Assembly (NCBI GenBank): GCA_964036195.1
Contig: OZ038451.1
Span: 29,777,927 to 29,841,926, forward strand
Direction of reading: 5' to 3'
Length of the DNA stretch: 64,000 nt
Source of the DNA: Sphaerolaimus hirsutus
Lineage: Eukaryota; Nematoda; Chromadorea; Monhysterida; Sphaerolaimidae
Shown piece by piece: positions 1 to 64,000 of this stretch (the stretch's first letter is position 1; every line of letters begins with the position of its first letter). Position numbers and translations under genes: made by a program. The notes beneath the pieces were generated by a model. The model was not told where the DNA came from, ran no database searches, and saw only the letters and a list, made by a program, of their open reading frames with translations.

Positions 1-72
1 TACTGTTTTATCAAAACAGTTTACCAAAATGGTCGATCATTTCGTGTTGGTAAACTAGTGTGTGCTGGCAAT
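1..72. repeat. Half copy of a palindromic repeat
   Basis: The first bases match the right arm of the complete palindrome at 3311-3482 (same run through ACCAAAATGGTCGA.CATTTCG and the AAACTAGTGTGTG end). The left arm lies before the window start. No coding potential is seen. Confidence 0.6.
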
Positions 73-109
73 ACGGTACGCCAGTTCGAAGCAAACCTCC
101 TGCAGCCAC

Positions 110-290
110 TTCCAGACCTAAAATGCTCTGCAAAATGACAAATGTCATGCTAAATGTCTAACGTCATGCTAAATGCCCTGCATAAGAACAAGTGTCTTGT
201 AGTGTGTCTACAGTCATCAAAAAATGTCAAACAACCAGTAAAAAATGAAGTAAAATTTGCCTATGTTGCGGGGCATTTTACATGACTTTT
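110..290. repeat. Degenerate copy of the CAGTCCC palindromic family
   Basis: Contains CTTCCAGACCTAAAATG at the left, repeated 'TGTCATGCTAAATGTC' words, and near 270-285 the reversed words 'GGGGCATTTTACATGAC'. This is the vocabulary of the palindromic elements at 9970, 17705 and 51320. The arms are diverged and the ends are not defined, so the assignment is tentative. Confidence 0.35.
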
Positions 291-304
291 GAATCTTTTC
301 ATTA

Positions 305-710
305 GGCCGCGTTTACACGGATTTTTTTGTGATTTCTCAACATCACTAAAAAGTTCAATAAGTTGAGTAAAAGGTGCCATATTCATGGGAAAAAATGGTT
401 AACTGTATATTCGACCTAGGTGAATACGCATGTCAAATTGCAGAATCGTGCTTTTAGCTTAGACGTATCTACGTTTGAAACAATTTTGCTGTTTTCGCTG
501 GCTGTCATAAGACTGTCCGACAACGGCAAATTTTTTTCAAACGTCTATAAGTCTAAGCTATAAACACGATTCTGCAATTTGACATGTATATTCGCCTAGG
601 TTGAATGTACAATTGACCAATTTTTCTCATGAATTTGGAACATTTTTACACAATTTATTGAACTTTTTAGTGATGTTGAGTCGTCACAAAAAATCCGTGT
701 AAACGCGGCC
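305..710. mobile_element. MITE with long terminal inverted repeats, TTA duplication (PIF/Harbinger-like)
   Basis: Starts GGCCGCGTTTACACGG and ends CCGTGTAAACGCGGCC, with TTA directly on both sides (302-304 and 711-713). Inner arms also pair, for example around 'GCAGAATCGTG' near 441 and 'CACGATTCTGC' near 568. A 3-bp TTA duplication is typical of PIF/Harbinger. There is no transposase, so it is non-autonomous. Confidence 0.65.
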
Positions 711-795
711 TTACAATTTACCTGCTCTTGAAGCCCAACCTCCAATCCAATGAACCTCAATTCTCAACCTCCACTCAACCTCCCTCAACCTACAG

Positions 796-972
796 ATAGA
801 CATCCGGGACCGTTCGCGCACTTTCTACACCTACATCGACTTACTCAGTGCCAAAGCGCCGCGCCGCAAAATGCTCAAAGATTCCTGGTATTTCGATTGT
901 AATTGTGAGAGGTGTGTGGATGATAGTGAGCATTTGCTGACTAGTGTGAAATGTGTCCAGTGCGCTGAGCCG
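796..972 (+). CDS. SMYD-A exon: SET end and post-SET cysteines
   Basis: Preceded by TACAG and followed by GTGAGT, phase 0 on both sides, 59 codons. Contains TYID, then DCNCERC. In SMYD-B the equivalent residues are split by an intron between exons 11555-11608 and 12478-12637; here they are contiguous. Confidence 0.8.
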
Positions 973-3302
973 GTGAGTTTTTTTTTGGGGGGGGGGTTAT
1001 TTGAGGATGGGGTGTTTTTTGTTTGTGGTGCTATTTGGATGACGTTTTTACGTGCAACATTTTTGAACAATTCTACCGTATTTCCTCGAAATTTATTTTA
1101 CCGTATTTTTTTCAGTATGAGAATTTTGAGGGGGGGGTTATTATTTCACCAGAAATTTTTTGAAATCCTCCCACTAAATTGTCGGTTGAAACGTACGCAG
1201 ACGTGAAAAATGCAACAAAAATCGTCATTTATAAGACTATATAGTCTTGTATAAGTGTGTAGACGGTATAAACCCTGTATAAGTGTGTAGACGGTATAAA
1301 CCCTGTATAAGTGTGTAGACGGAATAAACCCTGTTCTAACGTAACACAGACATTGTCTCAACGTGTGTTCTGCATTGCACGGTGACAAATCGCAGCTTAT
1401 GTCATTTACGTTCTCTATACACTAAATTCGGGGGGGGGGGGTTATAAGTTCATAGTGTCCATTTTGAGAGGGGGTATTTCGAGGAAATACGGTATATTTG
1501 TTCGCAACTGCTGCGTTGTGTGAAAAGCTAAAATCATGCCAATTTTTCTGGTTCTTTCCTAGGTAAACGCCCTCGCAATTTCAAACGTCAACCTCTCACA
1601 TCAAAACACAGTTAAAAACACAGTTCCCCAAAAACACAGGTGGTTTTATTCGGCTCGCTGGCAGTGAAAGACCTGAGCGCCATGACGTTGTCCTGCGGCA
1701 GCTGCGGCGCCGTGTGCGCCAAGGAACGGGTCACTGAGGCCCTGGGAGCTATGCGCTATATCGACCAGGTGTCAATTTCTCTAGAGGATAAGTGATGAGG
1801 AAAGTGGTCGGTGGTGTGTAAAGTTGTGAGGGGTTGGTTAAGTGACAAGTGAAGTTGAAAGTGGCGTAAAGTAGTGGGTGTAAGTACGTGACACTTGTAA
1901 GCAGGTTTAGGGCGATATGGCTTTTCGATATCGATAATCGATATATATTTTTTCGACATAAGATTTTCAATGGGAAAGTGGTCGATGTCCGATAACACAT
2001 AAAAAAAATATCTGACAGACGATATTTTTCAAAATTTTCGTTGTCGATATTCGATGTGAAAATTAGTCGATATTTGACATTCGACACACAAACCCCAAAC
2101 ATACATAAAGGTTTACTTGTCAATCGACTTTTCACTTTTGACTTTACTTTACACATCCCACTTTCCTTGTAACTTGTCCACTTGAGAAATTGGCTCAAGA
2201 TTTGTGACCAACAAACTGAAGTTGATGTGGCAAACAAAGTGGGCCAGAGTGAGAAGTTTGTGGCTGATAACTTTCTGATAACGTTTTCTAAGACGCTGCC
2301 TGATGTTAGTTTGTACGGGCACGAGATTGTATATTTGTGTGTTGAGTTTTAGCATATAAACTTTAAAGTGAAAATCATTTGGCATTTTCATAATGAAAAA
2401 TGAATGACATCGTAAATTTTTTTCAAACAATTATTTTTTTAATTTTTTGTATTTCTCAGATTTTGACAAATATCAGAAAATTTCTATAAAAAAATTATTT
2501 AAACATGTTGTTCTAGTTTTTTATTATTACAATTGATAAATTATGTTTCCATGCGGTGCGCTGTAGGTAAATTACTGTAAACTGTATGCATTTCCAAACC
2601 TCTCCCAGGTAAACATCTACATCGTTCGTTTGATCCAGTCTTGCATCAAACACACGCCGCCGACAGATTACGAAAATCAGTTCATTTTTCACGAGAGAGT
2701 GCTGCCAGCGCTGAGAATTTGCTACCCCACAAATCACCCAAGTTTGGCTTACCATTTGATGGCACTGGCACAATTTGCTCTGCACTTTTCCGTCGATGAT
2801 CAGAAGTCGGTTTTTTGTGTTTTTTATTTCTTGGGGAGCTAGGGGGAGGGGCTAATGTTTGTGGACTTGTTGTGGATCAAGTGATAAATTGTATTGGTAA
2901 AAATTTGAAACTTTTGCCCTGAAACTTACTGTGAATTTGAGAGTTTACTCGAAATTCACACTCGACAAAAGTCAAAACATATCCCAAAGTGTTCAATCAA
3001 CCGAAATAAAATAAGTCACTCACCCGAGAATCGAACCCACCCCACACCACGTGCGGCGATCCAAGTCACTAACCACCGCGCTACCGGGCAGGTTCTCGCG
3101 GGCGCTCCTGTACGCCAGCGAGGCGGTGGGCATGTTCGAATTTGCGCTCGGTCCCGAGCACAGTCTCAGCGCGCAAGCGAATGGACACAGGGCTGCTTTG
3201 TGGCAGATGCAACAAGTTGCGGGGCAGATTTGTGGTGATGTCTCTGTGGGTGAAGAGACAGAGGTGGGTGAATTTTTTTTGAAGTTTTTTTGTGTGCCTT
3301 GA
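796..3302 (+). CDS. SMYD-A: SMYD-family lysine methyltransferase, C-terminal part
   Basis: Four exons (796-972, 1640-1768, 2609-2805, 3092-3302) join in frame to 238 codons including the stop. They encode the end of the SET domain (FYTYIDLL, the catalytic-Tyr strand), the post-SET cysteine cluster (CNCERC, then CVQC and CGSC..VC) and the TPR-like helical C-terminal domain (RICYPTNHPSL ... ALGPEHSL). That order is the SMYD signature; family members methylate histone or other protein lysines. The N-terminal SET and MYND parts lie before the window. SMYD-B begins 3.3 kb downstream in the same orientation, so the two look like a tandem duplication. The last exon is read through to a TGA at 3300-3302. 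A GTGGGT at 3264 could instead be a donor to an exon I did not find. Confidence 0.8.
1074..1494. repeat. TACCGTATT-terminated, G-rich element inside SMYD-A intron 1
   Basis: Begins TACCGTATTTCCTCGAAA and ends TTTCGAGGAAATACGGTA. The body carries long G runs and three tandem copies of a roughly 28-bp unit containing GTGTGTAGACGG (about 1250-1335). Same family as 10341, 22414, 27098, 50069, 52377 and 53739. Confidence 0.7.
1640..1768 (+). CDS. SMYD-A exon: post-SET finger
   Basis: Flanked by CACAG and GTGTCA, phase 0 on both sides, 43 codons. Contains LSCGSCGAVCAKE, which completes the cysteine pairs after the SET domain, and ends MRYID. It corresponds to the start of SMYD-B exon 13136-13320. 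Confidence 0.75.
1912..2092. repeat. GATATC-rich MITE remnant in SMYD-A intron 2
   Basis: Dense CGATATC/TCGATAT words with interior phrases 'TTTTCAAAATTTTCG' shared with the complete hAT-like MITEs at 5597-6351 and 25665-26435. Terminal TAGGGTTC motifs and a target duplication are not recognisable, so this is a decayed copy. It sits between words such as 'AAGTGACAAGTGAAG' (about 1840) and 'TTTCACTTTTGACTTTAC' (about 2130), possibly arms of an older element. Confidence 0.5.
2609..2805 (+). CDS. SMYD-A exon: start of TPR-like C-terminal domain
   Basis: Preceded by TCTCCCAG; starts phase 0 and ends phase 2 at CAGAA before GTCGGT. Encodes VNIYIVRLIQ ... RICYPTNHPSLAYHLMALA. The RICYP..HPSL block is the helical repeat motif of SMYD C-terminal domains. 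SMYD-B splits the same stretch over two exons (13849-13929 and 14326-14528). Confidence 0.8.
3016..3091 (-). repeat. tRNA-derived SINE head abutting a splice acceptor
   Basis: Read on the minus strand it has a tRNA layout: TGCCCGG, then TAGCGCGGTGGTTAGTG (A-box-like), and 70 nt on GGGTTCGATTCTC (B-box-like). No seven-pair acceptor stem forms, so it is not a working tRNA gene. Its first base lies at 3090, so the A of the AG acceptor used by the exon at 3092 comes from the SINE end. Confidence 0.6.
3092..3302 (+). CDS. SMYD-A terminal exon
   Basis: Begins phase 2 (completing Lys) and reads FSRALLYASEAVGMFEFALG, then PEHSL, matching the last helical pair of SMYD C-terminal domains. The phase-2 boundary matches SMYD-B's last junction (14528/16673). 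It continues to TGA at 3300-3302. Residues after GEETE are low in similarity and may be intron sequence if the GTGGGT at 3264 is a donor. Confidence 0.7.
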
Positions 3303-3310
3303 AAAATATT

Positions 3311-3482
3311 GCCAGCACACACACTAGTTTACCAACACGAAATGCTCGACCATTTTGGTAAACTGTTTTGACAAAACAGTACGAAACACCGTACAAATCT
3401 GTACTGTGTTTCGTACTGTTTTGTCAAAACAGTTCACCAAAATGGTCGAGCATTTCGTGTTGGTAAACTAGTGTGTGTGCGG
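3311..3482. repeat. Near-perfect palindrome (CACACTAGTTTACC family)
   Basis: Two arms of about 75 bp, from 'CACTAGTTTACCAACACG' to its inverse 'CGTGTTGGTAAACTAGTG', around a short centre at about 3391-3406. Only a few arm mismatches. Probably a foldback MITE; half of another copy opens the window. Confidence 0.7.
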
Positions 3483-3501
3483 CCATTGTTGCTGCAGACA
3501 A

Positions 3502-4410
3502 TAGTTTACCAATGAAATTTTGAAGTAGTATAAATCAGCTTTTAACGTATTTGAGTTTAGTGCGATGAGTTATTTTTACTCTCCGACAACCGTAGTTGAT
3601 GAGTACCTAATTCCAGTAAACTCAAATGCAATTCAAAGTTTATTTATGAGTTTACCAAATTGTTGTTTACTGACAGTAGTAGGGTTGGCCGATGTTTTTA
3701 TTAAACGTTTTTTTTTAAACGTTTTTTTAAATAAAAAAACATGACGTCCGAAATGTTAAAAAAAACAAAAAACATGACGTCCGAAATGTTAAAAAAAAAA
3801 AAAACATCGGCCAAAATTTTGAGTACTAAGCACTAGGTATTTAGCAAAATTTTTGCGCGCAAGCGCGCAATTTCACACACAAATTGACATTGGTGGTTGT
3901 TTTCATTGGTTTTGTTGCATTTTTAGTATCAAAACATCCATTTCTATGTGCTACCATGGGTGAATAAGCCGACATATGTTGCTGTAATATATAATATTGA
4001 GGTAATGTGCTTCCATGTACCTCCACAGTGTGTAACTTCACTCCCAAAGTAACAACCTCCTTTTATAACCTTGTTTGATCACCATTCCGTGCCAAACTTT
4101 ACCTGAAGTCACGAACATTCGACTATAAGGCGATATACGAACGATATGTCGACGAAAAATGGATATTTTTGACACAAATCACCACTTATAATGCTATCCC
4201 ATGGCTCCACAGCCATTATATGGTCATATTTAACATCACAGAGTATTGCCAGTGTCTGATATACCTATATATGTTGACACTAGGTCATATCTGGGAGATT
4301 TTAAAAAAAACGTTTTAAAAAAAAAACAACGTTTTTTTTATAAAAAAACATCGAGTTAAAAAAAACGTTTTTTTTCCAACCCTAGACAGTAGGTGAACTA
4401 GTGTGCGCGG
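3502..4410. repeat. Older inverted-repeat element interrupted by a hAT-like MITE
   Basis: Flanks such as 'ACAATAGTTTACCAATG' (3503) and 'GTGAACTAGTGTGCGCGG' (4393) are loose inverted ends of the CACACTAGT group. Between them, 3681-4384 is a clean later insertion. Related words occur at 51740-51850. Confidence 0.45.
3681..4384. mobile_element. hAT-like MITE, copy 1 (TAGGGTTGG ... CCAACCCTA)
   Basis: Short terminal repeats TAGGGTTGG / CCAACCCTA are bounded by the same 8 bases, GACAGTAG, at 3673-3680 and 4385-4392. An 8-bp duplication with such termini is the hAT hallmark. Subterminal poly-A/T and AACGTTTTTTT blocks surround a unique core (about 3835-4290), which is nearly identical to copy 2 at 14691-15373. 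It has no transposase. Confidence 0.85.
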
Positions 4411-5335
4411 CCCCATTCTATATTTTACTCACCGGGTGTTTTACATGGAATGTTACCATATTTGTATGAATAACTTCCCTTGATAAATTGTGCAATAAAT
4501 ACACCGACAGTCAAAACAATGTGAGGTTTTAATGGAAAATTTAAAAAAATATTCAGTTAGGATACGGTGCATTTCTATGTAACTTGTTCGGTTAGTAGAT
4601 TTATAACAGCGTTTTGTGTGCAGTGACATGAATTTTATATAACGTATTTAAAACGAGTTTGAAGTGCATTATGATTTCTTCTCTTCAATTTTACAGTTAA
4701 TGTTTACTTTTTGGAATATAATATCAGTGCATCGGCAGAATTTTTTTATTAACCCGGCAAAATGCGATATGTCTTTTAAATACAATTTTTTCTCAATAAT
4801 ATATCGTTGAAAATTGATCCCTTGTAAATACAATGTTGCAAACTGAACACATTATCCAATGCGCAGTTGTAAAATGGGTGTACAGCTGTTCGCGCGCGTT
4901 CCATATTTGCAAATATTCACTGGCGCATCCAAAAATCGATTTCTACGTCGGCTTGCAGTGCTCCGTGTGCGTAAACTAACAACAACACTTGGAAACAGTT
5001 GGTTTCACTGTACGTTTGAGTGTTTGCACGTTTGCCATTGCCAATGCAGTGTGTCCGTGTGTTTTGAAGTGTTTGTTAGTGTTGGGGGTTTTCTTAATGA
5101 ATTGAGTGTAAAAAGGGCTTACTAGTTGATGATCGCTCACTGAAACTTGTCGTCAACTAAACCGTCAACTAAAATGTGTTCTGACCTAGTTTTAGTTCAC
5201 GGGAATGCATCGTTTCTTTTGGTCTCCAATGGTTAACGGAGACTGAAGTTACACATCCCGAAGACTGCGACACGCTTAAATCTGACGTTTTAGTTGACCG
5301 CCGGTTTCTGTTGACAGACTGGCAACGGGGATGGT
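4411..5335. other. Intergenic stretch upstream of SMYD-B
   Basis: No gene is supported. A CpG-containing patch at 4860-5060 (GCGCGCG, TACGTCGG) contrasts with its AT-rich surroundings and could be a promoter or 5' leader of SMYD-B. The 88-codon frame there has no recognisable domain. Confidence 0.25.
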
Positions 5336-5402
5336 CCGGCCGTAAAGTAAACCCGGTCGTAAAGTAGAGGGTGTTACGTTAGGCCGGGCATCATTACGGC
5401 AG

Positions 5403-5584
5403 AGTTGTTTGAAGTACTGAACTTTTTTCAAAGTAAACGTAAACGTAAAGTATTTTATTTTTAGTCACACCTGAATACAGAAAACGTAAAGTAAAATTTT
5501 TCTACTTTTACGCTGTGTAATCGTATTTACGCAGCACTCGAGTATACGTATTTATCGAGTAAACGTAAATAGGTTTGTACAACT
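5403..5584. repeat. AGTTGTT-ended element related to receptor intron 50609-51180
   Basis: Begins AGTTGTTTGAAGTACT and ends TTGTACAACT. The interior shares 'AAACGTAAAGTATTTTA'-type and 'CTCGAGTA..CGTATTTA' words with the element that forms the receptor intron at 50609-51180. No clear target duplication here. Confidence 0.45.
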
Positions 5585-5596
5585 ATGCCTTACGGC

Positions 5597-6351
5597 TAGG
5601 GTTCAAACGATATGACTTTTCGATATCAATATTCGATATTCAATATTTTTTTCTGAAACTCGATATTCGATATCGATACGATATGGAACCTCGATATCGA
5701 TATTCGATATTCGATATTGAAAAATGTTCGATATTCGATATTCGATATTTTCGATATTGCGATATGCTTTTGGTATAGCAAGGCATATTTCAAGTGGCAT
5801 ATTGTATTTTCATGTGGTTGCACACATGTTTTATCATCTCTTTACTGAAATTTGAATGGTGCAAGTGATTTTAACAAGCTTTACATCACTCAATGGTAGA
5901 AAATAGAAGAAAAACATGATGAAGCAAAGTGTATCAGACAAATAACAATTGGTAGATATTACAGTTCATCCTAACCTAATTGCTTAAGGGCATGTTGCAA
6001 AAAAAAGTATATCAGCGTTTTCTGGCTTCAAATTTAGCACTCCAACAACAATGACATTATAAATACTGTACTTTTACTCATCAAATACAATACTATAAGC
6101 ACATCAGATCAACCATAAACATCTCAAAATGAAAATGAAAAGTAAATTTGGGGACACAATACAGGTTCGATATATCGAAAAAATGGTCGATATTCGATAT
6201 CGATATTCGATATGTTTTCAAAATTTTCGATATCGATATTCGATATTCGATATTTTTTCAAAATTTTCGATATCGATATTCGATATTCGATATAAAAAAA
6301 TGGTCGATATCCGATATTCGATATTCGATACGATATATCGTTTGAACCCTA
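5597..6351. mobile_element. hAT-like MITE with GATATC-type body, copy 1
   Basis: Ends TAGGGTTCAAACGATAT / TCGTTTGAACCCTA; CTTACGGC is duplicated exactly at 5589-5596 and 6352-6359. Both subterminal zones are cryptic repeats of CGATATC and CGATATT flanking a unique core (about 5775-6165). The copy at 25665-26435 is the same element in reverse orientation. Confidence 0.85.
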
Positions 6352-6569
6352 CTTACGGCCGGATTTACTTTACGGCCGTGTTTACTTTACGGCCGAGTAC
6401 TCGCCACTGGCAACTAGAATGCACAGTATCAAATTTATCTGTGTAATGGTCAACGGCCAATGTTTAACTGTGTAAAACTTCAAAAACGGTAGCGTTGGTA
6501 AAAAATTAGTCAGGGACGATTTCTGGAATGCACCACGATAAGATACAAATAATTTTGTAAAACATAAAA

Positions 6570-6774
6570 ATGGTTTCTTATCCACTTTTACAGGAGCAAA
6601 AAATTGAAAGGACTTGCCAAAAAGCTCCATCTAATGAAACAAAGAACCAGAAAACAATAGAAACGAAACCCCCCTCGGATCCGCTGAGACCGCAAAAATT
6701 AGAGCCGAAAACAGAAACTAGAAATAAGATTGAAGAGACAACTGAAACAATACCAGCTGAATGCACCCAACCAG
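6570..6774 (+). CDS. SMYD-B exon 1
   Basis: ATG in good context (A at -3, G at +4) after an in-frame TAA at 6558. Encodes a Lys/Thr/Glu/Pro-rich stretch without a known domain, ending ECTQP plus one base (phase 1). If TTTTACAG before 6594 is a real acceptor, the gene has further 5' exons. Confidence 0.6.
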
Positions 6775-9700
6775 GTGGCAGTCCCGCACCTTGTAAAGTG
6801 TAAGGTAAAGTGTAAAATATTATACAAATTTGTCAATAATCACGCAAAATGTCAAAATTTCAGTAATAAATTTTGTTATTGTTTTTTTTTTTAATTCACA
6901 TTCTGCATGACTGACATTTCACACTTCACATTACACTTAACAGGGTGCGGGACTGTCCCCAGGGGATGATTTTGACATGCCAAATCTTATTGTTGGCAAC
7001 ATTCCAGAAGATCCATTTCTATCAGTGGACACTGATCAGGGTGCGAAAGAACAATCAAAAGAACATTCCACAGTGGAAGAGGCACCTAAATCTCCCAGAA
7101 CTTATGCCGATGCAGTAAAGTGCCACGTGGATGAAAGTGATGAGAAAAGTGGCACTTCTAAGTCGCCAGAAAGTGCACAACTTAATGGTGAAATAGCTTC
7201 TGAGAATACCAGTGCTGATAAAGAAAACGTTTTTGAGGTCAATGGAGAAAGGGAGAAGGATAAAGATAATCTGAGTTTTGTTGAAGTGACTGCAGATTCT
7301 GAGAAGCCAGAGAAAGGGCAAAATGAAAGTGCACCTGTCCCAGAAATTTCTGCATCCAAAAACACAGAAGTTGAAAACAATTTACCACTGAAAGGTTTTG
7401 AAGTTAAACCAGAAATTGACAACAATGTGCCACCAAAAGTCATCGAAATTCAGCCAGACAATGACAACAATTTGCCATCAAAAGTCATTGAAATTCAGCC
7501 AGAAAATGACAACAATGTGCCATCCAAAGTCATAGAAATTCAGCCAGAAGTTGACAACAATGCACCATCAAAAGTCATAAAAATTCAGCCAGAAAATGAC
7601 AACAATGTGCCATCCAAAGTCATAGAAATTCAGCCAGAAGTTGACAACAATGCACCATCAAAAGTCATACAAATTCAGCCAGAAAGTGACAACAATGCAC
7701 CATCAAAAGTCATTGAAATTCAGCCAGAAAATGACAACAATGTGCCATCCAAAGTCATAGAAATTCAGCCAGAAGTTGGCAACAATGCGCCATCAAAAGT
7801 CATAGAAATTCAGCCAGCAATTGACACCAGTGCACCTCAAAATACAGCTGATACCACAGAAAAAGAAAATGCCACAGATATGACCAATCAAATGCAATTA
7901 TGCCCAATCGATTGCAATGACCAAGAATTGGTATTTTATCCATTTGCATATTCACTGTTTGAAAGCTGCATGACTGATTATTGCTGGTACTGCCTCAAAG
8001 AGAAAACTGACACAATGAAAAAGTGCACTGGATGTATGGTGGGTTTTTTGTTGTTGTTTAATTTGAGATACATAAATACAGGGTGCGGCAATTTAGACGG
8101 ACCCCATGAAGTTTTGAATCACTTGTCACTGGGTAGTCGGATTGACGTCAAATTTTAGGTCAACATTAACAACTAAATAGGAAAGGATCCCTGAAAACAT
8201 GGCTGCGATAGCTCTACTCGTTCTTAAGTTATTCATGGAAACCTATAATTGTCACTTTTCCACCACCTAGCTTTACGTCCAATTACGCAAGCACCCGCCA
8301 CTTTCCTTATGGGCATAGAAAGGAAAGGAAATCAGAAAAACCCCAGAAAAAACAATCCGATCCCGGTCCCGAGAAGTCAATCCCGTTTGAACGATATCAC
8401 AAGGTGGTGGAAAAGTGACAATTACTCGTTCGCGTGAATAACTTGTGAACGAGTAGAGCTTTCGCAGCCATATTTTCAGGGCTCCTTTCCTATTTAGTTG
8501 TTTATGTTGACCTAAAATTTGACGTTAATCCGACTACCCAGTGACAAGTTATTCAAAACTTTATGGGGTCCGTGTAAATTGCCGCACTCGTATTTGGGGG
8601 AGTGCGGGTAGGTAAAGCATTTTTTGATATGGATTTTTTTAGAAGTCTGTATGAAACAGTTTTTTTAAACGTTGGTATCTTCAATCCTGGTTCACTAGGT
8701 AAATACCATATATCTTGATTAATTGCCGTGGGTAACTCTTTTTGTCAACATTTGGGAAGGGGAATTATTCAAGGGAAGGTGTCATGTTTTGTCAGAGTTT
8801 TCAATGACATTTTTATCAATTGATTATATGAGCTGACCGAATATACGATAAATCGTGCCAATTTCGGCAAGTCAAAATACACATGACATCAGCATGTATA
8901 TGGGTACAAATACACATATTTTCATGTTTCTGCTGCCATTGTGGATATGGAACCTTCTGTTCCAACTGTAATGGGGGAATCTCAGGGTGGATTGCTTTTT
9001 TCCGCTTGGCTTGCAGAGGGGAACCATTCAAGGGAATGTAATTTGAGTATTGTAGCTTGTCTCATATGTGACCTCAACCATATTTGAGAGTTTTTTGTAA
9101 TAAAATTGTTTTAGTATAAAACGTTGTTTAAATACCGTCTTCAGAAAAAACTGTTTTGTCAAACAACGTTTTTTAAAGCAAAGTTGTTTTTAACACAGTT
9201 TTGTAAAAACTTTTTCCACCCCCGATATCTACTGTAATACCGAATACCCACTTGCCAAATACCCAATACCTACCTAACAAATACCCAATACCCACGTGCC
9301 AAATACCCAATACCCACATGCCAAATACCCAATACCCAGGTGGCTCGCTTCTGCGACCGGCAGTGCCACGAGCGCGCCTGGGTCGACCACAGGGCCGAGT
9401 GCCCCGCCCTCGCAAAATGTGACAGACACACGCTTGAGGATGATGTGAGGTTGTGGGCCAGGGCCATTGTCAGGTACAAGGCTATACTCACTGGTGGGTA
9501 GGGCTGGGTGTGCAGATGGGAATTTACGGGATTGTGACATAGTTTTTGAGGAGTTTTTTTGGTTGTGCTTTGGTGACTTGAATGTCGGAAACTTTAATTG
9601 ACCATTTGGTGCTGCGCGCACTTTTCGGTACACCATCGAAATTTCGGGAACTCAAAAATTCCTTTCCAACACATTTGAGTGTACCAGAATGTCAACTACT

Positions 9701-12700
9701 CGATCAATAATCACTCCTGTTGAACTAAAATGTGTTTGGAAGTGGTGTGCCATTTTGCATGGCAGATTACAAATTCGTGTGACATTTTGCACTTGGCCAA
9801 AGTGACGTTTGGCTGGGGCTGGCCCGTGTGCTAAATTTCGTTGCAAAGACAAAAATAAAAAAAACTCACATTTTACAATAAAAGTAAAACTGTGACATTT
9901 TAACCAGGCCGCGACAAATGCGACAACTTTTACCGCGAGCGCGTCAGCGAGCGCCAACTGATGCAGCTGGTGCCAATCCCAGACCCTGTAAAAGCCCTGT
10001 AAAATGTCAAATGTTATGCAAAGTGTCAAAAGTCATGGAAAATGCCCTGCAAAATGGCAACTCGGTTGCAATTTTGCAGGGCATTTTCCATGACTTCTGA
10101 CACTTTGCATGACATTTGACATTTTACAGGGCTTTTTACAGGGTCTGGGAGTGTCCTCTGGTGTCCCACTCGGCCGACGTGAAAGGCGACGAGAAGAAAA
10201 TGGCCAATTTCGAGGCCAGGTACGAGTACATGTGCTTCACCTTCAACCACAAGGACCTGCTCGACAAGGAGTTGTGTTTTAAGGTGAACAGTTTTTTTCT
10301 TTCGGATTATAGTTTCGGGTGGGGGGGACAGCAAACTTGCTACCCTATTTCCTCGAAATACCCCCCCCCCTCAAAATGGGCACTATGAATTTGTGGTCCG
10401 GGAAATGCATAACAGATGTTCAAAACACTCACTGTGTTACGTTAGAACATCGTTTATACCATCTACATCCTTATATAAGGCTGTAAAAACTTATAAATGG
10501 TGGTGATTGTTGCATTTTTCACGTTTTTCTCTCAAAATTTTCACTCTGAAAAAATAAACTCCCCGGGGGGTAATTCGAGGAAATACGGTATATGTCGGAC
10601 CCCCCCCCCCCCGCTAAGCTCAATTCTAGTGTGGATGGTCAAGTTTTGTCCTTGGTTGACAACTCTAAAGTGCGAGAATTTATGATATGTACTGACAAAT
10701 AAATATGAAGAAAATGAAATGAAGAGTCCGGTTCCAAAAGCTTTTAAAGCGCCCAATCAATAAAAATCGAGGTAAGTATTGACATCCACATCTAGTTTTG
10801 CAGATTTTTTAAAGAATTTTAAGAAAATTAATATTTTAGTTTTTTTGAATTGAAAATTGAAAAAAATTTTAATTGAAATTGACAAAAGGTATTCTGTATA
10901 ATTATATTTTTAACTATGCGTTGATCCGCTCTATTTTTAATTTAATTTAATTTAATTTAACTATATGAACCCTTTCATTGTCCACATTCATACCCCCCGT
11001 AATCACTTCTCAAAAAATTCAACAAAATTCCCCAGATTTACTGCCGCCTGATGGTGAATCGAATCGTGATGAAGTCGAACGACGGGGTGAAATCGATCGG
11101 CCAGGCGATTTACCTGGACCAGTCCGCCTACGACCACAGCTGCAGGCCCAATGCGGTCATGATTTCGGACGGTTTCCGCAAGAGACTCCGCCCACTTCAC
11201 GATGGGGTGCGTTGTGTTTTAAAGCTGTTTTTGTCAACTGCTTGCCGTCTGTATTCGAAGCGCGCTGATAGTAACACCTACGCGTATTGTTTACACATAA
11301 TGTGCCTACACACACTAGTTTTCACCGTGACTTCGTGTGAAAACTGAATTTTTTTTCAAATGCAAATTAATGAACACGGTTGAATGATTTAAAAAAATTT
11401 AAACTGGAATTTAAATTAATGAAAGTTAAAATTTGAAAATTTTATAACTAAAACACATATAGCATACAATAAGAGTAGGAATAATTTGATAATAATAATA
11501 ATAATAATAATTTGATGAAAAATGTATAAAATAGTGGAATTTGTACGTTTGCAGGTGGAGTTATCGGACACGCAGAATACATTCATCGCTTACATAGATC
11601 TCTGTCAGGTAAGCCATATCTATGTTTACTTGAATTGTTGCACTTTGAATAATTTTATGCTTGTGCGATGTTTGATATATCGCAGAGGGTATTTTGTCAT
11701 AAATATCTCGATAAGCGAAAAACGATATCTTAAATTTCAAAATCAAACTGTGTTCGATATGGTAGCACGAAAATGGGTTATTTTTATGGAGATTTGTCTC
11801 AATTTTTAGATACAGTTTATATTTAGATATTTCTCGGTGAATTTTCATCATAGCTATCCTCATAGCATCCGCATATTTAACTAGGGTCTCAAAAAATCAC
11901 ACACCGGAAATCGAAATACCAAATCCTTCTTCCCAGGGGTCTCCAAGATTTTGGCCCTCGCGGGGGCTGGATAGATGTCAAATCGCTCCTCCGGAGAGAT
12001 AGATAGCTGAGAATTTTTCTGGGGGGGCTGGCGGGGGCACAATATATAGGCTTTTTCAAGGTTAAGAAGGCATAAAGGGGAAAAATCGCTAATAATCAGT
12101 CAAAAGTAGCCAAAAGTAGGTTTCAAATAGGTATATAACCATGTATATAGCCGGAAAGCACGATTTTGAAGGTGGAAAACGTATAAAAAGGTGCGAAAAT
12201 TAGTGATTTTGAGCGAAAATTGGGGCAAAATTTCTCAAAAACCACGTCAGATAGATTTATAGCTGAGCGATTTGGGGGGGGGTCTTTGGGGGTTGTAGGC
12301 AAAAATTTTGCCTCGGGATAGATAGATAGCTGAGCGGCCTCCGGGATAGATAGATAGCTGGCCGATTGGGGGGGGGGGGGCAGCCCCCCCCCAGCCCCCC
12401 TAGGAGACCCCTGCTTTTCCCTCCCCAAACCGGAACCGTCAACCATCAACCCTCAACCCCCCCCCCCCCCCCCCCAGCCGCTAGACAGTCGCCGCGCGGT
12501 GCTGCGTTCGGACTGGCACTTCGAGTGCATGTGCTCCCGGTGCACGGACGCCCGCGACCACCTGCTCACGAGCATCCGGTGCGCCGACGCCACCTGCGCC
12601 AGGCCGCTGCTCGTGTCTGGGTCTGAAGCCACGCAGGGTGCCTTCGGGGGGGGGGTGGGGGGTTTTTTTTTTTGAGGGGGGGGGGGGTGTTCGAGGAAGG

Positions 12701-15700
12701 CTTGGTTTGGCATTGAAAAAGTTGATGGGAGATTATTTTTTTTTTGAAAAATGTCAGAAAATATCGAATAATTTTTATTTTTGCCAGGATTGATATAAAA
12801 ATGTAAAAAGCAGAGAAAATCAAAATATGTTGTTTTCTTCCGTTTTTCCCAGAGATATTCTGTTATATCTTCGTTGAACAATTTTCTGATATGGTTTTTG
12901 GTTTTTGGTTGTTTTGCAGCATGCATACTGCACACTTTGCATTAAAATCCCTAATTTTTTAAGTCAAAATATTATTACGCGCTGTGTGCTATTGCTATGC
13001 GATCACTTGTTTTCTGCGGCCTTATTCTTTTCAAAACACCAAAAAATTTGTCATCAAATTAACCCGTATAAAGAAAACAATGAAAAAAGACGGAACATTT
13101 CACCACCGGAAAAACGTCAACCCCCCCCCCCCCAGGCCCCAGCGCTGACTCGTTCCGCTGCTCGCACTGCGGCCGGGTGACATCGGCTTGGCAAGTTGCC
13201 AGAGCGCTGAAGGCCATGACGCACATCAAGCAGCTGGTGGAGAGTGGCGGCGCCGCCCGCGACGACCCCCTCGCCGCCGCTGAGCGACTGCTGAAGAACT
13301 TCGCACCCATGCTCCCGCTGGTTGGGGGGGGGGGGTCTTGTCTGGCTTTTTCAACCGTTTGAAAAAACGTTGTTAAAAAATGCATACGTTTTCTATTGTG
13401 GCAAAATAGGTTTATTATAACGTTTAAAAATGCAAACGTTTATCACTTTCCGTTGTTCAGTGCGCGAAAATCACAACAAGTTCGCTTTTCCAAACGCTGC
13501 CCAAGTGATGTCAAAAGTTATCCCTGTCTGAGTTCGATTGCGCAATCGTGCTTTTGTGATGACAATTCCTCGTTACTGATGGGCCATCTGTAAATTTTCA
13601 CCTGATTTTTCTTTAAATACTTCCATCATCCCACATTTAAAAAAATAAAATTGATAAAGTTATAGCTCAGTCGGCCCAACTTGTAACTGGTAGCATGTAC
13701 GGTTACAGCATTCATACGCACAGCGAAAGCTCCCGGGTTCGAGTCCCGGCCAGGGCGAAAACCTTTGTGCGTTTTCTTTAATCCAATAAAAATGACCAGG
13801 GGAGAAGTTTGAAAGTTCGAAAACCTTACTTTGTGTGTTTTAACGCAGGAGAACATTTACTACTTCCGTTTGCTCATGGCGACGGTCGACCTGATCGAAG
13901 AGGAAATTGAATCGCTGAAAAATGCAAAGGTTGGTGTGTTTTACGTCAACTCAGGTGCGATTTACGAGACACAGGCGTCAACTGGTAACTATGTCAATCC
14001 TGACTTTAGTTGACATGTCACAGTTAAATTTAAATGTAAAGATGAACAATGTTAAGTTAGTATTTTTCTATAATCGCGAGATGGTTCTGGGATAGGCCAA
14101 CAAAGAACTGAATTGACGTGGAAACAAGTTGACCTTGTCAACTAGTATACTTACTACTTAGTGCCATTAGCCCGCCAACAATTGTCCTTTCGGGTGTGAC
14201 CCCTCATTCACCCTACAAGACTGAACCCTCCACCTAAAAATGTTTTTTCAACTGATTTAAAAAAGCTGATTTTAACGTTTGTTAAATCAAGGCCTTTTGA
14301 ACACCCCCTCCCCTCAACCCCCCAGACGGCGGCACCCCCGTCGCTGTACCACCGGCTGTGCACGCATCTGCGCGACGGGCTGTCGTGCGTGCGGCTGTGC
14401 TACCCCTGGGGGCACCCCGCGCACGCGGACCACCTGCTGCGACTGGCTCGGGTGCTGCGGGCGGCGCACACGACCAGGGGGGCTCCGGGCGCTTGGGCAC
14501 TCGCACCGCAGGCGCTCGCCTATGCCAGGTGGGGGGGGGGTGCAGGGCAGTGCACTAGTATGCACAAATGCCCATTACGCACATTTTCCCGTTTTTTCAC
14601 TTGACACTTTTTCAAGTGATTTTCAGATGTGAGTGGAGTGAAAAAAGTTGCGCAATGACATGAGTGAACTTTTTTCACTTCACTCATATCTAGGGTTGGC
14701 CGATGTTTTTTTTTTAACGTTTTTTTTAAAAAAACAACGTTTTTTTTATAAAAAAAACCTGACGTCCGAAATGTTTTTAAAAAAAAAAAAACATCGGCCG
14801 AAATTTTTAGTACTAAGCACTAGGTATTCTGCAAAAGTTTTGCGCGCAAGCGCGCAATTTCACACACAAATTGACATTGGTGGTTGTTTTCATTGGTTTT
14901 GTTGCATTTTTAGTATCAAAACATCCATTTCTATGTGCTACCATGGGTGAATAAGCCGACATATGTTGCTGTAATATATAATATTGAGGTAATGTGCTTC
15001 CATGTACCTCCACAGTGTGTAACTTCACTCCCAAAGTAACAACCTCCTTTTATAACCTTGTTTGATCACCATTCCGTGCCAAACTTTACCTGAAGTCACG
15101 AACATTCGACTATAAGGCGATATACGAATGATATGTTGACGAAAAATGGATATTTTTGACACAAATCACCACTTATAATGCTATCCCATGGCTCCACAGC
15201 CATTATATGGTCATATTTAACATCACATAGTATTGCCAGTGTCTGATATACCTATATATGTTGACACTAGGTCATATCTGGGAGCTTTTAAAAAAAAACG
15301 TTTTTTTTAAAAAAAAACGTTTTTTTTAAAAAAAAAACATCGAGTTAAAAAAAACGTTTTTTTTCCAACCCTACTCATATCTGAAAATCACTCTAAAAAT
15401 TGTCAAGTGAAAAAAACGGTGAAAAATGGCTATTTTTGACTGTTTTTTCACTTGACACTTTTTCAAGTGATTTTGAGATATGAGTGAAGTGAAAAAAGTT
15501 CACGAATGTCATTGTGCAACTTTTTTCACTTCACTCATATCTGAAAATCACTTGAAGAAGTGTCAAGTGAAAAAACGGGAAAATGTGCGTAATGGGCATT
15601 TGTGCGTAATAGGCCTGCCCCGGGGTGCAGTCCTGCCAGTTGACGGCTGATTGGCGGTCAACTGTTGCCACTCGCTGGCTTTGCATTTACAATGTCTTAT

Positions 15701-16802
15701 GTGATGCGAAATGTCAAAAGTCGTGTTAACTGTCCTTGAAAATTTTGTCTTATTTGTCATCTGTAATTCTAAATTTTACAGTGCATTTCACATGAATTTT
15801 GACATTTTGCATAACATTTGACATTTAATAGGGTCTGAAAGTGCATCCCTTGAAGATGCCATTTTGAAGATGTTCTGGCAATGCGGTATTTCTTGCCACC
15901 GTGTACTAGTGTTGGTTGACTGATAAATGAATGTTATGTGTTCCTGTCCTGTAAAATAAAACGTGTGTAAAACGGTTTTTAGTTGACGGGTGATCGACTG
16001 TCAACTTGTTTGCAAGCCACACTCGGCTCTGTATTTAAAACTTGACAGAAGAATGTTTCGTCTTTTTCGATGAAAAACTTCCACCATGCAACTAGGGTTC
16101 AAACGGGATTGACTTTTCGGGATCGGGATCGGGATTGGGGTTTCGGGATCAGGATCGGAATCGGGATTGGTATTTCGAGATTTCGGGATCGGGATCGGGA
16201 TTGGCCGGGATTGGGGTCACGGGATCGGGATCGGGATTGGCATTTTTTTCGGGATCGGGATTGGGGTCTAGGGATAGAGATTTTCGTCACTGTTCTGGCA
16301 TTCACAGTTGTTCATAAAGGTCTCAAAACACTGTTGGATGCCAGAAAAGTGCCATAAAATGGACGCTGGGGGTTTGCGTTCACATTTTTGCACGTAAAAA
16401 TGTCATTTTTTCACTTTTTATAATTTCCACTTTTTTTCCGGGATCGGGATCCCGGACTTGGGAGATTCTCGGGATCGGGATCGGGATTTGAAAGTTTTCG
16501 GGATCGGGATTGGTATTTTTGGATTTCGGGATCGGGATTGGGGTTTCGGGATCGGGATCGGGACTGCTAAATCCCGGAATTTCACGGGATCCGGGATCGG
16601 GATCGGGATCCCGTTTGAACCCTACATGCTACCTATCTTTCCTCACAATTTCACCGCATTCAAACTTGGCAGGGAGGCAGCGCGCATGTACAGCCAGTCG
16701 ACGGGTCCGTGGCACATGTTGACGCGCGACGCCCTCGGCCTGGTGCACGAGCTGCACGACGAAATGCAGCGACGCCACTCAAAGCAGTTGCTCGTGTTTT
16801 GA
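6570..16802 (+). CDS. SMYD-B: SMYD-family lysine methyltransferase with repeat-bearing N-terminal extension
   Basis: Twelve exons: 6570-6774, 6963-8038, 9340-9493, 9908-9969, 10152-10283, 11036-11206, 11555-11608, 12478-12637, 13136-13320, 13849-13929, 14326-14528, 16673-16802. They total 2613 bp, 870 amino acids, with phases agreeing at every junction. About 400 residues of Glu/Lys/Pro/Asn-rich sequence, including nine 15-residue repeats, precede a MYND finger (CWYC ... CTGC, then CDRQC and HRAEC). Next come a SET core (AYDHSCRPN, where the family norm is NHSCxPN, and FIAYID with the catalytic Tyr), post-SET cysteines and a helical C-terminus. Family members methylate protein lysines with SAM; MYND binds proline-rich partners. 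The usual N-terminal SET strand with the GxG motif before MYND is not recognisable, so activity is uncertain. The start at ATG 6570 is the first ATG after an in-frame TAA. Splicing into 6594 after TTTTACAG is the alternative. Confidence 0.8.
6775..6962. mobile_element. Intron that is a CAGTCCC-family element
   Basis: The intron starts GTGGCAGTCCCGCACC and ends GGTGCGGGACTGTCCCCAG, so its two ends are inverted repeats of each other and contain both splice sites. Inner arms also pair (GTAAAGTGTAAGGTAAAG versus CACATTACACTTAACAG). Removing it joins CCA-G to GG-GAT in frame. Same termini as introns 9970-10151 and 49871-50424, and as free copies at 17705 and 51320. CAGG occurs at both exon edges; no full 8-bp duplication is evident. 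Confidence 0.75.
6963..8038 (+). CDS. SMYD-B exon 2: extension, repeats and first half of MYND
   Basis: Begins phase 1 and ends phase 0 (358 codons). Acidic, Ser/Glu/Lys-rich sequence leads into nine tandem 15-residue units, then the conserved FYPFAYSLFES block, which precedes MYND in SMYD proteins, and the first zinc ligands CWYC and CTGC. Donor GTGGGT follows ATG. ATG 6977 is internal, not the start, because the frame continues from exon 1. Confidence 0.8.
7418..7822 (+). repeat. 45-bp coding minisatellite, nine units
   Basis: Nine exact-length 45-bp units encode variants of DNNVPSKVIEIQPEV, with a degenerate tenth unit before them (about 7373-7417). Variants alternate (…PEN / …PEV), suggesting expansion by unequal exchange of two-unit blocks. 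The length is a multiple of three, so the frame is kept. Confidence 0.9.
8079..8590. mobile_element. Tc1/mariner-like MITE in SMYD-B intron 2
   Basis: Arms of about 90 bp pair: CAGGGTGCGGCAATTTA at the left and TAAATTGCCGCACTCG at the right, including 'CACTGGGTAGTCGGATT' and its inverse. TA flanks both ends (8077-8078 and 8591-8592). No transposase. Confidence 0.65.
9225..9339. repeat. AATACCCAATACCCAC tandem repeat ending in a splice acceptor
   Basis: Several copies of a roughly 24-bp unit made of CCAAATACCCAATACCCA(C/T) run directly into the exon at 9340. The last unit provides the CCCAG acceptor. Similar vocabulary, in related elements, occurs at 31590-31800 and (reversed) 51870-51990. 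Confidence 0.7.
9340..9493 (+). CDS. SMYD-B exon 3: second half of MYND
   Basis: Phase 0 start after ATACCCAG, phase 1 end before GTGGGT. Encodes ARFCDRQCHERAWVDHRAEC, giving the remaining C..C and H..C zinc ligands of the MYND finger, then a helical linker (LWARAIVRYKAIL). Confidence 0.8.
9908..9969 (+). CDS. SMYD-B exon 4
   Basis: Starts after TTTAACCAG in phase 1 and ends phase 0 at CAGCTG. Encodes a charged helix, RDKCDNFYRERVSERQLMQL. Its 3' neighbour is the palindromic intron at 9970. Confidence 0.7.
9970..10151. mobile_element. Intron that is one palindrome of the CAGTCCC family
   Basis: The intron starts GTGCCAATCCCAGACCCTG and ends CAGGGTCTGGGAG. The whole 182 bp folds into a hairpin whose arms contain ATGTCAAATGTTATGCAAAG and its inverse, with a centre near 10058-10070. 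Splicing it out keeps phase 0 (CTG|TGT). The inverted ends carry both splice sites. The 3' exon keeps a few bases of the element arm (TGTCCTCTG). Confidence 0.75.
10152..10283 (+). CDS. SMYD-B exon 5
   Basis: Phase 0 at both ends, 44 codons: CPLVSHSADVKGDEKKMANF, then a helix ending DLLDKELCFK before GTGAAC. Position and helical character match the segment between MYND and the SET core of SMYD proteins. Confidence 0.7.
10341..10590. repeat. TACCGTATT-type element in SMYD-B intron 5
   Basis: Left end TACCCTATTTCCTCGAAAT, right end TTCGAGGAAATACGGTA. The body has C runs at the left and G runs at the right, plus 'CTCACTGTGTTACGTTAGAA' phrases shared with 1320-1400 and 50200-50260. Confidence 0.7.
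11036..11206 (+). CDS. SMYD-B exon 6: SET core
   Basis: Phase 0 at both ends, 57 codons after TTCCCCAG. Encodes IYCRLMVNRIV, then AIYLDQSAYDHSCRPNAVMI. The DHSCRPN motif equals the SMYD NHSCxPN motif with Asn to Asp at its first position. The exon ends RPLHDG before GTGCGT. Confidence 0.8.
11555..11608 (+). CDS. SMYD-B exon 7: SET catalytic strand
   Basis: Eighteen codons between TTTGCAG and GTAAGC: VELSDTQNTFIAYIDLCQ. It aligns with the GEEL..SYID strand of SMYD proteins; the Tyr of AYID is the conserved catalytic one. In SMYD-A this is fused to the following exon. Confidence 0.75.
12478..12637 (+). CDS. SMYD-B exon 8: post-SET cysteines
   Basis: Preceded by a run of more than ten C and AG; ends phase 1 at CAGG before GTGCCT. 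Contains SDWHFECMCSRCTDARDHLL, parallel to SMYD-A's DSWYFDCNCERCVDDSEHLL. Confidence 0.8.
13136..13320 (+). CDS. SMYD-B exon 9
   Basis: Begins phase 1 after a C-only tract and AG, ends phase 0 before GTTGGG. FRCSHCGRVTSAWQVARALK carries the last cysteine pair. The remainder is Ala-rich helix (AAERLLKNFAPMLPL). Confidence 0.75.
13660..13757 (+). repeat. tRNA-derived SINE in SMYD-B intron 9
   Basis: TATAGCTCAGTCGGCCC (A box) and GGGTTCGAGTCCCGGCC (B box) lie about 70 bp apart. A non-tRNA tail follows with AATAAAAATG near 13785. The spacing is longer than a real tRNA and no acceptor stem is seen. Confidence 0.65.
13849..13929 (+). CDS. SMYD-B exon 10
   Basis: Twenty-seven codons, phase 0 at both ends, after TTTAACGCAG. 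ENIYYFRLLMATVDLIEEEI aligns with SMYD-A VNIYIVRLIQ; the following intron (13930-14325) is absent from SMYD-A. Confidence 0.7.
14326..14528 (+). CDS. SMYD-B exon 11
   Basis: Starts phase 0 after CAACCCCCCAG and ends phase 2 before GTGGGG. Contains CVRLCYPWGHPAHADHLLRL, matching SMYD-A RICYPTNHPSLAYHLMAL. Markedly GC-rich compared with its surroundings. Confidence 0.75.
14559..15611. repeat. Compound palindrome hosting a hAT-like MITE
   Basis: Left 'GCACAAATGCCCATTACG' and right 'CGTAATGGGCATTTGTGC' pair, followed inward by paired 'TTTTTTCACTTGACAC' blocks. A second small palindrome lies at about 15410-15545. The hAT-like MITE 14691-15373 interrupts it. All of it lies in SMYD-B's last intron. 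Confidence 0.6.
14691..15373. mobile_element. hAT-like MITE, copy 2 (TAGGGTTGG ... CCAACCCTA)
   Basis: Exact 8-bp duplication CTCATATC at 14683-14690 and 15374-15381. The core is nearly identical to 3681-4384; differences are mainly A/T-run lengths, implying fairly recent spread. Confidence 0.85.
16093..16624. mobile_element. hAT-like MITE with GGGATC-type body
   Basis: Ends TAGGGTTCAAACGGGATT / ATCCCGTTTGAACCCTA. Flanks CATGCAAC (16085-16092) and CATGCTAC (16625-16632) match at 7 of 8. Interior runs of GGGATCGGGATT flank a core at about 16280-16435. It lies about 50 bp before SMYD-B's last exon. Confidence 0.8.
16673..16802 (+). CDS. SMYD-B terminal exon
   Basis: Begins phase 2 after CTTGGCAG: EAARMYSQSTGPWHMLTRDA, then LGLVHELHDEM, ending LLVF and TGA (16800-16802). 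It matches the last helical pair of SMYD proteins (…THG..H.L… pattern). Confidence 0.75.
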
Positions 16803-17704
16803 GTTGACATTTGACCGGACTGATTTGATTGGTGAACTGGGTGTCTGATACGCATTTGTGGTGGTTATACTCCAGTGGCTTATTTGTTGGAAGCGCGGCA
16901 ATTATAATTGAAGCATGCGATTTTTGTTTAAATATTAAAAAATTCATTGTTGTGTATACGATAGTCAACTTATTTATAATGTTAAAACCGCAATCAATAT
17001 CGTCAACTTTTTTATAAAAATCGCGTGCGTAGTGTAGTAGTTGAGTTAACTTACTACAAGTTAACTTGTAGTAAGTTCACTCAGCTACTACAGTATAGTA
17101 TATCGTTGGCACTCTTCCAGCGTGCAAGGTGCAAAGTAACCGGAGTATACACGTACTTTCTTTCCACAATAGGTGCTGAAATTTTTCGAGTCATATTTAC
17201 GGAAGGGGTGCTTACATCGACGAGTGTCTTCAAACTTGTTGCTTTAATTTTATCCTCTTATTTATGTGTATATTCGGCGGACCGCACGCTATGCATTTCT
17301 CTGAAGGAACACTCCATCATGACGTCATCGTCAATAAAATAAAAATATTTCCAGTAAAAAACCACTTCAGGAAACACATTCGTTGGTTGTACATGACTCC
17401 GCCTTTTTTGACAAATATTTTTCTTTTTTTTGTGAAATTGCGTACATAAGTATCCTCCACGCGCGTTTTCGACTAAGACATAAATAATTTTGGGCGCATA
17501 CTTTGCGGTCCGCCGAGTGTATCTGCCGTCTTTCCGTGCTTTTTATTTATTGGATTTAACACTGGTGCTTTTCTGAAAATACTTCTTTCGTGCGCTTTGG
17601 TATTTAACGCTTTTTGGTGTGTATTTAAAAAAAAGTTTTACACTTGTTTTAAACATGCTTCACATGCGATTGATGCATTCGTATTGTGTGATGTAAAAAG
17701 CGCC
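16803..17704. other. Downstream of SMYD-B, no further gene seen
   Basis: Unannotated AT-rich sequence. AATAAA at 17333-17338 is a possible poly(A) signal for SMYD-B, but it lies about 530 bp past the stop. A short palindrome (ACTACAAGTTAACTTGTAGT, 17051-17070) is present. Confidence 0.3.
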
Positions 17705-17870
17705 CTGGGGGCAGTCCCAGATCCTGTAAAATGTCAAATGTCATGCAAAGTGTCAAACGTTATGTAAAATGGCAACTACGTTGCCATTTTGCAGGGCATT
17801 TTACATGACGTTTGACAGATTATATGACATTTGACATTTTACCGGGCATTTTACAGGGTCTGGGGCTGGC
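17705..17870. mobile_element. CAGTCCC-family palindrome outside a gene
   Basis: CTGGGGGCAGTCCCAGATCC at the left, GGGTCTGGGGCTGGC at the right. Arms with AATGTCAAATGTCATGCAAA and its inverse meet near 17775. Same architecture and sequence as the SMYD-B intron at 9970-10151, here with no exons around it. Confidence 0.7.
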
Positions 17871-18022
17871 GGCTGTGGCGCTTCTTGAAGGTTTGGTGCC
17901 ACGGCGCCGGCGTCAGGCGCTTTTGCGCTGAGCGCAAAGGAAATATGGAGCGCCAACCTCCAAAATTGCCATGGCGTTGGTCGCTTTGGCGCTGGCGCCA
18001 TGGCACTTTTACTTCACTAATA
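17871..18022. repeat. Truncated GCGCCATGG-type MITE
   Basis: GCGCCACGG/GCGCCATGG words and a right end CACTTTTACTTCACTA resemble the complete elements at 28288 and 53929. The left end is missing and abuts the palindrome at 17705-17870. Confidence 0.5.
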
Positions 18023-18388
18023 TTTGTTGAATGGCGGATAAATATTTTTACTTTTTTCAATGCGATGGAATACTAAATGTCACGCTCGTCATTCACATTG
18101 CGTGGACTAAAAATTGGTAAATGAAATTCAACGAAATAGAAATTGTTGAAACTGAATTTGTTTAATGAACTGAATACCTACAGTCAGCTACCATTGTCTA
18201 TTTACTTACTTTTCATCATTCCAATAAATTACGATAGAATATATACCGTATTGGCTTGTTTTGAACCCCGGGCACTGTATTTTTTCGCTGTACGGCCCTC
18301 ACAGTGTCACGAAAAAGACAGTGGGCATTGCTGCATTTGTGTCCAATGACTAGACATCAAACAACAGGAGCGGCACACACACACACAC

Positions 18389-18608
18389 CTGGGGCCAGTT
18401 CCGCAAGTGGAAAGGTTAAGAGTTAAAAGTTAAGAGTTGAGTAAAATGACAAGTTATGAGTAAAGTTAAGAGTTAAGAATTGAGTAAAATGACAAATGAT
18501 TTTACTCAACTCTTAACTTTTAACTTTACTCTGAACTTATCGGTATATCATTTTACTCGACTCTTAACTCTTTACTCTTAACTTTTCCACTTGCGGAACC
18601 GGCACCAG
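18389..18608. mobile_element. Inverted-repeat element, divergent CAGTCCC-family member
   Basis: Left CTGGGGCCAGTTCCGCAAG, right CTTGCGGAACCGGCACCAG. The interior repeats GTTAAGAGTTGAGTAAAATG and its inverse. Termini share the CTGGGGxCAGTxCC pattern. No gene context. Confidence 0.55.
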
Positions 18609-20095
18609 ATGTTACTTAAACGTGTTCTATTAGCCTGATCGTGTTTACATTCGAGTGTGAGGGCACTCGATCCAACCGTGGTATAATGGGCCTCCACACG
18701 CTAGTTGACATCGCATTTTTCGCATGTAAAATGTCAACTCAGAGTCAACTGAAATTTTTCTCAGTTGACTCTAGTTGACAACGTACACACTAGTGATAAT
18801 GTCAACTAGTAAATTTGGGCAGTACAGATATTTGTGTCACTGGCCGAGTCAACTAAAGCATACGCGTATGTTTTTTTGCGTACGCGTATGTTTTTTTGGC
18901 ATACGCGAACGCAGAAAAACGTACGCGTATGTTTTTTTGCGTACTTATACAAATGTTTGCGTACGCGTACACAATTTATGCCTTTTGAATTGCCAAAAGT
19001 GTAAAAGTGAAAAAGTTAATTATGAATGTGATATTATTAGTGTTTTTTATGTCAAATGTGATATGTTGTGATATTTATGATTGTTATTTACTGTTGTTTT
19101 TACGTTTTTGAATGAAATTTTCCAAATTAGTTTTTTTATTACATATTTATTGAAGACACATACTAAAGTGAAAAATCACACAATCATCGATCTGGATCAA
19201 GTAAACGAACTTTTTTACGAAATTTTACATTTTGAAAAATTGAAATCAACGAAATTAAGTAACAGAAATTGCTGAAAACTTTAAAAAGCAACAATTTTAG
19301 AATTGGAAAAAACAAAGTAAAGCGTGTACTACTCGGGTTTATTGACAAGTTTTGAATATTTTGACAAGTTTTGAATTGTTTAAAGAAAAACAAACAACTA
19401 AGAAAAAAACAGATTTAGAAAAGAGAAAGAAAGATTCTTATCAAGTTGTAAAATTTTGAGAGAAATTGCAAACAGAATCTGTTGAACAAAATTTTTTCTG
19501 CTTTTTACTCAAAAAAATTTAGGTAGTACATTTTAAAAATTAAATTCTGAAAATTTATAAATGTTGTTGTTGTGGTTTTGTAAATCTTTACATATCAAAA
19601 AATTTGTAAGAAAAAAAAAGAAGAGGAGATTCATTTTAAACTTGAACAATTTGGAGATTGAAAATAGCAAACATGAAAACTTTAATTGTTGCATTTTTGC
19701 ATATTTTCAAAAAACATTTACAGCTTTTGACACAACTTTTTGAAATTTTTTTTTTGAAAAATCAAGGTAAAAAATTTCAAAATTTAGTTATTCTTTAAAA
19801 GTTGCACTTTTGTGTCTAACAAAGAATTCATATCTGCTATCTATTTACTATTAACAACAAAACAAAAAGTTTCCAAATTATTATAAAAACAAGCACATTC
19901 AAATCTTTCCAAAAATTCAAAAATACTCAAAAATCATCGCAAAATACCAAACAAAACCACTAATTCCAGAAAACATTCAAGCCATTTCACTTCAGACACC
20001 GCCCACTGCTGCCACTCTCCTGAAAGTATCAATAGAGTTAAGAATGGATTAGTCTATAAAATGTCAACTTATATATTGTTTACTTCACTACCATG

Positions 20096-20252
20096 CCCCA
20101 CACAGGCTACTTGACAATGACAGAAAATGTCAACTGTTTCCTGTCCCAATCCAAAGCTTGCTTTTCAATTCCTGAAAGCAAGCTTTGAATGGGGATCAGT
20201 TTGGTTTGGAACTTTACATTTGGTGTTGATGTCAACTAGCCTGTGTGGGCCC
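20096..20252. mobile_element. Short nested inverted-repeat element
   Basis: Ends CCCACACAGGCTACTTGAC and GTCAACTAGCCTGTGTGGG. An inner GCAAGCTTTG/CAAAGCTTGC pair lies at about 20152-20192. A smaller relative of the element that contains it, and similar at the termini to 26727-27009. Confidence 0.55.
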
Positions 20253-21049
20253 TATTTTTCAATTATGAGGTGGAGCCAACCACTTACACACACACTCAAA
20301 CTTATATAAGTTGACATTTTCAATCTATAAATATAACTATAAGCAACATAAATGACAACATGCAACCGTAAATGTCAACTAATCTGTGTTTACATTTGCA
20401 GTTGACATTTTCATTTACAGTGTTCATTGAATTGACTTTTTGGCTGTTTCAAAAGTTTCAATAAAAGTGAAAATCATGATCGAAAATGTCAACTGAGCTG
20501 AAAGTGTACGCTGCGTACGCTAGTATACGTTTTTTTTCATTTCAGTTGACACAAGTGTTGTGCGTACGATGTCAAGTACCCAAAATCGTATGAAAACGTC
20601 AAAAAACGTATGCAAAAGTGCGTATTTCCGGCAGTTGACTCAGCGCTCGCCGACTTTCCAAAAGTAACTTTATTTATCCAATTTACATTCTATTTATACG
20701 AAATTTTAGGTACACATAGAGAAAAATAATGTGCATCTTTCATAGAAGAACTTTTTGCAAAGGAACAGTTCAAAAAAGTGTGAGAATTTTTTTTGTTGAA
20801 AATTTCCAAGTCAGTTGACATCGCGTTTTTTGTATACTATGAGTGCATACGCATATTGACATAAGCTACATAGACATTTTGTCAACTTCAAATTTTTTTC
20901 TACACTTCATGTGTTCAATAAACAATGCTTTTCAATACTAATGTTCTGATTTTGTTGATGCAGAGGTAGCTGCACCAGATATTACTATCACAAGGGACAC
21001 TACTTGGTGATTCTGTTCATTTCTGCAAGTGCTGATTTGTGTGTGCAGT

Positions 21050-21490
21050 ATGTGCATCCTTAAATTTATTTTTACACTTATATTTTTTGCTATATTATTA
21101 TTATTTTTTAAATTATTTTTATTTAAATTTTATTTTTTTATTTGTTTTAAATGTTTTTACTTATATTTTAATGTCCATTTTTTTAAATTGTTTTTTTTTC
21201 TTAAAGTTTTATTATATTTATTTTTATGGGTATTTTATCTATTTTTTATTTTTCAATTATTTTTATTTTTTAAATAAATTTTATTGTTTTCATTTTAATT
21301 TTTACTAATTTTTTTATATTTTTACTTGAATTTTATAATTTTTATTATTATTATTTCATATTATAATTACTTTTTATTTATGAATTTTATAATTTTTATT
21401 ATTATTTTTTTCTTCCTATTTTTATAACTTTTTTATTTATATTTCAATTAAATTTTCCTTATTTAATTTAATTTTTTATGTTAATTAATT
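21050..21490. repeat. T-rich low-complexity tract
   Basis: Almost only T and A with strand-biased T runs (TTTTTATTTT units). Open frames across it are Phe/Leu/Tyr strings caused by composition. Confidence 0.8.
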
Positions 21491-22413
21491 ATGTTTTTTT
21501 ATACAAAAAGATACTGTATACTGGCAAGATTTCTGAGTTAATGAGTCGGATTTAAAAGTTATGTCAACTGATCCATTTCTAGGTGAAATGAATCAGTTGA
21601 CATATTTTTGTAAACTGTCAGTGTCAACTCATCAATTTTTTTCAGAGTTAGATATTTAGGTGTTAAAAATTGAAAAAGCTGCCGTTTTTTGAAATTTCTT
21701 GTGTTACTTGCTTCAATAGTCTTAGTATATCAAATTTCACATTCAGTGCTGTCATAACTTGCCAGGAAAACTTTTTAAAATTATTGAAGTTTGAAATATT
21801 GAAAAATTCATATCTTTCTTTTATGTTATGTGATTCTTTCAAAAAAAATACTGCTGTGTTAGCGTTTCTTTCGCCTTTCATTTGGTTATGTTGGCATTAT
21901 GATATGATTCCGTGTTGCGTGATGAAAAATAAATTTCCATTTAAAGAAAAAGATTTTTTATTCTTTCAAAAAAATTTATTACAAATAATAATTACTACAG
22001 AAAAATTCACAGACATTTATAGTACATGAAACAACTATCTAATTAACAAGCATTCACACATGTAAACGATAAAAAATTATTGAATATGGAACATGAAAAT
22101 AATTTTTCATTTGGTTATGCTTCACACAATATATGATAATTAGGTGTCAAAAAATCAGATTAATTATGGTTTATCACATAACACTCTTTAAATCACACAA
22201 ACTGCATCGTAGAAAGCAGGGTCAACTCGTTTCTGAGAATGGATTTTTCCAGTTGACTTTTTCAATGAAATACATGAGCTAAATGCCAAAAATATGGGTT
22301 AACGCGTATGCTCTTTTAAAAAAGTCAAGTGGTGAGTGATTGTGTCAACTGAAACACTAGTTGACTCTGAGTTGACTCTGAAATGCGATGTCAACTAGCG
22401 TGTGGAGGCCCAA

Positions 22414-22770
22414 TACCGTATTACCTCGAAATACCCCCATGGGGGTTTATTATTTCGCCAGCAAAATTTGAGGGGGGGTTAATTCGAGGGGGGGTTTATT
22501 CGAGGGTTTTTTTTATTATTTCGTCAGAAATTTTCGTAAGGATCGTAGTAAATAGTAGGCATTTGCGTACCCAAAATAGGTAATAAATGTGTCCAAACGT
22601 ATTTATTATGACATGACGTATTTATTATGTACATGACGTACATCATTCCGAAGGGGGGGGGGGGTATTTCGAGGGGGGGTTTATTATTTCCCCAGCCCAT
22701 TTTGAGGGGGGGTTAATTCGAGGGGGGGGGGTTAATTCAAGGGGGGGGGATAATTCGAGGTAATACGGTA
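22414..22770. repeat. TACCGTATT-terminated G/C-run element
   Basis: TACCGTATTACCTCGAAATA at the left, TTCGAGGTAATACGGTA at the right, with GGGGGGGTTTATTATTTCG modules between. It abuts the end of the 3.7-kb element. Confidence 0.7.
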
Positions 22771-23841
22771 CCTTGTTTTTATTATTGTTGTTGAACTGTT
22801 GAATACTCGGATAACAAGAGTTGACCGAAGTGCATGCAGTGCAGTGAATGAAGTGCAAGTTTTCCTGGAAGTTCTGTGGGAACTGAGGCAGAGGCGGACA
22901 GGTGGGTCAGGTTCGTGTGTTTTGAGTTTTTCTGTAACTTTTTGTGTAAATATATAATATGATCAGAGACATCAAAATGCGGATTGTGTATTTACTGGAT
23001 CTGTTGAGTAAAAAGCACCTAGAGACCTCCAAACTGATGAGTCCTGGGTCTGGGTGCGCCTGGGTCTGAGTCTTTGGGTAGGGACAAAACCGTTGCTTTC
23101 ATATAGGTTAAAATTAAAATAAATAAATATCACATTTCTTGCTATTTTTTCCCATAAAAAAGGACAAAGAAGGTGGAATTGTCGACTTCTTGCTCTAAAC
23201 ACAGTGGACTTGTCAACTTCTTGCCCGAAATTTTTGCATTTTTCCCAAAAAATGTCAAATTTGGCACTTTGCCATATGTGCATGTGAGGTCAAAAAATTT
23301 ATGGAAAATGATTAAAAATGTGCGGAAGTAGCCCCAGATCACGTTTCCGGGCCTCACTCGAAATTTTCATATTTTGGACTTGTCGACTTTTAGAAGTAGA
23401 CGCCTCAATTATTAGCTTACAGAAACAATCACTCTGTGAACTACTGTTTGAGTAGACCGATGAGATTTTGGTCGAGTATTCAAATTGGAACCATGCAAAG
23501 TAGCTTGTATGGCACCATTATCATCACTATTTCATTGTAAGCAGTTACATGGACAAAAACTGACAAATGACACAAATATACAAATTGAAAGATGCAATGC
23601 GACTAGGGTAGGACAAAAATTTTTTAAAGGACCTCAATAAAAAAAAATCAATTGTTTAAATAAAGATCGCTGGGTCAAAATTAGTCCCATTTCTCACTAA
23701 AATCGCCTCTGAGGGTATTAAATACCATATAAATTGATTGGCAGTGCACACTTATGCTTTTTGTGGTAATATAAGTACTGTTGAGCTTTGGAAAAGCTTG
23801 AGAGTCTGTTATTTATAAGTTTAAAAGTGATTAAATTGTTA
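22771..23841. repeat. Unassigned DNA with a partial copy of the GAGGCGTCTACTTC element
   Basis: 23110-23408 is an inverted, partial copy of 46505-46790 (shared GGACTTGTCGACTT and AGAAGTAGACGCCTC end near 23380-23408, and TGACCTCACATG-type phrases). The rest, including 23409-23841, shows nothing I recognise. Confidence 0.5.
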
Positions 23842-25296
23842 TAAACACCTTCCCGGACAAGTTCACCACCCATTTTTTTATTTCACTTCGAATGCAATAT
23901 TTCCATCCATAGGGGTGTTATAAAGCTGAAACTTTGTATATAATAAGTTGTAAGACCCCTCTACTTCCCAACAATAGTGGAGGTGCGGCGACTCACTACA
24001 GGGTGGGTCGCCCTATATGCAACATTTTTTTTGGCGTTTTTGGTGTCCCAATCAAGTTCACCACCCACTTGATTGGCGACACTACAAGAGCCATATCTCC
24101 AGCTGTGATGGCAGTATAAAGCTGAAATTTGGGGGATGTCTTGCCAACAACCCCCCTCACAGTATACCAGTGGGGCGGCTGCAGACGACCCACTAAAGCA
24201 TGGGTCACTGCATATAAAGTTGACCATTTTCTAAAAACAGCCCAAGTGTCCCAAAACAAGTTCATCACACAACTGCATTTAAAAAAATGTTGCAACAACA
24301 TACCTAATATAAGACTGAATCAGGTTGGAACCATAGTTCAGCCAAAAAAATTTTTTTTCAGTAGGGCACCCACCCTGACCCATAAACGGTAGACCAAAAA
24401 TTTCACTTTAAACCAATTTTTTGTTTCACACTTAAAAAGTTGGTTTACAAAGTTCACTAGAGAATGGTCTAAGGTTCAAAGTTATGTAAACAATATAACC
24501 TCTAAAATGCCACCATAAGGAAATTTACTTGGGGTGAATTCCATGATGTCAAAATGATGTCATTGCAGGAACAAAATTTGACAAAATTTTCACTTTTTCA
24601 TTCACCCAACTAAATTTCCTTATGGAAGCATTTGAGAGGATATGTTGTTTACATAACTTTTAACCTTAGACCATTCTCTAGTGAACTTTGTAAACCAACT
24701 TTTTAAGTGTGAAACAAAAAAATTGGTTTAAAGTGAAATTTTCCGTCTACCGTTTATGGGACAGGGTGGGTGCCGTACTGAAAAAATTTTTTTTGGCCAA
24801 ACTAGGGTTCCAACACGATTTAGTTTTATATTAGGTATGTTGTTGCAACATTTTTTTAATGCAGTTGGGTGATGAACTTGTTTTGGGACACTTGGGCTGT
24901 TTTTAGAAAATTGTCAACTTTATATGCAGTGACCCATGCTTAAGTGGGTCGTCGGCAGCCGCCCTGCTGGTGGATCGTGAAGGGGGTTGTTGGCAAGACA
25001 TCCCCCAAATTTCAGCTTCATACCGCCATCACAGCTGGAGATATTTCCCTCGTAGTGTAGCCAATCAAGTGGGTGGTGAACTTGATTGGGACACCAAAAA
25101 CGCCAAAAAAAATGTTGCATATCGGGCGACCCACCCTGTAGTGAGTCGCCGCACCCCCCACCATTGTTGGGGAGTAGAGGGGTCTTACAACTTTATATAT
25201 ACAAAGTTTCAGCTTTATAACACCCCCATGAACGGAGATATTGCATTCGAAGTGAAATAAAAAAATGGGTGGTGAACTTGTCCGGGAAGGTGTTTA
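23842..25296. mobile_element. 1.45-kb foldback element
   Basis: Arms of roughly 650-700 bp, starting TAAACACCTTCCCGGACAAG and ending CTTGTCCGGGAAGGTGTTTA. They pair through 'GTAGTGAGTCGCC' and 'CAGCTGGAGATAT' blocks to a centre near 24550. The same terminal TAAACACCTTCCCGG occurs at 31975-32266. No coding sequence. Confidence 0.7.
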
Positions 25297-25664
25297 TTTG
25301 CAATGTGAAAACACAAATGAACAACACAACGTGCCTTACATGTTTAAAAGCACACAAAAATGGGTACAACTTGTTTGTAAAAGCCATGAAAAAGCAACTG
25401 ATGGATTCCATGCATGAAACTGCGCACTTGCGCGCAAAGTTTTTGCATTTTATCTAGTGCATTTTACCAAAAAATTTTGCAAGCGATTAAAATAAAATCG
25501 GTACGGGTGTTGCGATTTTTCTGTAAATCTGATTTAAAAAATCGCTTGCCAACCCTAGATGCAACGATACACAACACTTTACAAAACATTGAATTTCAAA
25601 ATATTGCATTTCAAATCACAAATCAGTAATTTTGGAGCATATGCACAAAAACACTGGTAATGGG
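25297..25664. repeat. Fragment related to the TAGGGTTGG MITE
   Basis: 'AACTGCGCACTTGCGCGCAA' near 25419 resembles, inverted, the interior of 3681-4384 ('TTTTGCGCGCAAGCGCGCAA'). 'TTGCCAACCCTA' at 25547 resembles its right terminus. Otherwise unassigned. Confidence 0.35.
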
Positions 25665-26435
25665 TAGGGTTCAAACGATATATCGTATCGAATATCGAAT
25701 ATCGGATATCGACCATTTTTTCATATCGAATATCGAATATCAATATCGAAAATTTTGAAAAAATATCGACTATCGAATATCGATATCGAAAATTTTGAAA
25801 AAATATCGAATATCGATATCGAATATCGACCATTTTTTCGATATATCGAACCTGTATTGTGTCCCTAAATTAAGTTATCATTTTCATTTTGACATATTTA
25901 TGATTGATCTGATTTGCTTATAGTATTGTATCTGATGAGTAAAAGTACAGTATTTATAATGTTATTTTTGTTGGAGTGCTAAATTTGGAGCTAGAAAATG
26001 CTGATATGCTACTTTTTGCAACATGCCATTAAGCAATTAGGTTATAAGTATGAACTGTAATATCTACCAATTGTTATTTGTCTGATACACTTTGGTTCAT
26101 CATGTTTTTCTTCCATGTTCTACTTTTGACTGATGTAAACCTTTTTAAATCACATGTAACATTCACATTTCAGTAAAGAGATGATTAACCATGTGTGCAA
26201 CCACATGAAAATACAATATGCCACTTGAAATATGCCTTGCTATACCAAAAGCAAATCGCAATATCGAATATCGAAAATATCGAAATATCGAATATCGAAT
26301 ATCGACCATTTTTCAATATCGAATATCGAATATCGATATCGAGGTTTCATATCGTATCGATATCGAATATCGAGTTTCAGAAAAAAATATCGAATATGAA
26401 TATCGATATCGAAAAGTCATATCGTTTGAACCCTA
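25665..26435. mobile_element. hAT-like MITE with GATATC-type body, copy 2 (inverted)
   Basis: TAGGGTTCAAACGATAT / ATCGTTTGAACCCTA with exact 8-bp duplication GTAATGGG (25657-25664, 26436-26443). The core is the reverse complement of the core at 5597-6351 (for example CATGAAAATACAATATGCCA). Confidence 0.85.
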
Positions 26436-26726
26436 GTAATGGGTGTGGTGTATGGACTGTGGCTAGACGGGATTTGTGATCAGCACTACCTATATGGGCG
26501 TGGGAGTGACAGTATTATTGTGCCATGCAAACCAAAAAATACCCAATTTTCTCTGCAAACACCAGTTTATATCAAACCACCAAACTATTTATTGATTGAA
26601 CAAATCACCAAAAAAAGTAATGCATGTGAATATATAGAGCAAATATTTTTGGGGTTGTGCTCTATATACCCTGAAGCCTCACCAAAAAGCTTCCTTTAGT
26701 ATATACCTCACCACACACATCAATGG
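26436..26726. other. Unassigned AT-rich DNA
   Basis: No gene, tandem repeat or inverted repeat was recognised here. Confidence 0.3.
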
Positions 26727-27009
26727 CGCCACACAGATAAGTTTTCATGGTTCCAAAATGAAAACTGGTTCTTATCACAATTCAAATCTTGCTGACAAGT
26801 AACACTATGCATAAATCTACACATATATTTCATACCAGCTTTGTACATTGCGATGCGCATACCACAGTATTTTTTTCACACTGTAACTTTATTAACAACA
26901 TGAGTCAACACTTTTGGATTTGAACGTCATTCGTCGGCTCCCCAGGAAGCTTTGATTTGGGATGGGAACCAGTTTTCATTTTGGAACCATGATAACTAGT
27001 CTGTGTGGC
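26727..27009. mobile_element. Inverted-repeat element with GCCACACAGA ends
   Basis: Left GCCACACAGATAAGTTTTCA and right ACTAGTCTGTGTGGC, with inner paired GGTTCCAAAATGAAAACTGG / CCAGTTTTCATTTTGGAACC. Related in its termini to the CACACTAGT group. Confidence 0.55.
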
Positions 27010-27097
27010 CACAATATTATATTATACACCAACACCATTATGGACCAACACTTGGTTGAAAACAGTGCAGTAACTGTTATTGTGCGAACAATCAAAA

Positions 27098-27440
27098 TAC
27101 CGTATTTCCTCGAAATACACCCCGGGGGGGGGGGGGTGATTGTTTCAGAGTGAGAATTTTGAGGGGGGGGTATTTCAGGGGGGCTAATTTTTGGCCAGAA
27201 TTTTTTTAATATTCCAGTACTAAATTGTTGTCTGAAACATACGCAGACGTAGAAAAATGCAACAATAACTGCTATATATAAGGGTCTATTGACGTATATA
27301 AGCATGTAACACTGTTCTAACATAACAATTCATTGTTTTTAACATGTGTTTTGCATTGCCCAAATCACAAACCGCAGGTTGTATGTACATTCTCTGTACA
27401 CTCAATTTGGGGGAGAGGGTATTTCGAGGGGCGGGGGGCT
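27098..27440. repeat. TACCGTATT-type element, right end lost
   Basis: TACCGTATTTCCTCGAAATA at 27098, then G-run modules and ACTTCTAAC-like phrases as in 1074-1494. The matching right terminus is not found before 27450. Confidence 0.55.
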
Positions 27441-27592
27441 AATAAGCTTAAAAAAAAATATTATCTGAAATAATCTTTCCCATTTAAAAAGTTGTGGTGT
27501 AAGACCTAATAAAAATCCACTCTTGTAAACATAAGGCAAATAGACATTTTTGGAAACACCATTTCAACAGGTTTTTCTAACAATGAAGCAGG

Positions 27593-28162
27593 TAGGGTGT
27601 CAACAAAAACTTTTTGGCGGAAAACAGAAACGGAAACGGAAAAATTTTTACACTTGCCGGAAAACGGAAACGGAAACGGAAAAAAATTTGCACCTGCCGG
27701 AAAACGGAAAACGGAAAAATGAAAGGCCGGAAAACGGAAACGGAAACGGAAAAATTTGCTGAAATAATGCCGGAAACGGAAAAAATTTGCTGAAATTTTG
27801 CCGGAAACGGAAAAAAAATTGCTGAAATTTACCCAGAAATCAAAAAATTTGCAGAAATCTTACCAGACATAGAAACAATTCACATAATTGAGAACCTGCA
27901 TGCATGTTTACCAGTTTGGCTGAAACAGAAAACAGAATTGAGTCAGAAAATGGTAAAAAGTTGGAAAAACAGACAATTGAGCCGGAAAACGGAAAAAAGG
28001 CGGAAAAACTGAAATTTTAGCCGGAAAACGGAAAATGAGCCGGAAAAACGGAAACAGAAACGGAAAAAAAATTTAGCAGCCAGAAAACGGAAACGGAAAC
28101 GGAAAAAAATTTGGCTGCGGAAAGCGGAAACGGAAAACGGAAAACGGAAAGTTGACACCCTA
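27593..28162. mobile_element. hAT-like MITE with GGAAAC-type body
   Basis: Ends TAGGGTGTCAAC / GTTGACACCCTA with exact 8-bp duplication GAAGCAGG (27585-27592, 28163-28170). Interior is GGAAAACGGAAACGGAAA cryptic repeat, running as its own reverse-symmetric version on both sides of a short core (about 27830-27950). Confidence 0.85.
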
Positions 28163-28287
28163 GAAGCAGGTACACAACGCAACAAACAACAACACTACAC
28201 AAAGTGACAAACAATGTGATGAAACTACAAATAAAATTCTACGTGTGTTAGGAATCTTTTTATCAACTGTTGCTATCTAACCATGAC

Positions 28288-29174
28288 TAGTGATGGAATG
28301 GCGCCATGGCGCTGGCGCCATTTGAGGGCGTCAAAGGGCGCCGCGCCATGGTGCCATTGGCGCTTGGTGCCCTTTTTTTTGTGGCGCCCTTGGCGCCTGG
28401 CGCCCACATTCTGTAAAGCGCCATGGCGCACTTGTCACTTGGAGCCCTCTTTCCGTGGCGCCTTTGGGGCCTGGCGCCCTGCTTTTAAAGGGCGCCAAAA
28501 AGGCGCCAGCAGGGTTTCAAGGTGAGTGCTGTATAAATGGAGAAAAAGATGAAAAACGCATTCATGGATGATCTGAATTCGCCAGAAAAATGGACAAAGT
28601 GGTGTGAGTGGGTATAAATCTTTTGTGCAACAGTTCATCAGATGTGTCTGACAGATCAGAAGACGAGAATGATGGAACGTTGAACTTGCAAAATCATAAA
28701 TCAACGGATTCAAATCGTTGCAATTCCATTTTTTTGTCCATTTTGAGGAAACATCATTGGAAAAGTCAATTTGAAGTGAATGGATTGTTGTCAAATGACA
28801 ATATCCATTGTGTTTGAATTGTCATGTGAATGTTATTCGAATTTTTTTGTTGCTAGTGTTGTCTTTGTTCATTACACCCTGGAGAATGCAAATTAAGTAG
28901 TGAATGCATGTAAATACTAGGGTGCTGTAGAAACACTTTTAGCACAGGCAGGGTGTTGTATGCACTTATTTATCCTGGCGCCCTTGGTGCCTGGCGCCCT
29001 ATTTTTCTAATGGTGCCATGGTGCCCTTGGCGCTTGGCGCCCTCTTTCTGTGGCGCCCTTGGCGCCTGGCGCCCTTTTTCTGTGGCGCCCTTGGCGCTTG
29101 GCGCCCACTTTCTGAATGGCGCCATGGCGCCATTGGCGCCTGGCGCCCTTTTTTCTGGTGCTTTTCCATCACTA
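28288..29174. mobile_element. hAT-like MITE with GCGCCATGG-type body, long copy
   Basis: Ends TAGTGATGGAA / TTCCATCACTA with exact 8-bp duplication ACCATGAC (28280-28287, 29175-29182). GCGCCATGG/GGCGCTTGGCGCC words make up both flanks; about 28526-28970 is a unique core. Its CpG-rich palindromic body contrasts strongly with local AT-rich DNA. Confidence 0.85.
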
Positions 29175-29337
29175 ACCATGACTCATTTTAAACAGGGGGC
29201 ACAGCCGCCATGCCCTATTCACTAGACTTCACATACAATTTGCTCCTTCTCTGCTGAAAACTCTTGGGTACATCCCTGATTTTACTCACTTCACAATAAC
29301 CAAACTGTGGAACATTTTATAATGTTTTAGTGAATTC

Positions 29338-30344
29338 TTAACCCTGTTTGGAATTTTTGCTCCAGCAACAGTAGCATGCTTTTTGAATAATTGCCCTTGC
29401 TCTGTGGTTTCCAGCTGTGTGAAAAACAGCGACTGCAACAGCGTTTGCAATGTTCAACACTGCCCCAATGGTGACAATCGTTGCACTTGTAGAGTACACC
29501 CCAATGGATCCACACAGGAAACTGGCCAAACTGAGCACTGTGACCACAAGGCACCCAAATGCATTCACTTTAGCTGATGCTTCAATGTTTCCCATAAATG
29601 CAGGCCTGTGTTCCATGGCAACTTGTCTGATGCACGGGTGAATCCAGGTCATGGGGGCAGCCTCACACAGGATCACAGCTGTCATTGCAAAGATCACATT
29701 TGGTGCCACCTGAAACAGACTCACTGGTTTGGAGCCATAGTTTACCCAGCAGGAGAACTCGCTGGCATACTCTACAAACCACAACAGTGCACTAAATGCT
29801 GCAAAAATAAGTGGTAGGAAAATAACTATTGGAATTATTTTCATTGGTTTGAATGTGTCTTGTACAAAAACAAAAGTGATGATGGCATAATTGTGCAGTG
29901 CTTCAATAAATAATGAAAGAAAGAGTGCAGTTAAAAAATACTGCACAGCCAATGCTGACCATGCACAGATGGTGAGGCTCAGCTTTGGTACGCCAGCATC
30001 CACATCAAAGGGGTCACAGAAAGCATTGAAACCCCCCAGTGTCCTCTCCCTGCCAAAAAACAATATGATATTAGAAAAGAGTAAAGATAGCTCTTGCAAC
30101 ATATGGTACGTCCTGGCAATGCCAAAATCACCAATGATAAAATAAATGACTAGCAGTATAGCACACACAAATACAATGATAATACTTGAAACATTGTAAA
30201 GTGAGTTGGCAAAAAATCTTCCAGTTCTTGTGGCTGAAGTATCATGTGGATGGCATGAGGTCAGCCAATTTTCACAATTTTTGCCTTCTGCCAGACCACT
30301 TGGGCAGATGCATGAGTAATTATTGATGTGATCCACACAGGTAC
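29338..30344 (-). CDS. Receptor exon 9: end of EGF4 and 7TM domain
   Basis: Starts phase 1 after CATGCAG and ends TAA (29338-29340), 335 codons. [20 protein letters not shown] plus KNC closes EGF4. Seven hydrophobic helices follow: [119 protein letters not shown]. Short Cys-rich tail (CYCCW). The whole 7TM region is in one exon. Confidence 0.85.
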
Positions 30345-33300
30345 CTGCATGCACATGAGACATGTGTGACAGATCATAACACTGAATTGTATCAAAATGG
30401 ATGGAACTGGACTTACCATGGGCTCATAATTCATTATTGGAAAATGAAAACTCAGTTTTTCTTTGAATTGAACATGAAGTGCAGCTATCTCATCAAATGT
30501 TTTCCTGCTTTTTTACATTAACATATGCTCTCCCTGGCAACCCTTCCAATATATTTGGGAGAAACTTAAAAACTTGTGATGAGGCAGCAACCTTCATGGC
30601 TATGTTAAACATACACTTGTAGGTGCCCTTGTAGGGCTTGTATCATGGCCTACAAGTGTATATAGTTCATGTCGGTCAACTACCGTATTTCTCTCTTTAT
30701 AGCACCCCCCGTGCATAACACCCAGGGTGTTACACAGTTTTATAGCACCCTGGGGGTGCTATACTAGGTTTCAAAAAACATACACTTGAATTGGATGAAT
30801 GTAAATATTGTGCATGGTGCCACTCACTGTAATTCTGTGGCACACACATTTTTCCTTTAAATTAGCTGCGCGCTGTGAAGCATAAAAAATGCAGGGGCGT
30901 CTGTAGAAAGTGAAAGCACATTTTAGACTCAATTTTTTGCTTTTTTGGATGGTTAAATTTTGATTGCACGCTGAGTCCATGTACAACACCCCCTTGACCT
31001 AACACCCGGGTGTTATACAAGTTTTAAAAAAGATTGCTGAAAATTGTTCCGATTTTGTATAACACCCGAGTGTAATAAATGGAGAAATATGGTAATTCTC
31101 TGGTGCATACTGCGCACCAGAGAATCTTTTTTGTGCATTATGGTTGCTCATCATGTTACAACCCTGGCTTGTTTTCTACTAGAATCGCATGACAGTATGC
31201 CCCAAGAGGTGCAACCATAACTCACTCTCCAAAATAACAGAACAATTAAGCTCAATTGCTACAACTAGAAAAGATTACTAAGAATCATTTAAATATATTT
31301 CTTTTAGATTCACAGTGCATTGGCTTCAGCAGTTATTACCCAGGCATGTTGAGGTAACACTGGGCCAATCTGAATCCACCAGAGATATGTGTGTCACTAT
31401 CTTAGGTCTTAGCCACCATGGTGTGATTGTATCCCACAACAAATGGAGCTACCTATGTTTTATATCACAATTCAATGGTCATGCTTTTTTCTTGAGCAAG
31501 ATGATTTGTTTTGAAAAAAACTGTTGTGTTTTCACTTAGTTATGCACTTTTTGATAGATACACTATGCCATTCTGTATTTTTGATGTTCAATCCAATACC
31601 AGATGATTTTATTACCCAATACCCAACAATTCCATTGCCAAATACCAGACATTTTGACCTGAAAACATGACCTGATATGTGAACTCAATACCCGAACCCG
31701 AACCCAATACCCACAAATTTTTTGGAACTGATACCTGATACCTGACCCGAAGTTTTTTGGACCCGATACCCGAACCCAAAAATTTTGAAATTTCTAACCC
31801 TAATGAGTGCATATATTTACAAAATATACAATAAAATGTCTTACAAACACTTGTGCCAACTGTCATTGGCTATTTGCCAATATATGTTGACTACTTGCCA
31901 AAAAAAATGGTAGCTGTAAAGTATACATACTGTTCATCAAGTATACTTAACCCAGTGAGTTCATGTTGTACATGTAAACACCTTCCCGGTCACATCCGGC
32001 AGTCATTTTTTGATTTTACTTCTTATATCCTATCCCCAGTTCTAGGGCGCCCCTGAGGCTGAAACTTGGGGGAGATATTGTCGCAACCCCCCTCTACTTC
32101 GCATGAATTGGGGGGGTCGCCGCGACCCCCCCAATTCATGCGAAGTAGATGGGGGTTGCGCCAATATCTCCCCCAAGTTTCAGCCTTGGGGGCGCCATAG
32201 AACTGGGGATAGAATATAAGAAGTAAAATAAAAAATGGCTGCCCGACATGACCGGGAAGGTGTTTACATGTAAATACCGTATTACCTCTAATATAAGGTA
32301 TACCTTATTTTAATTTTGTCAGTTTTTCCCCGGTGTTTTGGTATACCTTATATCAGAGGGTACCTTATATTAGAGGTATACCTTATATTGTTTCATCAGA
32401 TTTTTCAAACATTGCCAAATGTGAAAAACAACACAATTCATTTTATCGAACTGGAATGTAACGAAATGGTGAACAGGCCTAATACAAATTGACACAGATT
32501 TGTCTGAGCAACGATGGGTGAGTTCTCAAAATAAAAACACTTTCTGTATTTTGAGTTTTTCAAAAATGAATATCGAAAAAAAACTCGAGTTTCTGTGTTT
32601 TATATATGTGTTTTTTGAAAAAACTGTTTTGGTAAAAACTCAAGTTTTTTTGATAAAAACTCAAGTTTTTTTGGTAAAAACTCAAGTTGTTTTACAAAAA
32701 GTTGCATTTTACAGTTGAAACAGTGGTTTTGTTATCAAATATTGGTTTTGCATAGGTTCTGTCTTGTATTGGAAAATTTTCATTAGTTGTGTTGACCGTG
32801 GCAAAATGGATGGATAAAGAAATACAGAGAATTGATAATTAGGTTCATTTTGTCCAATATTTATATTCACATATTTTATCTATTTCATGCACTATATAAT
32901 TTTACCACGCAAATAATAATTCATGCACTATATTAATTATCCATGGAGAATATTTGATTAAGAAAGTATCTTATAAGTTATTGATGAGTTTATGTGGAAT
33001 ATTTAAGTTTAAAAGTCAAATAAGTTATATTTAGGTTTATAAACATAAAATTAGGGTCATTTGACTCGCCATAATTTTTTGATCAATTTAATATATGTGT
33101 TTGCATGGTTTACTTGCAATTTGGGAAATTCAAATCTTGTAAAATGTTACGTGCTATGTATTTACTTTGGCCAGCATCCTAATGGAGAAATAGTGCCTGT
33201 GTGTGACCAGCACGTATTTAACAAACCCTTCGCATAGGCATATTGTTATAGCTTTGCAATGCTTTATTATTACTTCAAGTAAATACATTATATTGAATCC

Positions 33301-36300
33301 TGCTCGTATAATATTTAATATTTATTATACCCTGCTCAATTAATATACCCATTTACCTTGAATAAGTCCCAATTTATCAACTATCAAATATGCGTTTTCA
33401 GGAAGTGATTGTTATTACGTTGAATATACCCTGCTCTGCTTACGGCATTAGGAACATTTACATTGCTATTTACAATTTCCAACTCTATCATATTAGTTTC
33501 CAAAGTGTGTCAATGTTTTCTGACAAATTGAAACAGACTAGTAAATCGGCCGAGTTTGTCGACTTAGCGCCTCGCAAGATTAATGGTTTTTCTATTTGCC
33601 CAATTTGTACTTGTATTTCTTTACCATATTTATTTAAATGCACACACACGCAGTGTAAGCCAACTGTTTCGGCTAAATGTGTCTTATTGTTGCATTTGTG
33701 TCTTATTTGTGCATTTGTTTTTTGGGAATTATTGTAGCCATGTTTTTATACACAATTCTGTGTCTCGGCAACTTTGGGAGTTTTTACTTCAGTCTAGGAT
33801 TGACCCAACGAAATAATAAGTTAGCAATAGAAACTTCGACTAGGAAGCTTGCTAACTTTGCGCTTTTGTATTCCATGCTGTATCTGATTGAAAGTAAAGT
33901 ACCTGAAACAATCTCGAAACCCCTTTCCAACACGCAACAACAAAATAAACTCAACTTGGCTGTCGACAAGTGGACATCCGGCTACAACAGGAAAATCTAA
34001 CCACTCTAGAGACTGTCACTCACTAATGTCTTGGAGTTGCTGGAATCGGTGGTAGAAGATGCTGACTTCGGTGGCTTCATCACATGGCGCAGTGAGCAGG
34101 GTGATTGCATGACATTGTGCTATCACCAAGCCAGAACGAACATTGTGCAGCAGCTGGCAGAACTTCAAAAGTCCTGCTGAACATCAATTGGCCTTGGCTG
34201 AGCGTTGGCTGTTGATTTGCAGACAGCATTGTGCCAAAGTCACAGCACTCCTGTCTACATCCTGGGAGCGGTTCTACGCTCACGCGCGGAGGACACTGGA
34301 GTTCTGACAGACCTGTCAGGATTTCAGGCAGCTTTCACCAGTGCTCTGACAAGGTGTTAGAGGCTGGGCGGCACCAGCATTTGACAAGGTGTCATTGTCG
34401 GACGGTGGTCAAACTTTCGCTGGAAGCTCTCAGACATCAGGACGCCAGTGACTGTTCGCACGTCCTTCCTATGCCAAGGGAGGGTGACCTGATGCAGACA
34501 GGATCGCCACAGAGCCATGCTAGTCAAAGGGCTGTTTTTTGGGCATTCGCAGAGGTCCCTTGCTCCACTGGGTTAGGGTGGACTCATACCTCGGAAGTGC
34601 AAAATTAGGGGTATCAGTGTACAAAGGGCTGTAGCCAACAGAGGGCTGTAGCTGACAGAGAGTGGATTGAAAACCAAGTATTAGGATACTTGGTAGCGTG
34701 TAGGAGCTTTTCGGAGCTCCCATCAAATATACCATCCCCTGCTCGGTACCATCAGATCAGACAGCACAAAAGTGTCAGAAATTCTGCATTGCACAGGCAC
34801 AATTGCAGAGCAGTGAACAGAAACACTGCCCAGTGTCAGAAAGTGCACCAGAGTGCACAGAAACGTGTCACAGGTGACACAGAAAGCGCAGCAAACTGCG
34901 CACAGCGCGGCACAGGAGCCGCTCAGAATCAAGTGACCGGCGTGGTCATGGGGCACACAAGCGTGCCGGAAAAGAGTGCCAGAGCACTCTGCAAAGTGTG
35001 TACAGACCTTCGGGCACACACTAGTGTGTACGGACCCCTCGGGTGCACACTATTGAACAGAGAATTGTCAATTTGGGTTTGGCTGGTGTGTTGAAGTCAA
35101 CACATGTGAACAATCACGCCAGGGGCTTTAGGAACACACCTGGTGCCAGTGCAGTAAAGGTCAACACGTGATGAAACACATCAGGGGCCTGTAGGACTGC
35201 ATTGGTATTGTGTGTAGCACAACAAATCCGTAGTGCACATCGAAGTGCACAGAAAGGCACAGAAAGGTGTCACAAGCGTCACATGCGAAGCACTATAAAG
35301 AGAAACAGTGAAGGAAATTTTCAAAAATGGTGCCTTCACCGACAGGGCACATCAGGAAAACCCTGGGGCCAGCAAAGCACAGGGTAAGCAGCAGATTGCA
35401 GAGAGAAATTGCAAAGTATGATCAGGAAGTGTTTGCAGAGGCATCAAAAGAAGAAAAGAGAACAGAAATGAGGAGAGTGATTGCATCTGTGAAACAGGAA
35501 GGTGCAAAATTGGAGGGTGCAATGAATACAGTGAGAACTCAATTTGACGCATGGCATGACATCATCAAAGACATTGATGATATGGATCAATTGGCTCAGG
35601 AACAGGAAATGTACCAAGAAGCATATGATGAATATGCAAATATGACAGACTTGGTGACACAGAAAATTGCAGCCATGAATGTGTACATTGAAGAGTTGCA
35701 AGATATGATCCAGCAGTTGAGCAGAAGTACCATGTATGAAGTCAATTCAGCATTCATACAACAGATGGCTAATCAAATGGCTGTAATCGCTCAAGGAGCT
35801 GCTCAGGGAGCCAGTTCAACAAATGCAACCACTGCAAAAAGTGTCAAATTGCAGAAACTGGAAGTTGAACAGTTTTCTGGGGAAATTGTCAAATTTCGAA
35901 CATGGTGGCAAATGTTCGAGTCACACATCCATAATAGAATAGATTTGGAAGACATTTCCAAGTTCTCGTACTTGAGGAGTTTGCTGAAGGGCTCAGCATT
36001 TGGAATGATCAGTGGATTGAGTGTGACGGCAGAGAATTATGCACCCACAATTGCAATGCTCAAGAAACGATATGACCAGCCAGTAGTGGTCAGAAACACA
36101 CTGATGAATAATATAATGAAGCTGCAACAGGCCAGGAATACCTGTCAGGACATGAGAACTTTATTTGATGCAATTGAAAGGCTGCTCCAACAGTTGGAGT
36201 CACTGGGAGAATCAGTGGAGCATCCAATGCTGTTGAGCCAGCTGCAACAGAAAATTCCACCAGAAATCCTCAGAGAAATCCAGAAGGAACAGGGAACTGA

Positions 36301-39300
36301 GGAGGCTCTGACCGTGAAAAGATTCAGAGAGCTGTTTGGCAGACAGCTAGCGCTCAGTGAGGCTGTACAGCACGCACAGCAAGCTGAGGCGCGAGTGCAG
36401 CAATCGCGCCAGGGATTTGGCGGAAATCCACGCGCACAGCAATTCAATAATCAATTCCAAGGCAATGGGAATTGGTTCAGAGGGCCAGAGAACCCCAGGA
36501 CCAGCACAGGAAGCATGTCTGTGATCCAGAATGGTCAGCGTGCACCGCAGGCTGGATTCATGAATTCTGGGAGGCTGTGTGTGTTCTGCAATGACACACA
36601 ACAAATACACTTTAATGACAAGTGTCCAAAGTTCAAGACTGCCAGAGAAAGGCGAATAATTTTGTCAAAGGCAGAGCGATGCCTGAGATGCCTGCAGAAA
36701 GGGCATTACATGGCTCAGTGTCAATATACGAGAAATTGTTTCTATTGCAAATCAAATAGGCACCATAGCGCAATGTGCCCAGAGAAATTTAGAGAAAATG
36801 GCAATGGATACGCTGGACAGCAAATTCCAGCATTCAGAGCAAATGGTCAACAGAATGGCCAACAATCAGCAAACAATGGTAGAAAGTCTGTGCTGACGGT
36901 CAGTCGACCAGCGCAGAATCAGCAAAGGAAGGCAACAGTGAATTGTGTCAATGTGGAAGAGGCTGGACCAGAAATGGTAGAAACAGAGACCATATCCAGC
37001 ACAGTAGTTACAAAACAGTATGCTGAGCAACAGAAGACGGTAGTGAACCTGTCAGTAAACAGGAACATGTCAATGTTGATGACGACCAGAACAGTGATTG
37101 AGGCTTCAGAAATGGTACAGAAATGGAGCCTGAACAGCCACCACTACAAATTCAAGCGTTCCTGGACACGGGATCCCAGGGAACATATATGTCAGAGAAA
37201 GTGGCCAAGAAACTTAATCTGAAGAGTACCGGTGAACACCACATCCAGGTGTACACATTCGGAAATGAGAAACTGCACTATAAAGTTGTACAGCAAGTGG
37301 AATTCAGAATGCAGCTCAGAAATGGCCAGAAAATTGATATGGTAGCTGATGTGGTCCCGACATTGACCACAGAACAAATCAAAGTGCCTGTGTCAGAACA
37401 GGACGAAAAGTACCTGCAGAAGTACTTCCTGGATGAAAATTACTTTGCAGACAGAATTCCCAAGGAAAAAGGGACAGAGTGCACATTCAGGCCAGATATC
37501 ATAGTGGGTTTGAATTATTTCTTTGATTTAATGTCCAGAAAAACCAGCACCACCAAACTTCTGCCAGGATTGTATGTAATTCCATCGGAGTTGGGATTAC
37601 TGATGGGCAGTGGGCAGCTGACAAACAACAGAAATCTGGACCACGGATGGTGCATATCCGGTGGTGGTCAACACAATTGTGCATCAAATTCAGAGAGAGA
37701 AATGGTACAAGGAAGCACCACTGGCAATTGCTCCTGTACCAAATGTCAAAGATATGGACAGACTGCATACCATTAGCATAATGGACCAGCCAGACCTCGT
37801 CGAAGATGATGAGGCTATCAAGCAATTCAATGAAAGCGTACAGAGAAACCCAGATGGTCGGTACTCTGTAAAGTTCATGTACAAGCCAAATTTACATGAA
37901 CTACCAGACAACAAAGCAATGGCATTCAAGAGGTTTAGATACCTCACCAACAGGCTCAAGAGAGACCCAGAATTACTGGAGAAAATTCAGGAAATCATGA
38001 AAGCTCAAGAGGAACAAGGCGTGATTGAGAAAGTCCAAGAAGACATTATGGATGGCAGGAAGTTCCATATTCTGCCCCATCAACCTGTGATAATGCCAGA
38101 GAAAACTACTACAAAGGTCATATAGAGGTATATGATTTCTCAGCAAAACCGCCGGGCATGCCGAGTTTGAATGAGTGCATGTACCGCGACCCAGTGATAC
38201 TACCACAGCTGGTAGGGATGCTGATGCGATTCTGATTGCATGGAATTGCACTGGTCACTGGACATAGAGAAAGCGTTTCTGCAGATCAGCCTGCAGGACA
38301 GTGACAGAGATGTGACAAGATTTCTGTGGTACAAAGATCCCACGAAACCATCCATGGAGGATAATATTCAGATTTACAGATTTGCCAGAGTGCCATTTGG
38401 CATAATTTGCAGTTGCTGCTGGCGCTGACTGTCAGATACCACCTGAATCAAGCTGGCACAGAGAATGCAAAGTTGATTGATGAAAACCTATATGTGGATA
38501 ATTTGATCCTCAGTGTGGATACAGAGCAGAAAGCAATTGAATTGTACCTGGAATCTAAAGTGCTGTTCACAGAGGCACAGATGAATCTGAGAGAGTGGAA
38601 CAGCAACAACAAGAGTTTTACTTGGCAATTAGCAGAATCAGATATGGCCAAGGAAGTTGTCACAACAGTCCTAGGAATGAAATGGGACACAGAGAGCGAC
38701 CAGATGTGGCTGAAAACACCAAAGACAGTTCAGCAATCACAATTATCAGAAACTGACCAGAAAACAGAAAATGGCAGTAAATAGCACGTCAAGCCTGCTG
38801 TACTCCAGATTGAGACTTGCTCCAAAGCAGCCAGAAGTGACAATTCCACAGCTGGAATTGTTAGCAATGCTGATCAGCAGCAGAATGTCAAAATTCATTC
38901 ACAAAGAGCTCAGGGACATCAAATTTAGTCAGACAGTTGTATGGTCAGATTCAACCTGTTGTCTGAAGTGGCTGACAACTGTGAAGCCACTAGCATGTTT
39001 TGTCAAGAACAGATTAGATGAAATCAAGAAAATTCAAAGTGAGACAGAGAACATGCACATCAGACACATCACAGGGCTGGAAAACCCAGCAGACATGGCC
39101 ACAAGAGGCATGAGCATGTCAGAGTTGGAGAGCAGTAACCTGTGGTGGAAGGGGCCAGAATGGCTGATGACTGGAGAGTGGCCAGAGCCAAAAGATGAGC
39201 CAGTCACGCCAGAGGTGATGGCAGAAATCAAGAGAGAAGAGCTCAAGTTCCCAAAAGCCAGTCCAATTTACCTTGGTGCCACACAGCAAGTGGCCAGTGA

Positions 39301-42300
39301 CCCAGATGCCAGCAATATGCAAGCTGATGAAAGCAAACAAAGCAATCCATTGGGAATTGAGATTCAGAGATTCTCATCACTGACAAAGTTACTGGATACA
39401 ACAGTGTATGTGATGAGATTTGTGCAGCAAATGCACGAAAAGCGCAGCAAGAATGACAGTCAAGAATGAATGGACTGTCAGAAATCACAGAAAGTATCTG
39501 TGGTACAATGAAACCACGGGGAATTGTCAGTATTGAGGAAAGAGAAGTGGCACTGAAATATTGGATCAAAGTGATGCAACAGAATCATTACAAAGGAGTG
39601 GCAAAGATTCTGGCAATAGGCCACAGCAAGGGTAGCCAGAATGGCAAGAGGGCAGCTGCAGACCAGCAGTTGATCAAATGGCTCAATGTGCGAATGCATC
39701 AGGATGGAATCCTGAAGTGCCATGGCAGAATTGAGCATACAGACCCACAGGAGGTCACGGTGCCACTTATACTGTTGCCAGCAGCGGCCACAGTAACTCA
39801 ACTGATCATCAGAGACCAGCATGAAAAGTTGATGCACGTAGGAGTGCAACACACATTGGCAGAGATCAGACAAAAGTACTGGATCACACAGGGCAGACGG
39901 TTGATCTATAATGTAACCAGGACCTGCCCAACCTGTCAGAAATTGGGAGCAAAAGCCGTACCAGCTTCCACCAATGCCAGATTTACCAGAGACCAGAGTG
40001 CAGAGAGCCAGGCCTTCCAGTACACAGGCTTGGATTATTTGGGACCAGTTTGGTACAAAGTAGACAAAGAACACAAGAAAATGTAGATTTGTCTATTCAC
40101 GTGTATGGTGACATGCGCAGTTCATCTGGAAAGTGTGCTGGACATGACAGCACAAAAATTCCTGAATGCAGTCAGGAGATTCATCACCAGGCGCAGAAAG
40201 CCTGAGGCAGTAATTTCAGACAATTCAACACAATTCAAGTTGACAGAGAAAGTGCTCAGCAAAAGTACTGACAAGGCCATTAATACTGGGAAAGAATGGT
40301 CAGAAATGGTCAAAAGTGGAGCAGTTCAGACATACTGTTCACAGCAACAAATCCAGTGGAACATGACAACTCCCATGGCACCATGGTAAGGAGGAGTTTA
40401 TGAGAGAATGGTGGGCATCACCAAGAAACATTTCAAAGCAGCAGTGGGGCACAGAATGTTAACCCTACCAGAATTGTTGACACTTCTGCCAGAAGTTGAA
40501 GCAGTGATCAACAGCAGATCAATCTCTTACATCTATGGTGATGTGAAGAGTCTCAGAGTGTTGACACCAAAGGACTTCCTGACAGGGAAAGGTCAGATTG
40601 GAGCACCACAGTTTGATACAGATGGAGATTAAGAATTTGTGCCCAGAATGGATAATGCAGCGAAACTGCAGAAATATTGGGAGACAACCCAGCAAACTTT
40701 GGACAAGTTCTGGGACTTGTGGCATCAAGAGTACATCCCAAGCTTGCGGGAAAGGACTCAAGTGACGCACAAATGTGGCAGATTGACAGCGACTCAAGAG
40801 CCCAAAATGAATGAAGTCGTACTGATTTACGAAGAGAACATGCCTAGAGGTGCATGGAAAATGGGTTGCATCAAGCAGTTAGAGCCCAGCAAAAACGGAC
40901 AGATTTGCTCAGCAAAAGTCAGAACTGCCAACAGAAATGTGGTTAGCAGACCACTCAATCAATTGTATCCGCTGGAAATCAATTCAAAGACAATGGATAT
41001 CCCAGAGACAGCAGTGACAGTCAAAGTGGATTTACTGGACCCAGCAATTGTCCAGAAACATGTCAGAAATCAGAATTCAAATAGAAACCCTGCTCAAAAC
41101 CCTGCTCAGAGGAACTCAGCATCAGATATAGTCCTGAGGAGTGTAACAGGGAAAGCCACAGCAATCACCAGCAGTATGGTGATTGGAATGCTGTGCATGG
41201 TGTTGATGCTGACAGGCATGTCAGAAGCAGCAACACTGAGAGAAGCCGGCAAGGCTTACAGCGAACTATTTTCCAGGACATACATTCTGGAAACCTTGAC
41301 AGTAAGGCCACCATCATTGGCAGCGCATCATGGATTGCCACCATTACCATCAGAATGGCCACTAAAGTCTGTCAGGGAAATGCAAACTTATGAGAGATTC
41401 AAGAATGCAATCAAGGATCATCCTGTGGAACAGGTGATCAACTCACAGAGCCAAAAGTACCAGATTTGCACCAGTGGAAGGCATGGGCATGCACTCACAG
41501 TTCCTGAAGAAGTGCAGTGCCATATCCCACCAAGAAATTTCATCAAAGCAATGAAAGTTACACTCTATGACAGATTCCACAAAAGGAGAAAGCATACAGA
41601 TGCTACATCAGAATCAAGGAAATCATCACACACACAAGTTTCTGGGGAGCAAAAGGCATTACAGGCAATTTTGAGAAATACCAGCAAGTTGGCATGGTAG
41701 CCCAAAACTATGCAAGAATCCACAAGATGTTCAGAGGAACACCATTGGTGGAAATGGAGCCCAGAGTGTGGATGACAAATAAAACCCTAAATGTAGAATA
41801 CTCACTGTGCTGCAGAGACAAGGAAAATATCATCAGCAACTTCTACATGGAAGAGGGAACCGTGGCTTCACTTGATGGGACCACTGTAATCAGCGACTTG
41901 CAAGATTTTAGCCAGTGCTGAGTCATGATGGGACATTGTAGAGACCACAATTATGGAATCACAGTGTGGGATACTGAGAATTTCAAGCATCAATGTGCAT
42001 ATGAGAGAATTGGCAGATTCAAATCAGAAATATCTGGCCAGACAATTATTGTATCAGAGTTGCAAGCAGCATACTCTCACAGCAACAAGACAAAGAGGCC
42101 AGTGGGCTCAGAATGTGTTCCTAGAGACACATATTACACCAATCAAGGAGGTGTATTCATCCAGTTTGACAGAAGAGAGGATGTGCCTGTGGAATGGGCA
42201 ATGCCAGGGAAAATAGTGGAAGCTAAAGAGTTGACAATAAGTTGAACCCTGTATGCTAGATTGGACAACAGAAACTCCAAGTTTCAATTCCTGCAACACG

Positions 42301-45300
42301 TGGTCAGAGAGATGACTCAAGCACAATTCGCAATTGTTTGGCACCAATTGTGTCAACTTCACAAGAACCAGCTGGACATGCTGACTCAGCTTTTCCGCAT
42401 TGATCCAACATTGGGGATTCGAGCCATGCTGGGAAAACAGGATGTTCATGCAGAATGGGCAGGAGAAGCAATCATGTTTTGGGAATGCAAAGAAGTACAG
42501 CCATACATAATTTATCAGACAGGGAAGGTGGGAGAGACGTGTTACAAATACACACCAATGAGACTGGACAAAGATGGGCCCTTGTGGTTCAAGAGCCCAG
42601 GCAGCAGAGACTTGGTGGAGAAATCACCAGAAGAGGACTGCAGCCACACTACACCGCACTTGTATAGAGATGAACATGGACAATGGAAATCCGCACATGG
42701 AATGGTGCGTGTTACAGAGACTCCTATTGAGATGACATGGAAAGGACAGTGGCAGGCCTTCACGTTTGATGCGCCTCACTTGTTCACCAACATTGTCAAC
42801 AGCGACAAATTTCATAGATGTCAGAGATATGTCATTGGATCCCAGAGTGATCAGAAATTCAATAGAGGGCATTGGAGCCGGAATTGGACAAACAGCAGCG
42901 GGAATAGCCAAGGCATATGGTCACTATATTTCTGGAGTGTCAAAGGGGTACACCAATTTCCTGGGAGGAATGCTCAAAGGACCTTTCCAAGTGATCATCA
43001 ACACAATCGCAATGCTGCTGGGAATCACAATCCTAGTGGCTGGAATTGTAGCTGCAGGATACCTATGGTACAACTGGAGGATTGCCACAGGAAAACCAGT
43101 GATTCCACTATGCGTGTACACATGCATATGGAAATGCATAGTGTGTCCATTCAAATGCATATGGCTATGTTTTAGAGCCATCAGATACACTGCCAAGAAA
43201 TCAGTCCAGAGAGAGACCAGCTATCCACAGAGAAAAGTACGCAAGACAGAGTTAAGACCAGCAATCAAGAGGAGAGCCAGATCCAATTCTACACAGTCAG
43301 TCAGATTTGCCAGGAGAGCAGAAACAGAGGACAGAATGGCAAAGTCACTATCAGCATACGTACAGCCAGATGAAAGCTCAGCTGATGAGGGACAAGTCAG
43401 AGCCAGGAACAGAGACAATGTTCACATGCCTGATATCTGCAAATTCACCACACGCGAATGCGCAGGAAGCGATACAGGCAACTACCTGCTTCATCATCAG
43501 GCTAGGTCGGTGTTGGCATAACCTGCAACTGGGCCGGGGACTTCACGCACGCCCACAACTTCATGCACGACCACGTTCACTGAAGCGACTGTGGAGACGC
43601 CTCTCATCACGTTGGCGCCTACCACCACTACCAACATGTGACGTTGCTGCAACAACGAGGTGCAGCAACTCTTCTGCCCGGAGTGTGTTGACCGTGGCAA
43701 AATGGATGGATAAAGAAATACAGAGAATTGATAATTAGGTTCATTTTGTCCAATATTTACATTCACGTATTTTATCTATTTCATGCACTATATAATTTTA
43801 CCACGCAAATTATAATTCATGCACTATACTAATTATCCATGGAGAATATTTGATTAAGAAAGTATCTTATAAGTTATTGATAAGTTTATGTGGAATATTT
43901 AAGTTAAAAAGTCAAATAAGTTATATTTAGGTTTATAAACATCAAATTAGGCTCATTCGACTCGCCATAATTTTTTGATCAATTTACTATATGTGTTTGC
44001 ATGGTTTACTTGCAATTTGGTAAATTCAAATCTTGTAAAATGTTATGTGCTACGTATTTAGTTTGGCCAGCGTCCTAATGGAGAAATAGTGCCCTGTGTG
44101 TGACTAGCACGTATTTACCAAACCCTTTGCGTACGCATATTGTTATAGCTTTGCAATGCTTTATTATTACTTCAAGTAAATACATTATATTGAATCCTGC
44201 TCGTATAATATTTAATATTTATTATACCCTGCTCAATTAATATACCCATTTACCTTGAATAAGTCCCAATTTATCAACTATCAAATATGCATTTTCAGGA
44301 AGTGATCTTTATTATGTTAAATATACCCTGCTCTGCTTACGGCATTAGGAACATTTACATTGCTATTAACAATTTCCAACTCTATCATATCAGTTTCCAA
44401 AGTGCGTCAATGTTTTCTGACAAATTGAAACAGATTAGTAAATCGGCCGAGTTTGCCGACTTAGCGCCTCGCAAGATTAATGATTTTTCTATTAGCCCAA
44501 TTTGTACTTGGTTTTTCTTTACCATATTTATTTGAATGCACACACGCGCAGTGTAAGCCAACTGTTTTGACTAAATGTGTCGTATTGTTGCATTTGTGTC
44601 TTATTTGTGCATTTGTAGCCTAGTTTATTGTAGCCATGTTTTTATACACAATTCTGTGTCTCGGCAACTTTGGGAGTTTTTACTTCAGTCTAGGATTGAC
44701 CCAACGAAATAATAAGTTAGCAATAGAAACTTCGACTAGGAAGCTTGCTAACTTTGCGCTTTTGTATTCCATGCTGTATCTGATTGAAAGTAAAGTACCT
44801 GAAACAATCTCGAAACCCCTTTCCAACATGCAACAACAAAATAAACTCAACTTGGCTGTCAACAAGTGGACGTCCGGCTACAACGGGAAAATCTAACCAC
44901 TCTAGAGACCGTCACTCACTACGGTCTTGGAGTTGCCGGAATCGGTGGTAGAAGACGCTGACTTCGGTGGCTTCATCACATTAGTTCACTGGAGGTAGTT
45001 CCAAATGGGTGACCAATACCTTTGACAGCTTGGGAGGTGAGGAGCCCTCAGCTCAATTGTGTGAGCTAGCAGACCCTGGTGGACACTCCTCAACACTTCG
45101 GTCACAGTCCCTAATATGGTTGAAAACACCAGGGGATGCAGACACCATTATTTTTTGGATACTTATTTCATCGTTAAACTTGGATACTATCTACATATTT
45201 ACACACTATACATACATGCATACCTTATGTATGCACATACACACATTGTTCAGTTCAAATCTTGTGCCTTCAATTGCTTGAAAAAACCCTCAAAAAAACA

Positions 45301-48300
45301 TTTCCATATTTTCTGTGTTTCTGTGTTTCATGTTCTCCAAAAAAGAACTCATTTAAGTTTCCGTGTTTTTCAAAATTGTTGAGTTTCCATGTTTCTGTGT
45401 TAAACAAAAACACGGAAACTCAATGAGTTTCCATATTTAATATGTGTGTTTTTGCCATCGTTGTGTCTGAGTGCCCTTCGGCATGATTTTCATCGTTTTC
45501 CGCCATGTTTGGCAATGGTTTTTATGATTTTATACTTTTGGCATGCAGCCAGATATGCCTTATATTAGAGGTATACCTTATACATATTAGAGGTATGCCT
45601 TATATTTATTTCGTCACATTCAAAAAAGCCAAAAGGTATACCTTATATTAGAGGGTACCTTATATTAGAGGTATACATTATATTAGAGGTAATACGGTAA
45701 CTTGTACATGGTGCCTGAAGGGCTCTATAGCCACTTGAAAATCAACTCATTCTGGAGAAACAAACTGTAGTCTGCACATGGATTATACACACAATCATCA
45801 ACTGTATCAATGCCACACACTTGCCCACCAAATGGTGTTGGACAATAACACTTGAATGTGCCAGGAAGATTCTAGAAAACAGATGAAGATGTTTGGAAAC
45901 AAATTGGGTCTTTAATAAATAATGCAAACTGACAATACATGATCCATTGTTGAGACAGGGGTGGTCAACACATTCATCAATGTCAACTTGACACCTTGGT
46001 CCAGTATAGCCATGACAGTTGCAAGCAGCATTGCTTTGGGAGTCCCTTTGTACACACTGGCCACCATTGTGACAAAGTATCATACAAAGTGGTGGTGCCT
46101 TGTGGCCCTTCCTCTTAGTGGTCCATTCCAATGAGTGATCAAATCCCTGAACAGCAACAGTATCATGTACGGTGTAAAGAGTTGGCTGTCCCCACACTGC
46201 AAAAAGACAAAACACCTATTAATGATTCAATATATCACTACTTAATATTCAATATTTTAGTTCAAATAATACCTGTATTCCAATTAGTATAGGTGACAGA
46301 TCTGTTGTCTGACCACTTCCAGGTGTCCGTTTCAACAATAGTATATAAACCAAGCCACCAGTGTTTTGTTGCACCAATTTCTTCAGCCATACCTGAGATA
46401 GGACATTAGAAATTGTGGGCTCTGTAACATGTCACTTGAAGATTTTTAAAAATATGATAGTTATAACCTAATCAACAATTATCCAGCAGTTACAGTCAGT
46501 AATTGAGGCGTCTACTTCTCAAAGTTGACAAGTCCAAAATATGAAAATTGTGCGTTAGGCCTGGAAACATCATCTGGGGCTACTCCCACACATTTTTCAT
46601 AATTTTCCATAGATTTTTTGACCTCACATGCCCATATGGCATAGTGCCAATTTTGACATTTTGTGTGAACAATGCAAAAAAAATTTCACCAAGAAGTTGA
46701 CAAGTCCACTTAGTTTAGAGCAAGAAGTCGACAAGTCCATCCCCTTCATCCTTTTTTATGGGAAAAAATAGCAAGAAATGTGATATGTCCGTCATGGACA
46801 GCTAAATACCCATGCTCATAAGGGAGAATCATCCAGGCCAGGAACAAAAATGCTTGTTAGTGCAACAAGTTGACAAGTCCATTTCCCTCCCCAAAACAGT
46901 TTTGCTCTGTCCAAATCAAATTTTATGGACACCCCATTTTTCTGCATCTGGACATTTTGACACAGGTCATTTTGACACTGCATATGTTGCCACAGATTAA
47001 TTGTCACAGGACCCACTTTGACAGAAGACCACATTGACACATGGCCATTTTGACACAGACATAATTTGTAACTTGACCATCTTGTCACACAAGACTTTAC
47101 CTTTATCATGCATTGCTTATTCTGTTAAAAGCAATTTTATCATCATTTCATTTTTATTGCACTTAAAACTGCAAAAAATGTAAAATAACTGATCAAATAC
47201 AAACAAACATAAGTTATAACATATGTAACATAAATACATACGCGGCACACCCTATGATGTAACAGATGTTTTGTGACCCAATGAATCGTGTTGTACAAAG
47301 AAATTTCCAGCAGGATTAATCAGCGGGATTATAGCAGTGGCAGCAACGGTCGTTGATGATTTAAGTAAATACCGTATATCCTTGAATAAGACCCCCCCTC
47401 GAATAATACCCCCCCTTGAATAACACCCCCCTGTTGGCCATGTGAGGAAAAAATAACGCCCCCCCTTGAATAACTCCCCCCTCTTGAATAAGTCCCCCCT
47501 CTAGGTAAAACGATCGATGAGCAACACACGAAAATGAAAACGAGACAAAAAGAAAAAAAAGCTATGTCTGGGCTGATTCATCGAATGCAAATGGGGTTTG
47601 GTGTGTGAAATGAAAAATAGAAAAGAATGTTAGCCGACGGAACGGCACAACAGAATGTGAAACGGCACAACAGATACATTTTGTGTACGCAGCGTATGCA
47701 TACCTACACGCCGATGAACACGAATTTTAGGATGGATACGTTGTTTTTGTTATTGTTGAACTGGTCATTTTCTGCATTAGATGTGTTGACGGAATGCATA
47801 CAAACAATGAATAAAGTGAAAGTTTTCCTGGAAGTTCTGAGGAAAAAATAACTCCCCCCCCTTGAATAGTACCCCCCCTTGAATAACTCCCCCCTCCAAA
47901 ACCTCTGACGAAAAAATAACGCCCCTGGGGTCTTATTCAAGGATATACGGTAGGTATGCACATGAAACTTCTGGTGTGATTTTGAGTGCACTGGCTTGCG
48001 GCCTGTGTGTATAATTAGAAAACGGGAATTAACAGATTATACAAAATTAAATTTTTATATTTTAAGATAATGATTGAGATGTTAGGAACATGTTTCATTT
48101 AATGTGACAGTGTGTAAAACAGTTCATTGGTGCTAGCCCACAAATTTTTTCCACACAAATGGTTGGCAGGCAGCAGATATTCAACAATCTATTGAATTGA
48201 TATTTTGACAACAACAACACTTGATATTTTGAGTGACAGATTTTTTTATTTACTGACAGATGTACTAATTTCATGACTAGTATCATTTGCTCTCACTTAC

Positions 48301-51300
48301 CTATATCTTTTGATTCCACTTTTGATGCATGCCGCCACAGTCCCCCATATAATTTCTGCACTGCAGATGTAAAATCTTAACCCTAGCTGCAAAATGGACA
48401 CTGCACCAGAAGTGGGGAAACTACTCTTATTCAGAGGTGTAAATGCATGCATGTGTGAGCAGAAGCGGTATTCGTTTTGTGACAAGTTGGCATATGTGAC
48501 TGATTTTTTGTGTGTCTTTCTGGAGATGTGTCCAGTCATCCCCGTGTCAAGTTGTCTCTGGTGTCAAAATGGCCGTGTCAAAGTGTCCTGTGTCAAGCTT
48601 TCTTGTGGCAATTCATACACCAACCCCATTTGGTTATTTTTCACATATATGTACATTGAGAGAAGGGGCTGCAAATTTGATACTTTATGTCAACATTTGG
48701 AACTTAATGCTAGGCGCGAGAGAGCCAAATTGGACACGCAGGATGAACCTGGAATTGGATCGGAAGCTTAAAATGCGATGTACTCAAAATCGCATTTTGT
48801 GGACTTGTCGACTTCTAGAAGTAGACGCCTCAATTACATACCTATAGCAAGCTTTTCATCCTGTGCAGTCCCATACGAGATTAACTCGGAACCTTCCCAA
48901 GTCAAGCAGGTTTTTCTTGCATCATCCCAGGACAGATATTCATGCTTGAACATCAAGCAAGCATGACCATCTGACCACTGAGAGGGATACCATTTATCAT
49001 ACTCTTTGTCTGTGAGTGGATTGGCACATGTATTGTACAACAACATGGACTATGTGATTTGAATTATGAATGGTCAGAGTTTTTTCAACGTTTTTTTTTC
49101 AACAGAAAATGTCGCAAAAATGCAAGAATTGAAATCAACCCAATTTTTAAACATTACATACCTAGCTAGATAAATACACACTATAAATAACACCACCATA
49201 ATAGCACAGGCATGATAACCCAGGGGAAAACATTGCACCACATCATGACATGACACTGTTTCTAGTGCCATCCAAAGCAGTGTTGCCGGGTGCCAAATTT
49301 GCACCAGCAAAAATAGCGTCAAGCACCAAGAGCGCCGCGCGTCAATTCTGATATTTATATTTTTTCCAGGTTTTTTGAGAGATATGTAAATATAGTTTTT
49401 CTTGAGAGATTTTCTGCGATTATATTTTATTATATATTCTAAAAATTGACGATATTTTCAATGCTAGCCATGGCGCCATTCCACCACTGTGCAACAAATA
49501 GGCTGATTGAGGTGGCTCCATTAAAGCCATGATAAAGATTCTGTGTACCTAATTGAACCGAACTGCTGCTTAACAAATATTCACCACTCATCACAATTTC
49601 TTTTTATCAAACAAACGAGAACACACTGAATGTCCGGTCGGGGCCGTTCTCACATCTATCGCCAGTGTAACCCTCACTGCATTCGCAACTAGCATCGCCT
49701 GCGTTAGCCTTCGCAGCGGCGCACCTGCCTCCGTTCTCGCAGATTATGGTGCAAACTACGTAAGCCGTTAAATTGCAATGTGCGTCGTGCAAATGATGTG
49801 AAGCTGGATTGTAGTCGGTCCATTGAATCAAAAGAAGTGCACAATCTTCATTGCCATCTGGATCGTTTGGCTGGGAGCAGTCCCAAGCCCTGTTAAGAGT
49901 AAAGTAAAGTGTTTAATGTAAAGTCAAATGAAAAGTAAAGTGTCAATTGTGTATACAAATATTATTTTTCATATCCAAATCGTTTTTTGTATCCAAATCT
50001 TACAAAATGGATACAAAATCATAAGATTTGGATGCAAAAAATTAAGATTTGGATACAGAATTGACACTTACCGTATTTGCTCAAATTACCCCCCAGGGGT
50101 TTATTTTTTCAGAGTGAGAATTTTGAGAGAAAAACGTGAAAAATGCAACTATAACCACCATTTATAAGTTTTTACAGCCTTATATAAGGATGTAGATGAT
50201 ATAAACTATGTTCTAACGTAACACAGTAAGTACGTGTTTTGAACGCCTGTTATGCATTTTCCGCATTTCATAGTGCCCATTTTGAGGGGGGGTATTTCGA
50301 GGAAATACGGTAACTTGCCATTTGACTTTACAGTTGACACTTTAGTTATCATTTGACACTTGACTTCGCATTTGACTTTACATTTGACACTTTCTTTACA
50401 CTTTACAGGGCTTGGGATTGCCACTTGCGTTGGATCCCACAATGGGTCTTCCGTAGCAATCGTCCCATCTACACCGAGCCAGCGCCATGTGCCTTCACTG
50501 GTGCCCTTGTCAGTGGCGCCGACCCAAAAGAGCTTCCAACAATCATTGCGGCATGGTATGAGACTGTGCACATGACTGAACACTTTCGCAGCGTCATCCC
50601 GATTGTACCTTAGTTGTTAAAACGTATTTACATTTACTCGATAATTACGGATACTCGAGTACTGCGTAAATACGTTTACGTTTCCTCCCGGGAAAAATAC
50701 CGGTACGCACTTACTCGCGTACTTGTTGAAAGTACACAAGTACCGAAAACGTATTTAAGCGGGGGATAGAAATTAGAAAGTGACATTTTGACAGACAGAA
50801 AGTGACAAAATGGGACATTTTCCTAAGAAATAGTTATCGGGAGAAAAAACACACATTTGATGTATTTTTGTGTAAAAATTGACAAAATTTCAGATTTTTA
50901 CGTTTTCTGTGAGAAAAATACTCACATTAACATTTTATATGAGAAAAATACTCATTTTAACGTTTTCTGTGAGAAAAATAGTCACTTTAACATTTTATAT
51001 GAAACAAATACTCATTTTTACGTTTACTCAGAAAAAAAAAATTTTACTCACGTTTTATGCAGTGTAAAAGTCTTTAAAAAATACTTTACGTTTTCTGTAC
51101 TCAGGGTTGAATAAAAATAAAATACTTTACGTTTACGTTTACTTTGAAACAGTTGAGTACTTTTAACAACTCGATTGTACAGTGTGAGCAGCGAGCCGCC
51201 GGGCCGACTGGTGCAAATGCGCGTCGCTTCGAGAATCCCCTGCTCGTGTACATCATGTATAAAGAAATTCAAGCAGATTGTCCCTCCTTGTCCGGGTCCG

Positions 51301-54300
51301 GTCCATCCCATTTCATACAAGGGGGCAGTCCCAGACCCTGTAAAGAGCCCTGCAAAATGTCAAATGTCATGCAAATTGTCTAAAGTCGTGGAAAATGCCC
51401 TGCGAAATGGCAACCGGGTTGCCATTTCGCAGGGCTTTTTGCATGACTTTTGACACTTTGCATGACATTTGACATTTTGCACGGCTCTTTACAGGGTTTG
51501 GGAGTGGCACCAGGTGTTGCTCATTACATTAGCCATTTGTCCTGGGTCATAAAGTTCGGAATTTTGTTCCATGAAAATAGGATGTAAGGCTATGTAGAAT
51601 GTAGCATGTAAGGCTCCCAAAAGCCATATAATTTGTGTTCCATGAAAATCTTTTTATGAACACAGAAGTTGTCAATCATGGATCAGTATGTTTCATATCA
51701 TGACATCAATCATTTGAGCTATTTGATTGTCTGTCAGATTGGTACTGCACACACTAGTTTACTGCCAGATTTTGGTAAACTCAAGAATCGGCTTTGAACG
51801 TATTTGAGTTTCCCGAATTAGGTGTCTGTCTACGTCAGTTGGGAAACTGAGGGCCGCTGGAATCTCAAACTTTTCGGGTTTGGGTATCGGGTATCGGTTT
51901 CAAAAAATTTCGGGTATCTGTTCCAATAAATGTGTGGGTATCGGGTTCGAGTTGGGCCGGGTCAGGTCGGGTTCCCAACCTAACTCGCAGTACTATCTTT
52001 TTAGTTAAACGAACACACACGTATAGTCGACAGACATATCACTCTACAAAATCGGAGAGTTATATTTTGTTCCTGTACGGAGCGAACGAGAAAGGAAAAT
52101 AGTATTAAAAACATAGAAAGATAGTAAAAAGGAAAACAAAAATGTGCTGTTCTTTACGCACTTGTTTACTCCAATTTTTGTGCTGATTGGTGCTGCAATT
52201 TTTTATTTATTTACGTTTACCTATGTCATCTAATTCATGTTTAGAAAAGTTACATGCTGTCGAGTCATTTTGAAGAGAACTTGTAGGGTTCAAAATTTTT
52301 GATTCAGAAAACGTTCCCGCATTGTATTTATTCAGATGCTGTCTACCCAGATGACGCTTGATGGCATCATGCCAAATACCGTATTACCTCGAATTATCCC
52401 CCCTTGAATTAACCCCCCCCCCCTCGAATAAACCCCCCTCAAAATGGGCAGGGGAAATAATAAACCCCCCCTCGAAATACCCCCCTCCGGAATGATGCAC
52501 ATCATGTATGCAATGTACATGGTCGGGCTGAAAAGTCCCCGGGCAGTGCTCGCCATTCGCGCTAGGGGTAAGCTACGGTTATAAAATTTTAACACGTTAA
52601 TATATCAGGTATTTTGAGTTTTCACCCAAAATTTCACCCCTCTAGCTCCACCCACTGGAACTGTGGGGGTTACAATTTCAGTCATTTTGTACTGATGTAC
52701 AAATGGTGCTCTAGCTCAACGCTGCTTTAAGTTGTGATCATGAAACTTTGGCTAGTGTAAGCCACCAGTGTTGGCAATGTGCTGATAGTATTCAACCCTT
52801 TCATCATAATATGCAGATCAGGGTGATGTGCAAGAAACGTGTGAACTGTGATGAATGTATATGTATGAACATCTGAGATCATGTATTGCAGTGATTTTAA
52901 TGTTGTTTTGAAATGTGCAGTAAATTATTATGTCAATAAAATTTTATTTGTGTTTCATTACTAATCTGTAGTGGACACATTACCTGTGTTCAACAGCAGT
53001 GTGCATGAAAAACGCCTCCTGTATTAACCTGTATTGACCAACCATAGAGGCAGAATGATGAATTTGGTAGTGAGAGTAGTGACAGTAATGGCAATATGGA
53101 CTAGGCTTATGATATCATAGCTAATGTTGGTAAGTGCTGGCACATTGCCAACACTGGTGGCTTACACTAGCCAAAGTTTCATGATCACAACTTAAAGCAG
53201 CGTTGAGCTAGAGCACCATTTGTACATCAGTACAAAATGACCGAAATTGTAACCCCCACAGTTCCGCAGTGGGTGGAGCTAGAGGGGTGAAATTTTGGGT
53301 GAAAACTCAAAATACCTGATATATTAACGTGTTAAAATTTTATAACCGTAGCTTACCCCTGGCGCGAATGGCGAGCACTGCCCGGGGACTTTTCAGCCCG
53401 ACCATGTACATGATGTATTTATTACTACTTATTTGCATCACAGCTACACTTATACGCTCATTTGTGTACAGATGTACATCTATAGCCCCAATATAACCTA
53501 TATTCTCACATTTATTACCGTTTTTGTGTAAGAAATAGCGTATTCTTTACTACGAATTCCCCGAAATTTTCTGGCGAAATAATAAAACCCCCCCTCGAAT
53601 AAACCCCCCCCCCCTCGAATTAACCCCTCCTCAAATTTTGCTGGCGAAATAATAAACCCCCATGGGGGTATTTCCAGGTAATACGGTAACTCAATTACAC
53701 TTTGATTGAGTGTTTGAATTGTGCGGGCACAATTGAATGCCGTATTTCATCGCAATAAACTCCCCCCCCCTCGAAATACCCCCACCCCTCGAAATACCCC
53801 CCGCGAAATACCCCCCTCAAAATGTACACAATGAACTTATTACCCCCCCACCTCGAAATACCCCCCCCCCAAATTTAGTGTACCTATAGAGAACGTAAAT
53901 GACAAAGGCTGCGGTTTGTCATCCGGGCTAGTGATGGAAAGGCGCCATGGCGCTGGCGCCTGGCGCTAGGGCCAAAGCAAAAAGCGCCATGGCGCTTTTG
54001 GCGCTTGGCGCTATTATTGCGTGGCGCCAGGAACAAAACGCCCGGCGCTGGCGCTTGGCGCTAGCGCCAAAGCAAAAAGCGCCATGACGTTTTTGGCGCT
54101 TGGCGCCATATTGCTCTGGCGCCATTGGCGCTTGGCGCTGGGGTTCGAAAAAGCGCAATGGCGGTTTTGGCGCTTGGCGCCAAAGTCCTGGCGCTTTCTC
54201 CATCACTAATCCCGGCAATGCAGAACACACGTTCAAAACTCTGACTCTGTTATGTTAGAACAGTTTTTTTTTACATCTACACACTTATACAAGTCTTTAG

Positions 54301-54672
54301 AGCTTATAAATGACGATTTTTGTCGTCTGCGTCTGCGTACGTTTCAAACGACAATTTAGTACTGGGATTTCAGTAAAAATTTCAGGCGAAATAATAAACC
54401 CCCTCGAAACCCCCCCCCCGTCGTTTAAACCCCCTCAAAATTCTCACTCTTAAAAAATAAATCCCCTGGGGGTATTTCGAGGTATACGGTAGTTTCATGC
54501 TGTATGTATACATAAGCACCAGTCACCACAGCATCGAGTTCCACGGGTTGAATACATACAGCGCATGGTAAATATGAGGTCATGCAACTGTTTGTAGAGT
54601 GATACATTTGCCGACTAGATAATACTCACGTGAAATGAAAAGGCAGAGTAAAAACAGTCCACATCTGTCCAT
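29338..54672 (-). CDS. CTLD-EGF-CTLD-EGF-EGF-EGF seven-transmembrane receptor
   Basis: Nine exons in transcript order: 54672-54630, 51337-51181, 50608-50425, 49870-49627, 49009-48842, 46392-46273, 46196-45934, 45871-45766, 30344-29338. They total 2292 bp, 763 residues; phases agree at all junctions. Order: signal peptide, C-type lectin domain 1, EGF1, linker, lectin domain 2, EGF2, calcium-binding-type EGF3 and EGF4, then seven hydrophobic helices like adhesion (B2) GPCRs (TM3 C..SALAVQYF...EALHNY, ECL2 CW). No GAIN/GPS segment lies between EGF4 and TM1, only about 25 residues. That is unusual, since adhesion GPCRs normally carry GAIN. Lectin and EGF parts would be outside the cell. Inferred role: sensing or adhesion through sugar or protein ligands. 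Exon 1 and the 49627 and 49009 boundaries are the least certain. Confidence 0.75.
30345..30680. other. Intronic stretch next to the 7TM exon
   Basis: Part of the 15.4-kb last intron of the receptor gene. No repeat or exon recognised. Confidence 0.3.
30681..31094. repeat. TACCGTATT-terminated element with TAGCACCCC/TAACACCC body
   Basis: Left TACCGTATTTCTCTCTTTAT, right GAGAAATATGGTA. The body repeats AACACCCGGGTGTTA-like units instead of the CTCGAAATACCCC units seen elsewhere, a distinct variant of the same terminus. Confidence 0.6.
31095..31974. repeat. Intronic DNA with a CCCGAACCCAATACCC repeat patch
   Basis: At about 31590-31800 degenerate 'AATACCC/GATACCCGAACCC' repeats end in TTTCTAACCCTA, reminiscent of hAT-like MITE termini. 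The partner terminus was not found. The rest is unassigned. Confidence 0.4.
31975..32266. mobile_element. 292-bp foldback element
   Basis: TAAACACCTTCCCGGTCACA and its inverse at the right. The arms run through GGGGGAGATATTGTCGC to an almost perfect palindromic centre near 32118. Shares termini with 23842-25296. Confidence 0.75.
32788..34084 (+). repeat. 5' LTR of BEL element 1
   Basis: 1297 bp, TG...CA ends, aligned end to end with 43684-44980. Short open frames in it (33390-34000) occur in both LTRs and look non-functional. Confidence 0.9.
34085..34101 (+). other. Probable primer-binding site
   Basis: TGGCGCAGTGAGCAGGG follows the LTR end directly. The leading TGG complements a tRNA CCA end, as expected for a PBS. 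The tRNA is not identified. Confidence 0.55.
34102..35326 (+). other. Untranslated leader of BEL element 1
   Basis: Between PBS and gag. Repetitive 'GTGCACAGAAA' words (about 34850, 35240) and GTGTACGGACCCCTCGGGTG near 35027. No coding region supported. Confidence 0.5.
35327..37222 (+). CDS. Gag of BEL element 1
   Basis: 631 codons. N-terminal coiled-coil-like, Glu/Lys/Gln-rich part (residues 20-170), then the BEL-type Gag core ([20 protein letters not shown] ... [11 protein letters not shown], residues about 185-260) and zinc knuckles near 425-490 (CFYC....H....C). Gag packages the element RNA. The frame ends 100 bp inside the protease frame, so Gag and Pol are out of phase here. This could be decay or a frameshift site. 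Confidence 0.85.
   Translation: MVPSPTGHIRKTLGPAKHRVSSRLQREIAKYDQEVFAEASKEEKRTEMRRVIASVKQEGAKLEGAMNTVRTQFDAWHDIIKDIDDMDQLAQEQEMYQEAYDEYANMTDLVTQKIAAMNVYIEELQDMIQQLSRSTMYEVNSAFIQQMANQMAVIAQGAAQGASSTNATTAKSVKLQKLEVEQFSGEIVKFRTWWQMFESHIHNRIDLEDISKFSYLRSLLKGSAFGMISGLSVTAENYAPTIAMLKKRYDQPVVVRNTLMNNIMKLQQARNTCQDMRTLFDAIERLLQQLESLGESVEHPMLLSQLQQKIPPEILREIQKEQGTEEALTVKRFRELFGRQLALSEAVQHAQQAEARVQQSRQGFGGNPRAQQFNNQFQGNGNWFRGPENPRTSTGSMSVIQNGQRAPQAGFMNSGRLCVFCNDTQQIHFNDKCPKFKTARERRIILSKAERCLRCLQKGHYMAQCQYTRNCFYCKSNRHHSAMCPEKFRENGNGYAGQQIPAFRANGQQNGQQSANNGRKSVLTVSRPAQNQQRKATVNCVNVEEAGPEMVETETISSTVVTKQYAEQQKTVVNLSVNRNMSMLMTTRTVIEASEMVQKWSLNSHHYKFKRSWTRDPREHICQRKWPRNLI
37123..37776 (+). CDS. Protease region of BEL element 1
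   Basis: Contains [12 protein letters not shown], the Asp-Thr-Gly active site of retroelement aspartic proteases, then a Pro/Glu-rich stretch and [11 protein letters not shown] typical of BEL polyproteins. It lies in a different frame from Gag and is followed by another frame change near 37660-37700. Confidence 0.75.
   Translation: MEPEQPPLQIQAFLDTGSQGTYMSEKVAKKLNLKSTGEHHIQVYTFGNEKLHYKVVQQVEFRMQLRNGQKIDMVADVVPTLTTEQIKVPVSEQDEKYLQKYFLDENYFADRIPKEKGTECTFRPDIIVGLNYFFDLMSRKTSTTKLLPGLYVIPSELGLLMGSGQLTNNRNLDHGWCISGGGQHNCASNSEREMVQGSTTGNCSCTKCQRYGQTAYH
37661..38428 (+). pseudogene. Reverse transcriptase, first part, broken
   Basis: From [11 protein letters not shown] through [18 protein letters not shown] and [20 protein letters not shown] to RVPFGI, which are BEL reverse-transcriptase fingers and palm motifs. 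The frame is interrupted near 38125 and 38233 (stop), and again near 38405 where the strand before YVDD should continue. Confidence 0.75.
38407..38784 (+). pseudogene. Reverse transcriptase, second part, with YVDN
   Basis: [13 protein letters not shown] is the catalytic YxDD box with the last Asp changed to Asn. It ends shortly after WLKTPKTV, where the connection and first RNase H residues should follow. That segment is missing, an internal deletion near 38745 when compared with BEL element 2. Confidence 0.7.
38771..39469 (+). pseudogene. RNase H remainder of BEL element 1
   Basis: [17 protein letters not shown] [20 protein letters not shown], then [13 protein letters not shown] and [15 protein letters not shown], which are RNase H motifs of BEL elements. 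The initial 'FCDAS' part seen in BEL element 2 is absent. Confidence 0.7.
39466..40632 (+). pseudogene. Integrase of BEL element 1, with stops
   Basis: Zinc-binding HHCC ([11 protein letters not shown] ... CPTCQKL, about 39820-39945), then the DDE core: [15 protein letters not shown] and YERMVG. In-frame TAG at 40084-40086 and TAA at 40387-40389 (just before GGVYERMVG) interrupt it. Integrase inserts the DNA copy. Confidence 0.8.
40639..41700 (+). pseudogene. Integrase C-terminal domain running into envelope-like region
   Basis: [20 protein letters not shown] is the domain after integrase in BEL polyproteins (DUF5641 type). A hydrophobic stretch near 41175-41225 ([14 protein letters not shown]) follows in frame and could be the envelope signal peptide. 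[13 protein letters not shown] motif is shared with element 2 (RTGHAIQLPEK). Ends in TAG at 41698. Confidence 0.65.
41694..43521 (+). pseudogene. Envelope-like glycoprotein region of BEL element 1, broken
   Basis: Successive frames broken by stops near 41919 and 42243 and a frame change near 42770. Cys-rich ectodomain pieces ([26 protein letters not shown]), then a Gly/Ala-rich helix ([20 protein letters not shown]), a transmembrane segment ([20 protein letters not shown]) and an Arg/Lys-rich tail with a Cys cluster. Homologous to 59348-61060 of element 2. Its layout resembles class III (gB/chuvirus-type) fusion glycoproteins known to have been captured by BEL/Pao elements; that identification is inference. 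Confidence 0.65.
43684..44980 (+). repeat. 3' LTR of BEL element 1
   Basis: 1297 bp, same boundaries as the 5' LTR. Preceded by TCTGCCCGGAG, only a weak polypurine tract. Confidence 0.9.
45766..45871 (-). CDS. Receptor exon 8: end of EGF3, start of EGF4
   Basis: Phase 0 start after TTTTCTAG, phase 1 end before [25 protein letters not shown] closes EGF3; [14 protein letters not shown] opens EGF4. The donor lies 15.4 kb from the next exon. Confidence 0.75.
45934..46196 (-). CDS. Receptor exon 7: lectin domain 2 end, EGF2, EGF3 start
   Basis: Begins phase 1 after [25 protein letters not shown] is the lectin long-loop region, with Val where the conserved Cys is expected. EGF2 is C-x3-C-HNGGQC ... 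[28 protein letters not shown] starts a calcium-binding-type EGF3. Intron 45872-45933 after it is only 62 bp. Confidence 0.8.
46273..46392 (-). CDS. Receptor exon 6: lectin domain 2 core
   Basis: Phase 1 at both ends. [11 protein letters not shown], then [17 protein letters not shown], which is the WIGL...W.WSDG....NW core of C-type lectin folds. Followed by a 76-bp conventional intron. Confidence 0.8.
46505..48831. mobile_element. 2.3-kb inverted-repeat element in receptor intron 5
   Basis: Ends GAGGCGTCTACTTCT / AGAAGTAGACGCCTC, with inner TTGACAAGTCC / GGACTTGTCGACTT pairs. AATT flanks both sides. It starts about 10 nt inside the donor end of the intron (minus strand). Contains a TACCGTATT element (47370-47952) and TTTTGACAC-rich repeats (46960-47090). 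Partial copy at 23110-23408. Confidence 0.6.
47370..47952. repeat. TACCGTAT-terminated element with CTTGAATAA body
   Basis: TACCGTATATCCTTGAATAA at the left and TTATTCAAGGATATACGGTA at the right, with CCCCCCTTGAATAACNCCCC modules near both ends. Core phrases such as 'AAAGTTTTCCTGGAAGTTCT' also occur near 22856. Confidence 0.65.
48842..49009 (-). CDS. Receptor exon 5: lectin domain 2 start
   Basis: Phase 1 at both ends; ends [27 protein letters not shown] then [17 protein letters not shown], the N-terminal half of a C-type lectin fold. The acceptor CTCACAG is weak; CACATAG 26 bp further out is an alternative but breaks the phase. Confidence 0.7.
49010..49626. other. Receptor intron 4
   Basis: 617 bp, AT-rich. 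Nothing repeated or coding recognised except a short CGCGCG patch near 49335 and GCCATGGCGCCATT near 49468, related to the GCGCCATGG elements. Confidence 0.35.
49627..49870 (-). CDS. Receptor exon 4: lectin domain 1 end and EGF1
   Basis: Starts phase 0 at [10 protein letters not shown] (with the preceding Gln gives a QPN ligand motif), ...[12 protein letters not shown] closes the lectin fold, and IICENGGRC ... [13 protein letters not shown] is EGF1, using the lectin's last Cys in a C-x3-C spacing. The donor chosen (TTCA|GTGTGT) keeps phase 1. An earlier GTGAGA would cut the last EGF Cys. Confidence 0.75.
49871..50424. mobile_element. Receptor intron that is a CAGTCCC-family element
   Basis: On the minus strand the intron starts GTGGCAATCCCAAGCCC and ends GGGCTTGGGACTGCTCCCAG: inverted ends carrying both splice sites, joined phase 0 (CAA|CCA) inside the lectin domain. 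A TACCGTATT element (50069-50312) is nested in its centre. Same termini as SMYD-B introns 6775-6962 and 9970-10151. Confidence 0.75.
50069..50312. repeat. TACCGTATT-terminated element nested in an intron element
   Basis: TACCGTATTTGCTCAAATTA at the left, TATTTCGAGGAAATACGGTA at the right. Very similar to 10341-10590 in its middle (TTATATAAGGATGTAGATG). Confidence 0.7.
50425..50608 (-). CDS. Receptor exon 3: lectin domain 1 core
   Basis: Starts phase 2 and ends phase 0. [19 protein letters not shown] then DPLWDPTQ, the canonical lectin core, with an extra Cys pair (PCRNDC). Its first nine bases repeat the nine bases after the previous exon's end. Confidence 0.8.
50609..51180. mobile_element. 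Receptor intron that is a transposon with target duplication
   Basis: CGATTGTAC (+ strand) occurs at 50600-50608 and 51172-51180. Between them the ends TTAGTTGTTAAAA and TTTTAACAACT are inverted repeats. On the minus strand the donor GT is the start of the duplicated GTACAATCG, and the acceptor is the element end ACTAAG. Splicing restores one copy of the coding target in frame. Interior: AAACGTAAA/GAGAAAAATACTCA repeats, related to 5403-5584. Confidence 0.85.
51181..51337 (-). CDS. Receptor exon 2: lectin domain 1 start
   Basis: Begins phase 1 after TTTACAG and ends phase 2 (CT) before the duplicated [23 protein letters not shown] then [16 protein letters not shown]: first lectin Cys, Cys 2 and the GG.L.T strand. 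About the first 15 bases lie within a CAGTCCC-family terminus, so the N-terminal residues (SGTAP) are element-derived. Confidence 0.7.
51320..51512. mobile_element. CAGTCCC-family palindrome supplying a splice acceptor
   Basis: GGGGGCAGTCCCAGACCCTG at the left; GGGTTTGGGAGTGGCACCAG at the right; arms with GTCAAATGTCATGCAAATTG and inverse. On the minus strand its inner TTTACAG is the acceptor of exon 2. Confidence 0.7.
51513..52376. repeat. Receptor intron 1, repeat remnants
   Basis: 51740-51850 resembles the CACACTAGTTTAC element at 3502. 51870-51990 is a GGGTATCGGGTATCGG repeat patch like 31590-31800 reversed. The remainder is unassigned; no exon found. Confidence 0.4.
52377..53688. repeat. 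TACCGTATT element interrupted by a mariner-like MITE
   Basis: TACCGTATTACCTCGAATTA at the left and TTCCAGGTAATACGGTA at the right, with CCCCCTCGAATAAACCCC modules on both sides of the nested element 52518-53406. Confidence 0.7.
52518..53406. mobile_element. Tc1/mariner-like MITE with arms of about 265 bp
   Basis: CATGGTCGGGCTGAAAAGTC and its inverse GACTTTTCAGCCCGACCATG; TA on both sides. The GCTGAAAAGTCCCCGG motif is typical of mariner termini. Arms extend to about 52785 and from 53139. The core has no transposase. Confidence 0.8.
53739..54491. repeat. CCGTATT-terminated element hosting a GCGCCATGG MITE
   Basis: Left GCCGTATTTCATCGCAATA, right GGTATTTCGAGGTATACGGTA. C-run modules at both ends; the hAT-like MITE 53929-54208 is nested. 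Confidence 0.65.
53929..54208. mobile_element. hAT-like MITE with GCGCCATGG-type body, short copy
   Basis: TAGTGATGGAA / TCCATCACTA; flanks ATCCGGGC (53921-53928) and ATCCCGGC (54209-54216) match at 7 of 8. Body of GGCGCTTGGCGC words and no unique core, unlike 28288-29174. Confidence 0.8.
54630..54672 (-). CDS. Receptor exon 1: start codon and signal peptide
   Basis: ATG followed by [14 protein letters not shown], a short hydrophobic secretion signal, then donor GTGAGT in phase 1, which fits exon 2. The link across 3.3 kb is inferred from phase and from the need for a signal peptide. Confidence 0.55.
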
Positions 54673-55568
54673 ATTGGAGCGGAAATTTCTTTCAAGTTTC
54701 ATCTTCAAAGTTTCTTTTTGCGGAATGGCACGTTTCTGACGAGTAATGATACCATAACACTACCTCAAATCAAATAGAATTTACTCGTCTCGAACTTCTA
54801 AAGCCAAATACAAGTAAATGTAACAAAATAACATTGAACATCCATCGGCTACCCCTAATTGCGGTCTGAACAGAGTTGTTTGAGTCCTATTGAAGTTCAC
54901 AACAATGGAACGATGAAGAACAATGCTGAGAACATTTTGCCCTGACAACATTAGTGATGCAAAGCTATTTATCTATTGTGCAAAAAGCGGCGTCGAAAGT
55001 TTTGTTCTGGCACTTGAGTTATGGGATGCTAGCTGTTTTGGAGAGATTTTAGTTTGTCGTTTATTCAATCCGCCGGTCATTATGATTCCTACAGTATGTT
55101 TAAATGGGACAAAGAAAGGAAAGCACCAAGTGTGCTCTTAAATGACTAAACCATCACAAATCCGACATATTCACCCTCCAGAAAAGACAAAAGAAAAGCT
55201 TTGTTTATCAATTTTCAACATCACACATTCTTGACAATATTTTCAACGATACCCATGTTCCCTGCGCTTATTGAACCGTGGGCCATAATGAGGTTTTTTG
55301 GTGACACATGAATAAATTTCCCTGATGTATCGTGGAGCGCGAGCCCTGTTTTGGCTATCGACGCGACTCCCTTGGAATTGTTGACAATAATTATGATAAC
55401 TGCTGGGGGGTCGAGGCGTCACACATCTGATCGGAAAGAGGGGTTGCAAATAACAGAGCTGTCATTTGTTATTTACAATCATACTTTTCTCTCATCCACA
55501 CCAGCACCAGACCGCACCAGACCAGCACCAGACCGCACCGGACCACCCCCTCCCAATTTTTTTTTAAA
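54673..55568. other. Region upstream of the receptor gene
   Basis: Would contain the receptor promoter and leader. A 72-codon frame at 54923-55141 (+) has no recognisable domain. ACCAGACCGCACC repeats lie near 55505-55545. No TATA or other element can be assigned with confidence. Confidence 0.3.
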
Positions 55569-55811
55569 ATGACCTGTTGTGGCTTTGGTGCGGGTAGCGT
55601 TCCGCTGCCGTCACGCGTGGACTGTAGAGGGTCGATTGCGTTCCAGGGCTGCAATTGGTGGGCTGACAGGTTCCCGGGCTGCATCGGTGTTGACGTCAGG
55701 CAGATGTTGGGCGGCCTGCCGACGGATTTCCACCAGGTTCACTGTCATATGGCCATCAAACCTCATGGCAGGGCCGTATTCCTGACACCTATAGAACCTT
55801 GCTCCGTCAAG
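55569..55811 (+). CDS. Orphan coding-like exon
   Basis: 81 codons from ATG (AAAATGACC context) to a good donor (GTCAAG|GTCAGC). GC-richer than its surroundings, like the SMYD exons. Reads with Cys/Gly/Pro-rich sequence ending FHQVHCHMAIKPHGRAVFLT. I do not recognise a family. It could be the first exon of a + strand gene whose remainder is beyond the repeats, or an isolated fragment. Confidence 0.35.
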
Positions 55812-55825
55812 GTCAGCACTGCCAG

Positions 55826-56383
55826 TAGGGTGTCAACTTTCCATTTTCCGTTTTCCGCTTTCTGCTTTCAAATTTTTTTCTGTCTCCGTTTCCGTTTTCC
55901 GGCTGCTAAATTTTTTCTGTTTCCATTTCCGTTTTTCCGGCTCATTTTCCGTTTTCCGGCTAAAATTTCAGTTTTTCCGCCTTTTTTTCCGTTTTCCGGC
56001 TCAATTGTCTGTTTTTCCAACTTTTTTATGTTTTCTGGGTCAATTCTCTGTTTTCTGTTTCAGCCAAACTGGTAAACATGCATGCAGGTTCTCAATTATG
56101 TGAATTGTTTCTATTTCTAGCATGATTTCTGCAAATTCTTTGATTTCTGGAAAAATTTCTGCTAATTTTTTTCCGTTTCTGGCAAAATTTCAGCAAATTT
56201 TTTCCGTTTCCGGCATAATTTCAGCAAATTTTTCCGTTTCCGTTTTCCAGCCTTTCATTTTTCCATTTTCCGTTTTCCGGCAGGTGCAAGATTTTTTCCG
56301 TTACCGTTTCCATTTTTGGCAAGTGCAAAATTTTTTCCGTTTCCGTTTCCGTTTTCCGCCAAAAAGTTTTTGTTGACACCCTA
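55826..56383. mobile_element. GGAAAC-type hAT-like MITE, inverted, without matching duplication
   Basis: TAGGGTGTCAAC / GTTGACACCCTA ends and TTTCCGTTTTCCGG body, the reverse of 27593-28162. Flanks ACTGCCAG and GTTAAGAG do not match, so the ends may come from two insertions joined by recombination. Confidence 0.7.
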
Positions 56384-56452
56384 GTTAAGAGGTAAGAGTA
56401 AAGTTAAGAGTGAAGCAAGTGTATCCAAATCTAATTTTCTTTGTATCCAGAT

Positions 56453-56720
56453 TAGGGTGTCAAAAATTTTTTTTACGGAAAACGGAAAATGGAAAGGTAA
56501 ATTTTTTTCACTTTACGGAAAATGGAAAATGGAAAGGTAAAAAAAATCCTTTCCAGAAAACGGAAAACGGAAAGGTAAAAAAATTTCACTCAGCGGAAAA
56601 CGGAAAACGGAAAGGTAAAAAAAAATTGTCGGCTGGAAAACGGAAAAATGAAATGCCGGAAAACAAAAAATGGAAAGTGAAATTTTCAAGGAAACGGAAA
56701 AAAATAAAGTGAAATTTGCA
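56453..56720. repeat. Truncated GGAAAC-type MITE
   Basis: TAGGGTGTCAAAAATTT at the left followed by ACGGAAAATGGAAAGG repeats; the right terminus is missing. Together with 55826-56383 it forms an inverted pair. Confidence 0.6.
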
Positions 56721-57186
56721 CGGTAACAGACAAATTTGCAGAAGGAAAACCTGCATGCAGGTTTGCCTTTTTGGCTTCGATTGTGGTAGCTGTACATTCT
56801 GCAACTATGGATCATGCCAGTAACTTCACTTGAAGTTCAAGCTTAACTGAACCAACAAAAAATCATCAAAAGGTAGCAAAAATACACTATAAAGTTGGTG
56901 GAGCTGGTTGGTGTTTGCTGGTTCATTGGCTGGAGTGCTGTCTGCTGGCCTGGTGGGGCTCAGCTATCACATATTTAAACAATGAAATGGGAAGGAGGAT
57001 CACACACATATCACTAGATGTACTTTTTGTTAATTCAATGCTGTGTGCCTAGGATCACTTTTATCACTGGAAGTCACTGCTAACTCCTCGGGGGGTGCAG
57101 GAAGTATTTGGCCTCAAATACCTAAACTTAAATAAATCACTGTATCCCTGTTTTGATCCTAAAAATCCTGGACTGGTCTCCTGTTG
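56721..57186. other. Unassigned DNA
   Basis: No gene or repeat recognised between the MITE remnant and the second BEL element. Confidence 0.3.
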
Positions 57187-58287
57187 ATCCCCTCTGTAAA
57201 ATAATACAGAACTTGTTGAGTTGACTTGTGAACGAGCTCCTATTCCTAACCGAGGAAGAGGATGAATGTGAACGTATGAATGTTGATGTGAAGCGTTGTC
57301 TCTTAGTTGACGTTCCGCTATTTTATCAATGTGATTAGTTGAGTTGAAGTGAATTGACGTGAGTTAGTGTGAAGCAAATTTAGATTGTTTTCAAGAGGTT
57401 TTGACGAACGTTTTTATTTAGACAATTAAATATAAAGAAATAAATGTAAATAAAATATATACGTAAATAAAGGAATTAATTTACAACTAAATTAATTACT
57501 TAAATGAGACGTAAAAGAAGCTCAAATTACCGGAGAAATAAGGCAATTTAAAGAAGGCACTTAATTACGACTAAAGGCAATAATTAAGTGGCGCGGTTGT
57601 GAACAAAGCACCTCAAACAGCGCGGATGTGAATAAAGCACTGAGGTGACTTAAAGCACCAAGGGTTAAAACCTAGCACCAAAAAATAAGCAACTTAATAA
57701 AAGTGACAACGGCGCTTATTTAGATCCTAGGAAGAGATTTGTGTGAAGTTGACGAGGTTGCAAACACTGCCGATTTTAGCTGTGAAATCGGCTTTTAAGG
57801 GCCAGACCGATGGCGACTGGCTTGGCGCCAATCGGTCGGCTCTAATCTCCGATTTTTACCCAACATTTCCAATTGTGAAAGTTCAATCCTTGCCCGCTCG
57901 CTCTTCTGATGAAAAGCGAGCTAAACTGACAAGATAGTGAAAATGTGAGACAAGCCAGACAGCATTTGAAAATGGCGCGCAGGCCCGGCCCCTTGCTTGG
58001 GGCGAGCCCGCTGCTTAACATAAACATGTCGGCGTATTTGCGTGCTGCTTGTCAAGGAAATGTGGCAGAATGTGAGCAATGACTAAGATCTAAATATGTG
58101 AGCAACGTAAAGCGCACGTTGTAAACAAGATCGCTTGAGATATTAAATGACGAATGTGAAGATGTTAAAAATGGAATGTGAACTGAAATGGAATATTGAT
58201 AAATTGAATTAACTAAAAATATAAAAGCGAACATAAGAACGTCAACTTAAATATTAAAGGTTTTACATTTTACGATAATGTTACACA
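57187..58287 (-). repeat. Putative 3' LTR of BEL element 2
   Basis: The minus strand shows TCGGGAG followed by TGTGTAACATT at 58287, parallel to CCGGAG|TGTGTTGACC at the 3' LTR of element 1. The far end is unknown because the partner LTR is outside the window; about 57187 is a guess. Full of TGTGAA-type AT-rich sequence. Confidence 0.35.
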
Positions 58288-58372
58288 CTCCCGAAACGAG
58301 AATTAAAAATTAAATCTAATTTAATTTTAACACAGCCAATCACGGCACTTGATGTGAAACAAAAATCAAAAA

Positions 58373-59347
58373 TCAAACGCCTGTGATACTCTCATCACTC
58401 CTGTGGTAGCAGATCGTCGGCGTCTTCGACGCCGGCATTTTCCCGGCCCTCCTCATGATGCTCGTCCATGGGTCCGACGGCATCCTCCTCAGGCTGGCGG
58501 CCTTCCCCGTGCCCGGGCGCCTGGTCTTCTGGGGCCCCTCCTGGTCTACCTGGCCAGTTGGGTAGCTTCTCAGATTCCTCGACGAGCTGCTCGAGGGCTT
58601 GTCGGAGCGTGTCGGTCTCGTCGACGCTCGTCTTCGACGGCTCGTCGGGCTGCCATTGTTCCGTTGCTGCAAGCGGTTTGCTTGGTAGCAAGGGGACGTG
58701 GGAGGTTGTGAATGAGGTCGTACATTGTGAAGTGATTGAGTTGAATTGGTCAAATGGTACGGAGGGGGATCTAGATCTTGAACGTGATTTTCTTCCATCT
58801 CTCCGAGCTCTATGTCGGACTGTGAAGATGTTTGTTTGAGGAAAGTCACGGATCTTTTTAGATCGTTTAACTTTTGATTTGACCAGTTTTTGATTGATGT
58901 TATTGAATTTGTGAAAAGTTTGGAGTATAGAGGAAAATGTCTGGTTTGACAATTGCTGCTCACCTGGGAGCCCTGCGACTCCAGCGAATCTCTTGAGTCG
59001 CTTTTGCAAGGGCTCGCGGTCAGGGATCGCGTCTTCCATTGTGACCTCCGTTGTGACGGGCTCTGTGACTGTGAATCTGGCGTTTGGTGACGAGCCCTGC
59101 GTTTGTGACTCGCAGGGGGGTGCAGGTCTTGTGACCCGGCGCGCACCCGTCTCCATCTCGATTTCTTCGGCGCGCTGGGTACTATAACCGACCGGGGGAT
59201 CCGATCTAGGCTGTACCGAGCGTCCTGAAAGCCGTTTGAATGGAGAAACTCGCTTGAGGGGTGTGACAAACTTTGAATGTAATTGTGACAAACTTGACAA
59301 TTGTGTGACGGTTTGACTTGACAAAGCGGGTTTGTTGAAGCCGCTTT
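58373..59347 (-). CDS. Env-frame tail of BEL element 2 with PPPY motif
   Basis: Directly after the envelope TGA (59348-59350) the same frame stays open for 324 codons. Arg/Ser-rich (KKSRWRRVRAG, SRRRRASTRPT) and contains DLDPPPYHLTN; PPxY is a classic late-domain (budding) motif. It could be a cytoplasmic tail reached by readthrough or after a point mutation, or chance. See the overlapping frame at 58395-59324. Confidence 0.4.
   Translation of the reverse strand, partial: KAASTNPLCQVKPSHNCQVCHNYIQSLSHPSSEFLHSNGFQDARYSLDRIPRSVIVPSAPKKSRWRRVRAGSQDLHPPASHKRRARHQTPDSQSQSPSQRRSQWKTRSLTASPCKSDSRDSLESQGSQVSSNCQTRHFPLYSKLFTNSITSIKNWSNQKLNDLKRSVTFLKQTSSQSDIELGEMEENHVQDLDPPPYHLTNSTQSLHNVRPHSQPPTSPCYQANRLQQRNNGSPTSRRRRASTRPTRSDKPSSSSSRNLRSYPTGQVDQEGPQKTRRPGTGKAASLRRMPSDPWTSIMRRAGKMPASKTPTICYHRSDESITGV
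58395..59324 (-). CDS. Alternative 309-codon frame behind env of BEL element 2
   Basis: Opens MSSQTVTQLSSL, contains an RS-rich RKSRSRSRSPS and an acidic C-terminus (EDAVGPMDEHHEEGRENAG). It overlaps the env-frame tail for almost its full length in another phase. Only one need be real. No family recognised. Confidence 0.4.
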   Translation of the reverse strand: MSSQTVTQLSSLSQLHSKFVTPLKRVSPFKRLSGRSVQPRSDPPVGYSTQRAEEIEMETGARRVTRPAPPCESQTQGSSPNARFTVTEPVTTEVTMEDAIPDREPLQKRLKRFAGVAGLPGEQQLSNQTFSSILQTFHKFNNINQKLVKSKVKRSKKIRDFPQTNIFTVRHRARRDGRKSRSRSRSPSVPFDQFNSITSQCTTSFTTSHVPLLPSKPLAATEQWQPDEPSKTSVDETDTLRQALEQLVEESEKLPNWPGRPGGAPEDQAPGHGEGRQPEEDAVGPMDEHHEEGRENAGVEDADDLLPQE

Positions 59348-61060
59348 TCAGTTTCTTCTGGCGGTTACGTCGCCGTCACTTACCAATTTTTCCTTGCTGA
59401 ATGGACAGAAGCCCCTGTTGTTTGGGTCTTTGTCCCTTCTGCCCTTTCTTCGGAAAAAGCCCTTGATGTCTGGCAGCATACCCCTGCCGGTTACGAGCCG
59501 CCACTGCATGTAAACATAACCAATATACCCAATACAAGCAATTGTGATAATAATGAGTATAATGTTCACAGCTGTTTGAAGTGGCCCAGTAAGTAACGTG
59601 TCTAATGCAGACACACCACCTGTGACACTACCGTGAATGATGTGACACAATTCTTTACCTACACCTTCAAAATATGCACCAACCCCTTGGCCGATGCCAG
59701 CAATATATGCCTGCACTGCTTTAGGATCATTGGATTTTGTTGCAATGTAATCGACTGAACGTGTGACTTGTTGTTCGAGTTGTTGCAGATTTTGAAAGTG
59801 GTGATGTGCAGCCATGATACTGAATGCAATGTCAGTCATGCTTACACCTGGTGACCCGGAAAGATTTAGTGTGAATGGTTTCCACGAGCCAGCCCAAATT
59901 AATTCGATTGGGAGTTTTGTGACATGCAAATTCGTTGGTCCGTTTTCGTTGGCCCATGAATTATCATTTAATTGATAATATTTGTGATCTTTCATGAGAC
60001 AATGATCTATTGGTGAATGTGTGATTAGATCATTGGTTCCGGGAGCAACGAACATAATATGCGGGTGGTCTGTGACTTTGACCGGCAGAAATTTATAACA
60101 AGTATTGTTATATTGATGTTGAAAATAAATAATTTCTGCTGTGACAGGTTTACAATCCCAGAACATCAATATATCTCCATGCCATTCAGCATAGAGATTT
60201 TGACGTCCTAGCAATGCTCACAAGCCAAGCGTGGGATTGAATGTGACGATTGCATGAATTATATCCAGCTGGGTTTGACGGATGTGACATAATTGTTGCC
60301 AGATGGACCCAAATTGTTTTCGTTCGAGACGTGCAATTTTGTCGACTTCATATTGTTGACGGGCTGTGAGCAAGTGAAATACACCAACATCGAGATTTGG
60401 TGCGAGCTTGAAATGAAGAGGAGCCTTTTCGGCTTCCGGCTTTTTCAATTTCTTATGTTGATATCGAAGAAATTGAATGAATGCCGAGCCTTGGTCAATA
60501 TATTTTGCGTCTTTCGGTACGCATTTGGAAATTGTTGTGATCTCCATGTGACCGAAAATGCAGCTTGTAATGTTTCCACTACATAATGATTTTGTGAATA
60601 TTGCGCATCAAATTGACCAATCTCTTGGAATGCACACTGTTTATTGAAGGCAGTAGCATTCCATAAAGAGACGCCATTGTCTCTGTCATAACAATAGCCG
60701 GCTTGTGGGTTGCAATGTGACAAATCTTGAATTTCGGAAACAATTTTCTTTCTGTCAAGACTTGCAACCACACCTTCTTCTATGTGAAAGTTCATCACCG
60801 TGTTACTCATATTGTGACAAAAGTAACAATAATCGATGTGAAGTGATTTGTTGGTGCTCCACAATGCATGACCGATTTTTATTAAGGGTTCGCCTTTCCA
60901 AGTTTTATTTTGGTAGGCGATCATGCAATCGTAGGTTGTGACTCTGTGATTTTTAATGATCTCTGGTGGCAGCATAGATTTTCCGCCCACCATGTGACTA
61001 TAGTATGCTCTTGTTGAAAGCATCTATAAATGGGTGTCGTTTGTGGTTGAACACGCAACG
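59348..61060 (-). pseudogene. Envelope-like glycoprotein region of BEL element 2, broken
   Basis: Three frames: 61023-60445, 60547-60221, then 60214-59348 after a TGA at 60218-60220. Cys-rich ectodomain (YCYFCHNMS, GYCYDRDNG, FWDCKPV, NTCYKF, HCLMKD). A QAYIAGIGQGVGAYFEGVGK helix precedes a transmembrane segment (AVNIILIIITIACIGYIGYV) and basic tail. Matches element 1 block by block (AEW.G...MFW.CK.V). Gene capture from a virus with a class III-type fusion protein is the likeliest origin, by analogy. Confidence 0.65.
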
Positions 61061-62759
61061 TCCATATGGATATCACAATATCCTCTACGGCGGTAACTTG
61101 AGGAAAGTGACATGTTACTTTTTCCGGAAGTTGAATTGCGTGACCAGTGCGTGTTTTATGGCACAGATTGAAAGTTTTGTGATATTGATCTGTCCATGTG
61201 AGCGCGTTAGCTAACTTTGACTGTATTAGCAACGTGAGTGCCATTAAATGCGACACGTTTCCCCAGAACGAATATGTGCCAGTGTAGCGACATGTTCGGC
61301 GTGGGTTTGCTCGTCTTGCATCTTGTTGTGAAGATTGTGATTGTTGATGTGATTGATCTTTTTGTGAATCATCACCATTGTCGGGTGATGGTTGTGATTT
61401 ATCATCATCTTTTACCTCAGTGTCGATTTTGTATTCAACACCGTCTTCTGTGTCGATTTCAAGAGGCACAAGGTCAGATGGAGATCTACGTGTGCGACGG
61501 CCGTTGCTTGACAATACTGTGACTGCACGTATTTTGCCATTGCTTGACACATGTATCTCGTGAATGCGGCCCATTTGCCACATACCGCGTGGTTGTTTAT
61601 CATCAATGATTAACACCACTTGGCCACGTTTGGGAGCCTCGTTGGTAGTGCCCTTTTTCAAGCGTTGGTTTTTAGCTCGATCTTTGAGTAGGTTGATATA
61701 TTGACGCGACCACTCATACCAGAGCACTTCACGGTTGTGACCAATTTGGTCCCAAAGTAATATGACGTCATCTCTGTCCTTTTCAGGCACAGAGTTGAGT
61801 GCAATTTCGTCAATGCAATTGACGTCATTAACACGTGGGGGTGTGACTGTGTAGGATTTTTCAATTTGTGAAGGTGTGAGATTGAAAGATCCATCAGTTG
61901 GCCCATCCCATTCTTCTTTTGGAATTTTTCGCATGGGCTTAATCGTGGTGGAATCGAGTTCCAACTCACGTTTTTCATCCATGTAACATGGTGGTGGGGT
62001 GCCCCAAAGAAAATGTATTGGGCGCAGTATTGCTGCACCAATGTCTGTGTTTGACAAATATGACAATGGTCGCGTGTTGACGGAGAATTTGACGTCAAGA
62101 ATGACTGTGAGAAACTCATGCCATGTGAGACAACGTCGGCCGCATGCTTTTTTAAGCAAGCGTTTGACTAAGCCAACCATGCGCTCGTACACGCCGCCTT
62201 GCCAAGGACTATTGGCTGTGATAAAATGCCATTTTACGTCCGGCAGTAATTTTACACAATTTTTGAACGCGGGGGCATTGTCGGACCAAATTGTGTCCGG
62301 CATGCCGCGACGCGAAATGAAGCGATTTATAGCCATTATTGTGTCGGCTGTCGAGACACTATTGGCTGACTCTAAATGAATGGCGCGTGTACTGAAGCAT
62401 GTTAGCAACAAAATGTGTTGGCTGTGACGGACACCATTCTGTGAATAAACTAACGGACCCATATAATCAATGCCAACGTGTTGAAATGGCTTGATTTGTG
62501 ATTGAGTTCGAGTAACAGGTAACGTGTGAAAATCAGGTAATGTGAATGGACCCCCTTCCGCTTTGCGGCATGTGACACATTTGCGCAAAATTTTCGCAAC
62601 TACTTGCTTGGCACTTGACAACCAGCAGTGTTTGCGTAAATCCGCACAGGTGTGAAGCATGCCACTGTGACCACAAGCGTTGTTAACCACCCCGTTTTTG
62701 GTAGATAGTAAAACAACGAAGGGTTTCTGTGTTCTTTGTGAGACACACGCGTGACACAA
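60921..62759 (-). CDS. Integrase core and C-terminal domain of BEL element 2
   Basis: 612-codon frame. CVTCRKAEG ends the zinc domain, GIDYMGPL, WSDNAPAF and YERMVG give an intact D-D-E triad, and PKRGQVVLIIDDKQPRGMWQ is the domain behind it. A hydrophobic segment (SHLMALTLLIQSKLANA) opens the envelope-like part in the same frame, as in element 1. The last about 40 codons are out of frame with env. Confidence 0.8.
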   Translation of the reverse strand: MCHACVSQRTQKPFVVLLSTKNGVVNNACGHSGMLHTCADLRKHCWLSSAKQVVAKILRKCVTCRKAEGGPFTLPDFHTLPVTRTQSQIKPFQHVGIDYMGPLVYSQNGVRHSQHILLLTCFSTRAIHLESANSVSTADTIMAINRFISRRGMPDTIWSDNAPAFKNCVKLLPDVKWHFITANSPWQGGVYERMVGLVKRLLKKACGRRCLTWHEFLTVILDVKFSVNTRPLSYLSNTDIGAAILRPIHFLWGTPPPCYMDEKRELELDSTTIKPMRKIPKEEWDGPTDGSFNLTPSQIEKSYTVTPPRVNDVNCIDEIALNSVPEKDRDDVILLWDQIGHNREVLWYEWSRQYINLLKDRAKNQRLKKGTTNEAPKRGQVVLIIDDKQPRGMWQMGRIHEIHVSSNGKIRAVTVLSSNGRRTRRSPSDLVPLEIDTEDGVEYKIDTEVKDDDKSQPSPDNGDDSQKDQSHQQSQSSQQDARRANPRRTCRYTGTYSFWGNVSHLMALTLLIQSKLANALTWTDQYHKTFNLCHKTRTGHAIQLPEKVTCHFPQVTAVEDIVISIWTLRVQPQTTPIYRCFQQEHTIVTWWAENLCCHQRSLKITESQPTIA

Positions 62760-63001
62760 TATAATAAATTATTCCACGTGTCCCATTTGAGCATGTGGTG
62801 CTTGCCCAGTTGCGCTTGTGAAATGCAACTGGCACACTCTTCAGCTTGTGCAATGCGCAGCACATGTCGAAATGCTTCATTCAGATCGGCTTGTGTGATA
62901 GGTTTTGACAAATATTCGCTTTCGCGTTTTGCAGCTTTGTGCATAGAGCGATTGAGCCAATATGTTTTGACACGAAGCAAATAAACGACAGTACACAACA
63001 A
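62600..63001 (-). pseudogene. Region between RNase H and integrase, BEL element 2
   Basis: Helical sequence (NEAFRHVLRIAQAEECASCI) matching the N-terminal integrase extension of BEL elements, then NPSLFYYLPKTG. The frame changes near 62700-62750 into the integrase frame. Confidence 0.6.
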
Positions 63002-63103
63002 TTTTGACAGTGTTGAAAATCGTCGAATATCTATTTCGAACGGATTTGATGGGATGTGACGTTGCCGACTTTCAACAAACGGATTTTGAGGAGTGACATT
63101 TTG

Positions 63104-63880
63104 TTACAGATTGGGGTCCAAATTGACAGGCACTTTTTGTGCAAGAGCATTAGCTGGCTGTGAAGCAGGCTGTGAAGTTACTGCACCAGCATATAAAGGT
63201 CGACTGATGTGAGTGTCGCCTTTCGCAAGCTCTTCGGTGACAGGTTGAGCTTGATATTGCGAAATGTCAACCATGTCTGCTGTGAAGGGTTCAGCAAAAA
63301 ATGATGGTCCCGTGAACCACATTGTTTTGATCATTAGTTGATCAAAAGTACATCCCCGCGACGCGAAGTCAGCTGGATTGTCTTTTGTAGCAACTTTGCA
63401 AATTTGAATGCAGTGCTTTGACATAAATGAATGGATTTTTGTGACCCAATTGTTGACAAAAGTAGCCAGCGGCTTTGAAGTATATAGCCAGCCGATGACA
63501 ATTGTGCTGTTGGTCCATAGGAAATTGCTGTGAATTTTCGACCCACCTAGCTCAACGAGTTTGTGATGTAAATAATCGATGAGCTGTGCACCGATTGTGA
63601 CACCGAGCAATTCCAAGCGTGTGATTGTGAGGGGTTGACCTTGTTTTGACGGAAGTGGGGCTAATTTTGTGCGAGCTGTGAGAAAACCACTGAAATATCG
63701 GTCATCCTCATAGCCATATTCATCAGGTGAAATCGCTTGTTGACGCAAATAAGCGCAAATGGCATATCTGTCTTTAGAGGCATCACAAAACACATGTAAC
63801 TCTAATGGACGTGTTTTGTCTTTGACATTAATGCCAAAAGAGTGAAATGAGCGCGGAAATTTGATTTGACTAATGACGAG
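63104..63880 (-). CDS. RNase H of BEL element 2
   Basis: From ELHVFCDASKDRYAICAYLR through TITRLELLGVTIGAQLI, FLWTNSTIVIGWL and VATKDNPADFASRG: a full BEL RNase H, including the FCDAS strand missing from element 1. The open frame before FCDAS extends to about 63880, where a frameshift separates it from the WDELIEDPEADD segment. Confidence 0.75.
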   Translation of the reverse strand, partial: LVISQIKFPRSFHSFGINVKDKTRPLELHVFCDASKDRYAICAYLRQQAISPDEYGYEDDRYFSGFLTARTKLAPLPSKQGQPLTITRLELLGVTIGAQLIDYLHHKLVELGGSKIHSNFLWTNSTIVIGWLYTSKPLATFVNNWVTKIHSFMSKHCIQICKVATKDNPADFASRGCTFDQLMIKTMWFTGPSFFAEPFTADMVDISQYQAQPVTEELAKGDTHISRPLYAGAVTSQPASQPANALAQKVPVNLDPNL

Positions 63881-64000
63881 AGATGTCGTTTCAAATCGTC
63901 CAGTAAGTCATCCGCCTCTGGGTCTTCGATAAGTTCGTCCCAGGTTGTGATATTGCACCTTTGAATTATTTGTGACACGCGAAATTTTAACCGAAATAAC

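Follow-up and report, generated by a model that had tools for sequence, protein, structure and literature searches.

The window examined here, a stretch of 64,000 nucleotides from contig OZ038451.1 of the nematode Sphaerolaimus hirsutus, contains a gene, SMYD-B, whose exons match the solved SMYD3, SMYD1 and SMYD2 proteins (best E 2.3e-13). No homologue of the SMYD-B peptide was found at E 0.001 in the protein collection, and a tblastn search of the window for SMYD paralogues that might serve as empty sites returned SMYD-B exons only, with all other matches at E 0.62 or worse. On visual inspection, three of the gene's introns, located from about 8036 to 11035, resemble ordinary introns of the GT-AG type. 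Two others are occupied by copies of one repeated element, further copies of which lie elsewhere in the window (Table 1). One of these, absent from the initial annotation of this DNA, forms a third intron: Pfam Lectin_C spans its junction (5.3e-07), and its 5′ duplication reads CAA. Rfam at gathering thresholds gave no matches within the window.

Table 1. Element copies and target duplications in the window (a slash marks the boundary between element and duplication).
Feature	Positions	Strand	Remarks
Introner copy 1, 185 bp	6775..6959	+	TIR GTGGCAGTCCCGCACC / GGGACAGTCCCGCACC (read inward); joined flanks open, phase 1
5′ target duplication CAG of copy 1	6772..6774	+	retained in exon
3′ target duplication CAG of copy 1	6960..6962	+	acceptor; intron 6775-6962
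Introner copy 2, 188 bp palindrome	9970..10157	+	SMYD-B exon, between QLMQL and VSHSADV
5′ target duplication CTG of copy 2	9967..9969	+	
3′ target duplication CTG of copy 2	10158..10160	+	no AG
Third introner-derived intron	49871..50424	-	551-bp element 49874-50424 plus CAG 49871-49873; within C-type lectin domain
Further copy	51322..51510	-	3′ flank CTT; coding context ambiguous
Further copy	17708..17872	-	donor end decayed (CCGCC)
Related-subfamily copy	18392..18605	-	same end design, CTG/GTGCCGGTTCCGC...GGAACTGGCCC/CAG

The initial annotation described the two SMYD-B introns as complete inverted-repeat elements of one family, and both do belong to a single family of terminal-inverted-repeat (TIR) transposons with a consensus of about 189 bp. 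As described there, both begin GTG(G/C)CA(G/A)TCCC. Inverted arms enclose each of them, and removal of both keeps the frame open, in phase 1 and phase 0, respectively. The arms of copy 1 (6771-6818 and 6916-6963) are 48 nt long and 83% matched, with an RNA fold of -76.7 kcal/mol (z -7.1). Copy 2 is, as noted earlier, essentially one palindrome, with arms of 72 nt at 96% (9990-10061 and 10065-10136) and a fold, including 20-nt flanks, of -162.8 kcal/mol (z -24.1). The ends had also been read as inverse copies of each other, but their outermost bases differ (GTGG versus GGGA at 6775/6959, GTGC versus AGGA at 9970/10157), and the final CAG of intron 6775-6962, formerly counted as part of the inverted repeat, is instead the 3′ member of a duplicated target (6960-6962, paired with 6772-6774). 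The proposal that the inverted repeats carry the splice sites is thus correct for the donor GT, which is the element's own end, but not for the acceptor AG, for which the target duplication is the usual source.

The boundaries of copy 1 read CAG/GTGGCAGTCCC...GGGACTGTCCC CAG/, and leaving 6775-6962 unspliced would place an in-frame stop codon in the message. This intron is well supported and fits the orientation and CAG rule set out below. For copy 2, where the duplication is CTG, exact excision (9970-10160) would finish in TG, giving a GT-TG intron. With 9970-10151 the acceptor would be an AG within the TIR, and nine extra bases (three codons) would stay in the message. Both ends, 10151 and 10160, are in frame, and a comparison with SMYD3 that included the extra residues favors neither over the other; given the CTG duplication, the acceptor at 10151 is a candidate rather than an established site.

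To characterize the family we sampled the genome (348 Mb in 762 contigs, the large ones chromosome-sized). A first look counted 2269 candidates, of which 40 were scored. Our collection of 49 distinct copies comprises 12 from random stretches, the 6 in the window (one of the related subfamily) and 31 from a ranked list, so that 31 of the 49 were chosen by similarity ranking and not at random. The random sample consisted of ten 20-kb places on ten large contigs (200 kb total). Two loci in which no TIR pair was found (L014, L034) and six duplicates (L009, L030, L043, L044, L045 and L046) were dropped, as were single or very diverged TIR ends among 48 pattern matches, which were paired by hand; copy orientation was assigned from the end bases. 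The 12 paired elements in the random 200 kb correspond to about 20,900 genome-wide (Poisson 10,800-36,500), and the 3 of these 12 that fall within a Pfam domain and join exactly (L051 and two in L065) to about 5,200 introns (1,100-15,300); since the sample is small and clustered, with 4 of the 12 in one place, these values are orders of magnitude. In 264 kb we counted 56 CWG-anchored inverted-repeat pairs, irrespective of family, compared with 0 in one mononucleotide shuffle. The 16-base end of copy 2 is matched 4 times within the window when up to 3 mismatches are allowed, the expectation being 0.38.

Window and genome copies share an asymmetric design, CWG-GTGCCAATCCCAGACCC...GGGTCTGGGAGTGCCCC-CWG, in a short, hairpin-shaped element whose inner TIR is shared by both ends while the outer bases differ. 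The left end is GTGCC in 34/49 copies and GTGGC in 4/49; GT is found at the left end in 43 copies and at the right end in only 3 (L051, L004, L024). The non-donor end, which read inward is GGGGC in 29 copies, is C-rich on the strand of the donor and adjoins the second CWG. For the 37 copies of 170-195 bp, mean identity to the consensus is 94.1% (range 68-97%). The target duplication is 3 bp, CWG, with CWG flanking both sides in 41 of the 49 copies; at the C and the G of the duplicated triplets, departures occur in 9 of 196 cases. The preceding base is mostly C (29/49), the one further out A (25/49) and the one following G (21/49). Excising the element together with one CWG restores the original target, and the second CWG serves as the acceptor when it is CAG.

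Whether copies behave as introns was assessed by joining the flanks minus the element and one CWG, and by searching the longest stop-free frame over the junction in each direction against Pfam (E 0.001), with 49 peptides in the donor-sense set and 48 in the opposite set (one under 25 residues was omitted). The donor-sense set matched 11 Pfam families with one member each, corresponding to 10 copies (Lectin_C and EGF belong, by eye, to one copy): RhoGAP, iGluR ligand-binding, CNOT1_TTP_bind, Guanylate_cyc, ACCA_BT (acetyl-CoA carboxylase), CAP, Oxidored-like, Lectin_C/EGF, MIF and COMM, the last barely at the cut-off. Only three families appeared in the opposite set, namely SLC6 (L051), Srx (L024) and a cathepsin-like domain (L022). 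The elements of L051 and L024 have GT at both ends, the Srx domain begins past the junction, and the cathepsin-like domain stops one residue before it. A domain crosses the junction in 11 of 49 copies, the ten donor-sense cases and SLC6, each with a different domain, whereas in 38 copies none does. The gene content, with MYND/SET proteins, secretin-type 7TM receptors with EGF, iGluR, SLC6 and C-type lectins, points to an animal.

All 11 domain-spanning copies read CWG (CAA in one)/GT...CAG in the sense of the gene. The ten with asymmetric ends are in the donor orientation without exception (p 0.001), and all ten have a 3′ CAG, versus 15/39 of the others (p 4e-4) or 15/37 when L051 and L024 are excluded; in 4 of these ten the donor is preceded by CTG whereas the 3′ duplication is CAG. 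Frame length alone is uninformative, the donor-sense frame being longer in 28/49 copies with little orientation bias, and it is the domain-verified copies that support the statement on orientation. One locus, L036, resembles, when inspected visually, an SLC22-type transporter read in the non-donor orientation and has no Pfam match; if real, this coding insertion would run against the orientation rule. L015 also gave no Pfam match.

Once the element and one CWG are taken out, the alignment with solved SLC6 transporters is ungapped across LCYQ^NGGGAF (9lnm, 105.2 bits), and the score of 9lnm drops to 92.9 bits when the first 18 bases of the element are kept. RhoGAP (2ee4) and iGluR (5ikb) are likewise ungapped at the junction. 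Predicted U1 pairing is -6.8 kcal/mol for CAG/GTGCCA and -3.8 kcal/mol for CTG/GTGCCA, both stronger than for an inner donor, CCT/GTAAAA, which is in frame (+18) but pairs at only -1.6 kcal/mol and lowers the SLC6 score; this inner donor was rejected. Similarity between copies at unrelated gene positions extends up to the splice boundaries, with exon borders taken from protein continuity, from which we also infer splicing.

Copies flanked by CTG on both sides are harder to place. Three of them (9970, L004 and L019) lie in likely exons yet lack an AG at the exact acceptor position. At L019 the exactly joined flanks align with phospholipid phosphatase 2 (E 1.7e-5) although no AG is present there, use of the AG in the TIR would shift the frame, and an in-frame acceptor at TTTTACAG was ruled out, the site reading ACAC instead of ACAG. 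Such copies may use an inner AG or a TG acceptor, or may be damaging. The middle base of the two duplications is unequal in 10/41 copies, 7 of them CTG...CAG and 3 CAG...CTG, an excess over point mutation with p 4e-6 if 4% is expected and 0.003 if 9% is; 4 of the 7 CTG...CAG copies are domain-verified sites. Possible contributors are selection for an acceptor, a mismatch left at insertion, and the picking of 31 copies by similarity. The three CAG...CTG copies are left unexplained by splicing. It is conceivable, if rather unlikely, that the transposition step itself helps create the acceptor, with the middle base carried by the element or left mismatched at insertion, such that an exonic CTG insertion would at once be a GT...CAG intron. 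If so, the family would gain introns at both CAG and CTG sites with no mutation needed first and, with one TIR end now a donor, its transposon chemistry would be tuned to be spliced.

The genome yields at least 163 DDE_Tnp_4 matches, and the two transposase families that we read, A and B, differ at the ends reached from the introner pair expected of an autonomous partner (a GGGGCAGTCCC end and a GTGCC end). Family A (L067, L071, L076) starts with AATGGCCCCGCGCACACTAG and family B has CATTGGCCCCACACAAGCTGG at one end; neither carried the introner TIR at the ends read, and both were set aside as partners. Another locus, examined as a third candidate, turned out to belong to family A as well, leaving no transposase with introner TIRs among the families read. 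Family B, a PHIS transposase whose N-terminal part has no Pfam match, itself contains a 192-bp introner, CTG/GTGGCAATCC...TTGCCCC CAG/, in both copies read (C10 and C13), whereas the 39%-identical family A homologue is a single open frame at this site. The interruption of both copies indicates that the introner landed in another transposon's gene and was copied along with it.

Based upon these observations, we consider it very probable that the SMYD-B introns are introner copies of a non-autonomous TIR DNA transposon that targets CWG sites and duplicates 3 bp. In our model, a PHIS-type (NuwaI-like) transposase would insert the element at CWG, duplicating three bases. One TIR end is GTGCC and the other GGGGC, and a donor therefore arises in one orientation, in which the changed TIR end would supply CWG/GTGCC at the start, and the element's pyrimidine run and the CAG of the duplicated target would together form the acceptor, ...CCCC CAG/. 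The ordinary spliceosome would then remove the element and one CWG, leaving message length unchanged. The landing of the element in a gene thus appears to make a new intron, in keeping with the initial proposal of a mobile intron-making element, to which the many copies, the target duplications and the GT...CAG arrangement in gene sense at 11/11 domain-spanning copies all lend weight.

Miniature inverted-repeat elements (MITEs) are common inside introns, and 38 of our 49 copies have no spanning domain, as might be expected if ordinary MITEs had landed in pre-existing introns with old splice sites and come to fill them. This is improbable in light of the 11 copies in which the element alone extends from donor to acceptor, the limits fall at the CWG duplication and the domain runs on unbroken once the flanks are joined, and of the transposase homologue that is uninterrupted at such a site. 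Just as poor a prospect is that exonic MITEs remain unspliced, the host genes being damaged or the loci being assembly or haplotype oddities. The three exonic CTG/CTG copies without an AG at the exact boundary would be accommodated, but damage should be indifferent to orientation and to the 3′ middle base, yet 10/10 copies are in the donor orientation with CAG, and frame and domain continue past the element in SLC6, iGluR and RhoGAP. Spread through RNA by reverse splicing would likewise make whole introns recur at new sites, as the coding copies do, but such introners would be expected to have neither TIRs nor target duplications. The presence of both here, together with insertion in either orientation and the occurrence of copies in random sequence that lacks gene-sense context, points to DNA transposition and makes an RNA route the least credible of these explanations. 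An introner from a DNA transposon remains our preferred reading.

The origin of new spliceosomal introns is a long-standing question, and to our knowledge introners have rarely been reported in animals. Families of this kind may already be covered by a 2025 PNAS article, reportedly dealing with introners and horizontal transfer, or by work of Huff in 2016. The element described here is an introner by its structure, and so of a known kind, apparently from a transposon group absent from the introner literature searched. Within that same literature, with most subscription papers outside its reach, we found no NuwaI-type introner; NuwaI and introns did not occur jointly among 5 of 5,693 loosely matching articles, and introner and Harbinger did so only in a paper on fungi (PMC8476143). 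With its copies estimated at no fewer than ten thousand, and orientation together with CAG telling which insertions turn into introns, this family would make intron gain countable, datable and testable with minigenes, and intron origin could be studied in an animal.

The NuwaI group of PHIS (PIF/Harbinger-ISL2EU-Spy) transposons, described from 16 animal genomes, duplicates 5′-CWG-3′ and has TIRs usually starting GGG (Han et al. 2015, PMC4482050); the word introns does not occur in that article. A member would be expected to have a DDE transposase, along with a Myb/SANT protein, between matching TIRs. The CWG duplication and the animal host are shared with our element, a GGG start is seen at its non-donor end (GGGGC in 29/49 copies) and not at the donor end (GTGCC in 34/49), and the element is a candidate member of this group. 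The differences from NuwaI elements (PMC4482050) are the donor end, GTGCC instead of GGG, and copies without coding capacity. Like MITEs, the copies are short, non-coding and numerous, with TIRs and a target duplication; unlike MITEs, they have ends shaped as splice sites and behave as whole introns at coding sites. TIR introners, in which similar introns recur at many sites and the whole intron is the element, are known from Gozashti et al. 2022 (PMC9860276) and from Amoebophrya (PMC7789003). In the former account, splice sites are built from element and target duplication, sometimes with one carried and the other recruited, an Aureococcus family leaves extra codons, and introners are listed for only two animal groups, copepods among them; PIF is not named in its main text. 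Our family resembles these introners (PMC9860276, PMC7789003) in its recurrent whole-element introns, TIRs and short duplication, and presents the structural hallmarks of an introner, with domain-verified whole introns, a target duplication on both sides of 41/49 copies and an empty homologous site in a transposase gene. It differs from those described there in its animal host, its CWG duplication, a single TIR end that provides GT and an acceptor CAG that comes from the duplication, and it would bring a PIF/Harbinger-like group into the set of intron-making transposons.

The introner, a short element with terminal inverted repeats, sits as an intron in the transposase gene of family B, one of the two PIF/Harbinger-like (PHIS) families examined, in both of the copies read (contigs C10 and C13). 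An intron of one transposon has therefore been multiplied by another. For the second family, A, many of the DDE_Tnp_4 matches listed in the genome have near-equal scores and two compared copies share 98.9% identity over 5.5 kb, which suggests that this transposon spread recently. The ends of the palindrome at 3305-3490 look by eye like the left end of family A (AATGGCC..GCACACTAGTTTAC), and the palindrome is probably a MITE of this transposon.

Repeats and transposons in the window and elsewhere in the genome
Feature	Location	Description
Near-perfect palindrome	3305-3490	91-nt arms, 93%
Tandem repeat	7320-7904	45-bp (15-residue) unit, about 9-10 copies; SMYD-B coding sequence
Inverted-repeat element	8083-8587	186-nt arms, 91%
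Inverted-repeat element	23979-25158	308-nt arms, 93%
Further repeat	about 50069-50312, about 10330-10600	by eye
Retroelement-like reading frames	35312-43700, 58373-63907	both strands; by eye
Family A PHIS (DDE_Tnp_4) transposon	genome G000, e.g. L067, L071, L076	
Family B PHIS transposase gene	L068/L072 (C10), L075 (C13)	introner as intron

The 186-nt-arm element lies within an intron of SMYD-B, a MYND/SET gene, and its ends are similar to those of 19015-19571 in locus L063, outside the window. By eye, the further repeat has ends resembling TACCGTATTT...AAATACGGTA, plus C or G runs, and the 551-bp introner contains a copy of it. The retroelement-like frames, in which zinc knuckles and integrase-like and envelope-like features were seen by eye, are presumably of the BEL/Pao type.
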